From assembly GCF_018390605.1 (NCBI RefSeq), contig NZ_JAHBGD010000005.1:310001-374000 (forward strand): a stretch of 64,000 bases of DNA, written 5' to 3'. Positions 1 through 64,000 of this stretch are shown in pieces. Within the stretch, counting starts at the first letter, position 1. Each line of letters opens with the position of its first letter. A model generated the notes under the pieces. It saw only the letters and a list, made by a program, of their open reading frames with translations. It was not told the DNA's origin and made no database searches. The position numbers were made by a program, and so were the translations under genes. Source of the DNA: Ancylobacter defluvii. GTDB lineage: Bacteria > Pseudomonadota > Alphaproteobacteria > Rhizobiales > Xanthobacteraceae.

Positions 1-744
1 GGTGACGAGGTGGTAGCTGTCCTCCAGCACCATGGTATCGACGACGCCGCCGAGGCGGCGTTGCAGCGTGATCGCATTGTCGAGGCTGGCGATGTCGTCG
101 TGCCTGGCGTGCACGACCAGCGTGCGCTGGCGGATGAGCGGCAGCATCGGCTTGATCTTCGCCGTGAGCCGCCACAATTCGCGCAGCGCTATGGCCGGAG
201 TGGCGAGCAGGCCGGCTTCGGCGCTGCTGCCATGGCGCATCGAATAGGCGACCATCGCCCGGGTGCGCTCATCCTTCAGTCCGTAGGGCTCGCGTTCCTC
301 GAAGCGGTAGCGCCGGCCGAAAGGCGTGTTGATGAACAGCCGCAGCAGGAAGCTGTATTTCGGGATCGACCAGCCATCATAGGTCAGCGTCGGCGCCAGC
401 ATCACGAGGCCGCGCACGCGCTGCGGCTGGCGCGCCGCCACCAGCGCCGCCAGCACCGCGCCCATGGAGAGCCCGCCGACGAGAATGGTCGAGCATCGCT
501 TCTCAAGCTCGTGAAGGGCGTCGACGGCACTGTCGTACCAGTCCTCGAAGCCGGTGCCGGTCAGGTCGTCCTCGGTGCCGCAATGGCCGGCCAGCTGGCA
601 ACACATGACGGTGTAGCCGGCTGCCGCGAGCCGGCGTGCAATGTCCCGCATTTCCACCGGAGTGCCGCCAAGCCCGTGGATGAGCAGCACGCCGACCGGA
701 CCGCGCTCGTAAAGAATGGAATGATCGGCCACGGCCTTCACCAC
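1..744 (-). CDS. Alpha/beta hydrolase (serine esterase-like), C-terminus cut by window edge
   Basis: The frame read leftwards from GTG at 744 stays open to base 1 (248 residues). It shows a complete serine hydrolase core: oxyanion motif HGLGGTP near residues 23-29, nucleophile elbow GLSMG with Ser93, acidic residues in RHDD near 216-217 and His245 in SYHLVT. This resembles small carboxylesterases and lysophospholipase-like hydrolases; the substrate cannot be told. A good ribosome site (GAGGAAGG) lies in the 9-base gap after the stop of the upstream transporter gene. It is the last visible member of the leftward five-gene run that starts at 4151. Only a few C-terminal residues should be missing. 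Confidence 0.85.
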   Translation of the reverse strand, partial: MVKAVADHSILYERGPVGVLLIHGLGGTPVEMRDIARRLAAAGYTVMCCQLAGHCGTEDDLTGTGFEDWYDSAVDALHELEKRCSTILVGGLSMGAVLAALVAARQPQRVRGLVMLAPTLTYDGWSIPKYSFLLRLFINTPFGRRYRFEEREPYGLKDERTRAMVAYSMRHGSSAEAGLLATPAIALRELWRLTAKIKPMLPLIRQRTLVVHARHDDIASLDNAITLQRRLGGVVDTMVLEDSYHLVT

Positions 745-753
745 GTGCCTTCC

Positions 754-1122
754 TCACAACTCGCTGGCGACGAGAACGATACCCGCCATGATGAGCAGCG
801 CCCCCGCCCAGTGGTTCCGGCCCAGTCTCTCGCCGAGAAACAGGTGGCTGGCAGCCAGGACCCCGAGAATGTTCAGGCTGGCGAGCGGAAAGGCTATCGA
901 AAGCGGCACCAGTGCCAGGATACGAATCCAGATAACGAATTCAGCAACATATATGCCGATTCCGGCCAGCAGCCAGGGTGTCGCCACCAGCGAGCGAAGG
1001 AAGGCGCCCCACCGGCCCCCCTCCGGTGCGGGAATCTTGTCCGCCCCTAGCTTGAAGGCGATCTGGCCGATGACATCGCAGGCGACGGAAGCCGCGAACA
1101 GCGCGACGAGCTCCACGGTCAT
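754..1122 (-). CDS. SMR/DMT-type small membrane transporter
   Basis: A 122-residue, very hydrophobic protein with about four membrane segments (roughly 3-24, 45-68, 70-92, 104-121), the size of small multidrug resistance proteins. The N-terminal CDVIGQIAFKLG aligns with the EmrE region AEVIGTTLMK, but the family's essential membrane Glu is an Asp here (residue 16). Its ATG overlaps the stop of the preceding ureohydrolase-like gene (ATGA), so the two are probably translationally coupled. It may export or import the product or substrate of the neighbouring enzymes, by position only. It could also be a half-size EamA-type carrier. Confidence 0.75.
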   Translation of the reverse strand: MTVELVALFAASVACDVIGQIAFKLGADKIPAPEGGRWGAFLRSLVATPWLLAGIGIYVAEFVIWIRILALVPLSIAFPLASLNILGVLAASHLFLGERLGRNHWAGALLIMAGIVLVASEL

Positions 1123-2051
1123 TGCAGCACCGCCTCCATAGCCGAGAGGATGCGCAGATTGGTCGCCTCGTTGACAGCGGTGCCTGCGTCGGGCGGTACG
1201 GGCCGCTGGTCGCGATCGAGGCGGGCGAGCAGCGAGCGGACCGTTCCAAGCGAGCCCTCGGGCGAGTAGTCGCCACACACATCCATGCCGATGACGGGGC
1301 GCCGGGCGGCGATGATGTCGATCGCTTCCAGCACCGCGTCGAGCCGCAGCTGGCCCTGGTCCCAATTGGTCACCGCCTCGGCGGAGGTGAGCACATCCTT
1401 GTCGAGGCTGACCCAGACCGGCGCTTCGGGCAGCCGATCGGCAATGCCGGCGACGCGACCGCCCCAGTCGTCCTCCGCCAGTCCCCGCCAGCGCAGGCCA
1501 TCGCGGGCGAGGCCGCAGGTGCCGCGCGCGCCGGCATTCTCAAAGGACGGGCCGGCATAGAAGGTGGCGCCGTCGAACCACGGGTGCAGTTCGAGGCGTC
1601 CGGAGCGCAGTGCGCCGACCGCCCCGCCCCGGAGCTGCGGCGCCTCGATGTCGGCGCTGGCCGGACCGAGCGTGACGACTCGCAGCACCTCGGGCCGTTC
1701 CAGTGCCCGCGCCACCCAGGATCCGCAGTTCAGATTCAAGGGGAAGCGGATCCAGTCCGGGTGATTGTCGAAATGGATGATGCTCACCGGCTGTTTCAGC
1801 CGCTTCACCAGCAGCAGCGACAGATGGTGGAAATCGCCCGAGCCGATGAAGTGGATGTCGCCGTCCACCGGCGAGCCGAGGCGCGCGTCGAGGGCGGCGA
1901 GCGCTTCCTCCGAGGCGAGCAGCCGCAGACGCGGGGCAAGGTCGCGGGCGGCAATGACATCGCCGCCCGATTGCGCGCATGCCGCAACCAAGCCGGGCTG
2001 GGCCGCAAGCGACCCGTCCGTATCGAGGAGGCGTATGCGCATCGGGTTCAC
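1119..2051 (-). CDS. Arginase/agmatinase (ureohydrolase) family protein
   Basis: A 310-residue protein with the ureohydrolase metal-site pattern: GSGDFHHLS near residue 71, FDNHPDW near 94, SLDKDVL near 216 and MDVCGDYS near 251. These provide the His and Asp ligands for a dinuclear manganese centre. Family members hydrolyse guanidino or related C-N bonds (arginine, agmatine, formiminoglutamate), but this sequence is divergent and I cannot name a substrate. Start: GTG at 2051 overlaps the aminotransferase stop by 4 bases; ATG at 2042 is an equally plausible start. It sits between a PLP aminotransferase and a small transporter. Confidence 0.8.
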   Translation of the reverse strand: MNPMRIRLLDTDGSLAAQPGLVAACAQSGGDVIAARDLAPRLRLLASEEALAALDARLGSPVDGDIHFIGSGDFHHLSLLLVKRLKQPVSIIHFDNHPDWIRFPLNLNCGSWVARALERPEVLRVVTLGPASADIEAPQLRGGAVGALRSGRLELHPWFDGATFYAGPSFENAGARGTCGLARDGLRWRGLAEDDWGGRVAGIADRLPEAPVWVSLDKDVLTSAEAVTNWDQGQLRLDAVLEAIDIIAARRPVIGMDVCGDYSPEGSLGTVRSLLARLDRDQRPVPPDAGTAVNEATNLRILSAMEAVLQ

Positions 2052-3463
2052 CGGGGTGTAACCCGCTCGAAGAGCTGATCGAGCAGGGCGAGGCCGAGAT
2101 CGATTTCCTCATAGGAAATCGTGAGCGCCGGCGCCACCGTGATCACGTTCTTATGGTAACCGCCGATATCGAGCACCAGCCCATAGCGCTCGCCGCCATG
2201 GACAAGGTCGCCCTTCAGCGCCTCGTCGACCATGAGGTCGACCAGCTTCTTCGACGGCGTGTAGCTGTCATGCGGCTCGCAGATCTCGATGCGCAAAGCC
2301 AGGCCGAGGCCGTCGACGTCGCCGACGATCTTGTGCTTTTCCTTGAGTGCCTTCAGGCCGTCGAGGAAATAGGCGCCCTTGGCCGGGACGGTGGTCTCGT
2401 AATCGTCCTCGCGCATCATCCGCATGGCTTCGAGCGCCACCGCGGTGCCCAGCGGATTGGCGTTGAAGGTGGAGTGGGTCGAGCCGGCCGGGAACACGGT
2501 CGGGTTGATCAGCTCCTCGCGCGCCCAGATGCCGGAGAGCGGGTTGAGGCCGTTGGTCAGCGCCTTGCCGAACACCAGCACGTCGGGCGTGACGCCGAAA
2601 TGCTCGATCGACCACAATTTGCCGGTGCGGTAGAAACCCATCTGGATCTCGTCCACCACCAAGAGGATGCCGTGCTTGTCCAGCACGCGCTTCAGCTCGG
2701 GGAAGAAGTTCGGCGGCGGGATGACATAGCCGCCAGTGCCCTGGATCGGCTCGACATAGAAGGCGGCATATTCCGCCTGGCCGACCTTGGGGTCCCACAC
2801 GCCATTATATTCGCTCTCGAACAGGCGCTCGAACTTCTTCACGCACAGCTCGCCATACTCCTCCTTCGACATGCCGCGCGGGCCGCGGAAGTGATAGGGG
2901 AACTCGATGAACTGGGCGCGCTCGCCGAAATGGCCGTAGCGGCGGCGGTAGCGGTAGGACGAGGTGATGGCCGAGGCGCCGAGGGTGCGGCCGTGATAGC
3001 CGCCCTCGAAGGCGAACATCAGGCTCTTCCCGTTCGACGCGTTGCGCACGATCTTGAGCGAATCCTCGACCGCCTGCGCGCCGCCGACGTTGAAATGCAC
3101 ACGGCCCTTCTGACCGAAGCGCTGCTGTGCGCCGATGCCGATCTCGGCGGCGAGCTCGATCTTCTCCTTGTGGAGATACTGGCTGGCGACCTGCGGCAGC
3201 CGGTCGATCTGCCGCTTCAGCGCTTCATTCAAACGCGGATTGGCGTAGCCGAAGTTGACGGCCGAATACCACATCTGAAGATCGAGAAATTGCTGGCCTT
3301 CATCGTCGTAAATGAACGAGCCTTCGCATCGCTCGAAGATCTTCGGCACTTCCGTATAGTGCACCGTGTCTCCATAGGAGCAATATTCGGCTTCAAGCGC
3401 GTAGAGGCGCTCGCGTTCGCTCTCGCTCGACGTCGGGGGGGAGGTCAGGTTACGGTCAAGCAT
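2048..3463 (-). CDS. Class III PLP-dependent aminotransferase
   Basis: A 471-residue fold-type I transaminase. Visible landmarks are the cofactor phosphate loop around VGGAQAVEDSLK (near 127), YHGRTLGAS, the Asp of VVDEIQMGF that pairs with the pyridine nitrogen, and the Schiff-base Lys in VFGKALTNG (near 299). This group includes ornithine, 4-aminobutyrate and diaminobutyrate aminotransferases; the donor is not identifiable here. The start overlaps the end of the HAD gene by 8 bases and its end overlaps the ureohydrolase-like gene, so it belongs to a tightly coupled leftward operon. A neighbouring guanidine- or amide-cleaving enzyme suggests a diamine or amino-acid pathway, which is inference. 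Confidence 0.9.
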   Translation of the reverse strand: MLDRNLTSPPTSSESERERLYALEAEYCSYGDTVHYTEVPKIFERCEGSFIYDDEGQQFLDLQMWYSAVNFGYANPRLNEALKRQIDRLPQVASQYLHKEKIELAAEIGIGAQQRFGQKGRVHFNVGGAQAVEDSLKIVRNASNGKSLMFAFEGGYHGRTLGASAITSSYRYRRRYGHFGERAQFIEFPYHFRGPRGMSKEEYGELCVKKFERLFESEYNGVWDPKVGQAEYAAFYVEPIQGTGGYVIPPPNFFPELKRVLDKHGILLVVDEIQMGFYRTGKLWSIEHFGVTPDVLVFGKALTNGLNPLSGIWAREELINPTVFPAGSTHSTFNANPLGTAVALEAMRMMREDDYETTVPAKGAYFLDGLKALKEKHKIVGDVDGLGLALRIEICEPHDSYTPSKKLVDLMVDEALKGDLVHGGERYGLVLDIGGYHKNVITVAPALTISYEEIDLGLALLDQLFERVTPR

Positions 3464-4151
3464 TGAGATCCTCGAACGAAGTTCCGGTGGATACCGGCAG
3501 GGTGGGGCTCATCTCCGAGATGAGTGCGGGCAGGAAGGCGAGAACGTCGGCGAAGCCGGAAACCGCCAGATGCGGCAAAGATTCTTCTGCGCAGAAGGCG
3601 GCAAGACTTCCCTTGGCGAAAACGAAGTCGGCGCGTCGAGCAAGGCAAAAATCGGACCGGCCGTCGCCGATGAGCACCAGAGGCTGCTTGGCGTCGGTGG
3701 CGGCGCATTTGCAGGTGCCGCTGCCGCAGCCTTCGGCGCCATTGCTGAAGCGCGCCGCCCAGCGATCCTTGCCGACCGGCAGCATCTGGTTGCAGGTAAC
3801 CGGCAGATCGAGGCCGGCGGCGGCCAGCAATGGAAGGATCGAGACGTCGAATCCGTCGGAAACGACAGAGACGTCGGCCCCGTGCTGGCGCGCGGCGGCA
3901 ACGAAGCGGGTCACGTCGGGATCCAGCGTGATGGCGGCGAGGGCGCGACGGACATCGTCCTCGCTGGCGCGGATCAGTGCGACCTGCGCCGCCAGGCAGG
4001 CGCGCGACGAAATCTCCCCCGCCTGCCAGCGGTCCTCGATGGCCCGCCATTCCGGCTCGGCAAAACTTTCCAGCAGGAAGTCGGTGGTATCGACGGGGCA
4101 GATGGTTCCGTCGAAATCCAGCGCGAAGTGCAGGCGCGAATTCACGTGCAT
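3456..4151 (-). CDS. HAD-superfamily (subclass IB, MtnX-like) phosphatase
   Basis: About 231 residues. The N-terminal DFDGT (Asp12 nucleophile, Asp14 acid/base) and the late GDGRSDFCLA (motif IV acidic residues) identify an HAD phosphohydrolase of the MtnX/phosphoserine phosphatase type. An unusual CGSGTCKC cysteine cluster sits before motif IV. ATG at 4151 is preferred because it places DFDGT near residue 12 and has GGTAG upstream; an in-frame ATG at 4169 is possible. It is the first gene of the leftward operon, and its last codons overlap the aminotransferase start. It probably removes a phosphate from a pathway intermediate. Confidence 0.82.
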   Translation of the reverse strand: MHVNSRLHFALDFDGTICPVDTTDFLLESFAEPEWRAIEDRWQAGEISSRACLAAQVALIRASEDDVRRALAAITLDPDVTRFVAAARQHGADVSVVSDGFDVSILPLLAAAGLDLPVTCNQMLPVGKDRWAARFSNGAEGCGSGTCKCAATDAKQPLVLIGDGRSDFCLARRADFVFAKGSLAAFCAEESLPHLAVSGFADVLAFLPALISEMSPTLPVSTGTSFEDLNA

Positions 4152-4649
4152 GAGGCTACCGATGGTCATGTATATGTTCTGGCGAGTCTTGTGCCCGCTT
4201 TGGGAGCGATTTTCTTTCACATAGCTAGCAAAATTTCTTTTCAATTTCGCCTGCTTCTAAGGACGAAGACGTGAGGAGCCTCCCTCACTGTCACCCGCCT
4301 GCCACGGTGCTCGTGATATCGTTGAACGCGCAGCGTCAACTTATGCGGGCATGCGGTTGCCGCATGGCCGGCCTGCTTGTGGTGCGGGGTTCGAACACCG
4401 CATGCGGCAGTACCTGCGCGGTGCGCCATAACGGAAATAGGGCAGGGGCCACGGGTGACGCCGAGCGCGGTGCACGCACGCATGGAGCTGAGCTTGGCCG
4501 GCATCGCCGTCGGGCCGTTGCCCTAGCCGGCGGCCGGCAGAGCCTCCCCCAACAGGTGCCGACCCAGCTGCGTACTCTCCGGGATATCGCGCACCGACGT
4601 TCGAACGTAAGGTTGTGTGCGATGTCCGCGGCTATTGGGCTCGAAACCG
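4152..4649. promoter_or_regulatory. Divergent intergenic region with palindromes
   Basis: About 500 bases separate the HAD operon (left) from the response-regulator gene (right). I see no convincing gene. An AT-rich stretch at 4205-4260 is a likely promoter for the leftward operon. CATGCGG-TTG-CCGCATG at 4350-4366 and the 10-base palindrome CCGCATGCGG at 4398-4407 share the half-site ATGCGG, which also occurs at 4343. A 12-base palindrome ACGTTCGAACGT at 4597-4608 runs into CGTAAGGTTG, just upstream of the regulator gene. Confidence 0.5.
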
Positions 4650-5324
4650 ATGCGCCTGTTGCTCGTGGAAGACGAACGTGAACTTGCTGACCTGCTCGTG
4701 GCCGCATTGAAACCGGCCGGCTTTGTGGTCGATCATGTGACGACCATCGCCGACGCCGAGGCAGCCCTGGCCGCTGGCCGCTACGACATCGCAGTGCTCG
4801 ATCTGCGGTTGCCGGACGGTGACGGTCTCGATCTGCTCAAACGGCACCGGGCGAATGGCCTTTCCATCCCGGTCCTCATCCTTACCGCGCGCGACAATCC
4901 CTGCGACCGGGTGCGCGGGCTTGAGGAGGGCGGCGACGATTATGTCGTGAAGCCGTTTCACTTCGACGAGGTGGTGGCGCGGCTGCGTGCGCTGCTGCGT
5001 CGGCCGAACCAGGCGCTCAGCGTGCATCTCGTGATCGGCAACGTCGATTTCAACACTGCGGATTTGAAGGTCATGGTGGCGACAGCTCCGCTTCAGCTGT
5101 CGCGGCGGGAACTCGGCTTGCTCGAGCTGTTCATGCGGCGGGCCGGGCGCGTGCTCAGCAAGGAGGTGATCGAACATGCCGTCTACAGCTTCGACGACGA
5201 CATCGATTCCAACGCGTTAGAGGTGCTGATGCACCGGCTCCGTCGCAAGCTGACCGACGCCGGCGCCAGCACGCGGATCCATACGCTGCGTGGAATTGGC
5301 TACCTGATGGACGATCTGCCGTGA
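4650..5324 (+). CDS. OmpR/PhoB-family response regulator
   Basis: A 224-residue regulator. The receiver domain (about 1-115) has acidic pocket E7/D8, phosphoacceptor Asp51 in VLDLRLPDGDG, and Lys101 in YVVKPF. The C-terminal half (about 125-222) is a winged-helix domain with the SRRELGLLE and LRRKL...RIHTLRGIGY patterns. It resembles the QseB/TctD/PmrA branch. ATG at 4650 is chosen because MRLLLVEDE is the normal receiver start; no clear ribosome site precedes it. The stop overlaps the GTG of the sensor kinase gene. An 11-base word upstream of it also occurs in the promoter of the polysaccharide operon, suggesting that operon is a target. Confidence 0.9.
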   Translation: MRLLLVEDERELADLLVAALKPAGFVVDHVTTIADAEAALAAGRYDIAVLDLRLPDGDGLDLLKRHRANGLSIPVLILTARDNPCDRVRGLEEGGDDYVVKPFHFDEVVARLRALLRRPNQALSVHLVIGNVDFNTADLKVMVATAPLQLSRRELGLLELFMRRAGRVLSKEVIEHAVYSFDDDIDSNALEVLMHRLRRKLTDAGASTRIHTLRGIGYLMDDLP

Positions 5325-6460
5325 GCATGCGGCACCCCTGGTCGCTGAAACGGCAACTCGCATTGCGTCTGACCGTCGTTCTCGTCCTCGGCATTATCGG
5401 ATCGTCGGCCGCGATCCTCATCGTCGTCTTGTCCGTGCTGGCATCCGTCGAGGAAGGCAGCCTTGGCGAACCGGCGCACGGCGTCATCCTCGACCTGATC
5501 GGATTCAGCTTGCTGGCCGTGATGCCAGTGCTTGCATTGACGCTGCTGGTGACGATGTGGACGCTCAATCGCGGCTTCCACAACCTCGATCGCGTCGCCG
5601 TCGAGGCGCGGACCATCGTGCCGGGCTGCCCTGCGATGCGACTATCGGCGCAGGGGCACCCGGACGAAATCCTGCCGCTGGTGGAAGCTATGAACGATGC
5701 GATCGCCCGGTTCGAGCGGGTGCATGAGGCAGAACGGCGTTTCACCGCCGATGCCGCACACGAATTGCGGACCTCTATCGCCGTGCTGGCGGCGCGTATC
5801 GATACGCTGACTTCGGGCGCCGGGCGCGATGCTCTCGGTCGCGACGCTGCGCGTCTTGGCCGGCTTGTTTCGCAGATGCTTCGGGTTGCACGGCTCGACG
5901 CTGCCCCGCCGTGCATGAACGCGGTGGTGGACCTCGTTGTCACGGTCAGGGAGACGGTGGCGGCGCTGGCGCCTCTTGCCATCCGGAACGGTCGGCTGAT
6001 CGAAATGCGCGCCCCCAATCGGCCGGTCGAAGTGAGCGGCAATGTGGAGGTACTTGGGCTTGCCGTGGCCAACCTGATTGAAAATGCCCTGATGCACACA
6101 CCCGATCGCTCGCCCATCGCTATCGAGGTCACGGAAGAACCGGAGATCCGCGTCATGGATCGCGGAGCGGATATCGCGCCGGCTGACCGGGCCCGAATCT
6201 TCCAGCGGTTCCAGCGTGGTTCAGCATCGACGACTTCCGGCGCCGGGCTGGGACTCGCGATTGTTGCGGAGATCGCGGCGCTTCATGGTGCCGTTGCAGC
6301 GGTTGTGCCTCGTGAAGGCGGAGGCAACGTGTTCGTGATCAGCTGGAAGGGAGCGGCGGGAGCCGGTGGCGTGTCGCAGCATGTCGATACCGACATTTCT
6401 GGTGTCGGCCCGCCTATCGGTGGCACCGGCGCGAGCGGAGTGTCGATCGCCCCTCGTTAG
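5321..6460 (+). CDS. Sensor histidine kinase
   Basis: A 379-residue membrane kinase partnered with the preceding regulator (GTGA overlap; GTG start at 5321). Two membrane segments lie near residues 14-40 and 57-80, separated by only about 16 residues, so it has almost no periplasmic sensor domain and probably senses the membrane or a partner. The dimerisation motif is HELRTS with His147; the Pro usual after Thr is Ser. The ATPase domain has the N box NLIENALMH, the G1 box DRGAD and the G2 box GAGLGLAIV. The last 35 residues are a low-complexity Gly-rich tail of unknown use. Confidence 0.9.
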   Translation: MSMRHPWSLKRQLALRLTVVLVLGIIGSSAAILIVVLSVLASVEEGSLGEPAHGVILDLIGFSLLAVMPVLALTLLVTMWTLNRGFHNLDRVAVEARTIVPGCPAMRLSAQGHPDEILPLVEAMNDAIARFERVHEAERRFTADAAHELRTSIAVLAARIDTLTSGAGRDALGRDAARLGRLVSQMLRVARLDAAPPCMNAVVDLVVTVRETVAALAPLAIRNGRLIEMRAPNRPVEVSGNVEVLGLAVANLIENALMHTPDRSPIAIEVTEEPEIRVMDRGADIAPADRARIFQRFQRGSASTTSGAGLGLAIVAEIAALHGAVAAVVPREGGGNVFVISWKGAAGAGGVSQHVDTDISGVGPPIGGTGASGVSIAPR

Positions 6461-6808
6461 GGTAATCGGATGTTGCCAGAAAGTTCGTTGATATTTTCAT
6501 GATAAAAAAATTCAAATTTCATATCAATTTTTAACGGATTGTAAGCTTGACGTAAGGTTGCCGCCTCAGATTGCACCTGGGGCAGGTGTTGAGGGGAACT
6601 CAACAAACACTCGTAACGTCAGTCCCAGACAGGACGCGAATTTTATCAGGCTTATCAGGCAAATGGCATAGCTGGGCATTCTCTGGTCCGAATGGACGGG
6701 GAGGCTCCCGTTGATGCAGCCGAGCCGCTGATATCGCTCCACATTTCCCACCATCGTCTCCCACCATCGACGATTCATCATCAATGCGAGATCGAAGGTT
6801 CTGCATCC
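6461..6808. promoter_or_regulatory. Promoter region of polysaccharide operon with 11-bp direct repeat
   Basis: A 348-base region without a convincing gene. It contains a strikingly AT-rich block (6487-6535) with inverted repeat TTGATAT/ATATCAA (6488-6494 and 6521-6527), then GTAAGCTTGAC and GTAAGGTTGCC in tandem at 6541-6562 (9 of 11 identical). An 11-base direct repeat is the normal spacing for OmpR/PhoB-type regulator dimers. ACGTAAGGTTG at 6550-6560 is repeated exactly upstream of the response-regulator gene (4605-4615). The decarboxylase frame is open from 6692, so its start could lie earlier than I place it. Confidence 0.55.
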
Positions 6809-7837
6809 ATGCAAAGAGCGATGACGCATATCCACATGAGCCGTGACGCTGCCGCTCCCCGACGGAGTCCTCGAGTCCTGGTGACAGGCGGGGCGGGATT
6901 TGTCGGCTCCCATCTGTGCGACCGGCTGCTCGAACGGGGAGCCCATGTTGTTTGCCTCGACAACTTTTCGACAGGCAGGCGGCAAAACATCGAGCATCTG
7001 ATCGGGAAACCCCGATTTTCGCTCCTGCTGCACGATGTCGTGGAGCCGATCTCCATCCCCATCGACGTCGACGAAATCTACAATCTTGCCTGCCCGGCCT
7101 CACCGCCGGCCTATGCGGCCGAACCGATCCACACCACCATGACCAGTGTAGTCGGGGCGCTGAACCTTCTTGAGCTGGCGACGGAGCAGAACGCCAAGAT
7201 TCTCCAGGCCTCGACATCCGAGGTCTATGGCGATCCCGAGGTCAGCCCACAACCTGAATCCTATCGGGGACATGTCGACCCGACCGGGCCGCGCGCCTGC
7301 TATGACGAAGGCAAGCGCTGCGCGGAAAGCCTCTTCTTCGACCATGAGCGTGTGCTGGGAACGCGGATCAAGATCGCCCGCATTTTCAATACCTATGGTC
7401 CGCGCATGAGCATCGACGACGGGCGTGTCACTTCCAATCTGATCGTGCAGGCGCTGTCCGGCACGGACATGACGGTCTATGGCGATGGCTCGCAAACACG
7501 CTCCTTCTGCTATGTCGACGAGACGGTGGAGGCGCTCATTCGCCTGATGGCGACGCCCGACGGTGTCGATGGGCCGGTCAATATCGGCAATCCGGACGAG
7601 CGCACCATCAACGACTTCGCGGCCATCGTGCGCCGCATGACCGGTTCGCAATCGCAGGTCATCTACCGTCCGTTGCCGGTCCACGATCCGCGCCGGCGCT
7701 GCCCCGACATTGGCGAGGCGGTGCGCCTGCTCGACTGGATACCGAATGTCGGCCTGGAGGAGGGGCTGGCGCGCACCATCAGCTATTTCCGTGCCGAGCT
7801 GGTCCGCATGCCCGCCGTGCAGGAGGTGATGGCATGA
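6809..7837 (+). CDS. NAD-dependent UDP-glucuronate decarboxylase (UDP-xylose synthase type)
   Basis: A 342-residue extended SDR. The NAD loop GGAGFVGSH is near residue 27, and the catalytic Ser/Thr in ASTSEVYGD is near 135. The long motif continues through [18 protein letters not shown] to CYDEGKR, giving the YxxxK pair Tyr165/Lys169; this block is diagnostic for UDP-glucuronate decarboxylases, which make UDP-xylose or UDP-4-keto-pentose from UDP-glucuronate. Start chosen at ATG 6809 (GAAGG about 10 bases upstream); ATGs at 6821 and 6836 are alternatives. It is first in an operon with a synthase and a glycosidase, so it probably supplies a pentose donor for an exopolysaccharide. Confidence 0.85.
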
Positions 7838-7986
7838 GTGCAGCCGAGGTGCGCGTCGCCGGTGGTATCGGCCTGGTCGGCAGCCTCAACAAGGTGCTGA
7901 CGGCCAGCGGTTTCCTGCCCGTAAATGTCGAACATATGTCGCGGGCGAAACCGGCGATCCGTTCCCACGCGTGGAGGCCGCAATGA
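7834..7986 (+). CDS. 50-residue ORF coupled between decarboxylase and synthase genes
   Basis: ATG at 7834 overlaps the decarboxylase stop (ATGA), and its own TGA overlaps the ATG of the GT2 gene at 7983. The ORF therefore exactly bridges the two genes with 4-base overlaps on both sides. The product has a hydrophobic Gly-rich stretch, [15 protein letters not shown], and a basic C-terminus. I do not recognise it. The double overlap suggests real translation, either as a small protein or as a coupling device that carries ribosomes to the synthase start. It could also be the remnant of a longer gene. Confidence 0.5.
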
Positions 7987-9929
7987 CACGCGATCCACGC
8001 CTGCTTTTCGCAGCAGCGGACGACCGCCCCGGCGAGTTTATGGATCGGCGCATCTATAACCGTCCCTGCGCGGGGCTCATGCCGCTTCTCGCCCGCGGGC
8101 AACGCGTCGAACTTCTGCTCGCGATCGCCGCCTGGACGAGCGCCTTTCTGTTCTTCTGGCTCTGGTGGTTCGATCCGGCGCATATCGATGGTGTCTGGCG
8201 CTTCGTCTTCGCCAGCCTGCCTTTCGCCTGGCTCACCCTGATGCCCATCTACTTCTTCAGCGTCTTCATCGGGAGCCGGAAGCCGGCGGGGACCACTCTG
8301 CTGCCCGCCGGCACCAGGGTGGCGATGGTGGTGACCAAGGCACCGTCCGAACCTTTCGAGGTGGTGGCGCAGACCCTCGAAGCCATGTTGGCCCAGCCTT
8401 ATCCGCACGACACCTGGCTTGCCGACGAAGACCCGTCCGATGAGACGCTGGCCTGGTGCGCGGAGCATGGCGTCCGGGTGTCCACCCGCAAGGGCGTCGC
8501 GGCCTATCAGAGGCAGGACTGGCCGCGTCGGGTGCGCTGCAAGGAGGGCAATCTCGCCTATTTCTACGATCACTTCGGCTACGAGTTGTACGACTTCGTC
8601 GTGCAGATGGACGCCGATCATGTGCCGACCCCACACTATCTCGAGCGTATGCTGGCGCCGTTCGGCAATCAGCGCATCGGCTACGTCTCCGCACCCAGCA
8701 TCTGCAACAGGAATGCCCGCCAGAGCTGGGCGGCGCGCGCGCGCCTCTACGCCGAGGCCTCGATGCACGGCCCGCTGCAAGCCGGCTACACCGGCGGCTG
8801 GGCACCACTGTGCATCGGTTCGCACTATGCGGTCCGTACCGAAGCGCTCAAGGAGATTGGCGGCCTCGGCCCGGAACTCGCCGAGGATCACTCGACTACC
8901 CTGATGATGAATGCGCGCGGCTGGCGCGGCGTCCATGCCATCGACGCGATCGCCCATGGCGACGGGCCGCGCACCTTTGCCGATCTCGCGACGCAGGAAT
9001 TCCAGTGGTCGCGCAGCCTCGTCACCATCCTCCTGCGCTATTCGCCCGAACTGGTGCCGATGTTGCCGGCACGCCTGCGCTTCCAGTTCCTGTTCTGCCA
9101 GTTCTGGTATCCGCTCTATTCCGGCATCTGGGCGTTCCTGTTCCTGATGCCGGTGGTGGCGCTGGCCACCGGAGAGCATTTCGCCAACGTCACCTATCTC
9201 GATTTCGCCGTGCATTACGTGCCGATGTCGGTGGTGCTGCTGTTCATGATCTATCGCTGGCGCGCCAGTGGCTGGCTGCGCCCGGTGGATTCCCGGCTGT
9301 TGAGCTGGGAGGAGATCCTGTTCGTGCTGGCGAAGTGGCCGTGGTCGCTGCTCGGCACGCTCTACGCGCTGCGCGACTGGGCAACCGGTTCTTTTGTCGA
9401 TTTCCGCGTGACGCCGAAGGGCAAGGTCGGGGTCGATCCGGTGCCGCTGCGCGTGCTCGCGCCCTATGCGGTGATTTCCGCCGGCTCGGCAGCGGCGCCG
9501 CTCGTCTTCGGCAATGCCGGCTCGGCGAGCGGCTTCTATATCTTCGCCATCTTCAACGCACTGCTCTACGCGGTCCTGATCGTTGTCATCCTCGTCCGTC
9601 ATGGCATTGAAAATCCGATCCGCCGCCGCGCGGGCTTGCGCGGTGCCGCCCATGCCGGGCTCGCTGTCGGCCTGATGACCTTGCCACTTGCCGCAGCGGT
9701 GCAGCGCGGGCCGGAAGGGCTCGGAGCCCTCGCCTGGGGCGCGATGCCGATTTCCTACACACGTACCGTCTTCTCCGCGGCAGGCGCCGGCATGGGCCGG
9801 GGCGCCTTCAGGCTCATCTTCATTCCACCCTGGATCGAGAAAGATGCGGGTCCTTCCACGCCGGCGGCCACAGTGAAAGACGCGCCCAAGCGGCAGAGGA
9901 ACGGGCGAGCATCAGGGAGGCCAAAATGA
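7983..9929 (+). CDS. Family 2 glycosyltransferase, cellulose synthase-like membrane polymerase
   Basis: A 648-residue processive GT2. Two N-terminal membrane segments (about 43-62 and 72-95) precede the catalytic domain, which has ADEDPSD near 147, DADH at 210-213 (divalent-metal Asp pair), AEDHS near 300 in place of the TED motif, and QEFQWSRS at 338-345 in place of QxxRW. Several C-terminal membrane segments follow (about 350-375, 400-420, 480-560). This layout fits inner-membrane beta-glycan synthases that polymerise and export the chain. No PilZ domain is evident. ATG 7983 is chosen because it overlaps the preceding small ORF. Polymer identity is unknown; the operon suggests a pentose- or mannose-containing glycan. 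Confidence 0.85.
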   Translation: MTRDPRLLFAAADDRPGEFMDRRIYNRPCAGLMPLLARGQRVELLLAIAAWTSAFLFFWLWWFDPAHIDGVWRFVFASLPFAWLTLMPIYFFSVFIGSRKPAGTTLLPAGTRVAMVVTKAPSEPFEVVAQTLEAMLAQPYPHDTWLADEDPSDETLAWCAEHGVRVSTRKGVAAYQRQDWPRRVRCKEGNLAYFYDHFGYELYDFVVQMDADHVPTPHYLERMLAPFGNQRIGYVSAPSICNRNARQSWAARARLYAEASMHGPLQAGYTGGWAPLCIGSHYAVRTEALKEIGGLGPELAEDHSTTLMMNARGWRGVHAIDAIAHGDGPRTFADLATQEFQWSRSLVTILLRYSPELVPMLPARLRFQFLFCQFWYPLYSGIWAFLFLMPVVALATGEHFANVTYLDFAVHYVPMSVVLLFMIYRWRASGWLRPVDSRLLSWEEILFVLAKWPWSLLGTLYALRDWATGSFVDFRVTPKGKVGVDPVPLRVLAPYAVISAGSAAAPLVFGNAGSASGFYIFAIFNALLYAVLIVVILVRHGIENPIRRRAGLRGAAHAGLAVGLMTLPLAAAVQRGPEGLGALAWGAMPISYTRTVFSAAGAGMGRGAFRLIFIPPWIEKDAGPSTPAATVKDAPKRQRNGRASGRPK

Positions 9930-10075
9930 AAATTGTGGCTTTCGAAATGCGGCAGGTGGGGCTGGTCGCCAGCGTTTGCCTTGCCGACACGGGAATTCGG
10001 TCACTTGCGTCGATGCCGATGCAGCCGCGGTCGAACGACGAAGAACGGACCAAAGCCCGATCTTCGTCGAAGTGA
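9926..10075 (+). CDS. 49-residue ORF coupled to the GT2 gene
   Basis: ATG at 9926 overlaps the GT2 stop (ATGA) and is preceded by a strong ribosome site, AGGGAGG. The frame ends at 10075, 19 bases before the glycosidase ATG. The product (starting MKIVAFEMRQVGLVAS) is weakly hydrophobic at its N-terminus and charged at its C-terminus. I do not recognise a family. The ribosome site and overlap favour translation; coding status is otherwise unproven. It is the second tiny coupled ORF in this operon. Confidence 0.5.
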   Translation: MKIVAFEMRQVGLVASVCLADTGIRSLASMPMQPRSNDEERTKARSSSK

Positions 10076-10094
10076 ACCAGGAGGAGGCAGGAAG

Positions 10095-11021
10095 ATGAGG
10101 ACATGGTCCAAGGAAATGTACCTGGCCGTACTGTGCGGGGGGGCGGCGCTGGTGCTGACCACCGCCCTGGTGATGCCAGGCGTGACGCAGTCGACGCTGC
10201 AATTCGCGTCGCCAACCGATCAGGTGAAGTATGGCATCTACGATCCAGATGGCGTCTTCGCCGGCGATACCAGCGTGCGCATCGAGCATATCTACATTCC
10301 ATGGCGCGATGCCGATCTGAATTCGCTGACGAAAGCGGACGGCTACGCCCGCCGGCATGGCCGCGACCTGTTGATATCGGTCGAGCCATGGTCCTGGTCG
10401 CCGGGAGCTACCCCCCCGGCCGACCAGCTGCTCAGCGGCATTTTGGCGGGTGCCTATGATGGATCCGCCAGTGCAATCTGCGCCGCATCCGACAGTCTCC
10501 AGAGCCCGGTGACCATACGCTGGGCACATGAGATGGACCTGCACAATGGTCGCTTCCCGTGGTCGAGCTGGTCGCCGCAGGGTTATGTCGCCGCCTACCG
10601 CCACTTCGTCACGGAATGCCGGAAACAGGCTCCCCGCGCCCGGTTCATGTGGTCACCGCGCGGCGAGGACGGTCTCGCCGCCTATTATCCGGGAGACGGC
10701 TATGTCGACGAGATCGGCCTCACCGTGCTCGATCTCCAGCAATACGACATGGATCGCTACGGGCACGCGCGCAGCTTCGAGGAGGCATTGCGGCCCGCCT
10801 ATGACCGCGTTGCCGGCTACGGCAAGCCCATAGTGGTGGCCGAACTCGGCTTCAGCGGCGATCAGGCATTCACCGAGAAGTGGAGCCACGACACGCGCAT
10901 CATCGGCGACAAGTTCCCGAAGCTCGTCGCCGTCATCTACTTCAACGAGGTCGATCCGTTCGCCTGGCCCGCCCCCTATGGCCGGCCCGACTGGCGGTTG
11001 CAGCGTGGCCTCGTGAACTGA
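10095..11021 (+). CDS. GH26-like glycoside hydrolase (mannanase/endoglycanase family)
   Basis: A 308-residue protein with an N-terminal signal anchor (hydrophobic 8-27), so it is probably periplasmic or membrane-tethered. IRWAHEMD carries the acid/base Glu146 at the position of HEMN in GH26 enzymes; the nucleophile candidate is Glu250 in IVVAELGFSG. FMWSPRG, YYPGDGYVD and FPKLVAVIYFNE also match the family pattern. GH26 enzymes cut beta-mannans or beta-1,3-linked glycans. Next to a GT2 polymerase it may trim or release the nascent polymer, as cellulase partners do in cellulose operons. ATG 10095 follows a long ribosome site (AGGAGGAGGCAGGAAG). Confidence 0.78.
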   Translation: MRTWSKEMYLAVLCGGAALVLTTALVMPGVTQSTLQFASPTDQVKYGIYDPDGVFAGDTSVRIEHIYIPWRDADLNSLTKADGYARRHGRDLLISVEPWSWSPGATPPADQLLSGILAGAYDGSASAICAASDSLQSPVTIRWAHEMDLHNGRFPWSSWSPQGYVAAYRHFVTECRKQAPRARFMWSPRGEDGLAAYYPGDGYVDEIGLTVLDLQQYDMDRYGHARSFEEALRPAYDRVAGYGKPIVVAELGFSGDQAFTEKWSHDTRIIGDKFPKLVAVIYFNEVDPFAWPAPYGRPDWRLQRGLVN

Positions 11022-11102
11022 AACCGCCGCGGCGGCAGCCCTCGAACTGAGATCGCCGCGGCAGCAGCCCGTTAATTGAGACCGCCGCGGCGGCAGCCGC
11101 GG
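11016..11102 (+). repeat. Three tandem imperfect 29-base repeats
   Basis: Three consecutive units start at 11016, 11045 and 11074. Each begins AACTGA or AATTGA and carries the palindromic core CCGCCGCGGCGG or a one- or two-base variant. The first unit starts at the stop codon of the glycosidase gene. A fourth, partial copy begins at 11662, at the stop codon of the next gene. There are no spacers, so this is not a CRISPR array. Confidence 0.85.
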
Positions 11103-11133
11103 CCGGCGCCTTCCAACAATCAGGAGGTTCATC

Positions 11134-11667
11134 ATGATGAAATCCATCCCGGCCATCACTGTCGTCGCCGCGCTGGCGATATTTGCTCCGGCGGCATACG
11201 CCCAGGCGCCGGCCCCTCAGGCCGCCATAAAGCCAAACCCGACCGGCGTTCCCAAGACCAGCAGCATCAACAGCCTCTATGCCGGCAAGAGCTGGATGTG
11301 GTCGGACGGGGCCGCGTATTTCTCGCCGGATAGGAAATTCGTGGCGTGGTCTGGTTCGGGCAAGAACATGGCCTATGTGCAGGGAACATGGTGGGTGTCG
11401 CCCACCGGCTGGGTCTGCTTCCAGGGACTGTGGCATGCCAACGGTCCGTCGGGACGGAACTCGACCTGCTTCTCGCATCGTATGGGACCCGACCAGGTCA
11501 TGTATCAGCGCAAGGAACCCGGCGGTGAGTGGTACGTGTTCAAGCATGCGCAGCCTGTGGCCGGAGATGAGTACGCCAAGTTCAAGAATGGCGACTTTGC
11601 CACTGCCGGGGCGACCAGGGCCAAGCAGGAGTTGAAGGCGTTGAAGGCGCTCAGCTCAAGCAACTGA
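11134..11667 (+). CDS. Secreted hypothetical protein, DUF995-like
   Basis: A 177-residue protein with a clear Sec signal peptide (cleavage near AYAQA, residue 24). The mature part is aromatic-rich with several Trp residues (KSWMWSDG, GTWWVSPTGWVCF), two Cys that could form a disulfide, and a Lys-rich tail. It resembles DUF995-type secreted proteins of rhizobia as I remember them; that is a weak assignment. A strong ribosome site (GGAGG) precedes ATG 11134; ATG 11137 is an alternative. It follows the glycosidase after the repeat block and is probably co-transcribed, so a role in polymer binding or regulation in the periplasm is possible. Confidence 0.65.
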   Translation: MMKSIPAITVVAALAIFAPAAYAQAPAPQAAIKPNPTGVPKTSSINSLYAGKSWMWSDGAAYFSPDRKFVAWSGSGKNMAYVQGTWWVSPTGWVCFQGLWHANGPSGRNSTCFSHRMGPDQVMYQRKEPGGEWYVFKHAQPVAGDEYAKFKNGDFATAGATRAKQELKALKALSSSN

Positions 11668-11829
11668 TGTCGCCGCGGCGGAGCGGTTCATGGCGGCGAG
11701 TGAACGGCGCCGTCATCCCACCAACGAGCGTGCGGGTCACGATCCCGCATCGATCATCGTCCGGCACGCCAGACGGCGGGCCGGTGGCGCCGATCGGACC
11801 ATGAGGACCGAAAGGCGCGGAATCTCGGA

Positions 11830-12129
11830 TTATTCGGCCGGGCCGGAGCGAGTGCCGTCTCGTGTCCGCCCGACGCCGGCGGCGATGGCGGCATAGTCGA
11901 GCGCCGATCCGTCGCGCTCCATCGAGCGTCGCAGGAAGCGTATCGGGAAGCGGATGGCCTCTCGGTTGGCCTCGCTCATGCCCGGCGCGCGTGACGAGAT
12001 GCCCGCTTCGGCGCAACTGAGCGCCTGGACAATCTCATCGCCGGTCAAGACCCCCTTGCGCTGGAGCACTTCGCACAAGGCGGCCAGGGCGAGCAGCGTG
12101 CCTTCCATCTGCAGATTGGCGGTATTCAT
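11830..12129 (-). CDS. Small hypothetical protein (99 residues)
   Basis: The ATG at 12129 has a strong ribosome site (GAGGAGGAACCGGC) before it, which is why the longer frame from 12267 is not used. The N-terminal half (TLLALAALCEVLQRKGVLTGDEIVQAL) looks like a small amphipathic helical domain; the C-terminal part is charged, with FPIRFLRRSM. No signal peptide or known motif is visible. It stands alone, convergent to the polysaccharide operon, with another small gene upstream on the same strand. Confidence 0.65.
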   Translation of the reverse strand: MNTANLQMEGTLLALAALCEVLQRKGVLTGDEIVQALSCAEAGISSRAPGMSEANREAIRFPIRFLRRSMERDGSALDYAAIAAGVGRTRDGTRSGPAE

Positions 12130-12285
12130 GCCGGTTCCTCCTCGTCGTTTCCTGGGACGCATGGCCACCGGCGGATACACGCCTCGATCCACGCCATCAG
12201 CCGCATAAACTAGGGCGGCGGATGGCGCAGAGCCAACTCTTTCCCTTGGGCGCGCGGCACCTCGCAACTAGGCTTCGGCGGCGGT

Positions 12286-12612
12286 TCAGTCCTCCAGCCT
12301 CGCCCCGTCGAGCCCGCTCATCGCGCCCTTGCGATCGGCTGCCGGCGAACGCTTGCCTCGCCGCTTGGGAGGAACTTCGAGGGCGCGGCGGATGGTGCCG
12401 ATCTCACTGACCGGCTCGTGCTCCTGGCTTTCCATCGCGACATTAGGATCCACCTCGGGGCGAGGGGAGGCCGCGGCCGCATTCGCCGCATCCTCGGCGG
12501 CGATGAGTTTCTCGGCCTCGAACCAATAATGCTCGGTCCGGTCAAAGGGGCAGCCATCCGCTTCCCAAAGCCGGTACGCTCGCTCACGGATGCGGTCCTC
12601 GCGTTCGTCCAT
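12286..12612 (-). CDS. DUF2934 family protein
   Basis: A 108-residue protein. The first 40 residues (IRERAYRLWEADGCPFDRT, then HYWFEAEKLI) match the short DUF2934 signature, RxRAYxLWExxGxPxGxxxxHWxxAE, common in alphaproteobacteria. The rest is a low-complexity acidic then basic tail (PPKRRGKRS). The family has no established function; many members are stress-associated small cytoplasmic proteins. ATG 12612 is preceded by AGGAGG. Confidence 0.8.
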   Translation of the reverse strand: MDEREDRIRERAYRLWEADGCPFDRTEHYWFEAEKLIAAEDAANAAAASPRPEVDPNVAMESQEHEPVSEIGTIRRALEVPPKRRGKRSPAADRKGAMSGLDGARLED

Positions 12613-12779
12613 CGTTACCTCCTGTCCTGACTGCTAGCGTAACGTCTATGGGAGGGCGGCCGTTCCGGCGGCAGGGCGGAATGGACCGCGGGTAGCGTGT
12701 TTGCCTCGATAGACCATGAACGCGCCACCGACGGCATCTGGAAGCGGCGAGGATTCCGGTGGGCCACCCGATCGCTGCC

Positions 12780-13682
12780 TCAAGCGGGAGGGATCGCGTC
12801 GGCGAGATGGTCGAGCGTCCGGCACAGGGTGGCGATGGCCGGATTGGCGTTGGTCGGCCGCCAGACCGCGTGCAGTTCGACGGTGGCGGGAGCGTGGAGC
12901 GCCAGCGGACGCAGGACCACACCCTCGAAGCGCAGGTTGCGGGCGGCGCGCGGCACCAGGGCGAGCCCGATGCCCGCCTTCACCAGGCCGAGGATGGAAT
13001 GCACCTGGCTGATGTGCTGGGCATAGTGGGGCGTGATCGCCGCCGAGGCGAACAGCGTCGCGACGAGGTCATAGAAATAGCGCGCCTCATAGGGCGAGTA
13101 GGTCACCATCGCCTGTCTTTCGAGGTCCGCGAGCTTGACCTCCGCCGCGGTGGCAAGCGGGTGATCCTCCGGCGCCGCGAGCAGCAGCGGCTCGCGCACC
13201 ACGCAGAACGATTGAAGCTCCCGCCGGTTGAAGGTGGGCCGCACCAGCCCGACGTCGATCCGTCCGGCGGTAAGCGACTCGAACTGGTCGGTCGAGACCA
13301 TCTCCTTGAGCACCAGGTCGATATCCGGCGCCTCGGCGCGGAACGCCTTGATGAGGCGCGGCAGGAATTCGTAGCCCGAGGCGGCAGTGAAGCCGAGGGT
13401 GAGGGCGCCGGCCTCGCCGCTGGCGGTGCGCCGCGCCGCCAATGCCGCGCCTTCGGCGAGGCGCAGCAGCCGGCGCGCCTCGGGCAGGAAGTTGTGGCCG
13501 GCCCGTGTCAGCGCCACCGAGCGGCTGGTGCGCTCGAGCAGGCGCACGCCGAGCGCGTGCTCGAGCAACTGGATCTGCCGACTGAGCGGTGGCTGGGTGA
13601 GATTGAGGCGCACGGCTGCGCGGCCGAAATGGAGTTCTTCGGCGACGGCAACAAAGCAGCGGAGATGGCTAAGCTCGAACAT
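12780..13682 (-). CDS. LysR-family transcriptional regulator
   Basis: A 300-residue LTTR. The N-terminal helix-turn-helix (LHFGRAAVRLNLTQPPLSRQIQLLE, about residues 19-43, here split as LHFGRAAVRLNLTQ and PPLSRQIQLLE) is the BenM/CatM-like type, followed by an effector domain (about 90-295). ATG 13682 (MFELSHLRCF) is the normal LTTR start; a longer frame from 13718 would run through the palindrome at 13695-13710, the likely operator. It is divergent from the tctCBA-aldolase-reductase genes and probably activates them on binding the transported acid or a breakdown intermediate. Confidence 0.9.
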   Translation of the reverse strand: MFELSHLRCFVAVAEELHFGRAAVRLNLTQPPLSRQIQLLEHALGVRLLERTSRSVALTRAGHNFLPEARRLLRLAEGAALAARRTASGEAGALTLGFTAASGYEFLPRLIKAFRAEAPDIDLVLKEMVSTDQFESLTAGRIDVGLVRPTFNRRELQSFCVVREPLLLAAPEDHPLATAAEVKLADLERQAMVTYSPYEARYFYDLVATLFASAAITPHYAQHISQVHSILGLVKAGIGLALVPRAARNLRFEGVVLRPLALHAPATVELHAVWRPTNANPAIATLCRTLDHLADAIPPA

Positions 13683-13694
13683 CGATCCAAAAAT

Positions 13695-13710
13695 GGCATC
13701 AATCGATGCC
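13695..13710. promoter_or_regulatory. Putative LysR operator
   Basis: GGCATC-AATC-GATGCC is a perfect 6-base inverted repeat just upstream of the lysR ATG. A further half-site GGCATCGA lies at 13727-13734, 32 bases (about three helical turns) away. Paired sites of this kind in a divergent promoter are typical of LTTR recognition and activation sites. The assignment rests on symmetry and position only. Confidence 0.55.
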
Positions 13711-13829
13711 AAGAACAATTCATTGTGGCATCGAACGTAACCTAGATTGCTGAATGGAGGTTCACCTTAGCCTCCCAACGATCCAAGAGGCGCAACGACG
13801 CCCTTCGCCCCTTTTTGGAGGAAACGCCA

Positions 13830-14804
13830 ATGAGCCTTCGTCTTTTCAAGGCGGCTGCCGCCGCTCTCGCTCTCACTGCACTCGCGCCTTCGCTGGCGTC
13901 CGCCCAGTCGTTCGACCGTCCGGTCCGCATCGTGGTGCCCTTCGCGCCCGGTGGCACCTCGGATATTCTTGCCCGCCTCATCGCGCCAAAGCTCTCCGAG
14001 GCCGTCGGCCAGCCGGTGGTGGTCGAGAACAAGCCCGGCGCCGCCGGCAATATCGGCGCCGATGCCGTCGCCAAGGCGCGGCCGGATGGCCACACGCTGT
14101 TGCTGATGGATATCGGTTCGCTCGCCGTTGCGCCGAGCCTGTTCCCCGACCTCTCCTATAATGTCGAGAACGATCTCGCCCCGGTCGGCATGGTGATGTT
14201 CGGTCCCTATGTGATGGCGGTGAATCCCTCGGTGCCGGCCAAGACCATTCCCGAACTCGTCGCCTATGCCAAGGCCAATCCCGGCAAGCTGGCGGTCGCC
14301 AATTCCGGCGTCGGCGCGCTCAACCACATCACCGCAGTAGCGCTCGCCCGCCATCTCGGCATCGAGTGGAAGAACGTGCCCTATAAGGGCGGCGCCGCCG
14401 CCTCGCGCGCCGTGGTGTCCGACGAGAGCAACGTCATCATCAACGGCGCCACCGCAACGCTGCCCTTCGTCACCAACAAGCAGCTGGTCGGCATCGCGGT
14501 AACCGGTGACGAGCGGCTCGCCTCGCTTCCCGATGTCCAGACCTTCAAGGAAGCCAAGCTGCCGCTGAGCGACGCCGGCACCTGGCAGGGCCTGCTGGCC
14601 ACCGGCAAGACCCCGCCGGAGGTTGTTGCGCGCCTCAATGCCGAGCTTAACAAGATCCTGGCGCTGCCGGAGATCAAGGAGAAGGTCGCCGAGCAGGGCG
14701 GTTCGGTGCGTCCCGGTACGCCGGAGGCGGTGAAGACCTGGCTCACCACCAATATCAAGAACTGGGGCGACATCGTGCGCGCCGCCGACATCAAGACCAA
14801 CTGA
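13830..14804 (+). CDS. Tripartite tricarboxylate transporter, solute-binding protein (TctC/Bug family)
   Basis: A 324-residue periplasmic protein with a signal peptide ending near ASAQS (about 27). It has the Bug-family marks RPVRIVVPFAPGGTSDILAR, VVVENKPGAAGNIGADAVAKA (read here as two blocks) and the conserved IEWKNVPYKGG region. Bug proteins bind carboxylates such as citrate, tartrate or aldarates and deliver them to a TctA/TctB permease, which follows directly. ATG 13830 is chosen because GGAGGAAA sits 7 bases upstream; the open frame begins earlier at a TTG inside that site. Divergent from a LysR gene. Confidence 0.92.
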   Translation: MSLRLFKAAAAALALTALAPSLASAQSFDRPVRIVVPFAPGGTSDILARLIAPKLSEAVGQPVVVENKPGAAGNIGADAVAKARPDGHTLLLMDIGSLAVAPSLFPDLSYNVENDLAPVGMVMFGPYVMAVNPSVPAKTIPELVAYAKANPGKLAVANSGVGALNHITAVALARHLGIEWKNVPYKGGAAASRAVVSDESNVIINGATATLPFVTNKQLVGIAVTGDERLASLPDVQTFKEAKLPLSDAGTWQGLLATGKTPPEVVARLNAELNKILALPEIKEKVAEQGGSVRPGTPEAVKTWLTTNIKNWGDIVRAADIKTN

Positions 14805-14810
14805 TCTCGG

Positions 14811-15269
14811 ATGCGCAGCGTGACCGGACGTCGGTTCGACTGGCCGGACCTTTTGTTCGGCCTCTTCCTCATCGCGGTGGCGGCGGGCACCTTCGCCGCC
14901 ACCTGGCGGCTTGCCGGTGGCACCGCGGCGGATATGGGGCCGGGCTACATGCCGCGCGCCATCGCGCTGGCGCTGCTCGGCTTCGGCCTGTTCTTCACCG
15001 GGCGAGGCCTGGTGCGTTCCTATGCCGGCATCGAGCGGGTGCAATTGCGGCCGATCCTCGGTGTCGGTGCCTCGGTCGGGGTGTTCGCGCTGCTGATCGA
15101 GAGCGCGGGCCTGGCGGCGGCCGCTTTTGCCGCCATCGTCATCGCGGCGGTTGCCAGCCGCGAGAGCCGTTTCTTCGAAGTCATCCTGTTCGGTCTGTTC
15201 GTCACCGCCGCTGCGGTCCTTCTCTTCGTGAAGGCGCTCGCTTTGCCGGTGGCGATCTGGCCCTGGTGA
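14811..15269 (+). CDS. Tripartite tricarboxylate transporter small permease (TctB)
   Basis: A 152-residue integral membrane protein with four predicted segments (about 14-33, 45-63, 78-98 and 100-145 as a hydrophobic run). It has the size and position of TctB, between the binding protein gene (6 bases upstream) and TctA (16 bases downstream). The DMGPGYMPR loop after the first segment is typical of TctB. It forms the small subunit of the cation-coupled permease. Confidence 0.85.
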   Translation: MRSVTGRRFDWPDLLFGLFLIAVAAGTFAATWRLAGGTAADMGPGYMPRAIALALLGFGLFFTGRGLVRSYAGIERVQLRPILGVGASVGVFALLIESAGLAAAAFAAIVIAAVASRESRFFEVILFGLFVTAAAVLLFVKALALPVAIWPW

Positions 15270-15285
15270 GCAGCGCAGGCACGCC

Positions 15286-16785
15286 ATGGAACTGTTCGAC
15301 AACCTCCTTCTCGGCCTGTCCACGGCCCTGCAACTGAACAACCTTGTCTACTGCCTGATCGGTGTGGTCATCGGCACCGCCATCGGCGTGCTGCCGGGGA
15401 TCGGGCCGATCCCGACCGTGGCGCTGCTGCTGCCCTTCACCTTCGGGCTGGAGCCGGCCTCGGCACTGATCATGCTCGCGGGCATCTTCTATGGCGCGCA
15501 ATATGGCGGCTCGACCACGGCGATCCTGGTCAACGTGCCGGGCGAAACATCTTCGGTCGTTACCTGCCTCGACGGCCATGAGATGGCCAAGCAGGGCCGC
15601 GCCGGCCCGGCGCTCGCCATCGCCGCCATTTCCTCCTTCTTCGCCGGCACGGTGGCGACGGTGGTGATCGCGGTGCTCAGCCTGCCGCTGGCGGCGCTCG
15701 CCCTGAAGTTCACCGCCGTCGAATATTTCAGCCTGCTGGTTCTCGGCCTGTTCGCGGCGGTGATCCTCGCGCATGGCTCGGTGGCGAAGTCGCTGGCCAT
15801 GGTGTTCCTCGGCCTGCTCATCGGCACCGTCGGCATCGATGTGAACTCGGGTATCGCCCGCATGACCTTCGGCGTTCCGGCGCTGGCGGACGGGCTCGAC
15901 TTCGTGCCGGTGGCGATGGGGATGTTCGGCCTTGCCGAGATCATCGCCAATCTGGAGCGGCCGGAAGTCCGGCAGGTGGTGAGCCAGAAGCTGCGCGATC
16001 TCATTCCCTCGCGCGCCGACCTAAAGGCGGCATTTCCCGCCATGCTGCGCGGCACCTTCATCGGCTCTGCGCTCGGTGTGCTGCCGGGCGGCGGCGCGGC
16101 GCTGCCGCCCTTCACCGCCTATGCGCTGGAGAAAAAGCTGGCCAAGGACCCCTCGCGCTTCGGCAAGGGCGCCATCGAGGGCGTCGCCGGCCCGGAGGCC
16201 GCCAACAATGCAGGCGCGCAGACCAGCTTCATCCCTCTGCTGACGCTGGGCATTCCCGCCAATGCCTTGATGGCGCTGATGATCGGCGCGTTGATGATGC
16301 AGGGCATCCAGCCCGGCCCGCAGGTGATGACCGAGCAGCCGGAACTGGTCTGGGGCGTGATCGCCTCTATGTGGACCGGCAACCTCATGCTGCTGATCAT
16401 CAACCTGCCGCTGGTCGGGCTGTGGGTGTCGATGCTGAAGATCCCCTACCGGCTGCTGTTCCCGGCCATCGTGCTGTTCTGCTGCATCGGCACCTACGGC
16501 ATCTCCAACAGCGCCTTCAATGTCTGGCTGATGCTGGGCTGCGCGGTGGTCGGCTACTTCTTCATCAAGGTCGGCGTCGAGCCGGCGCCGCTGCTGCTCG
16601 GCCTCGTGCTGGGGCCGCAGCTGGAGGAGAATTTCCGCCGCGCCATGCAGCTCTCCGACGGCGACCCGTCGGTGTTCCTCACCCGGCCGATCAGCGCCGT
16701 GCTGCTGGGCGTGGTCGCGGTGATGCTGCTCGCCATGCTGTCCCCCGCCGTGCTGAAGACCCGCAAGCAGGCACTCGCCGAATAG
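15286..16785 (+). CDS. Tripartite tricarboxylate transporter large permease (TctA)
   Basis: A 499-residue protein with about 11-12 membrane segments. Conserved TctA signatures are present: GIGPIPTVALLLPFTFGL near 40 and YGAQYGGSTTAILVNVPGE near 66, with LPGGGAALPPF near 265 and the EAANNA/TLGIPANA region near 305-330. It forms the translocation channel with TctB for the substrate captured by the binding protein. ATG 15286 has only a weak ribosome site (GCAGGCACGCC), consistent with coupling to tctB. Confidence 0.92.
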   Translation: MELFDNLLLGLSTALQLNNLVYCLIGVVIGTAIGVLPGIGPIPTVALLLPFTFGLEPASALIMLAGIFYGAQYGGSTTAILVNVPGETSSVVTCLDGHEMAKQGRAGPALAIAAISSFFAGTVATVVIAVLSLPLAALALKFTAVEYFSLLVLGLFAAVILAHGSVAKSLAMVFLGLLIGTVGIDVNSGIARMTFGVPALADGLDFVPVAMGMFGLAEIIANLERPEVRQVVSQKLRDLIPSRADLKAAFPAMLRGTFIGSALGVLPGGGAALPPFTAYALEKKLAKDPSRFGKGAIEGVAGPEAANNAGAQTSFIPLLTLGIPANALMALMIGALMMQGIQPGPQVMTEQPELVWGVIASMWTGNLMLLIINLPLVGLWVSMLKIPYRLLFPAIVLFCCIGTYGISNSAFNVWLMLGCAVVGYFFIKVGVEPAPLLLGLVLGPQLEENFRRAMQLSDGDPSVFLTRPISAVLLGVVAVMLLAMLSPAVLKTRKQALAE

Positions 16786-16839
16786 CGCCCGCTTCGCCCC
16801 CATCCGTCGTATTGCACGTATTTCCGAAAGGACCTTCCC

Positions 16840-17604
16840 GTGGACCTGCCCGTCAATCCCTTCAAGCGCGCCATCATGGCCGGCCAGCAGCAGATCGGTT
16901 TCTGGAACTCGATGGCGAGCCCGACCGCCACCGAGATCCTGGCCGGCTCCGGCTTCGACTGGCTGCTGCTCGACGCCGAGCACGCGCCCAACGACGTGCC
17001 GGGCATCATGGCGCAGCTGCAGGCGATGGCTGGCGACACCACCCATCCGATCGTCCGCATTCCGGTGAACGATCCCATCGTCATGAAACGCTATCTCGAC
17101 ATCGGCACACAGAGCTTCCTCGTGCCGATGGTCGAGACGGTGGAGCAGGCGCAGGCAGTGGTGGCGGCGACCCGCTTCGCGCCGGACGGGGTGCGCGGCT
17201 TCGCCGGCGCCTCGCGGGCGACGCGCTTCGGCCGGGTGAAGAACTACCATCACCGTGCGCATGAGGAACTGTGCCTGCTGGTGCAGATCGAGACGCAGCA
17301 GGCGCTCGACAATCTGGAGGCCATCGCCGCCGTGCCGGGCATTGACGGGCTGTTCGTCGGGCCGGGCGATCTCTCCGCCGATCTCGGCTATCTCGGCGAT
17401 CAGGGCAACCCGGTCATCGTCGAGCTGATCGAGAAGACGATCCACCGCATCGTCGCCACCGGCAAGCCGGCCGGCATCCTCACCGGCGACGAGACACTGG
17501 CGCGCCGCTACATGGCGGCCGGCTGCGTCTATACGGCGGTCGGTATCGACACCGGCCTGCTCGCGCGTTCCACCGAGGCGATCGCAAAGAAGTTCAAGGC
17601 GTAA
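16840..17604 (+). CDS. HpcH/HpaI-family class II aldolase
   Basis: A 254-residue pyruvate-type aldolase. LLLDAEHAPND (Glu47, His48), IETQQAL (Glu151) and GPGDLSADLG (Asp177) are the conserved catalytic and divalent-metal residues of this family, which includes GarL and HpaI. Such enzymes cleave 2-keto-3-deoxy acids to pyruvate and an aldehyde. Because a tartronate-semialdehyde reductase homologue follows, the likely product aldehyde is tartronate semialdehyde, as in aldarate breakdown; this is inference. GTG start at 16840 is preceded by GAAAGGA. Confidence 0.9.
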   Translation: MDLPVNPFKRAIMAGQQQIGFWNSMASPTATEILAGSGFDWLLLDAEHAPNDVPGIMAQLQAMAGDTTHPIVRIPVNDPIVMKRYLDIGTQSFLVPMVETVEQAQAVVAATRFAPDGVRGFAGASRATRFGRVKNYHHRAHEELCLLVQIETQQALDNLEAIAAVPGIDGLFVGPGDLSADLGYLGDQGNPVIVELIEKTIHRIVATGKPAGILTGDETLARRYMAAGCVYTAVGIDTGLLARSTEAIAKKFKA

Positions 17605-17640
17605 GCGTCGCTTATTTCAGAACGACATGAGGATTTGACG

Positions 17641-18531
17641 ATGGCGAATGTAGGATTTGTCGGTCTTGGGATCATGGGCCACCCGATGGCCGGACACCTG
17701 ATCGACGCCGGCCACACGCTGTATCTCTACGACATCAAGCCGGTTCCGGCCGAACTGACCGGCAAGGGCGGCATCGCCTGCGCCAACGCCACCGAGGTGG
17801 CGAAGAATACCGACATCATCATCACCATGGTGCCGGATACCCCGCATGTCGGCGCGGCGCTGTTCGGCGAGGGCGGCATCGCCGCCGGGCTGACCCCGGG
17901 CAAGATCGTCGTCGACATGTCGTCGATCGCCCCGGTGGAGACCAAGGAATACGCCAGGAAGATCAATGAACTCGGCTGCGACTATCTCGACGCCCCGGTG
18001 TCGGGCGGCGAGGTCGGCGCCAAGGCGGCGTCGCTGACCATCATGGTCGGCGGTCCGGAGGCGGCCTTCGAGACGGTGAAGCCGCTGTTCGAGAAGATGG
18101 GCAAGAACATCACCCTGGTCGGCGGCAATGGCGACGGCCAGACCACCAAGGTGGCCAACCAGATCATCGTGGCTTTGAACATCCTCGCAGTGTCGGAAGC
18201 GCTGCTGTTCGCCTCCAAGGCCGGCGCCGACCCGGCCAAGGTGCGCCAGGCACTGATGGGCGGGTTTGCCAATTCGCGCATCCTGGAAGTGCATGGCGAG
18301 CGGATCGTCAAGCGGACCTTCGCGCCCGGCTTCCGCATCGAGCTGCACCAGAAGGACCTGAACCTGGCGCTGAACGGCGCGCGTCAGCTGCAGATGGCGC
18401 TGCCGGCGACGGCGGTGGCGCAGCAGCTGTTCAGCGCGGTGGCGGCACAGGGCGGTGCGGCGCTCGATCACTCGGCGCTGGTCAAGGCGCTGGAACTGCT
18501 CGCCGGCCACACCGTCGCACCGGATGCGTGA
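17641..18531 (+). CDS. 2-hydroxy-3-oxopropionate (tartronate semialdehyde) reductase-type dehydrogenase
   Basis: A 296-residue beta-hydroxyacid dehydrogenase. The NAD(P)-binding start VGFVGLGIMGHPM, the substrate motif DAPVSGGEVGA near 117 and the catalytic Lys170 in GQTTKVANQI are all present and match GarR/GlxR. The enzyme would reduce tartronate semialdehyde to D-glycerate, completing the route begun by the aldolase. ATG 17641 has GAGG upstream; the TTG at 17635 is rejected because it lies too close to that site. Last gene of the LysR-divergent operon; a strong hairpin follows. Confidence 0.9.
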   Translation: MANVGFVGLGIMGHPMAGHLIDAGHTLYLYDIKPVPAELTGKGGIACANATEVAKNTDIIITMVPDTPHVGAALFGEGGIAAGLTPGKIVVDMSSIAPVETKEYARKINELGCDYLDAPVSGGEVGAKAASLTIMVGGPEAAFETVKPLFEKMGKNITLVGGNGDGQTTKVANQIIVALNILAVSEALLFASKAGADPAKVRQALMGGFANSRILEVHGERIVKRTFAPGFRIELHQKDLNLALNGARQLQMALPATAVAQQLFSAVAAQGGAALDHSALVKALELLAGHTVAPDA

Positions 18532-18539
18532 GGGTCATA

Positions 18540-18571
18540 ATCGCCGGCGGCGGGGAACCGCTGCCGGCGAT
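18540..18571. terminator. Strong hairpin between convergent genes
   Basis: ATCGCCGGC plus GGCGG pairs with CCGCT plus GCCGGCGAT (one G-T pair), closed by a GGAA tetraloop: a 14-base-pair GC-rich stem. The bases after it on the plus strand are CTCGTCCTTTGTTT. It lies between the ends of the reductase gene (plus) and fghA (minus), so it probably stops transcription from both sides. Confidence 0.75.
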
Positions 18572-18603
18572 CTCGTCCTTTGTTTCCAGAGACTGAGCCG
18601 CTT

Positions 18604-19452
18604 CTACAGGCCGAGGCGCTTGGCGTGCCAGGCGATGTGGTCGGCCATGAAGGTGGAGATGAAGTAGTAGGAGTGGTCGTAGCCATCGCGCAGGTTCAGC
18701 GTGAGGGGAATGCCGGCGGCCTTGCAGGCATCGGCCAGCAGTTCCGGGCGCAAGCCGGTCTTCAGGAACGGGTCGGCGGCACCTTGGTCGACCAGGAATT
18801 CGGGGAAACGCTTGCCGTCCTCGATCAGCGCCACGGCGTCATAGGTACGCCAGGCGATCTCGTCCGCTCCGAGATATTTTTCGAGGGCCGGCCGCGACCA
18901 GTCTGCCGTTGACGACTGCACGATCGGCGCGAAGGCCGAGCAGCTCGCGAAACGATCCGGATGCTTGAGCGCGATGGTGAGCGCGCCGTGACCGCCCATG
19001 GAATGGCCGAAGATCCCCTGCCGCTTCATGTCGGCGGGGAATTCCGCCGCGATCAGCGCCGTCAGCTCGTCGACGATGTAGGAATACATCCGGTAGTTGG
19101 CGGCATAGGGCTCGCGCGTCGCGTCGAGATAGAAGCCGGCGCCGGAGCCGAACTGCCAATTGTCCGGCTCGTCCGGCATCTCCTCGCCACGCGGGCTGGT
19201 ATCGGGAGCCACGATGATGACGCCGTGACGGGCGGCGGCGGCGCGATACTCGCCCTTTTCCATCACATTCGCATGGGTGCAGGTGAGGCCGGACAGATAC
19301 CACAGCACCGGCACCGGGCCGCTCGACGCCTGCGGCGGCACGAAGACGGCGAAGGTCATCGGCGTGCCGGTGACCTTCGACGCGTGCCGGTAGACACCCT
19401 GCACGCCGCCATGCGACTTCGCCTTGGAGACGGTCTCCATCGCCGTGCTCAT
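18604..19452 (-). CDS. fghA: S-formylglutathione hydrolase
   Basis: A 282-residue esterase of the FghA/esterase D family. LWYLSGLTCTHANVMEKGEYR near 50, read in two parts as LWYLSGLTCTH and NVMEKGEYR, supplies the oxyanion site; GHSMGGHGAL carries the nucleophile Ser151; the catalytic His is in DGYDHSYYFI near 262. It hydrolyses S-formylglutathione to formate and glutathione, the second step of formaldehyde detoxification. The start shares one base with the stop of the dehydrogenase gene that performs the first step (TGATG). Confidence 0.93.
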   Translation of the reverse strand: MSTAMETVSKAKSHGGVQGVYRHASKVTGTPMTFAVFVPPQASSGPVPVLWYLSGLTCTHANVMEKGEYRAAAARHGVIIVAPDTSPRGEEMPDEPDNWQFGSGAGFYLDATREPYAANYRMYSYIVDELTALIAAEFPADMKRQGIFGHSMGGHGALTIALKHPDRFASCSAFAPIVQSSTADWSRPALEKYLGADEIAWRTYDAVALIEDGKRFPEFLVDQGAADPFLKTGLRPELLADACKAAGIPLTLNLRDGYDHSYYFISTFMADHIAWHAKRLGL

Positions 19453-20579
19453 CAATAGATCACCACCGAGCGGATCGACTTGCCCTCGTGCATCAGGTCG
19501 AAGGCGGTGTTGATCTCGTCGAGCGGCATGGTGTGGGTGATCAGGTCGTCGATGTTGATCTTGCCCTCCATGTACCAGTCGACGATCTTCGGCACGTCGG
19601 TACGCCCGCGCGCGCCGCCGAAGGCTGAGCCGCGCCAGTTGCGTCCGGTGACCAGTTGGAACGGTCGGGTGGAGATTTCCGCCCCCGCCGGCGCCACGCC
19701 GATGACGATCGAGGTGCCCCAGCCGCGATGGCAGGCCTCCAGCGCCTGGCGCATGACGTTGACGTTGCCGGTGCAGTCGAAGGTGAAGTCGGCGCCGCCA
19801 TCGGTCAGGCTCTGGATCGCCGCGACCACATGGTCGTTGCCGACCTCCTTCGGGTTGATGAAGTCGGTCATGCCGAACTTCCTGGCCATCTCGACCTTGG
19901 CCGGATTGATGTCGACGCCGATGATCTTGTCGGCGCCGACCATGCGGGCACCCTGGATCACGTTCAGCCCGATGCCGCCAAGGCCGAACACCACGACGTT
20001 GGCGCCCGGCCACACCTTGCCGGTGTAGACCACCGCGCCGATGCCGGTGGTGACGCCGCAGCCGATGTAGCAGATCTTGTCGAAGGGGGCGTCCTCGCGC
20101 ACCTTCGCCAGCGCGATCTCCGGCAGCACGGTGAAGTTCGAGAAGGTCGAGCAGCCCATATAGTGGAAGATCTCGCCGCCTTGGCCGCCCACTCGCTCGC
20201 AGGAGAAGCGTGATGTGCGGTCGGGCATCAGGCCCTGGCCCTGGGTGGCGCGGATCGAGGTGCACAGGTTGGAGCGCTGCGACAGGCAGGTTTTGCACTG
20301 CCGGCATTCCGGCGTGTAGAGCGGGATGACGTGGTCGCCAACCTTCAGCGAGGTGACGCCGGCGCCGATCTCGCGCACGATGCCCGCACCCTCATGGCCG
20401 AGGATCGCCGGGAACTTGCCCTCCGAATCAAGGCCGTCGAGCGTGTAGGCGTCGGTGTGGCAGACGCCGGTGGCCATGATTTCGACCAGCACCTCGCCGG
20501 GCTTCGGTCCGCCGATCTCGATGGTCTCGATGGTCAGGGGCTTCTTGGCTTCCCAGGCGACGGCGGCGCGAGACTTCAT
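19452..20579 (-). CDS. adhC: S-(hydroxymethyl)glutathione dehydrogenase / class III alcohol dehydrogenase
   Basis: A 375-residue zinc alcohol dehydrogenase. Catalytic zinc ligands Cys40 (GVCHTD) and His62-Glu63 (GHEGAG), structural zinc Cys92, 95, 98 and 106, and the NAD fold GLGGIGLNVIQGA are present. The extended class III loop (RATQGQGLMPDRTSRFSC) marks it as glutathione-dependent formaldehyde dehydrogenase. ATG 20579 is used because MKSRAAVAWEA is the usual start; the ribosome site is weak. Its partner hydrolase overlaps downstream. The pair protects against formaldehyde from methylated compounds or C1 substrates. Confidence 0.95.
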   Translation of the reverse strand: MKSRAAVAWEAKKPLTIETIEIGGPKPGEVLVEIMATGVCHTDAYTLDGLDSEGKFPAILGHEGAGIVREIGAGVTSLKVGDHVIPLYTPECRQCKTCLSQRSNLCTSIRATQGQGLMPDRTSRFSCERVGGQGGEIFHYMGCSTFSNFTVLPEIALAKVREDAPFDKICYIGCGVTTGIGAVVYTGKVWPGANVVVFGLGGIGLNVIQGARMVGADKIIGVDINPAKVEMARKFGMTDFINPKEVGNDHVVAAIQSLTDGGADFTFDCTGNVNVMRQALEACHRGWGTSIVIGVAPAGAEISTRPFQLVTGRNWRGSAFGGARGRTDVPKIVDWYMEGKINIDDLITHTMPLDEINTAFDLMHEGKSIRSVVIY

Positions 20580-20759
20580 GGAGCGGCTTCTTTCTCTTCT
20601 CGATGGCAAGGCGAAGGGTGTCGTAGCCGCCATTGATAGGGGATGTCGCCGCGGTCATCCATCCCCCACGCGCTGGCCGCCCACATGCCGGAGGTGCGCC
20701 ATGTGAGCGCGGGCATTGTGCGCATCCCGGGGCGCCATCTGAAGGCCGAAGCGTTGCGC

Positions 20760-21944
20760 TCAGTGGCTGGCGCTACGGATCCGTCGCTCGATCCTGAGGC
20801 TGAGCAGCGACATCGCATAGCAGCAGACGAAGAAGATCAACGCGGCGAAGACGTAGCCCTCGCGGCCAAGGCCAAGCCAGTTCGGATCCTTGATCGACTG
20901 GCCGACGACGCCGAGCAGATCGAACAGGCCGATGATCGATACCAGCGTGGTGTCCTTGAACAGGTCGATCACCGTATTGACGATGCCCGGCACCACCAGC
21001 CGGAACGCCTGCGGCAGCACGATCAGCCGGTGCGCACCCCAGAAGCCCAGCCCGATTGCCGCCGCGGCTTCGTACTGTCCCTTGGGTATGCCCTGCAGCC
21101 CGGCGCGGATGATCTCGGCGAAATAGGCGGCGACGAACAGCGACAGGCCGATGATCGCCCGTACCAGCCGGTCGAAGGTGACGCCTTCCGGCAGGAACAT
21201 GGGCAGCATCACCATTGCCATAAACAGCACGGTGAGCAGCGGCACGCCGCGCAGCATCTCGATGAAGGCGGTGCAGCTCCAGCGGATCACCGGCAGCTGC
21301 GAGCGCCGCCCCAGGGCCAGCACCACGCCGAGCGGCAGCGCCAGCACGACGGTGGCGAAGGTGAGGATGATGTTCAGCGACAACCCACCCCACTGGTCGG
21401 TCGGCACGAAGGGCAGGCCGAGCACGCCGCCGACCAGCAGCAGGGCGGCAACCGCCGGGCACAGTGTGACCAGCAGCATCACCGACAAGGTGCGATGGGG
21501 ATTGCGCGGCCACAGCGCCAATGCCGCGAAGCCGGCGAGGATGAGCAGCGCCAGGTCGACCCGCCAGCGCTCGGCCGGCGTGTAGCGGCCATAGACGAAC
21601 TGCTCCAGCCGGTCGGCGATGAAGGCCCAGCAGGCGCCGGCGCCGCAGACGCTTCGGTTGGGCCCCTCGAACACGGCGTCGAGAAACGCCCAGCGAAAGA
21701 TGGGCGGCAGGGCCAGCCCCAGCAAGAGCAGGGTGAGCACGGTAAGCGTGCCCATCAGCGGCGAACTGAACAGGTTGGCGCGCAGCCAGCGGCGCATTCT
21801 CTCCGTGGTCGTGGCGCCGCTCCCGAACGCCTTGCCCGTCGCGGGCCTTCTCGCCACCGGCTTGGCCGCGGTGTCGCTGCCCGCCCCGACGATGGGCGCG
21901 CCGTCCATGATTGCGGTGCCATCTCCGGCGATTTTCTCGGTCAT
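20760..21944 (-). CDS. Amino-acid ABC transporter permease, AapM-like
   Basis: A 394-residue membrane protein. The C-terminal half carries the polar-amino-acid permease motif EIIRAGLQGIPKGQYEAAAAIG (read as EIIRAGLQGIPKGQ and YEAAAAIGLG) near 290, the EAA loop that contacts the ATPase. An extra N-terminal region with about four membrane segments and a long cytosolic tail (first 50 residues, low complexity) matches the AapM length class. Three bases separate it from the paired permease gene. No ATPase gene lies in this cluster. Confidence 0.88.
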   Translation of the reverse strand: MTEKIAGDGTAIMDGAPIVGAGSDTAAKPVARRPATGKAFGSGATTTERMRRWLRANLFSSPLMGTLTVLTLLLLGLALPPIFRWAFLDAVFEGPNRSVCGAGACWAFIADRLEQFVYGRYTPAERWRVDLALLILAGFAALALWPRNPHRTLSVMLLVTLCPAVAALLLVGGVLGLPFVPTDQWGGLSLNIILTFATVVLALPLGVVLALGRRSQLPVIRWSCTAFIEMLRGVPLLTVLFMAMVMLPMFLPEGVTFDRLVRAIIGLSLFVAAYFAEIIRAGLQGIPKGQYEAAAAIGLGFWGAHRLIVLPQAFRLVVPGIVNTVIDLFKDTTLVSIIGLFDLLGVVGQSIKDPNWLGLGREGYVFAALIFFVCCYAMSLLSLRIERRIRSASH

Positions 21945-21947
21945 GGC

Positions 21948-23096
21948 TCAGCGCTCTTTCAGGGCGACGCGCTCGTTCAGCTGCGCAAGGGCGGCGGAGG
22001 CGGCGAGGTTGATGATCAGGAACACGCCCATCACGATCACCATCACTTCGATGGCGCGGCCGGACTGGTTCAGCACCGTGCCGGCGAAGATCTGCACGAT
22101 CTCCGGATAGGCGATGGCGGCGCCGAGCGAGGAGCTCTTGATCAGGTTGAGATACTGGTTGGTCATTTGCGGGATCATCAGCCGCAATGCCTGCGGCAGC
22201 ACCACCAGGCGCAGGGTCAGCCATGGCTTGAGCCCGAGGCTGTGCGCCGCCTCGACCTGGCCCTTGCCGATGGTCTCCACCGACGCCCGTACGATCTCGG
22301 CGATGAAGGCGGCGGTATAGAGCGACAGGCCGGCCCACAGCGCCACCAGCTCCGGCGGCAGCACCATGCCGCCGACGAAGTTGAAGCCCTTCAGCGCCGG
22401 CAGGCTCCAGCCATCGATGCTGAGGACGAGGGCAAGGAGCAGCAGCGGCGGGGCCAGCCAGAAGAGGCCGCTCCGGCGCGACTCGGGCGCGAGGTAGCGG
22501 CGGGCGAGCGGCACCAGTGCGAGGCTGGCGAAGAAGGCGATGATGAGGGCGCTGCTCCAGGGGCCACCGACCGGCGCCGGCAGGAACAGGCCGCGTATGT
22601 TGAGAAAGGCAACATCGCCGAAGGGCAGGCTCTGCCGCGCCAGTGGCAGCAATTGCAGCACACCGACATACCAGAACACGATCTGCAGCAACTGCGGCGT
22701 GTTGCGGACCAGCTCGATGATGGCGCCCGAGACGGTGGAGAGCAGCCAGTTGCGCGACAGGCGCAGCACCCCGAGACCGAGGCCGAGCACCGTTGCGGTG
22801 ATCACGCCCAGCGCCGAGACCAGGAGCGTGTTGGCAAAAGCGGTCACCAGCGCCAGGAAGTAGGTGTCGGTGGGCGCGAAGGACAGGATCTGGAACGGCA
22901 TGCTGAAGCCGGCGACGCTTCCGAGGAAGCCGAAGTCGAGCTCCATGCTGCGGCGGGCGAGGTTGCTGGCGGCGTTCTGCGCGAACCAGCCGATGACGAG
23001 GCCCCCGATGAGGAGAGCCACGCCCTGCAGCAGCAGGGCGTGGGGGGCTTTCATCGGCCAGAGCGAAGAACCGCCTTTAAGCGACTTTCCGGCCAT
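21948..23096 (-). CDS. Amino-acid ABC transporter permease, AapQ-like
   Basis: A 382-residue membrane protein, the partner of the AapM-like permease. It has the ABC permease EAA loop EIVRASVETIGKGQVEAAHS near 265 and LVRNTPQLLQIVFWYVGVLQ near 130, the signature of AapQ/BztB. About eight membrane segments are visible. It lies between the binding-protein gene (9 bases upstream) and the second permease gene, in the standard order J-Q-M. In Rhizobium, Aap transports a broad range of L-amino acids; the specificity here is unknown. Confidence 0.9.
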   Translation of the reverse strand: MAGKSLKGGSSLWPMKAPHALLLQGVALLIGGLVIGWFAQNAASNLARRSMELDFGFLGSVAGFSMPFQILSFAPTDTYFLALVTAFANTLLVSALGVITATVLGLGLGVLRLSRNWLLSTVSGAIIELVRNTPQLLQIVFWYVGVLQLLPLARQSLPFGDVAFLNIRGLFLPAPVGGPWSSALIIAFFASLALVPLARRYLAPESRRSGLFWLAPPLLLLALVLSIDGWSLPALKGFNFVGGMVLPPELVALWAGLSLYTAAFIAEIVRASVETIGKGQVEAAHSLGLKPWLTLRLVVLPQALRLMIPQMTNQYLNLIKSSSLGAAIAYPEIVQIFAGTVLNQSGRAIEVMVIVMGVFLIINLAASAALAQLNERVALKER

Positions 23097-23105
23097 ACGC
23101 GGATC

Positions 23106-24152
23106 TCAACGGAACGGCAGCGGGTAGTGCAGGCCGCCCTGGTTCCACAGATTGTTGATGCCGCGCGGCAGGCCGAGCCCCTTGGGGCCGAACGAGGCGT
23201 CGTAGATCTGGCCGTAATTGCCCACCGCCTTGATGGCGCGAGCGAAGGCCTCGTTGTCGAGCCCGAGCTTCTTGCCGAAGTCGCCTTCAAGGCCGAGCAG
23301 ACGACGCACGAAGGGGTCGTTCGAGCCCTTCTTCTCGTCGACATTTTCCTTGGTGATGCCGAATTCCTCGGCGGTCTTCAGCCCCGCATCGACCCAGAAA
23401 ACGATATCGGACCAGCGATAGTCGCCGTCGCGGGTGTGAATGCCGAGCGGCTCCTTGGAGATCACCTCCGGCAGGATCATCCAGTCGTCGGGCACCTTCA
23501 TCGTCGAGCGGGCGGCCGCGAGCGAGCCGGTGTCGTCGGAATAGCCGTCGCAGCGTCCGCTTTCCGCCGCGGCGAAGGCCTCTTCCGACTTCTCGAACAG
23601 CAGCGAGTTGATCGTGGTGCCCTTGGAGCGGGCGAAGTCGGCGATGTTCAGCTCCAGCGTCGCGCCGGTGAGCATGCACATGGTGGCGCCGTTGAGCTCG
23701 GCGGCCGAGTTCACGCCGAGGCTCTTGCGCACCATGAAGCCCTGGCCGGCATAGAAATTCACCGCCACCTCGGTGAGGCCGAGATCGATGTCGCGGGCGA
23801 AGGTGAGGGTGGAATCGCGCACCAGCACGTCAATCTCGCCGGATTGCAGCACGGTGAAACGCACCTTGGCGGTGGTGCCGACATATTTCACCTTTGCGGG
23901 ATCGCCCAGCACCGCTGCCGCCAGCGCCTTGCAATAATCGACGTCGAAGCCTTTCCAGGCGCCGCTGGCATCCTGGAAAGCGAAGCCGGGAATGCCGGCA
24001 TCGACGCCGCAATTCAGCTCGCCGCGCTTCTTGATGGCCTCGACCGTAGGGCCGGGGGCTGGGATGCTCTGGGCCATCGCGGAGGTGCTGATGAGCACGC
24101 CTCCGGCAAGCAATGCCATGGTCTTGAGAAGAGTACGGCGGGCTTTCGTCAC
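23106..24152 (-). CDS. Amino-acid ABC transporter substrate-binding protein, AapJ-like
   Basis: A 348-residue periplasmic protein with a signal peptide ending near AMAQS (about 28). VEAIKKRGELNCGVDAGIPGFAF, read as IKKRGELNCGV and GIPGFAF, is the typical AapJ/BztA start; FDVDYCKALAAAVLGD and VLVRDSTLTFARD also match. These proteins deliver polar amino acids to the two permeases downstream. First gene of its operon; the aminotransferase gene upstream ends 97 bases before it on the same strand and may be co-transcribed under GntR control. Confidence 0.92.
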   Translation of the reverse strand: MTKARRTLLKTMALLAGGVLISTSAMAQSIPAPGPTVEAIKKRGELNCGVDAGIPGFAFQDASGAWKGFDVDYCKALAAAVLGDPAKVKYVGTTAKVRFTVLQSGEIDVLVRDSTLTFARDIDLGLTEVAVNFYAGQGFMVRKSLGVNSAAELNGATMCMLTGATLELNIADFARSKGTTINSLLFEKSEEAFAAAESGRCDGYSDDTGSLAAARSTMKVPDDWMILPEVISKEPLGIHTRDGDYRWSDIVFWVDAGLKTAEEFGITKENVDEKKGSNDPFVRRLLGLEGDFGKKLGLDNEAFARAIKAVGNYGQIYDASFGPKGLGLPRGINNLWNQGGLHYPLPFR

Positions 24153-24248
24153 GGCGGCAATCCTCTGGAAGGTTGGAAAGGTCTTGTTTCTTGGAAAATT
24201 TGCTTGGAAGGCTTCGAGGTGTTCTCGTTCTGGAAGAGGCTTCGAAGC

Positions 24249-25190
24249 TCAGACGGTCGTGTAGTCGACCGGCTCGCCATGCCAGCCCTGCTTGCGCTTT
24301 TCCCAATAGGTCTCACGCAGCTTCTGGGTCAGCGGGCCAGGGCGGTCATTGTTGAGGATGCGCCCGTCGAGGCGGCTCACGCCGATCGGTCCGCCGGCGG
24401 TGGAGGAAACCAGGATCTCGTCGGCGTCGCGCAATTCCTCGACGCTGACGTCACGCACTTCGCAGGGCAGGCCGAGCTCGGCGCACAGCTCGATCACCGA
24501 CAGCCGGGTGATGCCGCCGAGCACGTTGCGGTCCGGTGTGGCGACCACACCATTGGTAATGCAGAAGACATTGTAGCCCGGCCCTTCGGTGACGTTGCCG
24601 GCGGCATCGAGCAGGATCGGGTTGTCGGCGCCCTGTTCGTCCGCCTCGAACAGCGCCGCGGTCATGTCGGCCCAGTGGAAATTCTTCGCCCGCGCATTGA
24701 CCGAGGATTCCGGAATGCGCGGCGTCGAGGCTATGACCATGTGGGCGCCGCGCTCGATGATTTCCGGCTTCATCAGCCAGATGAAGGGGATGGCGTAGGC
24801 AATGAGATAAGGGCGGGCGTTCTTCGGGTGATACTGGGTGCCCGGCGCCGGGCGCCCGCGGACACAGTCCATCGCGACATAGGCCTCGCGCAGGCCGGCG
24901 AGCGCCACCAGCTTGTGCAGGATGGCGCGGATGTCGTCGTCGCTTTCCGCCGGCACCAGCCGCGAGAACTCCATCGAGGCGCGGAAGCGCTTGAGATGGT
25001 CGTCGATGCGGAAGAAGGAACCGTCCCAGACGCTGACCACGTCATAGACAACGTCCGAACGGCGATAGCCCCAGTCGGTGACCGGGATACGGGCTTCGCT
25101 CAGCGGCATGTAGACGCCATCGACATAGGCGGCGCCGGCGGCGAAGGCGGACGTGTCGGAGGCCATTGGGGACGGGATCGGGAGGTTCAT
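24249..25190 (-). CDS. Fold-type IV PLP aminotransferase, (R)-amine transaminase-like
   Basis: A 313-residue class IV aminotransferase. Lys169 in NARAKNFHWADM is the Schiff-base residue. VTEGPGYNVF and GGITRLSVIELC are the PLP-phosphate contacts, and the late VSSTAGGPIGVSRLDG closes the site. Stretches such as GYRRSDVVYDVVSVWDGSFFR, read here as GYRRSDVVYD and VWDGSFFR, and AYAIPFIWLMKPE match published (R)-selective amine transaminases more closely than IlvE, as far as I can judge by memory. It is usually annotated as a branched-chain aminotransferase. Divergent from a GntR gene across two GTGATCAC palindromes, and upstream of an amino-acid uptake system. Confidence 0.85.
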   Translation of the reverse strand: MNLPIPSPMASDTSAFAAGAAYVDGVYMPLSEARIPVTDWGYRRSDVVYDVVSVWDGSFFRIDDHLKRFRASMEFSRLVPAESDDDIRAILHKLVALAGLREAYVAMDCVRGRPAPGTQYHPKNARPYLIAYAIPFIWLMKPEIIERGAHMVIASTPRIPESSVNARAKNFHWADMTAALFEADEQGADNPILLDAAGNVTEGPGYNVFCITNGVVATPDRNVLGGITRLSVIELCAELGLPCEVRDVSVEELRDADEILVSSTAGGPIGVSRLDGRILNNDRPGPLTQKLRETYWEKRKQGWHGEPVDYTTV

Positions 25191-25307
25191 GTCGCGGTCC
25201 GTTTTGCACGAGTGTTGACGTCGCCCGACCCGGCGCCACGCAATATCGCGGGCACCGTCGCCAGAAGGCGGCAGAGGAAAAACACGGGTGTTGTGGTGCA
25301 GTCCCTA

Positions 25308-25317
25308 TGTGATCACA
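25308..25317. promoter_or_regulatory. GntR operator candidate 1, TGTGATCACA
   Basis: Perfect 10-base palindrome about 120 bases upstream of the fold-IV aminotransferase start. One of four copies of GTGATCAC in the two intergenic regions that flank the GntR gene. Confidence 0.65.
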
Positions 25318-25454
25318 GGGTGACGAGACGAACTATACGGGTGCTCAAAACGGTGTCAATTACTGCGCATGAACATAAAATATGCGATGATGGATGCAAA
25401 GCTGGGCAAGCATCTCCTTTGCCACGTTGGTGTCGATGTCGCTGGATATCGGTG

Positions 25455-25464
25455 TGTGATCACA
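25455..25464. promoter_or_regulatory. GntR operator candidate 2, TGTGATCACA
   Basis: Perfect 10-base palindrome about 100 bases upstream of the GntR gene start, identical to candidate 1. Suggests autoregulation. Confidence 0.65.
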
Positions 25465-25563
25465 TTGCCTCTGCGACAGGACGTCGATCATTCCGTCAAT
25501 AAAATCCGTGATATAGGCAGCATCGATTGAGTGAAGCGCGGCTTGGTTCGGGGCGGGGATGTC

Positions 25564-26274
25564 ATGACGGAACCGGATGCAGGCAAGGCGTCCCACACGC
25601 TTTCCGGGCAGATCGCCGACGCCTTGCGCCAGCGCCTGCTGATGGGCGAGTTCCTGCCGGGGGCGAAGGTGTCGCTACGCTCGCTGGCCGCAGGCTTCGG
25701 CACCAGCATGCAGCCGGTGCGCGATGCTGTTTCCTCGCTTGTCGCCGAGGACGCGCTGGAGATCACGCCGACGCGGGTCATTCAGGTTCCCGAGCTCAGC
25801 CGGCAGAACTGCGACGATATTTTCCGCATGCGCGTGCTCATCGAGGGCGATGCGGCGGCATTGTTCGTGCGGCGTGCGAGCGAGCAGGAATTTGCCGAAC
25901 TGCAAGCGCTATCGGAGGCGGTGCGGCCGGCGCAACTCGGCATGGCCTTCACCGATCATATGCGCGCACATATCCAGGGCTTCAACGATTGGTCGTTCTT
26001 CGTCGGAGACCGCTGTGGCTCGCCGCTGATGATGACGCTGATCCACCGCCTGCGCGTGCGCATGGCGCCGGTGGTGGCGCTCGCCCTGTGTCGCGATGCC
26101 GACGAGGACTATTCCTTCCTCGAATTCTCCACTCACATCATGATGGAAATGGCCTGGGTGGCCCGCTCGCGCGACGGCGAGCGCATGCGCGACCTGCGCC
26201 GCTCCGACATTCTTACCTATCAGCGCTATCTCTACCGACGACTCGGCTGGACGCTGGATGGGCGCCTCTCCTAG
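25564..26274 (+). CDS. GntR-family (FadR/FCD subfamily) transcriptional regulator
   Basis: A 236-residue regulator. The N-terminal winged helix (IADALRQRLLMGEFLPGAKV, then LAAGFGTSMQPVRDAVSSLV) is typical GntR; the C-terminal all-helical FCD-type domain (about 90-225) has DDIFRMRVLIEGDAAALF and metal-ligand-like residues (Asp143 region, His194, His-containing LIHRLR). ATG 25564 gives the normal start; an in-frame start at 25531 is possible. Four GTGATCAC palindromes lie on either side of it, upstream of two aminotransferase genes, so it is probably a repressor of both, relieved by an amine or amino-acid ligand. Confidence 0.88.
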   Translation: MTEPDAGKASHTLSGQIADALRQRLLMGEFLPGAKVSLRSLAAGFGTSMQPVRDAVSSLVAEDALEITPTRVIQVPELSRQNCDDIFRMRVLIEGDAAALFVRRASEQEFAELQALSEAVRPAQLGMAFTDHMRAHIQGFNDWSFFVGDRCGSPLMMTLIHRLRVRMAPVVALALCRDADEDYSFLEFSTHIMMEMAWVARSRDGERMRDLRRSDILTYQRYLYRRLGWTLDGRLS

Positions 26275-26285
26275 TTCGCTTCTTT

Positions 26286-26295
26286 CGTGATCACA
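26286..26295. promoter_or_regulatory. GntR operator candidate 3, CGTGATCACA
   Basis: GTGATCAC at 26287-26294, twelve bases after the GntR stop codon and upstream of the class III aminotransferase gene. Confidence 0.6.
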
Positions 26296-26421
26296 GGTGC
26301 CGTTAGAGGGTGCAGTCCGCGTGTCGGAAGGTGGGGTCCAGCCTGTTTTTACGCTGACGAATACTGACAACGACATTCTCTCTTGACCGCCGTCTCGCCG
26401 CGCCGCTAGCCTTGTCTCAAC

Positions 26422-26431
26422 TGTGATCACA
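26422..26431. promoter_or_regulatory. GntR operator candidate 4, TGTGATCACA
   Basis: Perfect palindrome 20 bases before the class III aminotransferase ATG, 136 bases from candidate 3. At this position bound regulator would block transcription start or elongation. Confidence 0.65.
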
Positions 26432-26450
26432 CAAAGCGAGAGGCGCGACG

Positions 26451-27830
26451 ATGAACGTCCTGGCGCGGGGCACCAACCACCCCGGCAATCTGGCCCTGCT
26501 GCCGTTCTCCAACTTGCAGAAGCTGCGCGAGGAGCGCCCGCTGATGTTCGTGCGGGGCCAGGGCATCTACACTTTCGACGAGCAGGGCAAGGACTATATC
26601 GAGGCGGTCTCGACCTTCTATTGCGTCAATCTCGGCTTCAGCGACGAGGAGCTCATCGAGGCGGCGGTGCAGCAGCTGCGCGCCCTGCCGATGTATCCCT
26701 CGGGCATCCACCGCACCGTGCCGGTGGTGATGGAGCTCGCCGAGCGGCTGGCGGCGGTGGCGCCGGTGCGCGGCGGCCATGTGATGTTCGCCACCACCGG
26801 CTCGGAGGCCAACGACCAGCTGGTGAAGTTCACCTGGTATGCGAACCGGGTTGCCGGCGAGCCGAAGCGTCGCAAGATCATCTCGCGTCGTGCCAGCTAT
26901 CACGGCGGCACCATCGCCACCACCGCGCTGGGTGGCAGCGCGGCGCTGCAGGAGGCGTTCGGCATTCCCACCGGCGACAGCCTGTTCGTCTCGCATCCCA
27001 CCTGGCCGATCGGTGCGCTGCCGGACGAGACCGAGACCGCCTATACCGACCGTCTCGTCGAGGAACTGCGGCAGACCATCGAGGAGGCCGGCCCGGAGAC
27101 CGTCGCGGCCTTCATCGCCGAGCCGGTTTCGGTGTCGTCGGGCATGTTTCCGCCGCCGGAGGGCTATTTCGCCAAGATCAAGGCATTACTCGACGGCTAT
27201 GGCATCCGTCTCTATGCCGACGAGGTCGTCACCGGCTTCGGTCGCACCGGCAAGATGTGGGGCAGCGAGACGCTGGGCATCGAGCCGGACTGCATCAGCT
27301 GCGCCAAGGGGCTGTCCGGCGCCTATCAGCCGATCTCGGCGGTGGTGATGTCGGACGATTTCTACAGCCGGCTCGAGGAAGGCGCCAATGCTGCCGGCAT
27401 CTTCAACCATGGCGGCACTTATGGCGGTCATCCGGTGTCCGCCGCTGTCGCCATCAAGGTCCTCGACATCTATGAGCGGCGCAACATCCTCGGCCATGTG
27501 CAATCGGTCATGCCGGTCTGGCAGAAGGCGCTGGCAAGTCTCGAGGATCACCCGCTGGTGACCGCGACCCGCTGCTTCGGCATGGCCGGCGCCGTGCAGA
27601 TCGCCCCGCCCGGGGAGGGGAAGCCGGCGGCCGCCTCGCCCTCGCTGGCGCCGGGCGGGCTCAGCCAGCAGCTTTACATGGCCGGGCTCGCGGCCGGCGT
27701 GGTCGTGCGGCCGCTGCAGGGCTGCGTGGTGCTGTCGCCGCCGCTGATCATTACCGAGGCGGAGATCGGCGAACTTACCCGCCGCCTGCGCCTTGCTCTC
27801 GACGCCACCCTCGCCGCCCTGCCGCGCTGA
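26451..27830 (+). CDS. Class III PLP-dependent aminotransferase (omega-amino acid/amine type)
   Basis: A 459-residue fold-type I transaminase. TTGSEANDQLVK near 114 binds the PLP phosphate, SRRASYHGGT near 144, YADEVVTGFGRTG near 256 has the ring-nitrogen Asp, and Lys in SCAKGLSGAYQP near 284 forms the Schiff base. The FYCVNLGFSDEEL start and HPTWPIGA pattern are those of (S)-omega-amino acid:pyruvate transaminases acting on primary amines. With the fold-IV enzyme across the GntR gene, this locus would hold two transaminases of opposite stereo-preference; that pairing is inference. ATG 26451 follows GCGAGAGGCGCGACG, a fair ribosome site. Confidence 0.9.
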   Translation: MNVLARGTNHPGNLALLPFSNLQKLREERPLMFVRGQGIYTFDEQGKDYIEAVSTFYCVNLGFSDEELIEAAVQQLRALPMYPSGIHRTVPVVMELAERLAAVAPVRGGHVMFATTGSEANDQLVKFTWYANRVAGEPKRRKIISRRASYHGGTIATTALGGSAALQEAFGIPTGDSLFVSHPTWPIGALPDETETAYTDRLVEELRQTIEEAGPETVAAFIAEPVSVSSGMFPPPEGYFAKIKALLDGYGIRLYADEVVTGFGRTGKMWGSETLGIEPDCISCAKGLSGAYQPISAVVMSDDFYSRLEEGANAAGIFNHGGTYGGHPVSAAVAIKVLDIYERRNILGHVQSVMPVWQKALASLEDHPLVTATRCFGMAGAVQIAPPGEGKPAAASPSLAPGGLSQQLYMAGLAAGVVVRPLQGCVVLSPPLIITEAEIGELTRRLRLALDATLAALPR

Positions 27831-27899
27831 CCCGGCGCGCAGGACGCGCCTGCCGAAGCGGGGCGGTCTCTGCCGTCCCGGCTTGGCCGAGTTTCTCAT

Positions 27900-28760
27900 A
27901 TGTCCCCGATCGACAAGCTCCTGGCGGTGGCGGTGGTCGCCTGCTGGTCCGCCAATCTCGTGCTGGTAAAGCTCGGGGTGGCGGAAATCCCGCCGCTGCT
28001 GATGAGCTTGCTGCGGTTCATCCTGGTGGCGGCGCTGCTGGTGCCGTTCCGGCGCATCTCCCGCCGGCATCTGCCGTGGATCATGCTGGTGTCGATCACC
28101 TTCGGTGCCATGCATTTCGGACTTCTCTTCATCGCCCTCGGCCTCACCGAGGCCGGCACCAGCGCGGTGCTGGTGCAACTGGGCGCGCCTATGGCCAGCC
28201 TGCTGGCCTGCCTCGTGTTCCGCGAGCCGCTCGGCGTGGTGCGGGCAGCGGGGCTTGCCATGACGGTTGGCGGCGTCGTGGTACTGGCCCTCGGGCCGAC
28301 CTTTCCCGGTCCGCTGGCGCTCGGCCTGCTGATTGCCAGCGCTGTCGGCTGGGCGGTGACCAATCTGGTGGTGAAGATGATGCCGCCGCTGGATGCGATG
28401 GCGTTGACCGGCTGGTCGGCGCTGTTCACCATTCCGCAACTGGCGATCGCCACTTTGCTGTTCGAGGACCATTCCTGGACCAGCCTTGCCGGTGTCGGCT
28501 GGCACGGCTGGGGAGCGGTGATCTATAGCGCGCTGGTTTCCTCGATAATGGCCTATGGCATCTGGTATCGGCTGCTGGCGCGCAATTCGGTGAATGCCGT
28601 CGTGCCCTATTCCATGCTGAATCCGGTATTCGCCATCGGTCTTGGCGCCGTTGTCTTTGGCGAGACGGTGCCGCTGCTGAAGCTGGCGGGCACGTTGCTC
28701 ATCCTGGCCGGTGTCGTGCTGGTCCTGCTGCCGCGCGGAGTGGTGGCGCGGACGGGGTAG
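27900..28760 (+). CDS. EamA/DMT-family transporter (10 membrane segments)
   Basis: A 286-residue membrane protein made of two EamA repeats (about 5-135 and 145-280), each with five hydrophobic segments. Features such as WSANLVLVKLG near 18 and NAVVPYSMLNPVFAIGLGAVVFGE (read as VVPYSMLNPVFAIG and AVVFGE) near 240 are typical of RhtA/YdcZ-type metabolite exporters. It follows the class III aminotransferase by 69 bases on the same strand and may belong to that unit as an exporter for amino acids or amines. It ends six bases from the convergent AraC gene. Confidence 0.85.
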   Translation: MSPIDKLLAVAVVACWSANLVLVKLGVAEIPPLLMSLLRFILVAALLVPFRRISRRHLPWIMLVSITFGAMHFGLLFIALGLTEAGTSAVLVQLGAPMASLLACLVFREPLGVVRAAGLAMTVGGVVVLALGPTFPGPLALGLLIASAVGWAVTNLVVKMMPPLDAMALTGWSALFTIPQLAIATLLFEDHSWTSLAGVGWHGWGAVIYSALVSSIMAYGIWYRLLARNSVNAVVPYSMLNPVFAIGLGAVVFGETVPLLKLAGTLLILAGVVLVLLPRGVVARTG

Positions 28761-28766
28761 GGTGGC

Positions 28767-29720
28767 TTAGCCGCGCCGGGTATATTCCAGCGGCGAGATG
28801 CCGGTCGCGGCCCGGAAGACGCGGCTGAAATAGGCCGGTTCGGAAAAGCCGACCGCATAGGCGATGGAGGAGATCGAGGCGCGCGTGAGGTCGCGGGTAT
28901 CGAGCAGCCGGCGCGCTTCCAGAATGCGGCGGCTGCGGATCGCGCCCGACAGCGTCTCGCCGTGGTCGGCGAAGATCTTCTGAAGATAGCGCTCGGATAG
29001 CTTCAGCGCGCGCACGACGTCGCCGGCACCGAAATCGGGGTCGCGGAAGCGGGTGTCGATCACCTGCAGCGCGCGCTGGCGATGGGCGAGGCGTACCGCC
29101 GTCTCGTCGCAGTTGCGATCGGCGCCCGCAATGACGAGGGCCAGCAGGTCGAGCATGTGCCCGGTAATGCGGTGGCCGATTGCGGGATCGATGGAAATGC
29201 CGTGGCTGCAGAAGGAATTGGCGAAATCCAGGAAGAGGCGCACCATGACCTGGTCGCCGAAATCATGCGCCGTCCAATCATTGATGTTGGGCGTGCGCTC
29301 GCGCATGGCGGAGCCGGGAAGGCGGAGGCTGTGGAAGGTCGCGGTTCTCGGCTGGTCATAGTCATAGGCTTCCAGCGAGCTGACGAAGGCGAACCGGCCC
29401 GGCGCGAGATCGGCATGTCGGCCGCGCTGGCGGAAGGACAGGCCCTCGTCCAGCAGCACCGGCAGGAAGTAGAAATCCTCCGGCTTCCGGGCGATCAGCG
29501 GTGCCGTGCGCCGCACATACACCGGATCAGAGTGGTATCTGGCGAGCCGGATGCCGGCGATGTCGACGCTTTGCACCCAGCCCCTCGCGAAGTCCGGGCC
29601 TGCGCTGAGGTCGACGGCGTAGAAATATTCGTGCTGAGCCTCGGCCCATGCCTGCCGTCGACGGGCGGGGTGCAGGTGGGCGACGTCGAACCGGCTCACG
29701 ACAGTCATGGCTTCGTTCAC
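28767..29720 (-). CDS. AraC-family transcriptional regulator
   Basis: A 317-residue regulator with an N-terminal AraC-binding-like effector domain (about 20-195, including the conserved DFYFLPVLLDEG patch) and a C-terminal double helix-turn-helix (about 215-315: ALKLSERYLQKIF and IAYAVGFSEPAYFSRVFRAATG). This is the FeaR/AraC-binding-like branch. Start at ATG 29720; ATG 29708 is an alternative. It is divergent from the hyuA-led operon beginning at 30030 and is the natural candidate for its regulator. Confidence 0.88.
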   Translation of the reverse strand: MNEAMTVVSRFDVAHLHPARRRQAWAEAQHEYFYAVDLSAGPDFARGWVQSVDIAGIRLARYHSDPVYVRRTAPLIARKPEDFYFLPVLLDEGLSFRQRGRHADLAPGRFAFVSSLEAYDYDQPRTATFHSLRLPGSAMRERTPNINDWTAHDFGDQVMVRLFLDFANSFCSHGISIDPAIGHRITGHMLDLLALVIAGADRNCDETAVRLAHRQRALQVIDTRFRDPDFGAGDVVRALKLSERYLQKIFADHGETLSGAIRSRRILEARRLLDTRDLTRASISSIAYAVGFSEPAYFSRVFRAATGISPLEYTRRG

Positions 29721-30029
29721 AAGCGGTCATCCCAGTGAAGCAAGCGTGTGCAGGCCGGGGGCGAACTCTAAAACCGGCAGAGGGGGCGGGACAGGCCAAA
29801 CTTCGCGCAAGACCAAGCCGGCCAATGGGCAAAGCCGCCAGTTGCCGATATTAAGTGTACAAAAAATATGCAGATTTGGCGCCTGCCCTGTATGGGGCGG
29901 TTTCGTCCAACTCTTTGTTCGTTCAGCGACAAACGCTTCGGAACCTGCCGGCTAAACTTTCCTCGCTCAGGTTTTCGATGGGAGTTGGAAGCCCAACCCC
30001 GTCACCCGCGCCGTGTCGAGGAATGTTTC
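29721..30029. promoter_or_regulatory. Divergent promoter region between araC-type gene and hyu operon
   Basis: A 309-base gap without a convincing gene. An AT-rich block at 29840-29875 (GTTGCCG...AATATGC) is the likely core promoter of the rightward operon. I see no clear direct repeat that could be named an AraC site. GAGGA at about 30018 is the ribosome site of the first hydantoinase-family gene. Confidence 0.45.
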
Positions 30030-32102
30030 ATGACCTATCGCATCTCCGTCGATACGGGCGGCACCTTCACCGATGTCATCGTCAGCGACGGTACTGGCAG
30101 CTTCATCATCGGCAAGGCGCTGACCACGCGCAGCCGCATCTTCCTCGGCATGCGCGACGCCATCGAGTCGGCGGCGCTGCAACTCGGCATACCGCTTGAG
30201 ACATTGCTGGCCGAGGCCGAGCTGCTGATCTACGGCACCACCCGCGCCACCAATGCCATCGTCACCAAGACGGTGGCGAAGACCGCCTTCGTCACCACGG
30301 CCGGCTTTCCCGACACGCTGCTGCTGAAGGAGGGCGGCAAGTTCAACCCGCACGATTTCAGCCAGGATTATCCCGATCCCTATATCGCCCGCCGCCACAC
30401 TTTCGAGCTGACCGAGCGCGTGGGCGCCGACGGCGCCGCCTCGATCCCGCTTGACGAAGTGCAGGCGCGCGAGGTGATCGCCAAGCTCAAGGCGCGGGCA
30501 TTCGAGGCGGTGGCGGTGTGCCTCTTGTGGTCCATCGCCAATCCGGCGCATGAGATGCGCTTCGCCGAATTGCTGGACGAATTGCTGCCGGGCGTGCCCT
30601 ACACGCTCTCGCATCGGCTCGTGCCGGTGGTGCGGGAATATCGCCGCGCGTCGGCCACCGCCATCGATGCCTCGCTGAAGCCGCTTATGCAGGATCACCT
30701 GCGCGGGCTGGAGAAGGATCTCAAGGCGGCAGGCTTTGCCGGGCAGGTGCTGGTCAGCACCACCGAAGGCGGCTGCAACCATATCGACGCGCTGGTCGAG
30801 AAGCCGATCTATACGGTCGGCTCCGGCCCGGCCATGGCGCCGATCGCCGGGTTGACCTTCTCCACTCTCGAAACGCTCGGCAACGACGTCATCATTTGCG
30901 ACACCGGCGGCACCACCTTCGACGTCGGGCTGGTGCGCGACGGGCGGCTGACCTTTACCCGAGACACCTGGCTGGGGCCTGCCTATACCGGTGACCTGCT
31001 CGGCATCTCCGCCGTCGATATGCGCTCCATCGGTGCCGGCGGCGGGTCGATCGCCTGGATCGACGATGGCGGGCTGATGCGCGTCGGACCGCAATCGGCC
31101 GGCGCCGAGCCGGGCCCGGCCTGCTATGGGCGCGGCGGCACGCTGCCGACCGTTTCCGATGCCGCCGTGGTGCTCGGCTATTTCGATCCCGACTATTTCC
31201 TCGGTGGCCGGATGAAGCTCGATGTCGAGGCGGCGCAGCGCGCCGTGGCCACGGTGGCGGAGCGCATCGGTCTTTCCGTCGAGGAGACGGCGTTCCGCAT
31301 CCTCAGCCTCGCCAGCGACCTGATGATGCGCGCCATCGCCGACATCACCGTCAATGAGGGTGTCAATCCGCGCGAGAGCACCATCGTCGCCGGTGGCGGC
31401 GCCGCCGGCATCAACATCATGACCATCGCCAAGGAGCTCGGCTGCGAACGGGTGATCCTGCCCAAGGTCGCCTCGGCGCTCTCGGCTTCCGGCATGCAGT
31501 TCGCCGATATCGTCGCCGAAGAGACGGCGAGCCTTGTCACGCTGACCAATCGTTTCGATGCCGCCATCGTCAATGAGGTGCTGGCGGGATTGGAGGCCAG
31601 GCTGGAGACGTTCCGCGCCACCCTGCCGGGCGCGAAGGGAGACTACCGCATCGATCTGGTGGCCGAGGCCCGCTATCTCGGCCAGGTGTGGGAACTCGAC
31701 ACGTCGTTGCCGGTGCGGCGCTTCGAGAGCGATGGCGATCGCGCCGCGCTCATCGAGGCCTTCCACCAGGTGCATGAGCGCGTCTTCGCCGTGCGCGATC
31801 CCGGCAGCCCGGTCGAGGTGGTGAACTGGAAGGCCCGGCTGGTGGTGAACCTCGCCAAGCCGCCGGAACCCGAGGCCGCCGCCGCGCGCCTTGTCGGCGG
31901 CGCCCCGACCGGGATGCGCGACTGCTTCTTCGGCGACCGCACGCCGTTGTCCACCGCCATCTACAAGGCCGCCGACGTCGCGCCCGGCCTCGTCATTGCC
32001 GGCCCGGCCATCGTCGAGGAGCCGACCACGACGCTTGTCGTCTACCCCGGCATGTCGGCCGAGGTCAGCGCCACCGGCAACTACCTGCTGCGCATCGCTT
32101 GA
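30030..32102 (+). CDS. hyuA: HyuA-type subunit 1 (hydantoinase/oxoprolinase/acetone-carboxylase family)
   Basis: A 690-residue protein of the ASKHA fold. DTGGTFTDVIV at the N-terminus and CDTGGTTFDVGLVRDG near 290 form the ATP phosphate-binding loops; GAGGGSIAWIDDGGLMRVGP (read as GAGGGSIAW) and PGPACYGRGGTLPTVSDA are conserved across HyuA and acetophenone/acetone carboxylase subunits. Together with HyuB it would use ATP to open a lactam or imide ring or to activate a carbonyl; the substrate is unknown. ATG 30030 follows GAGGA. First gene of a 10-gene rightward unit; its partner subunit starts 14 bases downstream. Confidence 0.9.
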   Translation: MTYRISVDTGGTFTDVIVSDGTGSFIIGKALTTRSRIFLGMRDAIESAALQLGIPLETLLAEAELLIYGTTRATNAIVTKTVAKTAFVTTAGFPDTLLLKEGGKFNPHDFSQDYPDPYIARRHTFELTERVGADGAASIPLDEVQAREVIAKLKARAFEAVAVCLLWSIANPAHEMRFAELLDELLPGVPYTLSHRLVPVVREYRRASATAIDASLKPLMQDHLRGLEKDLKAAGFAGQVLVSTTEGGCNHIDALVEKPIYTVGSGPAMAPIAGLTFSTLETLGNDVIICDTGGTTFDVGLVRDGRLTFTRDTWLGPAYTGDLLGISAVDMRSIGAGGGSIAWIDDGGLMRVGPQSAGAEPGPACYGRGGTLPTVSDAAVVLGYFDPDYFLGGRMKLDVEAAQRAVATVAERIGLSVEETAFRILSLASDLMMRAIADITVNEGVNPRESTIVAGGGAAGINIMTIAKELGCERVILPKVASALSASGMQFADIVAEETASLVTLTNRFDAAIVNEVLAGLEARLETFRATLPGAKGDYRIDLVAEARYLGQVWELDTSLPVRRFESDGDRAALIEAFHQVHERVFAVRDPGSPVEVVNWKARLVVNLAKPPEPEAAAARLVGGAPTGMRDCFFGDRTPLSTAIYKAADVAPGLVIAGPAIVEEPTTTLVVYPGMSAEVSATGNYLLRIA

Positions 32103-32116
32103 GAGGGGACTCGACC

Positions 32117-33904
32117 ATGACCGCCGGTACACATGCCGAGTTCGACCCCTACCTGACCGCGATCATCGCCAATCGCGTCGACGGCATCGTGCGCGAGATG
32201 ACGCATACGCTGCTGCGCGCCGCCCGCTCGGCGGTGATCAACAGCGCCCGCGACTTCAGCTGCTCGATCTGCACCGGCGACAATCAGCTGCTCGCCTCCG
32301 CCGAAGGCCTGCCGATCCACATCTTCGGCAGCCACATGCAGACCCGCGCCATGGCCGACTTCCATGGCGCCGATATCCGCGAAGGCGATTGCTACCTGCA
32401 CAACGACCCGTATTCCGGCAACACCCACGCCGCCGACCACACCTTTCTGGTGCCGGTGTTCTTCGAAGGCGAGCACCTGTTCACCACCGTCGCCAAGGCG
32501 CACCAGGCCGATATCGGCAATGCGCTGCCCACCACCTATTCCGCCACCGCCCGCGATCAGTACGAGGAAGGCGCTCTCATCTTCCCGGCGGTGCGGGTTC
32601 AGCGCGACTATGTGACCGACGAGAATGTCGTGCGCATGTGCCGCTCGCGCATTCGCGTGCCCTCGCAATGGTATGGCGACTTCCTGGCCGGCATCGGCTG
32701 TGCCCGCGTCGGCGAGCGGCGGCTGAAGGAGCTGTGCGACAAATATGGCAAGGAGCGCATCAAGGTCTTCATCCGCGACTGGCTGGACTATTCCGAGCAG
32801 CGCATGGTGCAGGCGATCCGCAAGCTGCCGGCCGCGACCCTGACCAATACTGGCGCGCACGATCCTTTCGGTACCCTGTTGCCGGACGGCATACCGCTGA
32901 AGGTGACGGTGAGGATCCAGCCCGATGAAGGCCTGATCGATCTCGACCTCACCGACAATGTTGACAATGTCGATTGCGGTTTCAACGAGAGCGAGGCCTG
33001 CGCCACCTCCTCGACGGTGGCGGGGGTATTCAACTCGATCGATTCCACCGTGCCGCGCAATTCCGGCTCCTTCCGCCGCATCAACGTGCATCTGCGGGAT
33101 GGCGCCGTCGCCGGCCGGCCGAAATTCCCGCACAGCTGCTCGGTCGCCACCACCAACATCGCCGACCGGCTGATCAACATCGTGCAGTCGTCCTTCGCGC
33201 AGATCGGCGAAGGCTGGGGGCTGGCGGAGGGCGGCGTCGGCATGGGCGCGGGCTTTGCGGTGATCTCCGGCAAGGATGACCGCAGCGACGACGGCGCCTT
33301 CGTCAACCAGCTGATCATCACCGGCGCCGGCGGGCCGGGTGCGCCGGCGGCGGATGGCTGGCCGACCTACGCGCTGCCGGTGGTCGGCGGGCTGATGTAC
33401 CGCGACAGCGTGGAGATCGACGAGCTCAAGCATCCGATGCGCTTCCATTTCCTGCGCATCCTGCCCGGCACCGGCGGGGCAGGGCGCTTCCGTGGTGCGC
33501 CGGCGATGGAACTCGCCTACGGCCCGACCAAATTCGCCATGGATGTGCTCTGGCCGTGCGACGGTACCCACTACCCGCCAAAGGGCGTGCGCGGCGGGCA
33601 GGACGGCACCTGCGCCCGGCACTTCCGGGTGGAGGCCGACGGCCGCGAGACCGAGCTGCCCAACATCGTCAACCTTCGCCTCGAGAAGGGCGCCTATGTG
33701 CGCGGCAACCACACGTCCGGCGGCGGCTATGGCGATCCCCGGCAGCGCGATCCGCGCCGGGTACTGAAGGACGTCCTCGAAGGCTACGAGACCGAGGCCC
33801 GCGCCCGCGACCTGTACGGCGTCGTGCTCACCGGCCGCATCGAGGACGAGACGCTCGATATCGACAATGAAGCGACCGTCGCCCGTCGCGCCCCGGCGAA
33901 CTGA
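32117..33904 (+). CDS. hyuB: HyuB-type subunit 1 (hydantoinase B/oxoprolinase family)
   Basis: A 595-residue protein. Family landmarks: NRVDGIVREMTHTLLRAARS near 20, GDCYLHNDPYSGNTHAADHTF near 92 (read as DCYLHNDPYSGNTHAAD), RVPSQWYGDFLAG, STVPRNSGSFRRI and the C-terminal GGGYGDPRQRDP. HyuB carries the hydrolytic or carboxyl-transfer half of the enzyme. ATG 32117 has GAGAGGGGAC upstream. It pairs with the preceding HyuA; a small zinc-type protein gene follows 30 bases later. This pair is only distantly like the second pair at 39084-42806, by eye. Confidence 0.9.
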   Translation: MTAGTHAEFDPYLTAIIANRVDGIVREMTHTLLRAARSAVINSARDFSCSICTGDNQLLASAEGLPIHIFGSHMQTRAMADFHGADIREGDCYLHNDPYSGNTHAADHTFLVPVFFEGEHLFTTVAKAHQADIGNALPTTYSATARDQYEEGALIFPAVRVQRDYVTDENVVRMCRSRIRVPSQWYGDFLAGIGCARVGERRLKELCDKYGKERIKVFIRDWLDYSEQRMVQAIRKLPAATLTNTGAHDPFGTLLPDGIPLKVTVRIQPDEGLIDLDLTDNVDNVDCGFNESEACATSSTVAGVFNSIDSTVPRNSGSFRRINVHLRDGAVAGRPKFPHSCSVATTNIADRLINIVQSSFAQIGEGWGLAEGGVGMGAGFAVISGKDDRSDDGAFVNQLIITGAGGPGAPAADGWPTYALPVVGGLMYRDSVEIDELKHPMRFHFLRILPGTGGAGRFRGAPAMELAYGPTKFAMDVLWPCDGTHYPPKGVRGGQDGTCARHFRVEADGRETELPNIVNLRLEKGAYVRGNHTSGGGYGDPRQRDPRRVLKDVLEGYETEARARDLYGVVLTGRIEDETLDIDNEATVARRAPAN

Positions 33905-33934
33905 CGAGCCCCGACCCGCACCCAGGAGAAGAGC

Positions 33935-34126
33935 ATGCGTTTCTCGGCCAACCGCCTCTACATCGAAGCCTATGAGAAGTGCCCGAACTGCGGCGTGCTG
34001 CTCTACGACAATCCGGGCGCCCGCGCGTCCTGGGTGATCCAGAACGGCAAGACCTATTGCTCGCAATGGTGCGTGACCTGGGAAGCCGACCGCGCCGCGC
34101 GGCGGGCATCCGCCCCCACCAGCTGA
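33935..34126 (+). CDS. 63-residue putative zinc-binding protein, possible third subunit
   Basis: Starts at ATG 33935 with a good ribosome site (AGGAGAAGAGC). The protein has two paired cysteine motifs, CPNCG near 16 and CSQWC near 42, a classic spacing for one structural zinc. The middle is GARASWVIQNGKTY and the tail is basic and Ala-rich. I do not recognise a named family. Its place directly after hyuB1 suggests an accessory subunit; acetone and acetophenone carboxylases have extra small zinc-containing subunits, a precedent by analogy only. Confidence 0.75.
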   Translation: MRFSANRLYIEAYEKCPNCGVLLYDNPGARASWVIQNGKTYCSQWCVTWEADRAARRASAPTS

Positions 34127-34252
34127 CGAGCCCGCCTTTCCCCCCTGCGGGGAGCGCTGCCTGCGTGCGTGCGGCCTCCGGCGAAACGACGTCCCCCCTC
34201 GATGTGAACGGTGCGCCACGGGCGCCCCACTCTTGCTGATGGAGCAGACCGG

Positions 34253-35446
34253 ATGAGAAAGTTGCTTTATGCGCTGTTCGGCAGCGTGGTCACCCTGCTG
34301 CCCCTGCAGCCGGCCCGCGCCGCCGACGAGATCACCCTCGGCATGGCCGTCGCCTTCTCCGGCTGGATGGAGGCCTATGACGGCGAGGCCTCCAAGATGG
34401 CGCAGCTCTGGGTCGAGGAGCAGAACGCCAAGGGCGGCGTGCTCGGCAAGAAGATCAAGGTCATCACCGCCGACACCAAGACCGACCGTGTCGAGGGCGC
34501 CAAGGCCGGCAAGCAGCTAGTCGACGCGGGCGCCGACATGCTGCTGGTCTCGGCGGATTACGACTACGGCGCTCCCGCCGCGCTACAGGCGCAGAAGGCC
34601 GGCATCATCTCGGTGTTCATCGGCGCTTCCGACCCCAAGGCCGGGGTGCTCGGCGTCGGCCCGCTCTCCTTCACCGCCAACAACGCCGCCCAGCTCGAGG
34701 GCGCGGTTATGGCCGAGTGGGGCTATGAGAAGAAGGGCCTGCGCAAGGGCTACATGCTGGTCGACGAGACGCTCGAATACAACAAGTCCGCCTGCGCCGG
34801 CTATGAATGGATGCTGCCGCTTAAGAAGGGCGAGCTGGTCGGGCAGGATTCCTTCAAGAGCCAGGATGCCACCATTTCCTCGCAGGTCACCCGCCTGTCG
34901 GAGGCGATCCGCACCAAGGGCGTCGACCACGTCATGCTGTGCTCGGCCAACCCGGCGGCGGCGAGCGCGCTGCGCCAGCTGCGGGCGGCGGGCATTGCCA
35001 TTCCGGTGCTGTCGGCGACCGCGATGGACGGCACCTACTGGGTGAATTCGGTGCCGGGCCTCAAGGATTTCTTCCTGCCGGTGCAGGCGTTGGTGAAGGA
35101 CGATCCGCGTCCGGACGTGAACGCGCTGACCGTTGCCTTCGAGAAGAAATACGGCAAGCCGCCGACCACGCAATACGCCTACCCGATCTATGCCTTCCTG
35201 CAGATGTGGGCAGCGACCGCCGCCAAGATTGGCACCATCGACAGCAAGTCCGTGGTGGCGGCGCTGAACGAGACGAGCGACTTCCCCACCGTGATCGGCC
35301 CGCGCTCCTTCTCGCCCAAGCTGCACATCCAGACCCGGAACCCGATGTTCGTCGTCTCCTATGAGGGCGACAAGGAGACCTCGGTCGGCGAGTGGACGAT
35401 CAGCCAGGCCATTCCCGACCCGGTGCTCTACCGGCTGAAGAAGTAG
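34253..35446 (+). CDS. Branched-chain amino-acid/amide ABC transporter substrate-binding protein (LivJ-type)
   Basis: A 397-residue periplasmic protein with a signal peptide ending at ARA-ADE (about 22). ITLGMAVAFSGWMEAYDGE, read as ITLGMAVAFSGW, is the Peripla_BP_6 start; VEEQNAKGGVLGKKIKVITAD and the YPIYAFLQMWAAT region also fit. It delivers the substrate to the LivFGHM complex encoded next. Because the operon is full of hydantoinase-family enzymes, the ligand may be a cyclic amide, ureide or related compound rather than leucine. ATG 34253 is chosen; GTG 34211 would disrupt the signal peptide. Confidence 0.9.
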   Translation: MRKLLYALFGSVVTLLPLQPARAADEITLGMAVAFSGWMEAYDGEASKMAQLWVEEQNAKGGVLGKKIKVITADTKTDRVEGAKAGKQLVDAGADMLLVSADYDYGAPAALQAQKAGIISVFIGASDPKAGVLGVGPLSFTANNAAQLEGAVMAEWGYEKKGLRKGYMLVDETLEYNKSACAGYEWMLPLKKGELVGQDSFKSQDATISSQVTRLSEAIRTKGVDHVMLCSANPAAASALRQLRAAGIAIPVLSATAMDGTYWVNSVPGLKDFFLPVQALVKDDPRPDVNALTVAFEKKYGKPPTTQYAYPIYAFLQMWAATAAKIGTIDSKSVVAALNETSDFPTVIGPRSFSPKLHIQTRNPMFVVSYEGDKETSVGEWTISQAIPDPVLYRLKK

Positions 35447-35461
35447 CTGCCGCGCCGCTTC

Positions 35462-35486
35462 CGGCCGGCGGACACCCCGCCGGCCG
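35462..35486 (+). promoter_or_regulatory. Intercistronic stem-loop after the binding-protein gene
   Basis: CGGCCGGCGG-ACACC-CCGCCGGCCG forms a perfect 10-base-pair stem with a 5-base loop, 16 bases after the binding-protein stop and before the first ATPase gene. No T-run follows. Such hairpins commonly protect the upstream message or cause partial termination so that binding protein exceeds membrane components. Confidence 0.7.
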
Positions 35487-35509
35487 TCCCGCAACCGCAG
35501 GATGCCCGG

Positions 35510-36292
35510 ATGAGCGAAACTCCCGCCTTCATCGAGCCGCCCTCGCTCGGCGTCGATCGCGCGCTGACCAATGCGGCGACGCTCGCCGCCGAGGGGCTGT
35601 CGGTGCGCTTCAGCGGCCTGCTGGCGATTTCGGACGTCACCATCCGGCAGGCGCGCCACGAGATCCTCGGGCTAATCGGGCCGAACGGCGCCGGCAAGAC
35701 CACACTCGTCAACTGCCTGACCGGCTTCCAGAAGCCGAGCGAGGGGCGGGTGATGCTGGGTGACGAGGACACCGCCGGCTGGTCGGCGGCGCGCTTCCGC
35801 GCCCATGGCATCGCCCGCACCTTTCAGGCGGGACGGCTGTTCAAGGACATGACCGTGGCCGAGAACGTCGAGGTGACCGGCGTCGGCCTCGGCCTCGGCC
35901 TGAAGGCGGCGCGCGAGCACGCGATGGCGATGCTCGGCTGGATCGGCCTTGCCGACAAGGCGCGGGCCAAGGCCGGCACGCTCGCCTATACCGACCAGCG
36001 CCGGCTGGGCATCGCCCGGGCGCTGGTGCTGTCGCCGGCGTTCATCCTGCTCGACGAGCCGGCGGCCGGCATGTCGGACGCTGAATGCGAGGAACTGATG
36101 ACCCTCGTCTCCGCGATACCCAAGACCTTCACCTCCGGCGTGCTGCTGATCGAGCACAATATGCGGGTGGTGATGGGCATCAGCCACCGGGTGCAGGTGC
36201 TCGATGGCGGCAAGACGCTCGCCGAGGGTTTGCCGGCGGAAATCCAGAAGCATGAGGCGGTGATGGCCGCCTATCTCGGCATGGAGGCCTGA
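35510..36292 (+). CDS. ABC transporter ATPase, LivG-type
   Basis: A 260-residue ATPase. Walker A GPNGAGKTT near 64, signature region TLAYTDQRRLGIARALVL near 160 and Walker B FILLDEPAAGMSD near 182; the loose signature (AYTDQRR) is normal for LivG. An N-terminal tail of about 25 residues precedes the domain. It energises the LivH/LivM permease with the LivF-type ATPase, whose ATG shares one base with this stop (TGATG). Confidence 0.92.
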   Translation: MSETPAFIEPPSLGVDRALTNAATLAAEGLSVRFSGLLAISDVTIRQARHEILGLIGPNGAGKTTLVNCLTGFQKPSEGRVMLGDEDTAGWSAARFRAHGIARTFQAGRLFKDMTVAENVEVTGVGLGLGLKAAREHAMAMLGWIGLADKARAKAGTLAYTDQRRLGIARALVLSPAFILLDEPAAGMSDAECEELMTLVSAIPKTFTSGVLLIEHNMRVVMGISHRVQVLDGGKTLAEGLPAEIQKHEAVMAAYLGMEA

Positions 36293-37041
36293 TGGGCGCG
36301 CTCCTCACCATCGACGACGTGCATGTGCGCTATGGCGATCTCGTCGCCCTGCGCGACGTGTCGCTCACCGTGGCGCAGGGCGAGGTGGTCTGCGTCATCG
36401 GCCCCAACGGCGCCGGCAAGTCGACCCTGCTGGCGGCGGTCGCCGGCGGCGTGACGCCCTGGCGCGGCTCGATCCGCTTCGGCGACACCGAGGTGGTGGG
36501 TCTGCGACCCGAGGTCGTCGCCCGGCAGGGGCTTTCGCTGGTGCCGGAAGGACGGCACATCTTCGGCACGCTGACCGTCGACGAGAACCTGCGGATCGGC
36601 GGTTTCATCCACAAGGGCCGCGCCGACGCCAAGGCGGATTACGAGCGGCTGCTCGAACTGTTTCCCCGACTGCGCGAGCGGCTGAACTTTCCCGCCGGGC
36701 GGCTGTCGGGCGGCGAGCAGCAGATGCTGGCGGTCGCCCGCGCGGTCATGACCCGGCCCCGCCTGCTGCTGGTGGACGAGCCTTCGCTTGGCCTCGCCCC
36801 GCGCATCGTCGACCAGATCTACGAGATCCTGCTCGACCTGCGCCAGCGCGAGGGTCTGACGCTGGTGATCAACGAGCAGAGCTCCAACCGCATCCTGAAG
36901 CATGCCGACCGCATCTATGTGCTGCGCGGCGGGCGCATCCAGCTGGAAGGCCGCGCCGCCGATCTCGCCGATGGCGAGGCGATCCGCAGCGCCTATTTCG
37001 GCTTCGGCTCCCCGGCGACCCTGGAGGGAGTGACCCCATGA
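36292..37041 (+). CDS. ABC transporter ATPase, LivF-type
   Basis: A 249-residue ATPase. Walker A GPNGAGKST near 37, signature LSGGEQQMLAVARA near 138, Walker B LLLVDEPSLGLAP near 157. The second nucleotide-binding subunit of the same importer. Start overlaps livG by one base, stop overlaps the permease gene by four, so the ATPases and permeases are coupled. Confidence 0.92.
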   Translation: MGALLTIDDVHVRYGDLVALRDVSLTVAQGEVVCVIGPNGAGKSTLLAAVAGGVTPWRGSIRFGDTEVVGLRPEVVARQGLSLVPEGRHIFGTLTVDENLRIGGFIHKGRADAKADYERLLELFPRLRERLNFPAGRLSGGEQQMLAVARAVMTRPRLLLVDEPSLGLAPRIVDQIYEILLDLRQREGLTLVINEQSSNRILKHADRIYVLRGGRIQLEGRAADLADGEAIRSAYFGFGSPATLEGVTP

Positions 37042-37952
37042 TCGGGTTCCTGCAAAACCTCATCGACGCCGTCAGTCTCGGCAGCATCTACGCCTTGACC
37101 GCGCTCGGCATCGGGCTGCTGTTCGGCATATTGCGGCTGATCAACTTCGCCCATGGCGACTACATCACCATCGGCGCCTATGCGCTGATCGTCCCTTCCG
37201 CCGACGTGACGGCCCGCCTGCTCATCGGCGATCTGCCGCTCATCGTGATGACGCCGCTGATCTGCCTCATCGTCGTGGTGGCGGCGCTGCTCTCCGACGT
37301 GCTGGTGTTCCGGCCGCTGCGCCGCGCTTCCTCGCCGACATTGATGATCGCCTCCTTCGCCGTCAGCTACATCATCCAGAACGGGGTGATGATGCTTTAC
37401 GGCGCGCGGCCCAAGGCTGTGGACCTGTGGAGCGGCGCCAACACCCAGATCCTGATCGGCGACCTCCGGGTGCCGATGCTGCAGCTGATCATCCTCGTGG
37501 TCACGCTGGTGCTGATGACGACGCTGACGCTGTTCCTGAGGAAGACCCCCTACGGCATCCAGATGCGCGCCGCCGCCGAGGATTTCCGCATGGCGACCTA
37601 TCTCGGCGTGCGCGGCAACCTCGTCATCGGCCTCGCCTTCGCCATCAGCGGTATCCTCGCGGCGGCGGTGTCGCTGCTCTACACCACGCAATCCGGCTCG
37701 CTCAGTCACACCATGGGTCTGCCGCTCGCCCTGTTCGCCTTCGTAGCGGTGGTGGTGGGCGGCATGGGCAGCCTGGTCGGCGCGGTGGTGGGCGGCTTCA
37801 CCATCGGCATCATCGTGACCATGCTCCAGGCCTATCTGCCGCCTGAGCTGCGCGCCTTTCGCGACGCCTTTGCCTTCGCCTTCGTCATTCTGGTGCTGCT
37901 GGTGCGGCCGGCCGGGCTGGTGCCGTCGCGCACCAGCTTCGAGCGCGTGTGA
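37038..37952 (+). CDS. ABC transporter permease, LivH-type
   Basis: A 304-residue membrane protein with about eight segments. The start FLQNLIDAVSLGSIYALTALGIGLLFGI is typical of LivH (read as SLGSIYALTALGIGL), and the EAA-like loop is TYLGVRGNLVIGLAFAISG near 190. GGMGSLVGAVVGG near 238 is also conserved. It forms the channel with the LivM-type subunit. Confidence 0.92.
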   Translation: MIGFLQNLIDAVSLGSIYALTALGIGLLFGILRLINFAHGDYITIGAYALIVPSADVTARLLIGDLPLIVMTPLICLIVVVAALLSDVLVFRPLRRASSPTLMIASFAVSYIIQNGVMMLYGARPKAVDLWSGANTQILIGDLRVPMLQLIILVVTLVLMTTLTLFLRKTPYGIQMRAAAEDFRMATYLGVRGNLVIGLAFAISGILAAAVSLLYTTQSGSLSHTMGLPLALFAFVAVVVGGMGSLVGAVVGGFTIGIIVTMLQAYLPPELRAFRDAFAFAFVILVLLVRPAGLVPSRTSFERV

Positions 37953-37964
37953 GGAGTGGGAGCG

Positions 37965-39044
37965 ATGCGCGATTTCCTGATCCGCCACCAGACGCCGGCG
38001 CTGCTGGTCGCCGGGCTGGTCGTCGTCACCGTGCTGGGAGTGCTGACCGGCAACGAGACGGTGCAGGTGACGCTGACCGAGATGTTCATCCGCCTCGTGG
38101 TGGTCGTCGGGCTGTGGGTGTTCATCGGCAATTCCGGCATCATCTCCTTCGGCCATATCGGCTTCATGGGCGTCGGCGCCTATGCGGCCGCCTGGGCCTC
38201 CGCCGAGCCGGGCTTCAAGCAGATCATGCTATCCGGCCTGCCGGTGTTCCTGCAGGAAAACCAGTATCCCTTCGCCTTCGCCATCATCGGGGCGACGCTG
38301 CTGCCGGCGCTGGTCGCGCTGCTGCTCGGCATCGCGCTGATGCGGCTTGCCGGCACCGCCGCCTCGATCGCCACCTTCGCGGTGCTGATGATCGTCAACA
38401 GCGTCTATGCCAATTGGGATTCCGTCACCGCGGGTTCCTCCTCCATCATCGGCATCCCGACGGTGGTCGGGCCGTGGGTGGCCGTCGGCTTCGCCGCCGG
38501 CGCAGTGGTCACCGCCTATCTGTTCCAGGTCTCCCGCCTTGGCCTGATGCTGCGCGCCTCGCGCGACGACGAGGTGGCCGCGCGCGCCTCGGCGGTGGAG
38601 GTGAAGCGGATGCGGCTGGTCGCCTTCGTGCTCAGCGCCGCCATCGCCGGCGCCGGTGGCGGGCTCTATGCGCAGTTCCTCGGCATCCTCACCATCGACC
38701 CGTTCTATCTCGGGCTCACCTTCATCACCCTCGCCATGCTGGTGGTGGGGGGCATGTCGAGCCTTTCGGGCGCGGTGGCCGGGGTGTTCGCGGTGACCAT
38801 CATCGTCGAGCTGCTGCGGATCGCCGAGCGAGGCGTTTCGCTTGGCGCGCTCGACCTCGGGCTGCCGCTCGGCAGCCAGGAGATCGGTCTCGGCGTGCTG
38901 ATGGCGCTGATCCTGATCTTCCGTCCCAACGGCCTCTCCAACGGGCGCGAGCTGGTCTGGCCAGGCGCCGCCCCGGCCGCCAAGGCCCCGGCCGGCCGCA
39001 CCTTATCACCCGAGCTGACCGGCGATGCCGCGCCGTCGCCGTGA
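37965..39044 (+). CDS. ABC transporter permease, LivM-type
   Basis: A 359-residue membrane protein with about nine segments and the LivM pattern GNSGIISFGHIGFMGVGAYA (read as SFGHIGFMGVGAYA) near 52 and SRDDEVAARASAVEVKRMRL near 195, the cytosolic loop toward the ATPase. ATG 37965 is preferred to GTG 37956 because TGAGGAG then sits at the right distance. The last 30 residues are an Ala/Pro-rich tail. Last transporter gene; the second hydantoinase-family pair follows after 39 bases. Confidence 0.92.
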   Translation: MRDFLIRHQTPALLVAGLVVVTVLGVLTGNETVQVTLTEMFIRLVVVVGLWVFIGNSGIISFGHIGFMGVGAYAAAWASAEPGFKQIMLSGLPVFLQENQYPFAFAIIGATLLPALVALLLGIALMRLAGTAASIATFAVLMIVNSVYANWDSVTAGSSSIIGIPTVVGPWVAVGFAAGAVVTAYLFQVSRLGLMLRASRDDEVAARASAVEVKRMRLVAFVLSAAIAGAGGGLYAQFLGILTIDPFYLGLTFITLAMLVVGGMSSLSGAVAGVFAVTIIVELLRIAERGVSLGALDLGLPLGSQEIGLGVLMALILIFRPNGLSNGRELVWPGAAPAAKAPAGRTLSPELTGDAAPSP

Positions 39045-39083
39045 TCACCATCCTTCCGACATTCGAGACAAAGGGCAGAAACG

Positions 39084-41105
39084 ATGAGCACCAGATTCGG
39101 CGTCGACATCGGCGGCACCTTCACCGATTTCGTCGCCTATGACGAAGTCGGTCGCACCCTCAAGGCCTGGAAGAACCTGTCGACGCCGGAAAACCCGATC
39201 CAGGGCATCATGACCGGGCTGCGGACGTTCGGCGATCTCGACGCCATCGAGGCGGTGCGCCTTGGCACCACGGTCGCTACCAACGCGCTGCTGGAGGGCA
39301 AGGGAGCCCGCGTCGCCTATGTCACCACGGCAGGGTTCCGTGACATCCCGTTCATCGGCCGCGGCAACCGCAAGCATCACTACGACCTCGCCTGGGTGAA
39401 GCTGAAGCCCTTCCTCAAGCGCCGCGACGCGCACGAGATCCGCGAGCGGATCGACGCAAGCGGCAGCGTGGCCGAGCCGCTGGACGAGGAGGGCGTCGCG
39501 CGCCTCTCCGACCAGCTGCGCGAGGCCGGCGAGATCGAGGCGGTCGCGGTGGTGCTGCTGCATTCCTACCTCACGCCTGTGCATGAGCGGCGAGTGAAGG
39601 AGATTTTCGCCGAGCACCTGCCGGGCGTGCCGGTGTCGATCTCCTACGATGTGCTGCCGAAGTGGAAGGAGCATTTCCGCGCCTCCACCACCATCTGCGA
39701 CGCCTTCATCAAGCCAGTGGTGGCGCGCCAGCTCGGCTCGATGCGCGCCGAACTCGACGCCAACGGCATGCGCGCGCCGGTGGTGGTGATGCGCTCCAAT
39801 GGCGGCGAGATGAGCCTCGCGGGGGCGGTGGAGGCGCCGATCCAGATCGCGGTGTCCGGTCCTACCGGCGGGGTGATCGCCGCCAAGCGTACCTCCGAGC
39901 TGCTGGGCCTTCGCAATCTCGTCACGCTAGACATGGGCGGCACCTCCACCGATGTCTCCACCGTGGTCGACGGCAAGGAGAAGTTCACCACCGATTTCGA
40001 GATCGAGTGGGGCCGCCCGATCCAGATCCCGATGATCGACATCCGCACCATCGGCGCCGGCGGCGGCTCCATCGCGCGGATCGATGCCGGCGGCATGCTG
40101 GTGGTCGGGCCGGAGAGCGCCGGCGCCAATCCGGGCCCGGCCTGCTACGGGCGCGGCGGCACGCTGCCGACCGTCACCGACGCCAATGTGCTGCTGGGCC
40201 GCATCAGCCCGGACAATTTCCTCGGCGGGTCGATGGCGCTCGACCGCGAGGCTGCGGCCAAGGCGGTGCAGCCGATCGCCGAAACGCTGGGCCAGTCCAT
40301 CGAGGAGGTGGCCTTCGCCATCGTGCGCATCGCCAACAACAACATGGTCGGCGCGCTGCACACCGTGCTGACCGAACAGGGGCTCGACCCGCGCGATTTC
40401 ACCCTGGTCACCTTCGGCGGTGCCGGGCCGCTGCATGTCAGCGATCTGATGGAGGAGGCCTCGATTCCCAACGGTCTGGTACCCAACTTCCCCGGACAGT
40501 TCTCCGCCTTCGGCTTCACCATGGCGGATGCGCGCGTCGATCGCTACCGCACCGTGCAGCTCAACTCGCGACGCTTCGACCGCGCGCGGGCGGCGGCGGC
40601 GATGGCCTCGCTGATCGAGGAATGCCGTGCCGAGCTGGCGACGCAGGGCCATGCGGATGCCGGCGTCACCTGCAGCGTCGAGATGCGCTATCTCGGCCAG
40701 AACTACGAGCTGGAGATCCCGGTCGAGGCGGAAAGCTTCTCCGACGAGGAAGTCGCCGCCATCCTCGAGACCTTCCATGCCCAGCACGAGGCGCGCTTCG
40801 GTTTTCGGCTCGCCGATCATGTCGAGATCGTCAACTTCCTTGTCACCGGCACAGCCCGCACCGGTTCGCTGGAATTTCCTCTGGTCGGGTCGGCCGACGC
40901 CACATTGTCGGTGCGCTCGCGCCGGCCGGTATGGTTCGCCGGCGGCTGGCGCGACACGCCGATCTACGACCGGGCGGACCTGAAGGAGGGGCACCTCGTC
41001 GAAGGGCCGGCCCTGGTGGAGGAGAACGCCTCCGTCACCGTGCTGAACCCCGGCATGACGCTCAGCGTCGACCGCTACGGCAACCTTCTCATTTCGGCCA
41101 ACTAG
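39084..41105 (+). CDS. hyuA: HyuA-type subunit 2 (hydantoinase/oxoprolinase/carboxylase family)
   Basis: A 673-residue ASKHA-fold protein. ATP loops are DIGGTFTDFVAYDE at the N-terminus and DMGGTSTDVSTVVDGKEKF near 285; VVMRSNGGEMS, SGPTGGVIAAKRTSELLG and TFGGAGPLHVSDLMEE are all canonical. This is the more standard HyuA of the window, close to N-methylhydantoinase or acetophenone-carboxylase alpha-type sequences. ATG 39084 follows AGGGCAGAAACG. Forms a pair with the gene 12 bases downstream. Shares only the general family pattern with the first HyuA, so it is not a recent duplication. Confidence 0.92.
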   Translation: MSTRFGVDIGGTFTDFVAYDEVGRTLKAWKNLSTPENPIQGIMTGLRTFGDLDAIEAVRLGTTVATNALLEGKGARVAYVTTAGFRDIPFIGRGNRKHHYDLAWVKLKPFLKRRDAHEIRERIDASGSVAEPLDEEGVARLSDQLREAGEIEAVAVVLLHSYLTPVHERRVKEIFAEHLPGVPVSISYDVLPKWKEHFRASTTICDAFIKPVVARQLGSMRAELDANGMRAPVVVMRSNGGEMSLAGAVEAPIQIAVSGPTGGVIAAKRTSELLGLRNLVTLDMGGTSTDVSTVVDGKEKFTTDFEIEWGRPIQIPMIDIRTIGAGGGSIARIDAGGMLVVGPESAGANPGPACYGRGGTLPTVTDANVLLGRISPDNFLGGSMALDREAAAKAVQPIAETLGQSIEEVAFAIVRIANNNMVGALHTVLTEQGLDPRDFTLVTFGGAGPLHVSDLMEEASIPNGLVPNFPGQFSAFGFTMADARVDRYRTVQLNSRRFDRARAAAAMASLIEECRAELATQGHADAGVTCSVEMRYLGQNYELEIPVEAESFSDEEVAAILETFHAQHEARFGFRLADHVEIVNFLVTGTARTGSLEFPLVGSADATLSVRSRRPVWFAGGWRDTPIYDRADLKEGHLVEGPALVEENASVTVLNPGMTLSVDRYGNLLISAN

Positions 41106-41117
41106 GAGGTCCTGCAC

Positions 41118-42806
41118 ATGGACATGGTTTCGCTGAACATCGTCGGCGGCATCCTCGTTTCGATCTGCCGCGACATGGGGGTCACGCTGATGCGCACCTC
41201 CTATTCCACCATCTTCTCGGAATCGCTGGACTTCACCTGCGGTCTCGCCTTGCCGACGGGCGAACTGATCGCCACCGGCGACTTCTGCCCCTCGATGATC
41301 GGCGGCATGCCGCTGCTGCTACGCTCCTGCGTGCAGGAGATTCCGCTCGACGAACTTGAGCCGGGCGACGTCATCCTGCACAACGATCCTTATCGCGGCG
41401 GGCTGCACACCCCGGAGCACACCTTTTTCAAGCCGGTGTTCCTCGAGGGTGAGTTGATCGGCTTCGCCGTCGCCATCGGCCATGTCTGCGAGGTCGGCGG
41501 CATGGCGCCGGCCGGTTTCGCCGGCGAGGCGACCGAGGTCTTTCACGAAGGGCTCCGGGTTCCGCCGGTCAAGATCATCCGCGCCGGCAAGGACGTCGAC
41601 GACGTCTGGCGGCTGCTGCTCGCGAATGTGCGCACCCCTCGCTACAATTACGGCGACTTCCGCGCGCTGATCGCGTCCATCGATCTCGGCGAGCGGCGCA
41701 TGAAGGAACTGGCCGCCAAGCACGGCGTCAAAGCCTTTGGCGAGCATGTGCACGCACTGATGGACTATGCCGAGCGCCGCATGCGCGCCGAGATCGAGAA
41801 GATCCCGGACGGGCGCTACCGCTTCGAGGACGTCATGGAAGACGACGGCATCGAGGACAAGGTCTACACCATCCGCGTCGAGGTCACGGTGGATGGCAGC
41901 GACGTCATCATCGACTATCACGGCTCCTCACCGCAGGCGAAGGGGCCGATCAACGCCACCCTCGGCGTGGCACATGGCGCTGCCTATAACGCGCTGCTGC
42001 AGCTGACGGATTCCACCATTCCGAAGAATTCCGGCTGCTTCCGGCCGATACGGATCCTCGCCGAGCCGGGCAGCATGCTCAATGTCAATTTCCCCGGCCC
42101 ATCGGTCGGCGGCAATACCGAGAGCCATTGCCGCATCGCCAATGCAGTGATGGGTGCGCTGGCGCCGGCGGTGAAGGAGCGTTCGGCCGCGACCGACGGC
42201 GCGACCCATTCGAACTTCCTGTTCGGCGGCACGGATACCGAGACCGGCGAGTTCTTCTGCTGCTATGACCTGACCCCCGTCGGCTGGGGCGGACGCAGCT
42301 TTGCCGACGGCAACGACGCCGTGGGCGGCATCAACGGCAATTGCCCCCATATTCCGGTCGAAGTGTTCGAGTTCCGTTTCCCCTGGCATATGGAGGAATT
42401 CCGGCTGGTGGACGGCTCCGGCGGACCGGGGCAGTTCCGCGGCGGCCTCGCCCTGACCAAGACGCTGCTCTGCACCGATACCGACATGACCTTCAGCTAT
42501 ATGAGCGACCGCCAGAAGGTCTCGCCCTGGGGTATCCACGGCGGCGGCGAGGGGGCCAAGGCGGAGTTGTTCATCAAGCGCCAGGGCAGCGACGAGTGGC
42601 TGACCGCGACCCAGGCCTTCAACAAAGTCTCCCCGTCCAAATTCGCCAACGTGCCGGTGCGGCCGGGTGATCGCGTGAAGATCTCGTCGCCGGGCGGTGG
42701 CGGCTGGGGCGCACCGGCCGATCGCGATCCGGAGCTGATCCGCGAGGACATGGCGGATGGCTTCATAACGGAGGAGCAGTTTCGCACCGTTTATGCCCAG
42801 GCATGA
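41118..42806 (+). CDS. hyuB: HyuB-type subunit 2 (hydantoinase B/oxoprolinase family)
   Basis: A 562-residue protein. SICRDMGVTLMRTSYSTIFSE (read as DMGVTLMRTSYSTIFSE) near 16, GDVILHNDPYRGGLHTPEHTF near 85 (read as VILHNDPYRGGLHTPEHT), STIPKNSGCFRPI and SPGGGGWGAPADRDP are the HyuB landmarks. Shorter than the first HyuB by about 33 residues. ATG 41118 has AGGAGGTCCTGCAC upstream, a strong site. Last gene of the operon; a hairpin lies just after the stop. Confidence 0.92.
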   Translation: MDMVSLNIVGGILVSICRDMGVTLMRTSYSTIFSESLDFTCGLALPTGELIATGDFCPSMIGGMPLLLRSCVQEIPLDELEPGDVILHNDPYRGGLHTPEHTFFKPVFLEGELIGFAVAIGHVCEVGGMAPAGFAGEATEVFHEGLRVPPVKIIRAGKDVDDVWRLLLANVRTPRYNYGDFRALIASIDLGERRMKELAAKHGVKAFGEHVHALMDYAERRMRAEIEKIPDGRYRFEDVMEDDGIEDKVYTIRVEVTVDGSDVIIDYHGSSPQAKGPINATLGVAHGAAYNALLQLTDSTIPKNSGCFRPIRILAEPGSMLNVNFPGPSVGGNTESHCRIANAVMGALAPAVKERSAATDGATHSNFLFGGTDTETGEFFCCYDLTPVGWGGRSFADGNDAVGGINGNCPHIPVEVFEFRFPWHMEEFRLVDGSGGPGQFRGGLALTKTLLCTDTDMTFSYMSDRQKVSPWGIHGGGEGAKAELFIKRQGSDEWLTATQAFNKVSPSKFANVPVRPGDRVKISSPGGGGWGAPADRDPELIREDMADGFITEEQFRTVYAQA

Positions 42807-42812
42807 CGGCCG

Positions 42813-42848
42813 GATCCTCCTGCGGCCACGATCGGCGGCGGGAGGATC
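42813..42848 (+). terminator. Candidate terminator after second hyuB
   Basis: GATCCTCC at 42813-42820 pairs with GGAGGATC at 42841-42848; TGC next to the loop pairs partly with GCG. A short T-rich stretch (TATTTCT) follows. It ends the long hyu/liv operon. The loop of about 20 bases is long for a terminator. Confidence 0.5.
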
Positions 42849-42997
42849 TATTTCTGAGAGCGCGACATCGGGCGCCTGCGGGCTCGATGGGCGGCGACGA
42901 GCATGTGCTTGAAGTACCGTATGTTTCGTTGCCGCAGTGCTTCCCGCATCCGACAGTGCCGAGATGTCGAGCGCGAGGGGCTGCCGTATCGGGAGAG

Positions 42998-45580
42998 TCA
43001 GGCTTTCTCGGCGACGATCAAGGGCCAGGACGTCGGCAGAGCGAGGCGCTGCGAGCCTCTCTCGACGCAATGTCCCCCCGCAATGATCCAGTCGCCGTCC
43101 CACGTCTCCGTCGTATCGAGGGCGATGGTCGCGGGCAGGGCGTCGCGCCAGGGGACGCGCGTGGGGACGATGACACGCAGAACGTGCCCTTCGTGGCGAC
43201 GCTCGAAACCGAACCAGCGCCATGTCGACGAGGCGGCTTCGATCGGTCGGTAGTCGCCATGAGCAAAGGCCCGGTTGCGGCGGCGCATGGCGAGCAGCAG
43301 CCGCAGCAGGGCAAAATGCTCGGCATCGGCAGGGCCGGCGCTGCTGCCGCCATCGAGGCAGGCAGAGCGGGCCGGCCAGTCGACGGGGCGGCGATTGTCG
43401 GGATCTACCAGAGAAAAATCAGGAAATTCAGTGCCTTGATAGATATCCGGCGTGCCGGGGAGGGTGTGCTGGAGCACGAGCTGGGCCAGGCCGACGACCC
43501 GTGCGGCGGGCTCCAGCTCGGTGACCAGCTGCTCGAGATCGGCGCGGAAGGACGCCGCCTCGGAGGCCTCGATCAAGCGGGAGGCGAGATCGATGCTGGC
43601 GCGCTCATAGGTCTCGTGCGGTCGCTCCCAGCTGGTGTGGCGCTTCGCTTCGCGCAGGGCCTTGGTCAGGTAGGTCGCCATCCGCTCGGCGGTTATCGGC
43701 CACGCCGAAAGCAGGGTCTGGAGGATCAGATGACGGTCGAGGGCGTCGGGAGCGGCGTCGGGGCAGTGGCTGGGGGACAGGCGCTCGCATGCCGGTCTCG
43801 CGCTTTCGAGGAAGCCGAGCCAGCGCTCGGGGGCGAAGCTCAGTGCCGCGAGGCGGGCGCGGGTCCAGGGCCCCCGTTTAGTGTCGTGAGTGGCGAGCGG
43901 GGTGAGGTCACGGGCGCCATCGATGGCACGTTGTCGTGATATTTCATGCAGTTCCCGGCGATGTCTCGCAGGATGGTCGAGGCTGCCGCCGACCTCGTTG
44001 ACGGCAAGCAGCACCGGGGTGCGGTAGAGCTCGGTATCTTCGAAGCCCTTTGCCAGTACCGGTCCGCTAAGTTGCTGGAAACGCAGGCGGAACTTCCGAT
44101 CGCTGTCCCGCTGCGGTCGTTTCAGCCGGTCGAGCAGCAGGTGGCCGGCGGCATTGGTGAGCGGATCCTCGGCCGCTTCCATACGGGTGCGGATGGCGTC
44201 CCAGACGGCTTCGTCCCTATCGTCATGGTCGTTGAGGATGGCGTAGGAACGATAGACAGGACAATGGGTTAGCAACGCCAGCACCGCATGCCGGATCGCC
44301 GCCTCGGTGAGGTCGCCGGCGCGGATGTCGGCATCCAGCCCTTCGCGCGCCAGGCCGACGAGCAGGCCGACCTCGGCGGCGAGGCTGGTTTCCAGCACGG
44401 TCCGCTTGGCGTCGGCGAGGCGATTGGCCGGCGTGCCGTTGAGGAGGTGCCGGGCGCGCAGTTCGTTCTCCAGCGTCTCATAGCCCTGGATGTCAATGAA
44501 CAAGCCATTGATATCGTTTAGTCTTTCATAACCCGTCGTGCCGTCGACGGGCCATGGGCGCAGCGTCTCACCGGGTTCGAGGATCTTCTCCAGGAAGGTC
44601 GGGATACCGGTGCTGACCGCCTGCCGGAGCCTCTCGCAGTAGGCGGCCGGGTCGAGGAGCCCATCGATGTGGTCGATGCGCAGGCCGTGGATCAGGCCGC
44701 GGCGGAGCAGGTCGAGCGGCAGGCGGTGGACGAGATCGAACACCTCCGGGTCCTCGACGCGCACGCCGGCGAGATCGGTAATATTGAAGAATCTCCGATA
44801 GTTAAGGTCATGTGCTGCGGTGCGCCACCAGGCAAGCCGCCAGTGCTGGACGTCGAGCAGCGCCGACAGATCGGCCTCGGCGAGCACGGCGTCGAGGGCG
44901 GCGCGCTCGGCGGTATCGAGAGACCGCAAGGCTTCGCGTGCCCTGTGCAGTGAGGTGGATGATGCGGCCGAAAGTGCTCGAAAGTCCGATGCCATCTCGG
45001 CCCAGCCCGGTCGCATGCCGGCGGCGGCGTCCAGGAGCTCGGCGACGCTCTCCGGTCGCAGCGGGAAGATGCGGTCGGCATAGGCGACGACGAGGCGTCC
45101 GGTATCATAATCCCCACGCAGCGACAGGGCACCGGCCGCGAGGGTGGCCTGCAGCGGCTCGCCGAGGACCGGCAGCAGCAGCGGGCCGGATGTCCAGTTG
45201 ACGTCGAACAGCCGGGCGTCGGGCGATGACGGTCCGAATTCCAGCATGCCCATCCAGAACGGATTGTGGCTGGAGGCGGCCATGTGGTTCGGCACGATGT
45301 CGAGCAGCACGCCCATGCCGTGGGCGGCGAGGGCGGCGGCGAGGCGCTCGAACCCGGCTTCGCCGCCGAGCTCGGGATTGATGCGGGTGGGGTCGGTGAC
45401 GTCATAGCCGTGGGTCGAGCCGGGCACCGCCATTGTGATGGGGGAGGCATAGAGATGGCTGATGCCGAGCCGGGCGAGATAGGGCACCAGCGCCTCGGCA
45501 TCGGCGAAGGTGAAGCCGCGATGGAATTGCAGCCGGTAGGTGGCGAGGAGCTCGGGCGGCGCGGCGGTGGTCGGGTTCAT
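42998..45580 (-). CDS. treY: Maltooligosyl trehalose synthase
   Basis: An 860-residue GH13 enzyme. TYRLQFHRGFTFADAEALVPYL (read as TYRLQFHRGFTFADA) is the canonical TreY start, DIVPNHMA the first conserved region, GLRIDHIDGL the nucleophile region and EKILEPGE the acid/base region. THDTKR supplies the third catalytic acid, but the usual GEDVRAR after it reads GPWTRAR. The C-terminus has DIYQGTEFPDFSLVDPDNRRPVDW (read as DIYQGTEFPDFSLVDPDNRR). It turns the reducing end of maltodextrins into a terminal trehalosyl unit. ATG 45580 is used because GAGG precedes it; 10 bases separate it from treZ. Confidence 0.93.
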   Translation of the reverse strand: MNPTTAAPPELLATYRLQFHRGFTFADAEALVPYLARLGISHLYASPITMAVPGSTHGYDVTDPTRINPELGGEAGFERLAAALAAHGMGVLLDIVPNHMAASSHNPFWMGMLEFGPSSPDARLFDVNWTSGPLLLPVLGEPLQATLAAGALSLRGDYDTGRLVVAYADRIFPLRPESVAELLDAAAGMRPGWAEMASDFRALSAASSTSLHRAREALRSLDTAERAALDAVLAEADLSALLDVQHWRLAWWRTAAHDLNYRRFFNITDLAGVRVEDPEVFDLVHRLPLDLLRRGLIHGLRIDHIDGLLDPAAYCERLRQAVSTGIPTFLEKILEPGETLRPWPVDGTTGYERLNDINGLFIDIQGYETLENELRARHLLNGTPANRLADAKRTVLETSLAAEVGLLVGLAREGLDADIRAGDLTEAAIRHAVLALLTHCPVYRSYAILNDHDDRDEAVWDAIRTRMEAAEDPLTNAAGHLLLDRLKRPQRDSDRKFRLRFQQLSGPVLAKGFEDTELYRTPVLLAVNEVGGSLDHPARHRRELHEISRQRAIDGARDLTPLATHDTKRGPWTRARLAALSFAPERWLGFLESARPACERLSPSHCPDAAPDALDRHLILQTLLSAWPITAERMATYLTKALREAKRHTSWERPHETYERASIDLASRLIEASEAASFRADLEQLVTELEPAARVVGLAQLVLQHTLPGTPDIYQGTEFPDFSLVDPDNRRPVDWPARSACLDGGSSAGPADAEHFALLRLLLAMRRRNRAFAHGDYRPIEAASSTWRWFGFERRHEGHVLRVIVPTRVPWRDALPATIALDTTETWDGDWIIAGGHCVERGSQRLALPTSWPLIVAEKA

Positions 45581-45590
45581 GACGGGTGCC

Positions 45591-47366
45591 TCATGCCGCG
45601 GGCAGCCGCCAGATGGCGGCGGAGAACGGGCCGAGGACCAGCGCCCCCGCTTCCGCCGTCTCGACCTTGCCGGCGACGGCGAGCGGCGCCAGGGTCTCGG
45701 TGCCGGCCGGGCGGGCGAGCGAGGCTGGCGCCGGGCCGGGATTGAGCACCATCGCCAGCGTGCCGGCCGCGAAGCGCCAGACCACCGCGACGGCGTCGCC
45801 GGTGCGGGTTGCCTGCGCGCCGCGCCAGTCGCTGGCGGCCAGCGGCCAGACATGCTGTCGGCGCAGATCGGCGAGGGCGCGGAACGCCGCCAGTTCCTGC
45901 CGCGCCGGGACGGTGGCGAAGTCCTCGGGCGCCAGCACCGCGGCACGGAAGGTGTCTTCGTCCAGCGGATCGGGAAACTGCCCGTCATCATGGTCGCGGA
46001 AGAAAGCGGCGAACTCCGACCGCCGGCCGGTGCGCACCGCCTCGGCGAGATCGCCCTCGAAATCGCAGAAGAACGGGAACGGCGTCGGCAGCAGCGCTTC
46101 CTCGCCCTGGAACAGCAGCGGGATCGCCGGCGAGAGCATCAGCACCAGGCGCAGCAGGGCCAGCCGCTCCGGCGCGATGGTGCCGGCGAGGCGGTCGCCG
46201 AGCGGTCGGTTGCCGATATGGTCGTGGTTCTGCACGAAGCCGACAAAGGCGTCGGGCGGCAGCGTGGCGCAGGGCGTGCCGCGCGGCTGGCCTTCGGCAT
46301 CGGGATAGGGATCGCCCTGGAAGACGAAGCCCTCCGTCAGCGCGCGGGCGGCGGCGGCGACCGGATCGCCGGCATAGGGGGCGTAGTAGCCGCCGCGCTC
46401 GCCGGTCGCCAGCACATGGAAGGCGTGGTGCCAGTCGTCGTTCCACTGGGCGGTGAAGAGGCTGTCGTCGCGGGTCATCCAGCCGGCGACATTGTCGTGG
46501 TTCTCCAGCACCAGCCAGGCATCCGGCCGTACCGCGCGGCAGGCATGGGCGATCTCGGTGAGGAAGGTTTCGGCGCCGGCGGTGGCCAGCGCGTGCACGG
46601 CATCGAAGCGCAGCCCGTCAAAGCCGAAATCGGCCAGCCAATAGGCGGCGTTTTCGGTGAAGAAGCCGCGCACCGTCTCGTTTTCGAGATCGATCGCCGG
46701 TCCCCACGGCGTCGAGATATCGGCGCGGAAGAACGAGCCGGCATAGGCGGGCAGGTAGTTCCCGCTCGGGCCGAAATGGTTGTAGACGACATCCAGCATG
46801 ATGCCGAGGCCGCGCGCATGCGCGGCGTCGACCAAAGCGCGCAGCTCGTCGGGCGTGCCATAGGTGCGGTCGGGCGCATAGAGCAGCACGCCGTCATAGC
46901 CCCAGTTGCGCGCGCCGGGGAAATCGGCGACCGGCATCAGCTCGATCACGGTGAAGCCGGCGTCGCGATAATGGTCGAGCCGGTCGATCAGCGCCCGGAA
47001 CGTGCCCTCCGGGGTGGCGGTGCCGACATGCAGCTCGGCGATCACCGCCTCGTGCCACGGACGGATGGCGTTGCCGGCGCGCGGCGGCGGATCGGCGGCG
47101 AGCAGGCTCCAGCCGTCAGGATCGCGCTCCTGCATGCGGGAGGCCGGGTCCGGCACCAGGACGCCATCGGCGAGGAAGCGGTAGCGCCGGCCGGGCTCCA
47201 CTCCCGCCAGCTCGACATGGAAGAACCCATCGTCACGCCGTGCCATCGGCAACGGGATCATGCCGTCGACGAGCAGATCGACCCGGCGGGCATCGGGGGC
47301 ATAGAGGCGGAAGGCGACGTCGCGTCCGTCGCGCAAAGGGCCGAAGCGGCGCGCCGGATGCGTCAT
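45591..47366 (-). CDS. treZ: Malto-oligosyltrehalose trehalohydrolase
   Basis: A 591-residue GH13 enzyme. [21 protein letters not shown] at the N-terminus (read as [19 protein letters not shown]) is the CBM48-type domain. The catalytic barrel has [24 protein letters not shown] (nucleophile Asp), LVLENHDN (acid/base Glu) and [15 protein letters not shown]. It releases free trehalose from the product of TreY. ATG 47366 overlaps the glgX stop (ATGA); ATGs a few codons upstream are possible. The three genes glgX, treZ and treY act in sequence from glycogen to trehalose. Confidence 0.93.
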
Positions 47367-49426
47367 GCCCGCCATTCCCATACCAGCAGGGTGCGCGCGG
47401 GCATGGTGAAGGTGGCGCCGCCGCCCAGCTCGGCGCCTTCGAGATCGTCGCCGGTGGCGAGGAGCGCCTCCCAACTGCCCGACTGCACCGCCGGGGCGAT
47501 GAAATCGACATCGACATGGGAGGCGTTGAGCATGATCAGCAGCGACGCCTCCTCGGCCAGCGCCGGGGCGAGCCGCACGGTGAGGCATTTCGAGTGCGGA
47601 TTGTCCCAATCTTCCTCGCTCATGCGCTCGCCCGAGGTGTTGAACCAGGCGACGTCCGGCTGGCCCATCTCGTTGCGCGAGCCGGTGAGGAATTCCGGCC
47701 GCGACAGCGAGGAATGCCGCTTGCGCAGTTCGGCGAGGCGGGCGACGAAGTTCGGCAGCTCCGGATCCTCGTCCGACCAGTCGATCCAGCTGATATCGTT
47801 GTCCTGGCAATAGGCGTTGTTGTTGCCGGATTGCGAATTGGAGCGCTCGTCGCCGGCGAGTAGCATCGGCACGCCCTGGGACAGGAACAGCGTGGCGATC
47901 AGATTGCGCTTCTGCCGGCGGCGCAGCGCGTTGATGCCCGCATCCCCGGTCTCGCCCTCGGCGCCGCCGTTCCAGCTCTTGTTGTCGTCGTGGCCGTCGC
48001 GGTTGTCCTCGCCATTCGCCTCATTGTGCTTGTCGTTGTAGGTGACGAGGTCGTGCAGGGTGAAGCCGTCATGGGCGGTGATGAAATTGACGCTCGACCA
48101 CGGCCGGCGCTTTCCCTCGGCAAAGATGTCCTGCGAGGCGGCGAAGCGGGTGGCGAAGCTCGGCAAGACGCCCTCCGAGCCGCACCAGAACTCGCGCACC
48201 TTGTCGCGGTAGTCGCCGTTCCATTCCGAGAAGCCGGGCGGGAACGCCCCGAGCTGGTAGCCGCCGGGGCCGATATCCCAGGGCTCGGCGATCAGCTTCA
48301 GCCCGCCGAGGGTGGGGTCCTGGAGGATGGCGTGGAAGAAGGCGTGGCCGGGATCGAAGCCGGTGGGACGGCGCCCGAGCGTGGTGGCGAGATCGAAGCG
48401 GAAGCCGTCAATGCCATAGACCGAGGCCCACATGCGCAAGCTGTCGAGCACCATTTGCAGCACGCGCGGGTGATCGGTGTTCACCGCGTTGCCGCAGCCG
48501 GTCATGTCGTCATAGTAGCGGCCATTGCCGGGCAGCAGCCGGTAGTAGGAGGCGTTGTCGATGCCCTTGAAGGACAGCGTCGGGCCGAGATGGTTGCCCT
48601 CGCAGGTGTGGTTGTAGACCACGTCGAGGATCACCTCGATGCCGGCCTGGTGCAGGTGGTCCACCGCCTCGCCGATGGCATCGAGCCCGTCCTCGCCGAG
48701 ATAGCGCGGCTCGGGGGCGAAGAAGGCCAGCGTGTTGTAGCCCCAATAATTGGACAGGCCGCGATCGACGAGGTGGCGGTCCTGCGCGAAGGCGTGGACG
48801 GGCAGCAATTCCAGCGCGGTGACGCCGAGCTTTTGCAGATAGTCGACGAATTCCGGCTGGCCGAGCGCGGTGAAGGTGCCGCGGATCGCCTCCGGCACCA
48901 GCGGGTGGCGCATGGTGAGGCCGCGCACATGGCCCTCATAGATCACCGTCTTCGGCCAGGAGATGCGCGGGTGCTGGGTGGCGGCGAGCGGCGTGCCGGC
49001 GACGACGCGCGCCTTCGGCATGAAGGCGGCGCTGTCGCGCTCGTCCATGATCAGGTCGGCGTCGTCGCCGGCGCCGATGGTGTAGCCGTAAAGCGCGTCG
49101 TCCCACTGGATGTTGCCGACCAGCATGCGGGCATAGGGATCCAGCAGCAGCTTGTTGGCATTGAAGCGGTGGCCGGCTTCCGGCGCCCACGGGCCGTGCA
49201 CCCGCCAGCCATAGACCTGGCCGCGGCCGACGCCGGGCAGGTAGCAGTGCCAGACACCGTTGGTGCACTCATGGAGATCGATGCGCTCCAGCTCGGTCTC
49301 GCCATAGCGGTCGAACAGGCACAGCGTGACGCCGGTGGCGTTGTCGGAAAACAGCGCGAAATTGGTTCCCTTGCCGTCGACCGTCACACCGAGGGGGAAG
49401 GCCGAGCCGGGAAGGATCTTGCGCAT
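47363..49426 (-). CDS. glgX: Glycogen debranching enzyme
   Basis: A 687-residue GH13 isoamylase-type enzyme. The N-terminal CBM48 domain ([20 protein letters not shown], about 7-26, read as [19 protein letters not shown]) is followed by a barrel with [23 protein letters not shown] (nucleophile), [14 protein letters not shown] (acid/base) and [14 protein letters not shown]. The stretch [17 protein letters not shown] is a GlgX hallmark. It removes alpha-1,6 branches from phosphorylase-limited glycogen and gives linear maltodextrins for TreY/TreZ. ATG 49426 lacks a clear ribosome site. Confidence 0.93.
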
Positions 49427-49515
49427 GAAGGGGAGCACCGTCGCTGGAGAAGAACGCTGGACAACGGCGGTGCCCCCGTGCCTGTTCCTTGGCGGCACAC
49501 GGATTTTTGCGCCGG

Positions 49516-51672
49516 CTAGCCGCCGCCGGCCGGGCGGGCGGCGAGGGCGAGCAGGCGGTCGAGCGCCTGGGTGTCGCCGAGCGCCGCGGCCTTCTCGCGC
49601 GGGGTGAGGCGGCCGAGCGCGGCGGCGAGATCGGGCGCATCGTGCAGCTTGGCGCGGGCGACGAGGCGCTCGGGGGTGTAGTCGCCGGGCGGGCGCTCGC
49701 CGAAATCCGGCAGCATGGCGCGGTGGGCCGCAAGCAGGACGGGATCGCCGGCGAGCCGGGACGCCGCCTCGCCGGGCGGGCCGGCGGTGCCGAGCTCGCG
49801 GGCCAGCGCCTTGGCGCGGGTGAGCACCGGCGGTGGCGTGATCTCCTCCGGCGTCTTCAGCACCCCGGCGAGCAGCGGCCGTATCGCTCCGGTCCACAGC
49901 ACCAGCGGCACCGCGAGCACGAGGCCAAGCACCACCGGGCTCATCCAGAAGAACAGCGGCAGCGAGATGGCGATGGCGGCGCCGGCGAGGACGAGGCCGA
50001 ACAGCGTGTGCGGCAGGAAGTGGACGAGCGTCTGGCGGGCGCCGACGCTGCCATCGTCGCGGCGCTGCGGCTGCCAGCCGCCGTCACGCCCGGCGAGGAT
50101 GCTGGCCACCGCCGCCGATTGCGCCAGCATGGTGACCGGGGCGAGCAGGCCGGCGATCAGCGTCTCCACCAGCAGGCTGAAAAAGGCGCGGAGGCCGCCG
50201 CCGAAGCCGCGCCGCAGCGGGGCGCGGAACAGCATCAGCGCATAGGCGATCAGCTTCGGCAGCAGCAGCACCGCCATGGTGCCGACGAATACCCAGGCGG
50301 CGCGGATCGGGTCCTGTGCCGGCCAGTTGGGGAACAGCGAGAATTCGGAGGGGAAATAGTCCGGCGGCACGAAGCGGGCCTGCAACGCGGTGAACAGGCC
50401 GGCGAGCAGCATGACCAGCCACAGTGGCGCGGTGGCATAGGAGCCGATGCCGACCAGCATGTGCAGCCGGCTGAGCGGATTGAGGCCGCGCGTCGGCAGC
50501 ACGGCGGCGTGCTGGAGGTTGCCCTGGCACCAGCGCCGGTCGCGCACCGCGAGATCGGTGAGCGAGGGCGGACCTTCCTCGTAGGAGCCTTCCAGCCAGG
50601 GCACCATGTTGACGCCCCAGCCGCCGCGGCGGATCAGCGCCGCCTCGACGAAATCATGGCTGAGGATGTGGCCGCCGAACGGCTTGCGGCCGGAAAGATG
50701 CGGCAGGCCGGCGCAATCGGCGAAGGCGCGGGTACGGATGATGGCGTTGTGGCCCCAGTAATTGCTGTCCGGCCCATGCCAGCCGGCGAGGCCATAGGCG
50801 ATCAGCGGCCCGTAGAGCCGGCCGGCGAACTGCTGCAGCCGGGCGAACAGCGTGCGGCCGCCGACGATGACCGGCAGCGTCTGGACGAGGCCGGTGCGGG
50901 GGCTGGCCTCCAGCGCGCCGGCGAGGCGGACGATGCAGTCGCCGGTCATCACGCTGTCGGCGTCGAGCACCAGCATGTGGTCATAGGCGGCGCCGAAGCG
51001 GGTCACCCAATCGGCGACATTGCCGGCCTTGCGATCGGTGTTGCGCGGCCGGCGGCGGTAGAAGATGCGCCCATCCCCGCCGGTGCGCTGGCGCAGAGCG
51101 AGGAAGGCGGCTTCCTCGGCGACCCAGACATCGGCATCGGTGGTGTCGCTGAGGATGAAGAAATCGAAGGCGTCCTGCGCGCCGGTGGCCTGCAACGATT
51201 CATAGGTCGCCTGCAGGCCGGCGAAGATGCGGGACGGGTCCTCATTATAGGTCGGCATCAGGATGGCGGTGCGTACCGACAAGGATGGCAGCGGCGCGGA
51301 GACATCGATGCCGAGGCCGTCCTCGGGACGGGCCAGCATCGTCAGCGCGCCGCTGAGCGCGTTGGTGAAGGAAAACCCGATCCAGGCGAACAGCACCACG
51401 AACAGGCCGAGCACGAGGCTTTCCAGGAGCGTCAGCCCGCCGACCTCCAGCACCAGATACATTTCATGCGCGGCGAACCCCGTCAGCACCACCGCGCCGC
51501 CGATGACCAGCAGCCGGCGGACGAACAGCGAGGCCCGGCGCGGCAGCGGCTCGGCCTTCGGCGCTGCACGCAGCGACTGCACCGGCATGGCCAGCGGCGC
51601 GTCCGGCGGCAGGGCGGGGGCGGGACGCGCGGCGTCCTCGAGCTCCGGCCGGAGCGAGGTCACGCCGTCCAT
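49516..51672 (-). CDS. opgH: Periplasmic glucan biosynthesis glucosyltransferase
   Basis: A 718-residue inner-membrane GT2 (shorter than E. coli MdoH, about 847). Membrane segments near 50-70 and 80-105 precede the catalytic domain with PTYNEDPSRIF, the metal-binding LDADSVMTGD, HDFVEAALIRRGGWGV and VRDRRWCQGNLQH (QxxRW-like). At least four membrane segments follow (about 385-560). It polymerises UDP-glucose into the beta-1,2 backbone of osmoregulated periplasmic glucans. ATG 51672 lies inside the last codons of opgG (13-base overlap). The N-terminal 45 residues are a Pro/Ala-rich cytosolic tail. Confidence 0.92.
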   Translation of the reverse strand: MDGVTSLRPELEDAARPAPALPPDAPLAMPVQSLRAAPKAEPLPRRASLFVRRLLVIGGAVVLTGFAAHEMYLVLEVGGLTLLESLVLGLFVVLFAWIGFSFTNALSGALTMLARPEDGLGIDVSAPLPSLSVRTAILMPTYNEDPSRIFAGLQATYESLQATGAQDAFDFFILSDTTDADVWVAEEAAFLALRQRTGGDGRIFYRRRPRNTDRKAGNVADWVTRFGAAYDHMLVLDADSVMTGDCIVRLAGALEASPRTGLVQTLPVIVGGRTLFARLQQFAGRLYGPLIAYGLAGWHGPDSNYWGHNAIIRTRAFADCAGLPHLSGRKPFGGHILSHDFVEAALIRRGGWGVNMVPWLEGSYEEGPPSLTDLAVRDRRWCQGNLQHAAVLPTRGLNPLSRLHMLVGIGSYATAPLWLVMLLAGLFTALQARFVPPDYFPSEFSLFPNWPAQDPIRAAWVFVGTMAVLLLPKLIAYALMLFRAPLRRGFGGGLRAFFSLLVETLIAGLLAPVTMLAQSAAVASILAGRDGGWQPQRRDDGSVGARQTLVHFLPHTLFGLVLAGAAIAISLPLFFWMSPVVLGLVLAVPLVLWTGAIRPLLAGVLKTPEEITPPPVLTRAKALARELGTAGPPGEAASRLAGDPVLLAAHRAMLPDFGERPPGDYTPERLVARAKLHDAPDLAAALGRLTPREKAAALGDTQALDRLLALAARPAGGG

Positions 51673-53192
51673 CGGTAGACCCAGCTCTCGGCGAGGCGTT
51701 CGTCGCCGCGCAGGAATTCCGCCCTCAGCTCGGCGGCCTCGGCGCCGCCCGGCGCCAGGGCGAAGGAGATGCGCCAGCCCTCGATCTCGGGGTTCTTCTG
51801 CACCACGATGTCGCTGATCTCGCCCTTGTCGGCGGTCACCCGCGCGGAAAGCCCGTCCGGCGACAGGTCCTTCAGCTTGTCGCCGACGAGGTCGAGCACG
51901 AACAGCCGGCGCTCGGCGGTGCCGCCGACGCGGGTGGCGCCGAAGCGGCCGAGCTCGGACAGCTTCGGCCCGTCCCATCCCCAGTGCATCCGGTAGGTGG
52001 AGGCGTATTCGCGCCCCTTGCGCAGCGGTTCGCGCGGGCGCCAGAAGGCGACGATGTTGTCGTGAACCTCCTCCGGGGTCGGGATTTCCACCAGCACCAC
52101 CGAGCCGTCGCCCCAGTCGCCGATCGGCTCGATCCAGACGCTCGGCCGGCGCTCATAGCGTGCCTCGAGGTCCTGATAGTCGAAGAAGGAACGCTGGCGC
52201 TGCATCAGGCCGAAGCCGCGCAGATCCGACACGGCGAAGGACGAGATCTGCAGCCGCTGCGGGTTGCTGAGCGGCCGCCACAGCTGCTCGCCATTGCCGG
52301 TGGCGATTGACAGCCCGTTGGCGTCGCACACCATCGGCCGGAAATCGTCGATGTCGTTGCGGTCGTTGGGACCGAACATGAACATGCTGGTCAGCGAGCC
52401 GATGCCGACCTGGTCGATGTCCTCGCGCGGGTAGACGGTCATCTCCACCGTCATCAGCGTGGTGTCGCCGGGACGGATGGTGAAGCGGTGCGCGGCCGCG
52501 CCGCTCGGGCTGTCCAGCAGCGCGTGGATCACGATGGAATCGGTGCCCGGCCGCGGCTGTTCGAGCCAGAACTCCCGGAAGGCGGGAAATTCCTCGCCGC
52601 CGGCATCGCCGGTCTTGATCGACAGGCCGCGCGCCGAGGTGCCGTAGGTCTGCCCCTTGCCGATGGCGCGGAAATAGCTGGCGCCCTGGAAGACGGCGAC
52701 CTCGTCGAAATAATCCGGCCGGTTGATCGGGCTGTGCAGGCGGAAGCCGGAATAGCCGAGGTCGATCTTGGGATCGGGCGGCTTCAGCCCGTGATCGAAG
52801 CGGAACATGTCCGGGCTGTAGGGCAGCTTCTGCGCCTTGCCGTCGGTGACGATGGAGAGATCGACGCGGTCGCGGAACAGGAAGCCGCGATGGAACAGCT
52901 GCGCCTCGAACGGGGTGCCCTGGCCGCGCCACAGCGCGCGGTCGGTGTTGAAGCGGATGTTGCGGTAATCGTCATAGCTGAGCTTGTCGATTTCCTTCGG
53001 CAGGTCGCGATTGGGGGCGGCGAAGGGCTTGGCCGCCAGCTCGCGCGCCAGCCGGCGCACCGTCTCGGCATCGAAGGCGGTGGGCTTGCCGGGTTCGGCC
53101 TGCGCCCGCGCCTCGGTAATCAACATCCCAAGAATGGGGGCCTGCGCCATGGCCGCGAGGCCCATTCCAAGCAGGATGTCTCGACGATGCAT
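51660..53192 (-). CDS. opgG: Periplasmic glucan biosynthesis protein G/D
   Basis: A 510-residue periplasmic protein. The N-terminus MHRRDILLGMGLAAMAQAP has a twin-arginine-like signal, as in OpgD, ending near ARAQA (about 31). The body has the OpgG pattern: LSYDDYRNIRFN near 70, FQGASYFRAIGKGQTYGTSARGL (read as GASYFRAIGKGQTYGTSARG), FREFWLEQP, and late AFWRPREPLRKGREY. OpgG/OpgD shape or branch the glucan backbone made by OpgH. First gene of the opgGH-glgX-treZY run, with 120 bases to the upstream transporter gene, where its promoter should lie. Confidence 0.93.
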   Translation of the reverse strand: MHRRDILLGMGLAAMAQAPILGMLITEARAQAEPGKPTAFDAETVRRLARELAAKPFAAPNRDLPKEIDKLSYDDYRNIRFNTDRALWRGQGTPFEAQLFHRGFLFRDRVDLSIVTDGKAQKLPYSPDMFRFDHGLKPPDPKIDLGYSGFRLHSPINRPDYFDEVAVFQGASYFRAIGKGQTYGTSARGLSIKTGDAGGEEFPAFREFWLEQPRPGTDSIVIHALLDSPSGAAAHRFTIRPGDTTLMTVEMTVYPREDIDQVGIGSLTSMFMFGPNDRNDIDDFRPMVCDANGLSIATGNGEQLWRPLSNPQRLQISSFAVSDLRGFGLMQRQRSFFDYQDLEARYERRPSVWIEPIGDWGDGSVVLVEIPTPEEVHDNIVAFWRPREPLRKGREYASTYRMHWGWDGPKLSELGRFGATRVGGTAERRLFVLDLVGDKLKDLSPDGLSARVTADKGEISDIVVQKNPEIEGWRISFALAPGGAEAAELRAEFLRGDERLAESWVYRWTA

Positions 53193-53312
53193 GCGCGTAC
53201 CTCACTGATTCCGGACATCACGGCGTATCCCCGGAACAAGCGGGAAGTGCGGCGAGGGTTCCCTCAAAAATGGCCGGCCGGCGCAGCGGGGGCGGGAAAG
53301 CGGCGCCCGCGC

Positions 53313-55052
53313 CTATTGCCGCCAGGGCAGTATCCGCTCCGGCAGCCAGCGTGCGCCGGCATTCGCCGCCGCGCACAGCGCGAACACCAGGCCGGTGGAC
53401 AGCACCGCCACCGCGGCGGCGGCGGTGGAATTGCCCTCATATTGCAGCGCGAACACCATGACGCCGATGGTCTCGTGCCCCGAGGACCACAGCAGCGCCG
53501 ACAAAGTGAGTTCGTTCAGCGCCGTCATCACCACCAGCATGGCGCCGGCGACGGCGGCCGGCAGCACGCCGGGCAGGAAGACGCAGGCCAGCCGCCGGGC
53601 TAGCCCGGCGCCGACGATGCGCGCGGCCTCGTCCAGCGCCGGATCCGCCGTCTGCGCCGCCGCGGTCACCGGCCGCAGCACCAGCGGCAGGAAGCGCGCG
53701 AGATAGGCGATGAGCAGGATCGCCAGCGTGCCGTAGAGCGACACGCCGATGAGCGGCAGCGGCGGCAGGAAGGCGAGGATCATGCCGAGCGCCACCACGG
53801 TGCCGGGCACCACCCACGGCGCTTCCACCCCCACATCCAGCGCGCGGACCAGCCAGCCCGGCCGGCGGACGGCGAGATAGGCGAACGGCACCGCGACGAC
53901 CACCGCGACCAACGCGCAGCCGGCCGAGAGCAGCAGCGAATTGGCGAAGGCGCGACGCACCGCGGCGTTGGCGAGCACGGCGGCGAACTGCGCCAGGCTC
54001 GCCGTGTCGAGGCCGAAGCGGACGCCGATCGCCGGCAGCAGCGCCGTCATCACCAGGGCGGCGAGCGGCATCACCGCGATCACCAGCACCACCAGCCAGA
54101 GGACGATCTCGCCGACGGGCGAGGAGCGGGACGGCTCGAAGGGCCGGCCGGCCGGCAGCGGCACCGCGAGCCGGCGCAAGGCGAGGCTGCGCAGCGCGAG
54201 CGCGGCGGCGGCGAGGACGGTCATGATCAAGGCCAGCACCGCCACCTGCCCGGCGGCGGACGGGCCGAAGCCGTTGAGCCGCTGATAGATCAGCGTGGTC
54301 AGCACCGAGACCCGGCCGGGAATGCCGAGCAGCGCCGGCACGCCGAAATTGCCGATGGCGGCGGTGAAGGCGAGCAGGGCGCCGGCGAGGATGGAGGGGG
54401 CGACCAGCGGCAGCACCACGCTGGCGGCGATGCGGTGGCGAGGCACGCCGATGACCCGCGCCGCCTCGATGAGATCGGCCGGCACGGTGCGCAGCGCGGC
54501 GCGGGTGGCGATGAACACCAGCGGCATGTGCTCGATGCCCATCACCAGCGCGATGCCGCCGGTGGAATAGAGCGGGTTGGCGCTTCCCGGCGCCGGCGCC
54601 AGCCCAAGCGCGCCGAGGATCGGCGAGCCGGAGCCGGCGAGCTCGATCCAGGCGAGCGCCATGGTCTGGGAGGGGATGAGCAGCGGCGTCAGGATGAGGA
54701 AGACCAGCGCCGCCGGGCTGCGCAGCCGGATCAGGCTGACCGCGAAGGCGAGGCCGACGCCGAGCACGGTCGACAGCGCCACCGCGAGGCCGGAGGTGAC
54801 CAGCGAACCCCATAACGCGCGGCCGGTGGCGCGGCTCGCCAGCACGTCGCGCATCAGGCCGAGGGTGCGGCCATCCTCACCCGGCCGCAGCGCGGCGGAG
54901 AACAGCTCCGCCAGCGGCCAGAAGGTGGTGAACAGCACATAGGCGAGGACGAGGCCGAGCAGCAGGCGCTCGCCGCCGAGCGTCTCCTTCCTCGGCCCCG
55001 GTGCCGTCGCCGGCGCCCGGCGGATGCGGGGGCCCGCCGTCTCAGCCGCCAT
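53313..55052 (-). CDS. Iron(III)-type ABC transporter permease (fused two-domain, AfuB/FbpB)
   Basis: A 579-residue membrane protein with two homologous permease halves, each with about six segments and an EAA-like loop: LIEAARVIGVPRHRIAASVVLP near 200 (read as EAARVIGVPRHRI) and DEAARIVGAGLARRLACVFLP near 480 (read as DEAARIVGAGLARRL). This fused arrangement is the FbpB/SfuB type. ATG 55052 overlaps the binding-protein stop by 11 bases. It forms the channel for the solute bound by the gene at 55042-56058. Confidence 0.9.
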   Translation of the reverse strand: MAAETAGPRIRRAPATAPGPRKETLGGERLLLGLVLAYVLFTTFWPLAELFSAALRPGEDGRTLGLMRDVLASRATGRALWGSLVTSGLAVALSTVLGVGLAFAVSLIRLRSPAALVFLILTPLLIPSQTMALAWIELAGSGSPILGALGLAPAPGSANPLYSTGGIALVMGIEHMPLVFIATRAALRTVPADLIEAARVIGVPRHRIAASVVLPLVAPSILAGALLAFTAAIGNFGVPALLGIPGRVSVLTTLIYQRLNGFGPSAAGQVAVLALIMTVLAAAALALRSLALRRLAVPLPAGRPFEPSRSSPVGEIVLWLVVLVIAVMPLAALVMTALLPAIGVRFGLDTASLAQFAAVLANAAVRRAFANSLLLSAGCALVAVVVAVPFAYLAVRRPGWLVRALDVGVEAPWVVPGTVVALGMILAFLPPLPLIGVSLYGTLAILLIAYLARFLPLVLRPVTAAAQTADPALDEAARIVGAGLARRLACVFLPGVLPAAVAGAMLVVMTALNELTLSALLWSSGHETIGVMVFALQYEGNSTAAAAVAVLSTGLVFALCAAANAGARWLPERILPWRQ

Positions 55053-56058
55053 AGAGATCGGCGAAGCTTTCCTTGTTCTTCTTGTCGTCCTTCAGCATCA
55101 GGGCGGCATCGGCCGGCAGCACCTTCAGCGTCTTGGGGTCGGGGTAGCCCTTGGGCGGGGCAACGCCTTCCAGCACCGGGAAATAGCCCTGCGCCGCCGC
55201 CTGCTCCTGCGCCGGCTTCGACAGCTGCCACTTCACGAAGGTCTTGGCGGCCTCCAGCGCGTCACTGTCCTTGAGGATGCCCACCGGCTGGGTGATGACG
55301 CTGACGCCCTCCTGCGGGAACACGAAGGCGACCGGTGAGCCCTTGGCCTGGGCGTTGAGCGCCATGTACTCGATGATGACGCCATAGGCCTTCTCGCCGC
55401 GCGCCACCGCCTCGATGACGGTGCCGTTGCCCTGGCCGGCCACCGCGCCCTTGTCGGCGAGGGTCTTGTAATAGTCCCAGCCGAAGGCCGGCTGCTGCAG
55501 CATGGTGCCGAGATGGATCACCGCCGCGCCGGAATAGAGCGGGCTCGGCATGATCGTCGTCCTGGCGGCCTCGGCGGCCTCGAGATCCTTCCACGATTGC
55601 GGCGGCGTCTTCACCAGATTGGTGTTGTAGACGATGCCGGTGGTGATCAGCTTGGTGCCGAAATAGGTGCGGTCCTTGTCGATCACTGCCGGGTTGATGC
55701 CGGCGACCGGCGCGTCGGTGAAGGCATAGAGCCGGCCGTCATTCTTCAGCTGCGTCATGGCGACGGTGTCGGCGATCAGCACCACATCGGCCGGGCTCTT
55801 GCCGGCGGCCTGCTCGGCCTGGAGCTTGGCCATCACCTCGGTGGTGCCGGAGCGGAACAGCTCGATCTTGATATCGGGATATTCGGCGTTGAACGCCTTG
55901 ATCACCGCCGCCATCTGATCCTGCGGCTGCGAGGTGTAGACGGTGATCGTCTCGGCAGCGGCAGCAGGGGTGGCGGCCAGGCCGGTGCCGGCGAGCGCGG
56001 TGCCGGCGAGCGCGGTGCCGGCCAGGAGCGCGGCGGCGAGGAGGGCGCGAAGGGACAT
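55042..56058 (-). CDS. ABC transporter substrate-binding protein (AfuA/FbpA type)
   Basis: A 338-residue periplasmic protein. The signal peptide (about 1-35, ending AAAAE) contains an in-frame 15-base tandem repeat that gives GTALAGTALAGTGLA. The mature start ITVYTSQPQDQMAAVIKAFN and FRSGTTEVMAKLQAEQ, followed by ADVVLIADT, resemble AfuA/FbpA and spermidine/2-aminoethylphosphonate-type binders (SBP class D). The ligand is therefore uncertain: ferric iron is usual, but the Tyr pair that binds iron in FbpA is not obvious to me. ATG 56058 starts it, with the ATPase gene 105 bases upstream. Confidence 0.85.
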   Translation of the reverse strand: MSLRALLAAALLAGTALAGTALAGTGLAATPAAAAETITVYTSQPQDQMAAVIKAFNAEYPDIKIELFRSGTTEVMAKLQAEQAAGKSPADVVLIADTVAMTQLKNDGRLYAFTDAPVAGINPAVIDKDRTYFGTKLITTGIVYNTNLVKTPPQSWKDLEAAEAARTTIMPSPLYSGAAVIHLGTMLQQPAFGWDYYKTLADKGAVAGQGNGTVIEAVARGEKAYGVIIEYMALNAQAKGSPVAFVFPQEGVSVITQPVGILKDSDALEAAKTFVKWQLSKPAQEQAAAQGYFPVLEGVAPPKGYPDPKTLKVLPADAALMLKDDKKNKESFADLYGG

Positions 56059-56163
56059 CTCGATCACTCTGCATCGTTTCGCGGAAACCGGCTTGATATC
56101 GGCGCCGTACGACGGATCGACTGCGGTTTTGTTGCCGTTCGATGACGCCGCCGCCAAAGCGGC

Positions 56164-57309
56164 TCAGGCCGGGCTGCGCGCCGTCGCCGGAGTTCCGCCG
56201 GCGAGGGTGGGGGTAGCGGAGGACCGGCGCGGGATGACCCAGCCGCCGGACAGCTGGACCTCGACCCGCGTTCCCGGCGCGAGGCGCTCGGGCAAGGCGA
56301 GGCTGATGGTCTCGACATCGATGCCGAGCGGCGCCAACTCGCTGGCATAGACGCCGTTCTGGAAGATCTGGTTCACCACTTCGCCGGCAAGCTGGCCGGC
56401 AAGCTGGCCGGCAAGCGGGCCGCGCTGCGGCGCGGGGGACAAATCGGAGGCGTGGAAGCACAGCCAGCCGGGCCCGGCCGGGGCATGGCCGGCGACCTTC
56501 AGCACCGCGCCCGCGAGGTCGAGCGTGCACAGTCCGTCCGCCGATGCCAGCACCTCGACCGGCAAGGTACGGCCGCGGCCGATGAAGCGGGCGACGACCT
56601 CGCTCTGCGGCCGCCGGTAGAGATCCTCCGGCGTGCCGACCTGTTCCAGCCGGCCGCGATGCATCACCGCGACATGGGTGGCGACCGCCATCGCCTCCTC
56701 CTGGTCGTGGGTGACGAAGATGAAGGTGGCGCCGGAGACCGAATGCAGGCGGCGAAACTCGGCCAGCATCGCCTCGCGCAGATGCGCGTCGAGATTGGCC
56801 AGCGGCTCGTCGAGCAGGATCAGGCCGGGCCGCAGGGCGAGCGAGCGGGCGAGCGCCACCCGCTGGCGCTGGCCGCCCGACAGCTCATGCGGGCGGCGGG
56901 CGGCATAGCCGGAAAGCCCGACCACCTCCAGCACCTCCTCGATCCGCCGCCGCCGCTCGTCCGGCGCGAGCTTCTGCACCTTGAGGCCGAATTCGATATT
57001 GCCGCGCACCGTCATGTTCGGCCACAGCGCATAGGACTGGAACACCATGCCGAGCCGGCGCGCCTCCGGCGGCAGCACGCCGCGCGGGCCGGCCACGGCA
57101 ACGTCGTCGAAGAGGAGTTCACCGCCATCGGGTTTTTCCAGGCCGGCGATCATCCGCAGCAGCGTGGTCTTGCCGCAGCCGGACGGGCCGAGCAGCGCCA
57201 GGAAGGCGCCGTCGGGAATGGAAAAGCTCACGGCATCGACGGCGCGGACGCCATTGAACGCCTTGCTGAGGTGGCGGGCGGCGAGTTGCGGCAAAGCGGG
57301 CTCCCGCAT
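56164..57309 (-). CDS. ABC transporter ATPase (FbpC/PotA type)
   Basis: A 381-residue ATPase. Walker A GPSGCGKTT near 44, signature LSGGQRQRVALARS near 140, Walker B LILLDEPLANLD near 160 and switch His in FVTHDQEEAMAVA. A C-terminal regulatory TOBE-like domain (about 245-370) carries an in-frame 12-base tandem repeat, giving AGQLAGQLAGE. It powers the two-domain permease; such C-terminal domains can bind regulatory ligands. It stands first of the three transport genes, 92 bases after the amidotransferase gene. Confidence 0.9.
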   Translation of the reverse strand: MREPALPQLAARHLSKAFNGVRAVDAVSFSIPDGAFLALLGPSGCGKTTLLRMIAGLEKPDGGELLFDDVAVAGPRGVLPPEARRLGMVFQSYALWPNMTVRGNIEFGLKVQKLAPDERRRRIEEVLEVVGLSGYAARRPHELSGGQRQRVALARSLALRPGLILLDEPLANLDAHLREAMLAEFRRLHSVSGATFIFVTHDQEEAMAVATHVAVMHRGRLEQVGTPEDLYRRPQSEVVARFIGRGRTLPVEVLASADGLCTLDLAGAVLKVAGHAPAGPGWLCFHASDLSPAPQRGPLAGQLAGQLAGEVVNQIFQNGVYASELAPLGIDVETISLALPERLAPGTRVEVQLSGGWVIPRRSSATPTLAGGTPATARSPA

Positions 57310-57401
57310 CGGCGGACGACAGGGCTCCGATACGACGGAACGATGTCGGGGCGATGACGATCCGCTATCGCCGCGGCGCCGGGGGGGCGCCGGAGCGTCC
57401 C

Positions 57402-58109
57402 TCAGGCGGCGGCGTGGTTGCGGGCGGCACCCGCCCTGAGGGCGTCCTTCAGCAGCGGCACCAGATAGCCGAGGTCGGGCGGCTGGCGGTGCGCGGTCTC
57501 GACATGCGCCTGCAACGGCGCCGGCAGCGTCGAGCCGCGTTCGGCCAGCAGGCCGAGCACATAGTCGCTGCCGAATTCGGGATGCGGCTGCAAGGTGAGG
57601 ATCGGGCCGGGATAGCGCAGGCCGGCAAAGGCGCAGCCCTCGCCGGTGGCGAACAGCTCCGCCTCCGGCGGCGGCTCCACCACCTGGTCGCGGTGCCAGG
57701 CATTGACGGAAAACGCGTTGCCCTCGACATCGCGATAGAGCTGCGGCCCGGCGATCCAGCCGGCCGCCCGCTCCACCCGACCGCCCAGGGCCTGGGCGAC
57801 GATCTGGTGGCCGAAGCAGATGCCGACCAGCGGCCGGCCGGCGGCGCGGATATCGCGGATCAGCTGTTCCAGCGGCGCGATCCACGCATGGTCCTCATAG
57901 ACGCCGTGGCGCGAGCCGGTGATGATCCAGGCATCGGCGGCGGTGGGCCCATCGGGGAACACGCCGTTCTCGATATCGTAGGTCGTGAAGGCGAAGGCAT
58001 CGTCGGCGAGCAGCCGGCGGAAGCAGGCATCGTAATCGCCCTGCGCCGCGAGGAGCTGCTCGGGGGCGCGGCCCGGCTTCAGAATGCCGATCCTGGTCTT
58101 CTCGGTCAT
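57402..58109 (-). CDS. Class I glutamine amidotransferase-like protein
   Basis: A 235-residue protein of the GATase-1 fold. GICFGHQIVAQALGG has the nucleophile Cys98; LQPHPEF supplies His176 and Glu178. ITGSRHGVYEDHAWI near 63 is typical of the stand-alone GMP-synthase-like or gamma-glutamyl hydrolase-like group. The partner synthetase, if any, is not in the window, so it may act alone to hydrolyse gamma-glutamyl bonds. ATG 58109 is used, giving the usual IGILKPGRAP start. It may share a promoter with the downstream ABC genes. Confidence 0.85.
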   Translation of the reverse strand: MTEKTRIGILKPGRAPEQLLAAQGDYDACFRRLLADDAFAFTTYDIENGVFPDGPTAADAWIITGSRHGVYEDHAWIAPLEQLIRDIRAAGRPLVGICFGHQIVAQALGGRVERAAGWIAGPQLYRDVEGNAFSVNAWHRDQVVEPPPEAELFATGEGCAFAGLRYPGPILTLQPHPEFGSDYVLGLLAERGSTLPAPLQAHVETAHRQPPDLGYLVPLLKDALRAGAARNHAAA

Positions 58110-58308
58110 GGCGGGAACGTCCCTGCTGGCCATCCCGCCGGCCCCGTTCGCCGTTGGGATCGTTGGAAATCCACCTCTTCGCGCGCCGGGCAAACCGTCG
58201 CCGTCGATGCGGGGCTGCGATACCGCGTTCCATGCCGATCAGGCGACAGAATTCGTCGATGCCGTGCCGATTTTCATCCGGAACCCGCCGTGGAACGGGC
58301 GGGCCGTC

Positions 58309-58381
58309 GCTCTAGATTCTTGTTTCTACGCATCTTCTTCACGCGAACCGGCATCCACTTCGCTCAAAAATGCTCTAGAGC
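58309..58381. repeat. Intergenic repeat element bounded by GCTCTAGA inverted ends
   Basis: A 73-base element starting GCTCTAGATTC and ending ATGCTCTAGAGC. The interior on the minus strand reads GAGCGAAGTGGATGCCGGTT followed by CGCGTGAAGAAGATGCG, a word I remember as a widespread dispersed repeat in Rhizobiales genomes. The left flank has a short hairpin (CCCGCC/GGCGGG, 58284-58303). The right end supplies the stop codon of the MmgE/PrpD gene. Confidence 0.6.
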
Positions 58382-59814
58382 CGGGCAGCGAGGGCGGCGC
58401 CGAAATCCGGCACCGTCTCGATATGGTCGAGCAGGCCGAGCAGATCGCTCGCTCCCTCGACGCCGAGCGTGACGGCGGCGTTGGCGCGGAACTTGTCCCT
58501 CACCGCGGCGTCCGACAGCGGCAGGCGCACCCCGCCCGGCGCATCGACGGCCAGCGGCGAGCGGTGCCGGGTGCCGTCCTTCAACTGGATGTCGACGCGG
58601 CCGGCGGGGCGGCGCTGGCCGCTCATCAGCGCGCTCGCCTCCGCATCGACGGCGCCGGTGACGCGGGCGGCGAGGGCCTTGAGCTCCGGCGAGGTCCTGT
58701 TGGCGGCGTCGTACCAGTGCGGGCGCGCCAGCCGCAAGGCGAGCGCGGCCATGGTGTAGGGGAAGGAGAACTGCGCGTCGTTGATGCTGAGCGGGGCGGC
58801 ATCCATGAAGTCGCGCAGCAGCGCCGCGTCGGTGTGCACGGTGATGGCTTCGATCGCCTCGGCGGGGATGGCGTGGTCGGTCAGCAGCGTCTCATAGGCG
58901 CTGAGCGTCGCGTGCATCCAGCGACAGGCGGGATAGGGCTTGATGGTGTTGAAGCCGAGCGTCCAATTTTCGCCGAGCCCGTCGGTGAGCCGCTCCGGCT
59001 CGAACTGGTCCGAGCCGAGCATCCGCCACAAGCCGGAGGGGCCGTCGAGCACCGCCTTGGCGCCGACCAGGCCGGCGTGGTGCAGCGCGACGCCGCGCAC
59101 GCCGGCCTCCGCCGCCGGGGCGAGGAAATCCTTGAAGGTGATGAGCGGCCGGCGCTCCCAATTGTATTTCCGCAGGCTCGGCACATTGGCGAAGCTGCCG
59201 GCGAAGCCGAGGGCGTTCTCCATGGCGTCGGCGTCGAGGCCGATCAGCCGGCCATAGGCGATGGCGGCGCCGATGGCCTGGTGCTGGCACACGCCATAGA
59301 CGAGGCGGAAGCGCTCGATGCTCGGCTGCATCGCGCGGATCAGCCGATTGTTGACCTCATAGGCCAGCGCCACTGCGGTGACGACATCGGCGCCGCTGAC
59401 CCTGCGCTCGAAGCCGGCGGCAAGCGCGGCGGCGACCAGCGAGGCGCCGGGATGGCCCATGCCGCGGCCGTGCTCGTCCTCCAGCCCGTCGTCGAAATCG
59501 AGCGCGTTCATCGCCGCGGCGTTGACGAAGGCGCTGGCGACCGGGCCGAAGCTGTCGCGCTCGCCCAGCACCCGGCACGGGCCGGGGCGGGCCTCGATCC
59601 GCGTCGCGGCGAGGATGGCCTGCTGCATGTCGGTCGATGCGCCGGCGAGGCCGCAGCCGATGGCATCGAGGATGTGGACCCGCGCCTTGGCCCGCATCGC
59701 CGGCGGAATCGCCGCGCCGTCGAAACCGGCGGCGAAGCGGCTGATCGCGGCGGTGAGCCCGGCGTCGAGGCGGGTATCGGCCGAGGCGGGATCAGTTGAG
59801 GAAGGTGCGGTCAT
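58375..59814 (-). CDS. MmgE/PrpD family protein (2-methylcitrate dehydratase-like)
   Basis: A 479-residue protein. The all-helical first domain has AMNALDFDDGLEDEHGRGMGHPG near 100 (read as ALDFDDGLEDEHGRGMGHPG) with the Asp and His cluster of the family, and the second domain has FNTIKPYPACRWMHATL near 300. MmgE/PrpD proteins include methylcitrate dehydratase, cis-aconitate decarboxylase and imidodisuccinate epimerase, so the reaction cannot be fixed. No other methylcitrate-cycle gene is present; the neighbours are a class IV aminotransferase homologue (23-base overlap upstream) and amino-acid uptake genes. Its TAG stop lies in the repeat element. Confidence 0.88.
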   Translation of the reverse strand: MTAPSSTDPASADTRLDAGLTAAISRFAAGFDGAAIPPAMRAKARVHILDAIGCGLAGASTDMQQAILAATRIEARPGPCRVLGERDSFGPVASAFVNAAAMNALDFDDGLEDEHGRGMGHPGASLVAAALAAGFERRVSGADVVTAVALAYEVNNRLIRAMQPSIERFRLVYGVCQHQAIGAAIAYGRLIGLDADAMENALGFAGSFANVPSLRKYNWERRPLITFKDFLAPAAEAGVRGVALHHAGLVGAKAVLDGPSGLWRMLGSDQFEPERLTDGLGENWTLGFNTIKPYPACRWMHATLSAYETLLTDHAIPAEAIEAITVHTDAALLRDFMDAAPLSINDAQFSFPYTMAALALRLARPHWYDAANRTSPELKALAARVTGAVDAEASALMSGQRRPAGRVDIQLKDGTRHRSPLAVDAPGGVRLPLSDAAVRDKFRANAAVTLGVEGASDLLGLLDHIETVPDFGAALAARL

Positions 59815-60700
59815 AGAGATCGGACAGGCGTTGGGTCAGCGGGCAGGGAAGGGCGGCGCCGATGCTGCGGCCATCCAGGCTCCTCACCGGGGTGATGCCG
59901 CCGAAGGTGCCGGTGACGAAGGCGCCGTCGGCATTATAGACCTCGGCGAGGGTGAAGTCGGTCTCGCGGCAGGCAATGCCTTCCTTGCCGCACAGCTCGA
60001 TCACCTTGCGGCGGGTGATGCCCTTGAAGCAGGTGCGGCCGGTGGAGGTGAGCACCTCGCCGCGCTTCACGATGAAGAAATTGGTCGAGTTGCAGCTGGC
60101 CACGAAGCCGGCGGGATCGAGCATCAGCGCCTCATGCGCGCCGGCGGCGATGGCCTGTAGCAGCGGGCGGATGAAGTTCAGCCGGCTGTGCGAATTCAGA
60201 TGCAGGTCGAAGCTGTCCGGTCCCGAAGTGCGGAAGCTGGAGGTGAACAGCTTGATGCCGGACTTCTTGATCTCCGGATCCGGCAGCTTGAACTCGGCGG
60301 TGATGGCGATGGTCGGCCGGCCGAGGGCGTTGCGCGGGTCCTGATGCACGGTGTGCTTCTCGCCGCGCGTCACCATCAGGCGGATATGGCCGCCATCGGT
60401 GATGGCGTTGGCGGCGCAGAGTTCTTCCAGCGCCGCCTTCATCTGCGGCTTGGTCAGGCCGATGTCGAGCGCGATGGTGTTGGCGCCCTCATAGAGGCGG
60501 TCGAGATGGTCGTCGACCAGCACCAGCCGGCCCTTGGCCATGCGGATGCCTTCCCACACGCCGTCGCCGAGGCCGAATCCGGCGTCGAAGATCGACACCA
60601 GCGCCTCGGCACGCTTCACCAGAGCGCCATTGAGCCAGATCCACAGATCGTGGTTGCGCGGATCCTCGATGGCGGTCTGCGCGCCCTTTTCCTCGGCCAT
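59792..60700 (-). CDS. Class IV aminotransferase homologue lacking the usual PLP lysine
   Basis: A 302-residue fold-type IV protein. VSIFDAGFGLGDGVWEGIR near 35, ASCNSTNFFIV near 203 (phosphate side) and GITRRKVIELC near 229 show the full fold. In related sequences I remember, the segment HSKLN carries the Schiff-base Lys; here it reads HSRLN, Arg173 (codon CGG at 60182-60184), and no Lys lies within about 20 residues. It may be inactive as a transaminase or use another chemistry. ATG 60700 is used with GAGAG upstream. It lies between an amino-acid ABC ATPase and a PrpD gene. Confidence 0.82.
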   Translation of the reverse strand: MAEEKGAQTAIEDPRNHDLWIWLNGALVKRAEALVSIFDAGFGLGDGVWEGIRMAKGRLVLVDDHLDRLYEGANTIALDIGLTKPQMKAALEELCAANAITDGGHIRLMVTRGEKHTVHQDPRNALGRPTIAITAEFKLPDPEIKKSGIKLFTSSFRTSGPDSFDLHLNSHSRLNFIRPLLQAIAAGAHEALMLDPAGFVASCNSTNFFIVKRGEVLTSTGRTCFKGITRRKVIELCGKEGIACRETDFTLAEVYNADGAFVTGTFGGITPVRSLDGRSIGAALPCPLTQRLSDLYDRTFLN

Positions 60701-60712
60701 TGTCACTCTCAC

Positions 60713-61522
60713 TCAGAAATGGAAGGCGGAGAAGCGGTGCAGGAAGGCCTGCGTGCGCTCCTCGCGCGGGTTCTTCAGCACCTCGTCCGGCGTGCCCTGC
60801 TCATGGATGCGCCCCTCATGCAGGAACAGCACGCGGGTGGCGAAGTGATAGGCGAAGCCGAGCTCGTGGGTGACCAGCAGCATGGTGCGGCCCTCCCTGG
60901 AGAGGCCGAGGATGACGTCGAGCACCTCGCCGACCAGTTCCGGATCGAGCGAGGAGGTCGGCTCGTCGAACAGCAGGATCTCCGGCTCCATGGCCAGCGC
61001 GCGGGCGATGGCGACGCGCTGCTGCTGGCCGCCGGAGAGGCGCTGCGGGTACTGGTCGGCCTTCTCGGCGAGGCCGACGCGCTTGAGGTAATCCTGAGCC
61101 TTGGCGCGGGCCTCGGCCTTGGGAAGGCCCTTCACCGTCACCGGGCCTTCCATGACGTTCTCCAGCACGCTCATGTGCGGGAACAGGTTGAACTGCTGGA
61201 AGATCATGCCGACGCGGGTGCGCAGCCGCCGCAGCTCGCCGGATTTGGCGGTGAGGGCGCCGTTGCGGCCCTCGGTGCCGATCGGCGTGCCGTCGAGGGC
61301 GATGCGGCCGGCGCTCGGCGTCTCCATGAAGTTGATGCAGCGCAGGAAGGTGCTCTTGCCCGAGCCGGAGGAGCCGAGGATGGCGATGCGCTCGCCGGCG
61401 CCGACCTTCAGGTCGATGCCCTTCAGTACCTCATTGGTGCCGAAGCTCTTGCGCAGCCCCTCGACGGCGAGGACGGGTGTGGCGTCAGCCGGTAGGACGT
61501 CAGCCGGTAGGACGTTTGCCAT
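60713..61522 (-). CDS. Polar amino-acid ABC transporter ATPase (GlnQ/HisP type)
   Basis: A 269-residue ATPase. Walker A GSSGSGKST near 49, Q loop FQQFNLFPH, signature LSGGQQQRVAIARA near 163, Walker B ILLFDEPTSSLDP near 183 and switch His in LVTHELGFA. The N-terminal extension holds an exact 15-base tandem duplication (ADVLPADVLPAD). It serves the two permeases upstream on the same strand. It might also energise the ATPase-less Aap-like permeases at 20760-23096, which is speculation. Confidence 0.93.
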   Translation of the reverse strand: MANVLPADVLPADATPVLAVEGLRKSFGTNEVLKGIDLKVGAGERIAILGSSGSGKSTFLRCINFMETPSAGRIALDGTPIGTEGRNGALTAKSGELRRLRTRVGMIFQQFNLFPHMSVLENVMEGPVTVKGLPKAEARAKAQDYLKRVGLAEKADQYPQRLSGGQQQRVAIARALAMEPEILLFDEPTSSLDPELVGEVLDVILGLSREGRTMLLVTHELGFAYHFATRVLFLHEGRIHEQGTPDEVLKNPREERTQAFLHRFSAFHF

Positions 61523-61527
61523 GGCGC

Positions 61528-62196
61528 TCAGGCTCCCTTCGAGTTGAGGCGACGCTCAAGCGCATAGGCGGCCAGCGTTCCGGGATAGATCAGGACGAAG
61601 TAGATCACCGCGACGACGGTGAAGGTCTCCAGCGGCAGGAAGGTCTGCGTGCTCAGCATCTTCGCCTCGTACATCAGCTCCTGCACGGTGATGGTGGAGG
61701 CGATCGACGTCATTTTTGCGAGCTCGACGCCGCGATTGGTGAAGGCCGGCACCATGCGGGCCAGCGCCTGCGGCACCACCACGCGGCGCAGCAGCTGCCA
61801 CTCGCTCATGCCGATGGCCCGCCCGGCTTCCCACTGCCCGGCCGGCAGCGATTGCAGCCCGGCGCGCCAGATCTCGGCGCAATAGGCCGAGGTATTGAGG
61901 AACAGCCCGAGCGCGGCGGCGGTGAAGGCGGTGGGCTGCCAGCCCGACAAGGCGGGGAGGGCGTAATAGAACCAGATCAGCTGCACCAGCACCGGGGTGT
62001 TGCGGAACAGTTCGATATAGGCGGTGGCGATCAGGTTCGGCACCCGGCGGGAGGAGCCGCGGGCGACGCCGATGAACAGCCCGCACACCAGCGCGCCGGA
62101 AAAGGCGAGCACGAACAGCAGGACGGTGAGCTTGAGGCCGCGCAGCAGCAGATCGCCGTTCGCCAGGATCTCGCCGAACTGAAAGGAATAATTCAT
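61528..62196 (-). CDS. Polar amino-acid ABC transporter permease 1
   Basis: A 222-residue membrane protein with about five segments. YIELFRNTPVLVQLIWFYYALP near 61 (read as ELFRNTPVLVQLIWFYYALP) and EIWRAGLQSLPAGQWEAGRA near 110 are the HisM/GlnP signatures, the latter being the ATPase-contact loop. It pairs with the permease upstream (5-base gap to that gene's stop) to form a heterodimeric channel. Confidence 0.92.
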   Translation of the reverse strand: MNYSFQFGEILANGDLLLRGLKLTVLLFVLAFSGALVCGLFIGVARGSSRRVPNLIATAYIELFRNTPVLVQLIWFYYALPALSGWQPTAFTAAALGLFLNTSAYCAEIWRAGLQSLPAGQWEAGRAIGMSEWQLLRRVVVPQALARMVPAFTNRGVELAKMTSIASTITVQELMYEAKMLSTQTFLPLETFTVVAVIYFVLIYPGTLAAYALERRLNSKGA

Positions 62197-62201
62197 GGCG
62201 C

Positions 62202-62873
62202 TCACCGTGCCGCCCGGCGGGCGAGGCGATGCTCCACCGCGCGCATGCCGAGACTGGCGAGGAACAGGACGGTGAAGAACATCACCGCGACGGTCGAGTA
62301 GATCTCCATCGGCCGGTAGGTCTGGGTCGCCAGTACCATCGCCTTGTAGACCAGCTCGCCATAGGTGAGCGTGGCGGCGAGCGAGGTGGTCTTCACCAGC
62401 TCGAAGGAGCGCTCCATCAGCGGCGGGATCATCCGGCGGAAGGCCTGCGGCAGGATGACCCGGCGCATCAGCTGCGCGTGGCCCATGCCGATGGCGCGCC
62501 CGGCTTCCCACTGGCCGCGCTCGACCGAAACGATGCCGCCGCGGAACACCTCGGCGAAGAAGGCGCCGGACTGCACCGACAGCGCCGCCGCCGCGGCGGC
62601 GAAGGGCGTGAGGCTGATGCCGGTCAGGATCGGCAGGCCGTAGAAATACCAGAAGAAATGCACCAGCGGCGGGGTGTTGCGGTAGAACTCGATGATCGCG
62701 GTGGCGGGGATCGAGAGGAAGCGCGTCGGCGCCAGCCGCCCCATCGCCAGAACCAGCCCGATGACGAGGCCGAGGCCGATCGAGAAGCCGGAAAGCTTCA
62801 GCGTGTTGACCAGACCTTCCAGCAGCACGCCGAAATTGAGCCAGACCGGTCGGAAGTCCCATACATACTGCAT
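62202..62873 (-). CDS. Polar amino-acid ABC transporter permease 2
   Basis: A 223-residue membrane protein with about five segments. IIEFYRNTPPLVHFFWYFYG near 60 and EVFRGGIVSVERGQWEAGRA near 109 match the HisQ/GlnP family. First of the two permease genes; the binding protein gene lies 87 bases upstream. The spacing hints at lower permease than binding-protein expression. Confidence 0.92.
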   Translation of the reverse strand: MQYVWDFRPVWLNFGVLLEGLVNTLKLSGFSIGLGLVIGLVLAMGRLAPTRFLSIPATAIIEFYRNTPPLVHFFWYFYGLPILTGISLTPFAAAAAALSVQSGAFFAEVFRGGIVSVERGQWEAGRAIGMGHAQLMRRVILPQAFRRMIPPLMERSFELVKTTSLAATLTYGELVYKAMVLATQTYRPMEIYSTVAVMFFTVLFLASLGMRAVEHRLARRAAR

Positions 62874-62960
62874 TCGGATCCGCCTTGCCGGGATCGGGAA
62901 ACGTAAAAGCAGATCGGCGCACCGCTGTCTCGCGGCGCGCCGACCGGGGCAGGCGGGTGA

Positions 62961-63839
62961 TCAGGACTTCCAGCGCTCGCGCATGATCGCCGGCGTCGCG
63001 GCCGGATCGATGCCGCGGAAGGCAAGGTAGTCTTCGAAGATCTTCTGGGTCTGGCCGGTGGCGTAGAAATAGGCCAGGCAGACGCCGAGCCAGTCGCGCC
63101 AGCTCTTGTCGGCGACGTTCGGCACCGCGGCGGAGGACGGCGATTCGCGCAGCGGCTGCGGCAGGATGACCTTGCCGCGCTTGAGGCGCGACTGCAGCAT
63201 CACCAGCGCCGGGTGGAACAGCGAGATGCCGTCCATGCGGCCGGCGATGAAGGCGGCGCCGGTCTCGTCGGCGCTGGGGAAGCGCTCGATGGTGGCCTTG
63301 GGCAGGCGCACGGTGATGTCGCGATCGGGCGAGGTGCCGAGCACGACGCCGATGCGGAATTCCGGCTTGTTCATCTCCTCCCACGAGGTGACGCTGACCC
63401 CGTCGGCGAGCAGCACGCCCTGGGCGTACCAGAACATCGGCTGCACCGGGAAATCCACCGCCAGCGCGCGCTGCGGGGTGGCGTCCATGGTGAACATGAC
63501 GTCGAACTGCCCGGCCTGAAGCGCGGCGACGGCATTGCCCCAGGTGGTCTCGACCGGCACCGGCTTGACGCCGAGCTCCTTGGCCACCGCGACGCCGAGG
63601 CCCCAGCCGAGGCCGTACCATTCGCCGCTGCGCTGGTCCTTGTAGAACCACGGCTCGCCCGGCGCGACGCCGATGCGCAGCTCGCCGCGGTCGCGAATGG
63701 CTTTCAGCGATCCGCCAGCGTCCTGCGCCAGCGCCGAACCCGGCGTGGCGACGACGGAGCTGGCGGCGAGGGCCGCGGTCGCTCCCATGAGCGAGCCGGC
63801 GGTTAGAAAGGCGCGGCGGTTGCCGAGCTGTTCAGTCAT
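62961..63839 (-). CDS. Amino-acid ABC transporter substrate-binding protein
   Basis: A 292-residue periplasmic protein. The N-terminus NRRAFLTAGSLMGATAALAA is a twin-arginine-like signal with cleavage near ALAQD (about 39). The mature start IRDRGELRIGVAPGEPWFY and the QAGQFDVMFTMDATPQRA block are typical family 3 (SBP_bac_3) features. It feeds the two permeases and the ATPase of the same operon. ATG 63839 has AGAGGATG upstream. First gene of the 58375-63839 run, so the operon promoter should be in 63840-63960. Confidence 0.92.
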   Translation of the reverse strand: MTEQLGNRRAFLTAGSLMGATAALAASSVVATPGSALAQDAGGSLKAIRDRGELRIGVAPGEPWFYKDQRSGEWYGLGWGLGVAVAKELGVKPVPVETTWGNAVAALQAGQFDVMFTMDATPQRALAVDFPVQPMFWYAQGVLLADGVSVTSWEEMNKPEFRIGVVLGTSPDRDITVRLPKATIERFPSADETGAAFIAGRMDGISLFHPALVMLQSRLKRGKVILPQPLRESPSSAAVPNVADKSWRDWLGVCLAYFYATGQTQKIFEDYLAFRGIDPAATPAIMRERWKS

Positions 63840-64000
63840 GTGAACATCCTCTGGAAATGGATGGCAAATCTATATTTGTTTGGTAGATAATTGAAAGTAC
63901 GTTTCTTATAAGAATGTTTTATTCCTAATACGAAACTGTCAAGTGGACTCCGGCAGAGTTTCGGCAAAATCGAGATTTTGGTCGGCGGCGCAGACCCAGA
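63840..64000 (-). promoter_or_regulatory. AT-rich promoter region with 12-base palindrome
   Basis: The 161 bases upstream of the binding-protein gene are far more AT-rich than the rest of the window. TTCTTATAAGAA at 63903-63914 is a perfect palindrome 64-75 bases before the ATG and could be an operator. Nothing else is recognisable before the window edge. Confidence 0.5.

Follow-up and report, generated by a model that had tools for sequence, protein, structure and literature searches.

Gene content and layout of the locus

Ten complete genes lie on the plus strand between 30030 and 42806 of the 64-kb stretch of Ancylobacter defluvii DNA analysed here (the window), divergent from an AraC-family regulator gene (28767–29720, minus strand; Pfam HTH_18 and AraC_binding_2). 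The operon opens with HyuA1 (30030–32102; Hydant_A_N, Hydantoinase_A and Hydant_A_C), an ATP-binding subunit, and HyuB1 (32117–33904; Hydantoinase_B), a metal-site subunit, which we tentatively place on the caprolactamase branch, followed by a 63-aa Cys4 zinc-type protein (33935–34126). A Liv-type ABC importer comes next, composed of a periplasmic binding protein (34253–35446; Peripla_BP_6), a LivG-type ATPase (35510–36292; ABC_tran and BCA_ABC_TP_C, with LivG as the best NCBIfam match, under its cut-off), a LivF-type ATPase assigned by ABC_tran and conserved order (36292–37041), a LivH-type permease (37038–37952; BPD_transp_2, with LivH as the best NCBIfam match, under its cut-off) and a LivM-type permease (37956–39044; BPD_transp_2). 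At the end stand a second ATP-binding subunit, HyuA2 (39084–41105), and a second metal-site subunit, HyuB2 (41118–42806; Hydantoinase_B, 566 bits), both assigned by Pfam and by their own clades.

From hyuA1 to hyuB2, the intergenic gaps are 14, 30, 126, 63, −1, −4, 3, 39 and 12 bases. The original prediction of ten closely spaced same-strand genes with two distinct HyuAB pairs and one Liv-type importer is thus confirmed by coordinates, by Pfam matches for all but the 63-aa protein, and by the low identity between the pairs (38% for HyuA, 29% for HyuB). Chance juxtaposition is ruled out by A. sonchi (locus L013), where the same genes occur in the same order with 85–97% identity. A consensus scan of the plus strand from 30030 to 42806 gave 0 terminator-like or promoter-like sites, a weak result with totals not above those of shuffled sequence, and a promoter could be hidden in the 126-base gap between the zinc-protein and binding-protein genes. 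The binding protein gave only general Liv-type matches in Pfam and NCBIfam, from which no substrate could be read.

The borders first drawn at 30030 and 42806 are too narrow, as four genes directly upstream also belong to the system: a class IV aminotransferase (AT4; 24249–25190, minus strand; Aminotran_4), a GntR/FCD regulator (25531–26274, plus strand; GntR and FCD), a class III omega-aminotransferase (AT3; 26451–27830, plus strand; Aminotran_3) and a predicted EamA-family membrane exporter (27900–28760, plus strand; EamA) that is 87% identical in A. sonchi. The AT4, GntR and AT3 types are part of the gene set conserved in relatives, with AT4 found in 17 of 22 close loci, AT3 in 15 and both in 13. 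AT4 is 60.6% identical to an AT4 situated between livM and hyuA2 in locus L016; the GntR protein is 31% identical to that of relatives' clusters, and AT3 is 40.6% identical to the cut AT3 of L016, a low value that we count against the interpretation favoured below. Judged by its closest solved relatives, AT4 is of the amine-transaminase type: the best is 8zm7 ("Amine transaminase"), and the 26 solved chains at E ≤1e-60 include 3wwh, 3wwi and 5fr9 ("(R)-amine transaminase") along with chains named as D-amino-acid and branched-chain aminotransferases. For AT3, the best solved relatives are 9j4y, 9j2k and 6tb1.

A small Cys4 protein assigned to the second HyuAB pair

The original prediction was right that a small zinc-type protein is present, with the Cys4 pattern C16-x2-C19-x22-C42-x3-C46; a partnership with pair 1 does not hold. 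Although its gene adjoins hyuB1 in the window, fusions, the loci of relatives and co-occurrence all point away from that pair, for which no third gene was found. Among 80 HyuB2 loci, 62 carry the module, in every case on the HyuB2 strand. It follows hyuB2 in 29, including L051 (11704–11869, counted as such and not as fused), precedes the liv genes in 16 (the window's arrangement), stands just before hyuA2 in 10 and between hyuA2 and hyuB2 in 3, and is fused to the N-terminus of HyuB2 in the remaining 4 (L064, L074, L075 and L084). In L014, L015 and L018 the module lies behind hyuA2, in one frame with hyuB2. The 18 loci lacking it represent 14 genomes, 13 of which carry a module elsewhere. Across 397 genomes of the order, scored for up to 15 module candidates and up to 3 HyuB candidates in each genome, the same six have both HyuB2 (934–1047 bits, with the next best HyuB at 484) and a strong module match (Fisher p 1.9e-13, with related genomes taken as independent and kinship ignored). 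Because of the fusions to HyuB2 and this co-occurrence, we assign the module to HyuA2–HyuB2 rather than HyuA1–HyuB1, an assignment made from sequence. The resulting HyuA2–HyuB2–Zn clade has members in Pseudomonadota, Bacillota and, as MAGs, Verrucomicrobiota, thereby spanning three phyla.

The module is predicted to fold as a knuckle, hairpin and helix, and both this fold and its Cys pattern resemble those of TRASH/FCS treble-clef zinc fingers. A few of 43 family members give weak Pfam matches (5 to PF24273, best 4.6e-6, and 8 to zf-FCS, best 4.4e-5, counting E up to 1); the window member matches neither of these nor any other Pfam family and has no significant structural match. Sequence searches for a solved relative gave best E values of 0.53 and 0.23, and a fold search returned none at E ≤0.001, with YacG, small ribosomal-protein chains and the LMBL2 FCS finger as weak look-alikes. 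Neither was kinship detectable with the acetone carboxylase gamma subunit (hhalign against a set of four gamma sequences: 12 columns, probability 36%); the module does not match PF08882 (Acetone_carb_G), which was not found in the window's genome. In an AlphaFold model of the fused L075 protein (pLDDT 77 overall), residues 1–37 and 53–67 fall below 50 and no docking is readable. The module may be devoted to HyuA2B2 as a subunit, as a factor in its assembly or as a supplier of its metal.

Active-site residues and phylogeny of the two pairs

Both pairs have Hydantoinase_A and Hydantoinase_B domains and keep the ATP-site residues, those in HyuA2 being D11, T15, D18, K32, D295, T299 and D302 (CapA numbering), and both are likely ATP-dependent openers of cyclic amides. 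HyuB1 keeps all four metal ligands, the Asp-His-Asp-His set of the two-component Hyd family, whereas in HyuB2 the second Asp is replaced by Glu (H-x-x-E in place of H-x-x-D). Glu occupies this position in 80 of 80 related loci, and in an alignment of 55 HyuB rows it occurs in 30/30 HyuB2 sequences, with Asp in all 24 readable others. Pair 2 also departs from the Hyd family's two-gene composition through its co-occurring third gene, and HyuA2–HyuB2–Zn is best read as a variant with three components in a family so far described with two. The vicinal disulfide Cys410–Cys411 of caprolactamase is missing from both pairs (V-V in HyuB1, N-gap in HyuB2).

The trees place both pairs on the side of caprolactamase, apart from the Acx-type, carboxylase-type rows. 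HyuA2 and HyuB2 each form their own clade (SH-aLRT 100 for both), while HyuA1 groups with CapA (SH-aLRT 96 and 97 in two trees) and HyuB1 with CapB (94), a grouping that is uncertain, with long branches. In a mixture-model tree, the carboxylase-only branch had a support of 10, and the branch also leaving out two gamma-fused rows had 93. The Acx-type rows L105 and L110 were named by a PF08882 neighbour, and the Apc-type rows L106 and L107 by gene order and a gamma gene; for all three L106 proteins, Apc models were the best match, far under their cut-offs. The caprolactamase models NF050156/NF050157 scored 543/263 bits for pair 1 and 508/311 for pair 2, all four far below the cut-off of 1000. 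NCBIfam cut-offs for ApcA, ApcC and ApcD were likewise not reached (ApcC on HyuA2, 317 against 1500), and NF042976, covering acetophenone-carboxylase relatives, had no match at E 1e-100 in any of 190 genomes, a weak negative given that the search produced no hit at all.

Gene neighbors in related loci

The original prediction of a two-step breakdown running through both pairs is unlikely, since pair 1 is exchangeable: Methylobacterium and others carry a different HyuAB pair in its place, and it is absent from the 21.7-kb Shinella locus L046. An obligatory chain from pair 1 to pair 2 is therefore rejected. In L046, hyuA2-hyuB2-zn is followed by genes for the GABA transaminase GabT (542 bits, cut-off 507) and the succinate-semialdehyde dehydrogenase SSADH (697, cut-off 646), with the L-2-hydroxyglutarate oxidase LhgO nearby (594, cut-off 299); the GabT cluster recurs in 16 of 58 distant loci, of which only the L046 member was scored. 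In Pseudomonas fluorescens L048, CapA and CapB (1177 and 1135 bits, cut-off 1000) are encoded divergently beside hyuA2-hyuB2-zn, and an AraC-type gene adjoins the CapAB pair.

Proposed function and alternatives

On the basis of the GabT, SSADH and LhgO neighbors in L046, the CapAB neighbors in L048 and the grouping of HyuA1/HyuB1 with CapAB, we favor, with fair confidence, a lactam-utilization cluster in which two ring-openers, one of them the three-part HyuA2–HyuB2–Zn enzyme, are combined with transamination. A lactam or a similar cyclic amide would enter through the Liv-type importer. Following the mechanism given in PMC8453981, HyuA would use ATP to phosphorylate the iminol form of the ring, and the activated ring would pass to the HyuB metal site and be opened to an amino acid; AT3 and AT4 would then convert this amino acid to an oxo acid. 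HyuA1B1 would be a two-part opener of the caprolactamase branch, and in HyuA2–HyuB2–Zn the treble-clef-like Cys4 protein would serve the Glu-bearing metal site. The two enzymes would most likely work in parallel, on different lactams or stereoisomers, rather than in sequence. The host, a soil-type bacterium, probably uses this gene set to import and open a cyclic amide at a cost in ATP.

Several points count against lactam utilization besides the low AT3 identity, among them the scores of all four Hyu proteins far below the caprolactamase cut-offs and the long branches behind the CapAB grouping. The GabT/GabD partners accompany relatives whose HyuB2 is about 57–61% identical, and not the closer ones; outside this clade, it is carboxylases that are known to have a Cys4 third subunit (PMC5214803, PMC5543143); and for both HyuA2 and HyuB2 the top solved match is a protein named N-methylhydantoinase (7hk5), ahead of caprolactamase. 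The last of these, with 7hk5 also second best for HyuA1 and HyuB1, would suit hydantoin or N-methylhydantoin utilization, with hydantoins opened by the pairs to give N-carbamoyl amino acids. We consider this improbable, given that none of the 15 genes from 24249 to 42806 encodes a HyuC-type carbamoylase, that aminotransferases need free amines, and that the relatives' neighbors point to omega-amino acids.

The original prediction held that the enzymes are ATP-dependent, opening or carboxylating a cyclic amide, imide or ketone; ATP dependence and a cyclic amide remain the likely reading. Ketone carboxylation is less likely, given where both pairs fall in the trees, and so is hydantoin opening. 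Under the carboxylation scheme, aminotransferases would turn an imported chiral amine into a ketone that HyuA2–HyuB2–Zn carboxylates to an acid with ATP and bicarbonate, in the manner of acetone carboxylase with its zinc-binding gamma subunit. The proximity of AT4 to amine transaminases and the small Cys4 partner, comparable to the gamma subunit that both acetone and acetophenone carboxylases have, speak for it; we nevertheless rate it unlikely, as HyuA2B2 stands apart from the carboxylase-type rows (with the branch supports given above), the module shows no detectable gamma kinship, and HyuB2, at 562 aa, is shorter than its counterparts of 684 and 776 aa in the carboxylases (PMC8453981). The GabT/SSADH and CapAB neighbors in relatives and the lack of a CoA ligase or thiolase among the same 15 genes weigh in the same direction. 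A mixed complex of HyuA1, HyuA2, one or both HyuB subunits and the zinc protein would parallel acetophenone carboxylase, whose two HyuA-type subunits, alpha and alpha-prime (PMC5214803), recall the two HyuA-type genes of this operon; it is very improbable, with each hyuA adjoining its own hyuB, pair 1 replaced or not found in the loci of relatives, and both pairs retaining the ATP residues and either the full set of metal ligands or all except one.

Lactam utilization also allows a more speculative extension, which we regard as possible though doubtful: HyuA2–HyuB2–Zn may be a lactamase that adds a third structural type to the hydantoinase/ketone-carboxylase superfamily, its dedicated treble-clef metal-handling subunit fitting the Glu site, and in the alphaproteobacterial clusters it may feed a stereo-complete R/S transaminase pathway. 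If so, the paired transaminases, S-type for class III and R-type for class IV, would take both enantiomers of the ring-opened chiral amino acid, which would provide (R)-amine transaminases with a natural role.

Significance and comparison with known systems

According to PMC5214803, hydantoinase-type clusters consist of two genes, and the carboxylases' small Cys4 subunit is missing from any hydantoinase complex. This two-gene rule would be broken by a clade on the lactamase side whose third component, a Cys4 protein, is apparently unrelated to that subunit and whose metal ligand is changed; the function of such a subunit could be tested cleanly there, and the adjoining amine-transaminase types would gain a testable natural role. 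Lactams with five- or six-membered rings resist hydrolysis (PMC11033972), so new ATP-dependent lactamases could be of practical use. A search of open-licence papers found no characterized operon of identical order and, by title or abstract, nothing describing this cluster or the zinc module.

Among known systems, CapAB/OplAB (Pseudomonas jessenii, P. putida KT2440) resembles the window's pairs in combining an ATP-binding A with a metal-site B subunit and in the ATP residues; HyuB1 shares its metal residues, and an omega-aminotransferase is nearby in both. Pair 1, however, is only 35%/29% identical to the CapAB of L048 and scores under the NCBIfam cut-offs, and HyuB1 lacks the vicinal cysteines; pair 2 differs by its third component and Glu metal ligand. 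Acetone carboxylase AcxABC shares with HyuA2–HyuB2–Zn a make-up of three components, one of them a small Cys4 protein, but the window's module is not detectably gamma-related, has 63 aa and another Cys spacing, and is N-terminal to HyuB when fused; HyuA2B2 also falls outside the Acx-type rows. Acetophenone carboxylase Apc likewise joins genes of the HyuA and HyuB types to one for a small Cys4 subunit, but differs in gene order, low NCBIfam scores and a separate clade. In comparison with E. coli lhgO-gabDTP and the P. jessenii caprolactam cluster (PMC6061476), the lhgO, gabT and gabD types lie beside HyuA2–HyuB2–Zn in Shinella L046 and, by clustering, in Mesorhizobium, but were not seen beside the window's operon, which has the Liv-type importer instead.

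The second HyuAB pair and its small zinc-type partner

The predicted ten-gene operon with short gaps, divergent from an AraC gene, is indeed present (30030-42806, forward strand), with intergenic gaps of -4 to 126 bases. Pfam supports the kind of protein for every gene except the one encoding a 63-aa Cys4 zinc-type protein (33935-34126; hereafter the module), which had no Pfam match above cut-off. Ancylobacter sonchi shares identical gene content and order at 85-97% identity. Since the small protein was found in four of the 61 genomes searched (the window's own counted) and in two of 30 inside the genus Ancylobacter, we regard this as a rare accessory cluster.

Judged from sequence, the module goes with pair 2 (HyuA2/HyuB2). 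At three loci from other families of the order (L014, L015 and L018), it lies behind hyuA2 and shares a reading frame with the HyuB2 orthologue, giving single open reading frames of 625 aa in L014 and 645 aa in L018. A search of genome contigs with the HyuB2 alignment found 256 relatives, and among the best 80 of these the module (profile threshold E <0.01) was present at 62 loci, always on the HyuB2 strand: 29 after hyuB2 (including L051, assigned by hand here rather than to the fusions), 16 before the liv importer genes, 10 directly before hyuA2, three between hyuA2 and hyuB2, and four fused to the HyuB2 N-terminus. The 18 module-free loci represent 14 genomes, 13 of which carry the module at another place; the sole exception is a metagenome-assembled genome represented by a 9-kb contig (L032).

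In a second test, we scored 397 genomes of the order with profiles of the module and HyuB, using at most 15 module and three HyuB candidates per genome. Strong module matches (E 2.7e-21 or better) occurred in six, and HyuB2 (934 to 1047 bits) in exactly the same six; the best non-HyuB2 HyuB reached 484 bits, and 163 of the 397 genomes had at least one HyuB at E ≤1e-100. An additional module match in G390 is marginal (E 4.2e-4) and has an internal stop. The Fisher p-value for this co-occurrence, 1.9e-13, treats genomes as independent, which in fact they are not. Across 43 aligned modules, 13 columns are invariant, including all four cysteines.

An altered metal site in HyuB2

The ligands of the caprolactamase subunit CapB are Asp41, His99, Asp102 and His124, the last three being fully conserved across the family according to an excerpt of PMC8453981. 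The Asp102 position is Glu in HyuB2 at all 80 loci (the best 80 of 256), where 91 of 92 motif matches have E, with at least one per locus, and the single D belongs to HyuB1 of L019. A 55-row HyuB alignment has E in 30 of 30 HyuB2 rows and D in 24 of the 25 others, the remaining row being cut short; these 24, in which one gene appears twice, cover the caprolactamase, acetone-carboxylase and acetophenone-carboxylase types as well as HyuB1, and HyuB1x from the differing pair at relatives' loci. The Tyr136 position is Phe in HyuB2, as in several other groups, and the CapA ATP-site residues D11, T15, D18, K32, D295, T299 and D302 are retained in both HyuA1 and HyuA2. The module may deliver metal to the altered site or support it structurally.

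In trees of 53 HyuA and 55 HyuB rows, HyuA2 and HyuB2 form separate clades (SH-aLRT 100), and HyuA1 (96) and HyuB1 (94) group with the Pseudomonas fluorescens pair of L048, which scores above the NCBIfam caprolactamase cut-offs. With 15 near-duplicates or fragments removed from the 53 HyuA rows, a mixture-model tree of the remaining 38 was concordant, at 100 for the HyuA2 clade and 97 for HyuA1 with caprolactamase. Its branch parting three carboxylase-type rows, so labelled from an adjoining PF08882 gene, from all others has a support of only 10, and the branch also leaving out two gamma-fused rows has 93; the tree program issued a long-branch warning. At L106, Apc models score best, below cut-off.

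Two or three tandem HyuB2 genes follow a single hyuA2 at L060, L062, L063, L066, L069, L076, L078 and L089, all from metagenome-assembled genomes recorded as alphaproteobacterial or as kin. Among hits H13-H20, plasmid-borne HyuB2 relatives occur in Agrobacterium vitis/Allorhizobium (55%) and Halalkalicoccus (49%).

A larger cluster with aminotransferases

Among 22 close loci (HyuB2 identity at least 76%; Liv-type and aminotransferase genes counted at 45% or more), several of which stop at a contig end or fetched flank, 17 combine the module with hyuA2B2 and the full set of five Liv genes. A class IV aminotransferase (AT4) is found in 17, a class III aminotransferase (AT3) in 15 and both in 13, counts that include a short fragment of AT4 from L027 and two AT3 at 45%; GntR matches occur in 17, two of them weak. 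The genes typically run in the order hyuB1x, gntR, zn (the module gene), sbp, livGFHM, AT4, hyuA2, hyuB2, AT3, with hyuA1x preceding hyuB1x where the locus extends far enough, as in L016. In the window the same gene kinds are rearranged, with AT4 (24249-25190, reverse strand), gntR, AT3 (26451-27830, forward strand) and an EamA exporter gene directly upstream of araC. An SBP_bac_3-type periplasmic binding protein gene (23106-24152, reverse strand) adjoins AT4 and is possibly linked to the cluster.

Two more HyuAB loci in the window's own genome carry aminotransferases of these types: L111 on contig 11 (4306-11052; araC-AT3x-hyuA1x-hyuB1x, the last three 74, 80 and 82% identical to L016) and L112 at C25:732-739k (7375-14080; AT4x-hyuB1-hyuB1-hyuA1, with two HyuB1-like genes and one HyuA). 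Among solved structures, AT4 is nearest to amine transaminases, several of which bear the name (R)-amine transaminase, and it also matches chains named D-amino-acid or branched-chain aminotransferase. The nearest to the L016 AT3 (cut at the locus end) are 6tb1 and 6g4b, which we take to be a P. jessenii caprolactam-pathway enzyme.

Probable substrate and proposed mechanism

Gene neighbourhoods in relatives suggest lactams as the probable substrates. At the Shinella locus (L046), the three-part enzyme genes are followed by GabT and succinate-semialdehyde dehydrogenase genes, with L-2-hydroxyglutarate oxidase nearby, each above at least one cut-off. Such GabT, SSADH and LhgO-type genes would process GABA onward, and 5-aminovalerate by analogy. 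Across 58 distant loci, the GabT cluster is found at 16, LhgO at 10 and GabD at seven (the L046 members alone were scored). In L048, caprolactamase genes adjoin hyuA2-hyuB2-zn divergently, and in L083 (13387-17641), directly after hyuA2-hyuB2-zn-AT3, lie PxpA-like, biotin-carrier-like, biotin carboxylase and PxpB/PxpC-like genes; PxpA is above two cut-offs, and the PxpB-/PxpC-like naming was made by eye and from a scored homologue in L016. Members of two of these gene clusters are also near L024 and L036. The P. jessenii caprolactam cluster contains an lhgO homologue, as an excerpt of PMC6061476 describes. Counter to the lactam reading, HyuA2 and HyuB2 both have as their best solved relative a protein bearing the name N-methylhydantoinase. 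A MIOX/HD-type protein adjoins the three-part enzyme in L048 (11780-12484, barely above the Pfam cut-off), L073 and L087, from Pseudomonas, Caballeronia and Paraburkholderia.

We propose that substrate import would come first, that HyuA would phosphorylate the iminol in an ATP-dependent step, and that the activated substrate would pass to the HyuB metal site for ring opening, with transamination to follow. The original prediction joined both pairs in a two-step breakdown. Because pair 1 is exchangeable among relatives and none was seen in the Shinella locus, this chain is less likely than parallel action of the pairs on different lactams or isomers.

Comparison with known zinc-domain subunits

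In the predicted fold of the module (mean pLDDT 83), a zinc knuckle is combined with a hairpin and with a helix at the second Cys pair; no match in structure comparison was significant. Some members of the module family have weak Pfam matches, which hint at TRASH/FCS fingers, and we found nothing on the module in open-licence papers. At an Ancylobacter locus (L109 in G017, 915-11028), HyuA is accompanied by a HyuB that continues in the same frame into a C-terminal Cys4 domain of the acetone-carboxylase-gamma type, and the locus also has Liv-type genes and an aminotransferase of class III (55% to AT3x); L108 has a similar fused HyuB. The L109 fusion is a second, different way to add a zinc domain to HyuB. 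Hydantoinase clusters consist of two genes, gamma being absent from any Hyd complex, in the excerpted text of PMC5214803. Kinship between the module and carboxylase gamma subunits was not detectable, and its cysteines are spaced differently from those of gamma, which are Cys22, 25, 75 and 78 in the same excerpt and Cys74, 76, 124 and 127 for XaAc in part of PMC5543143.
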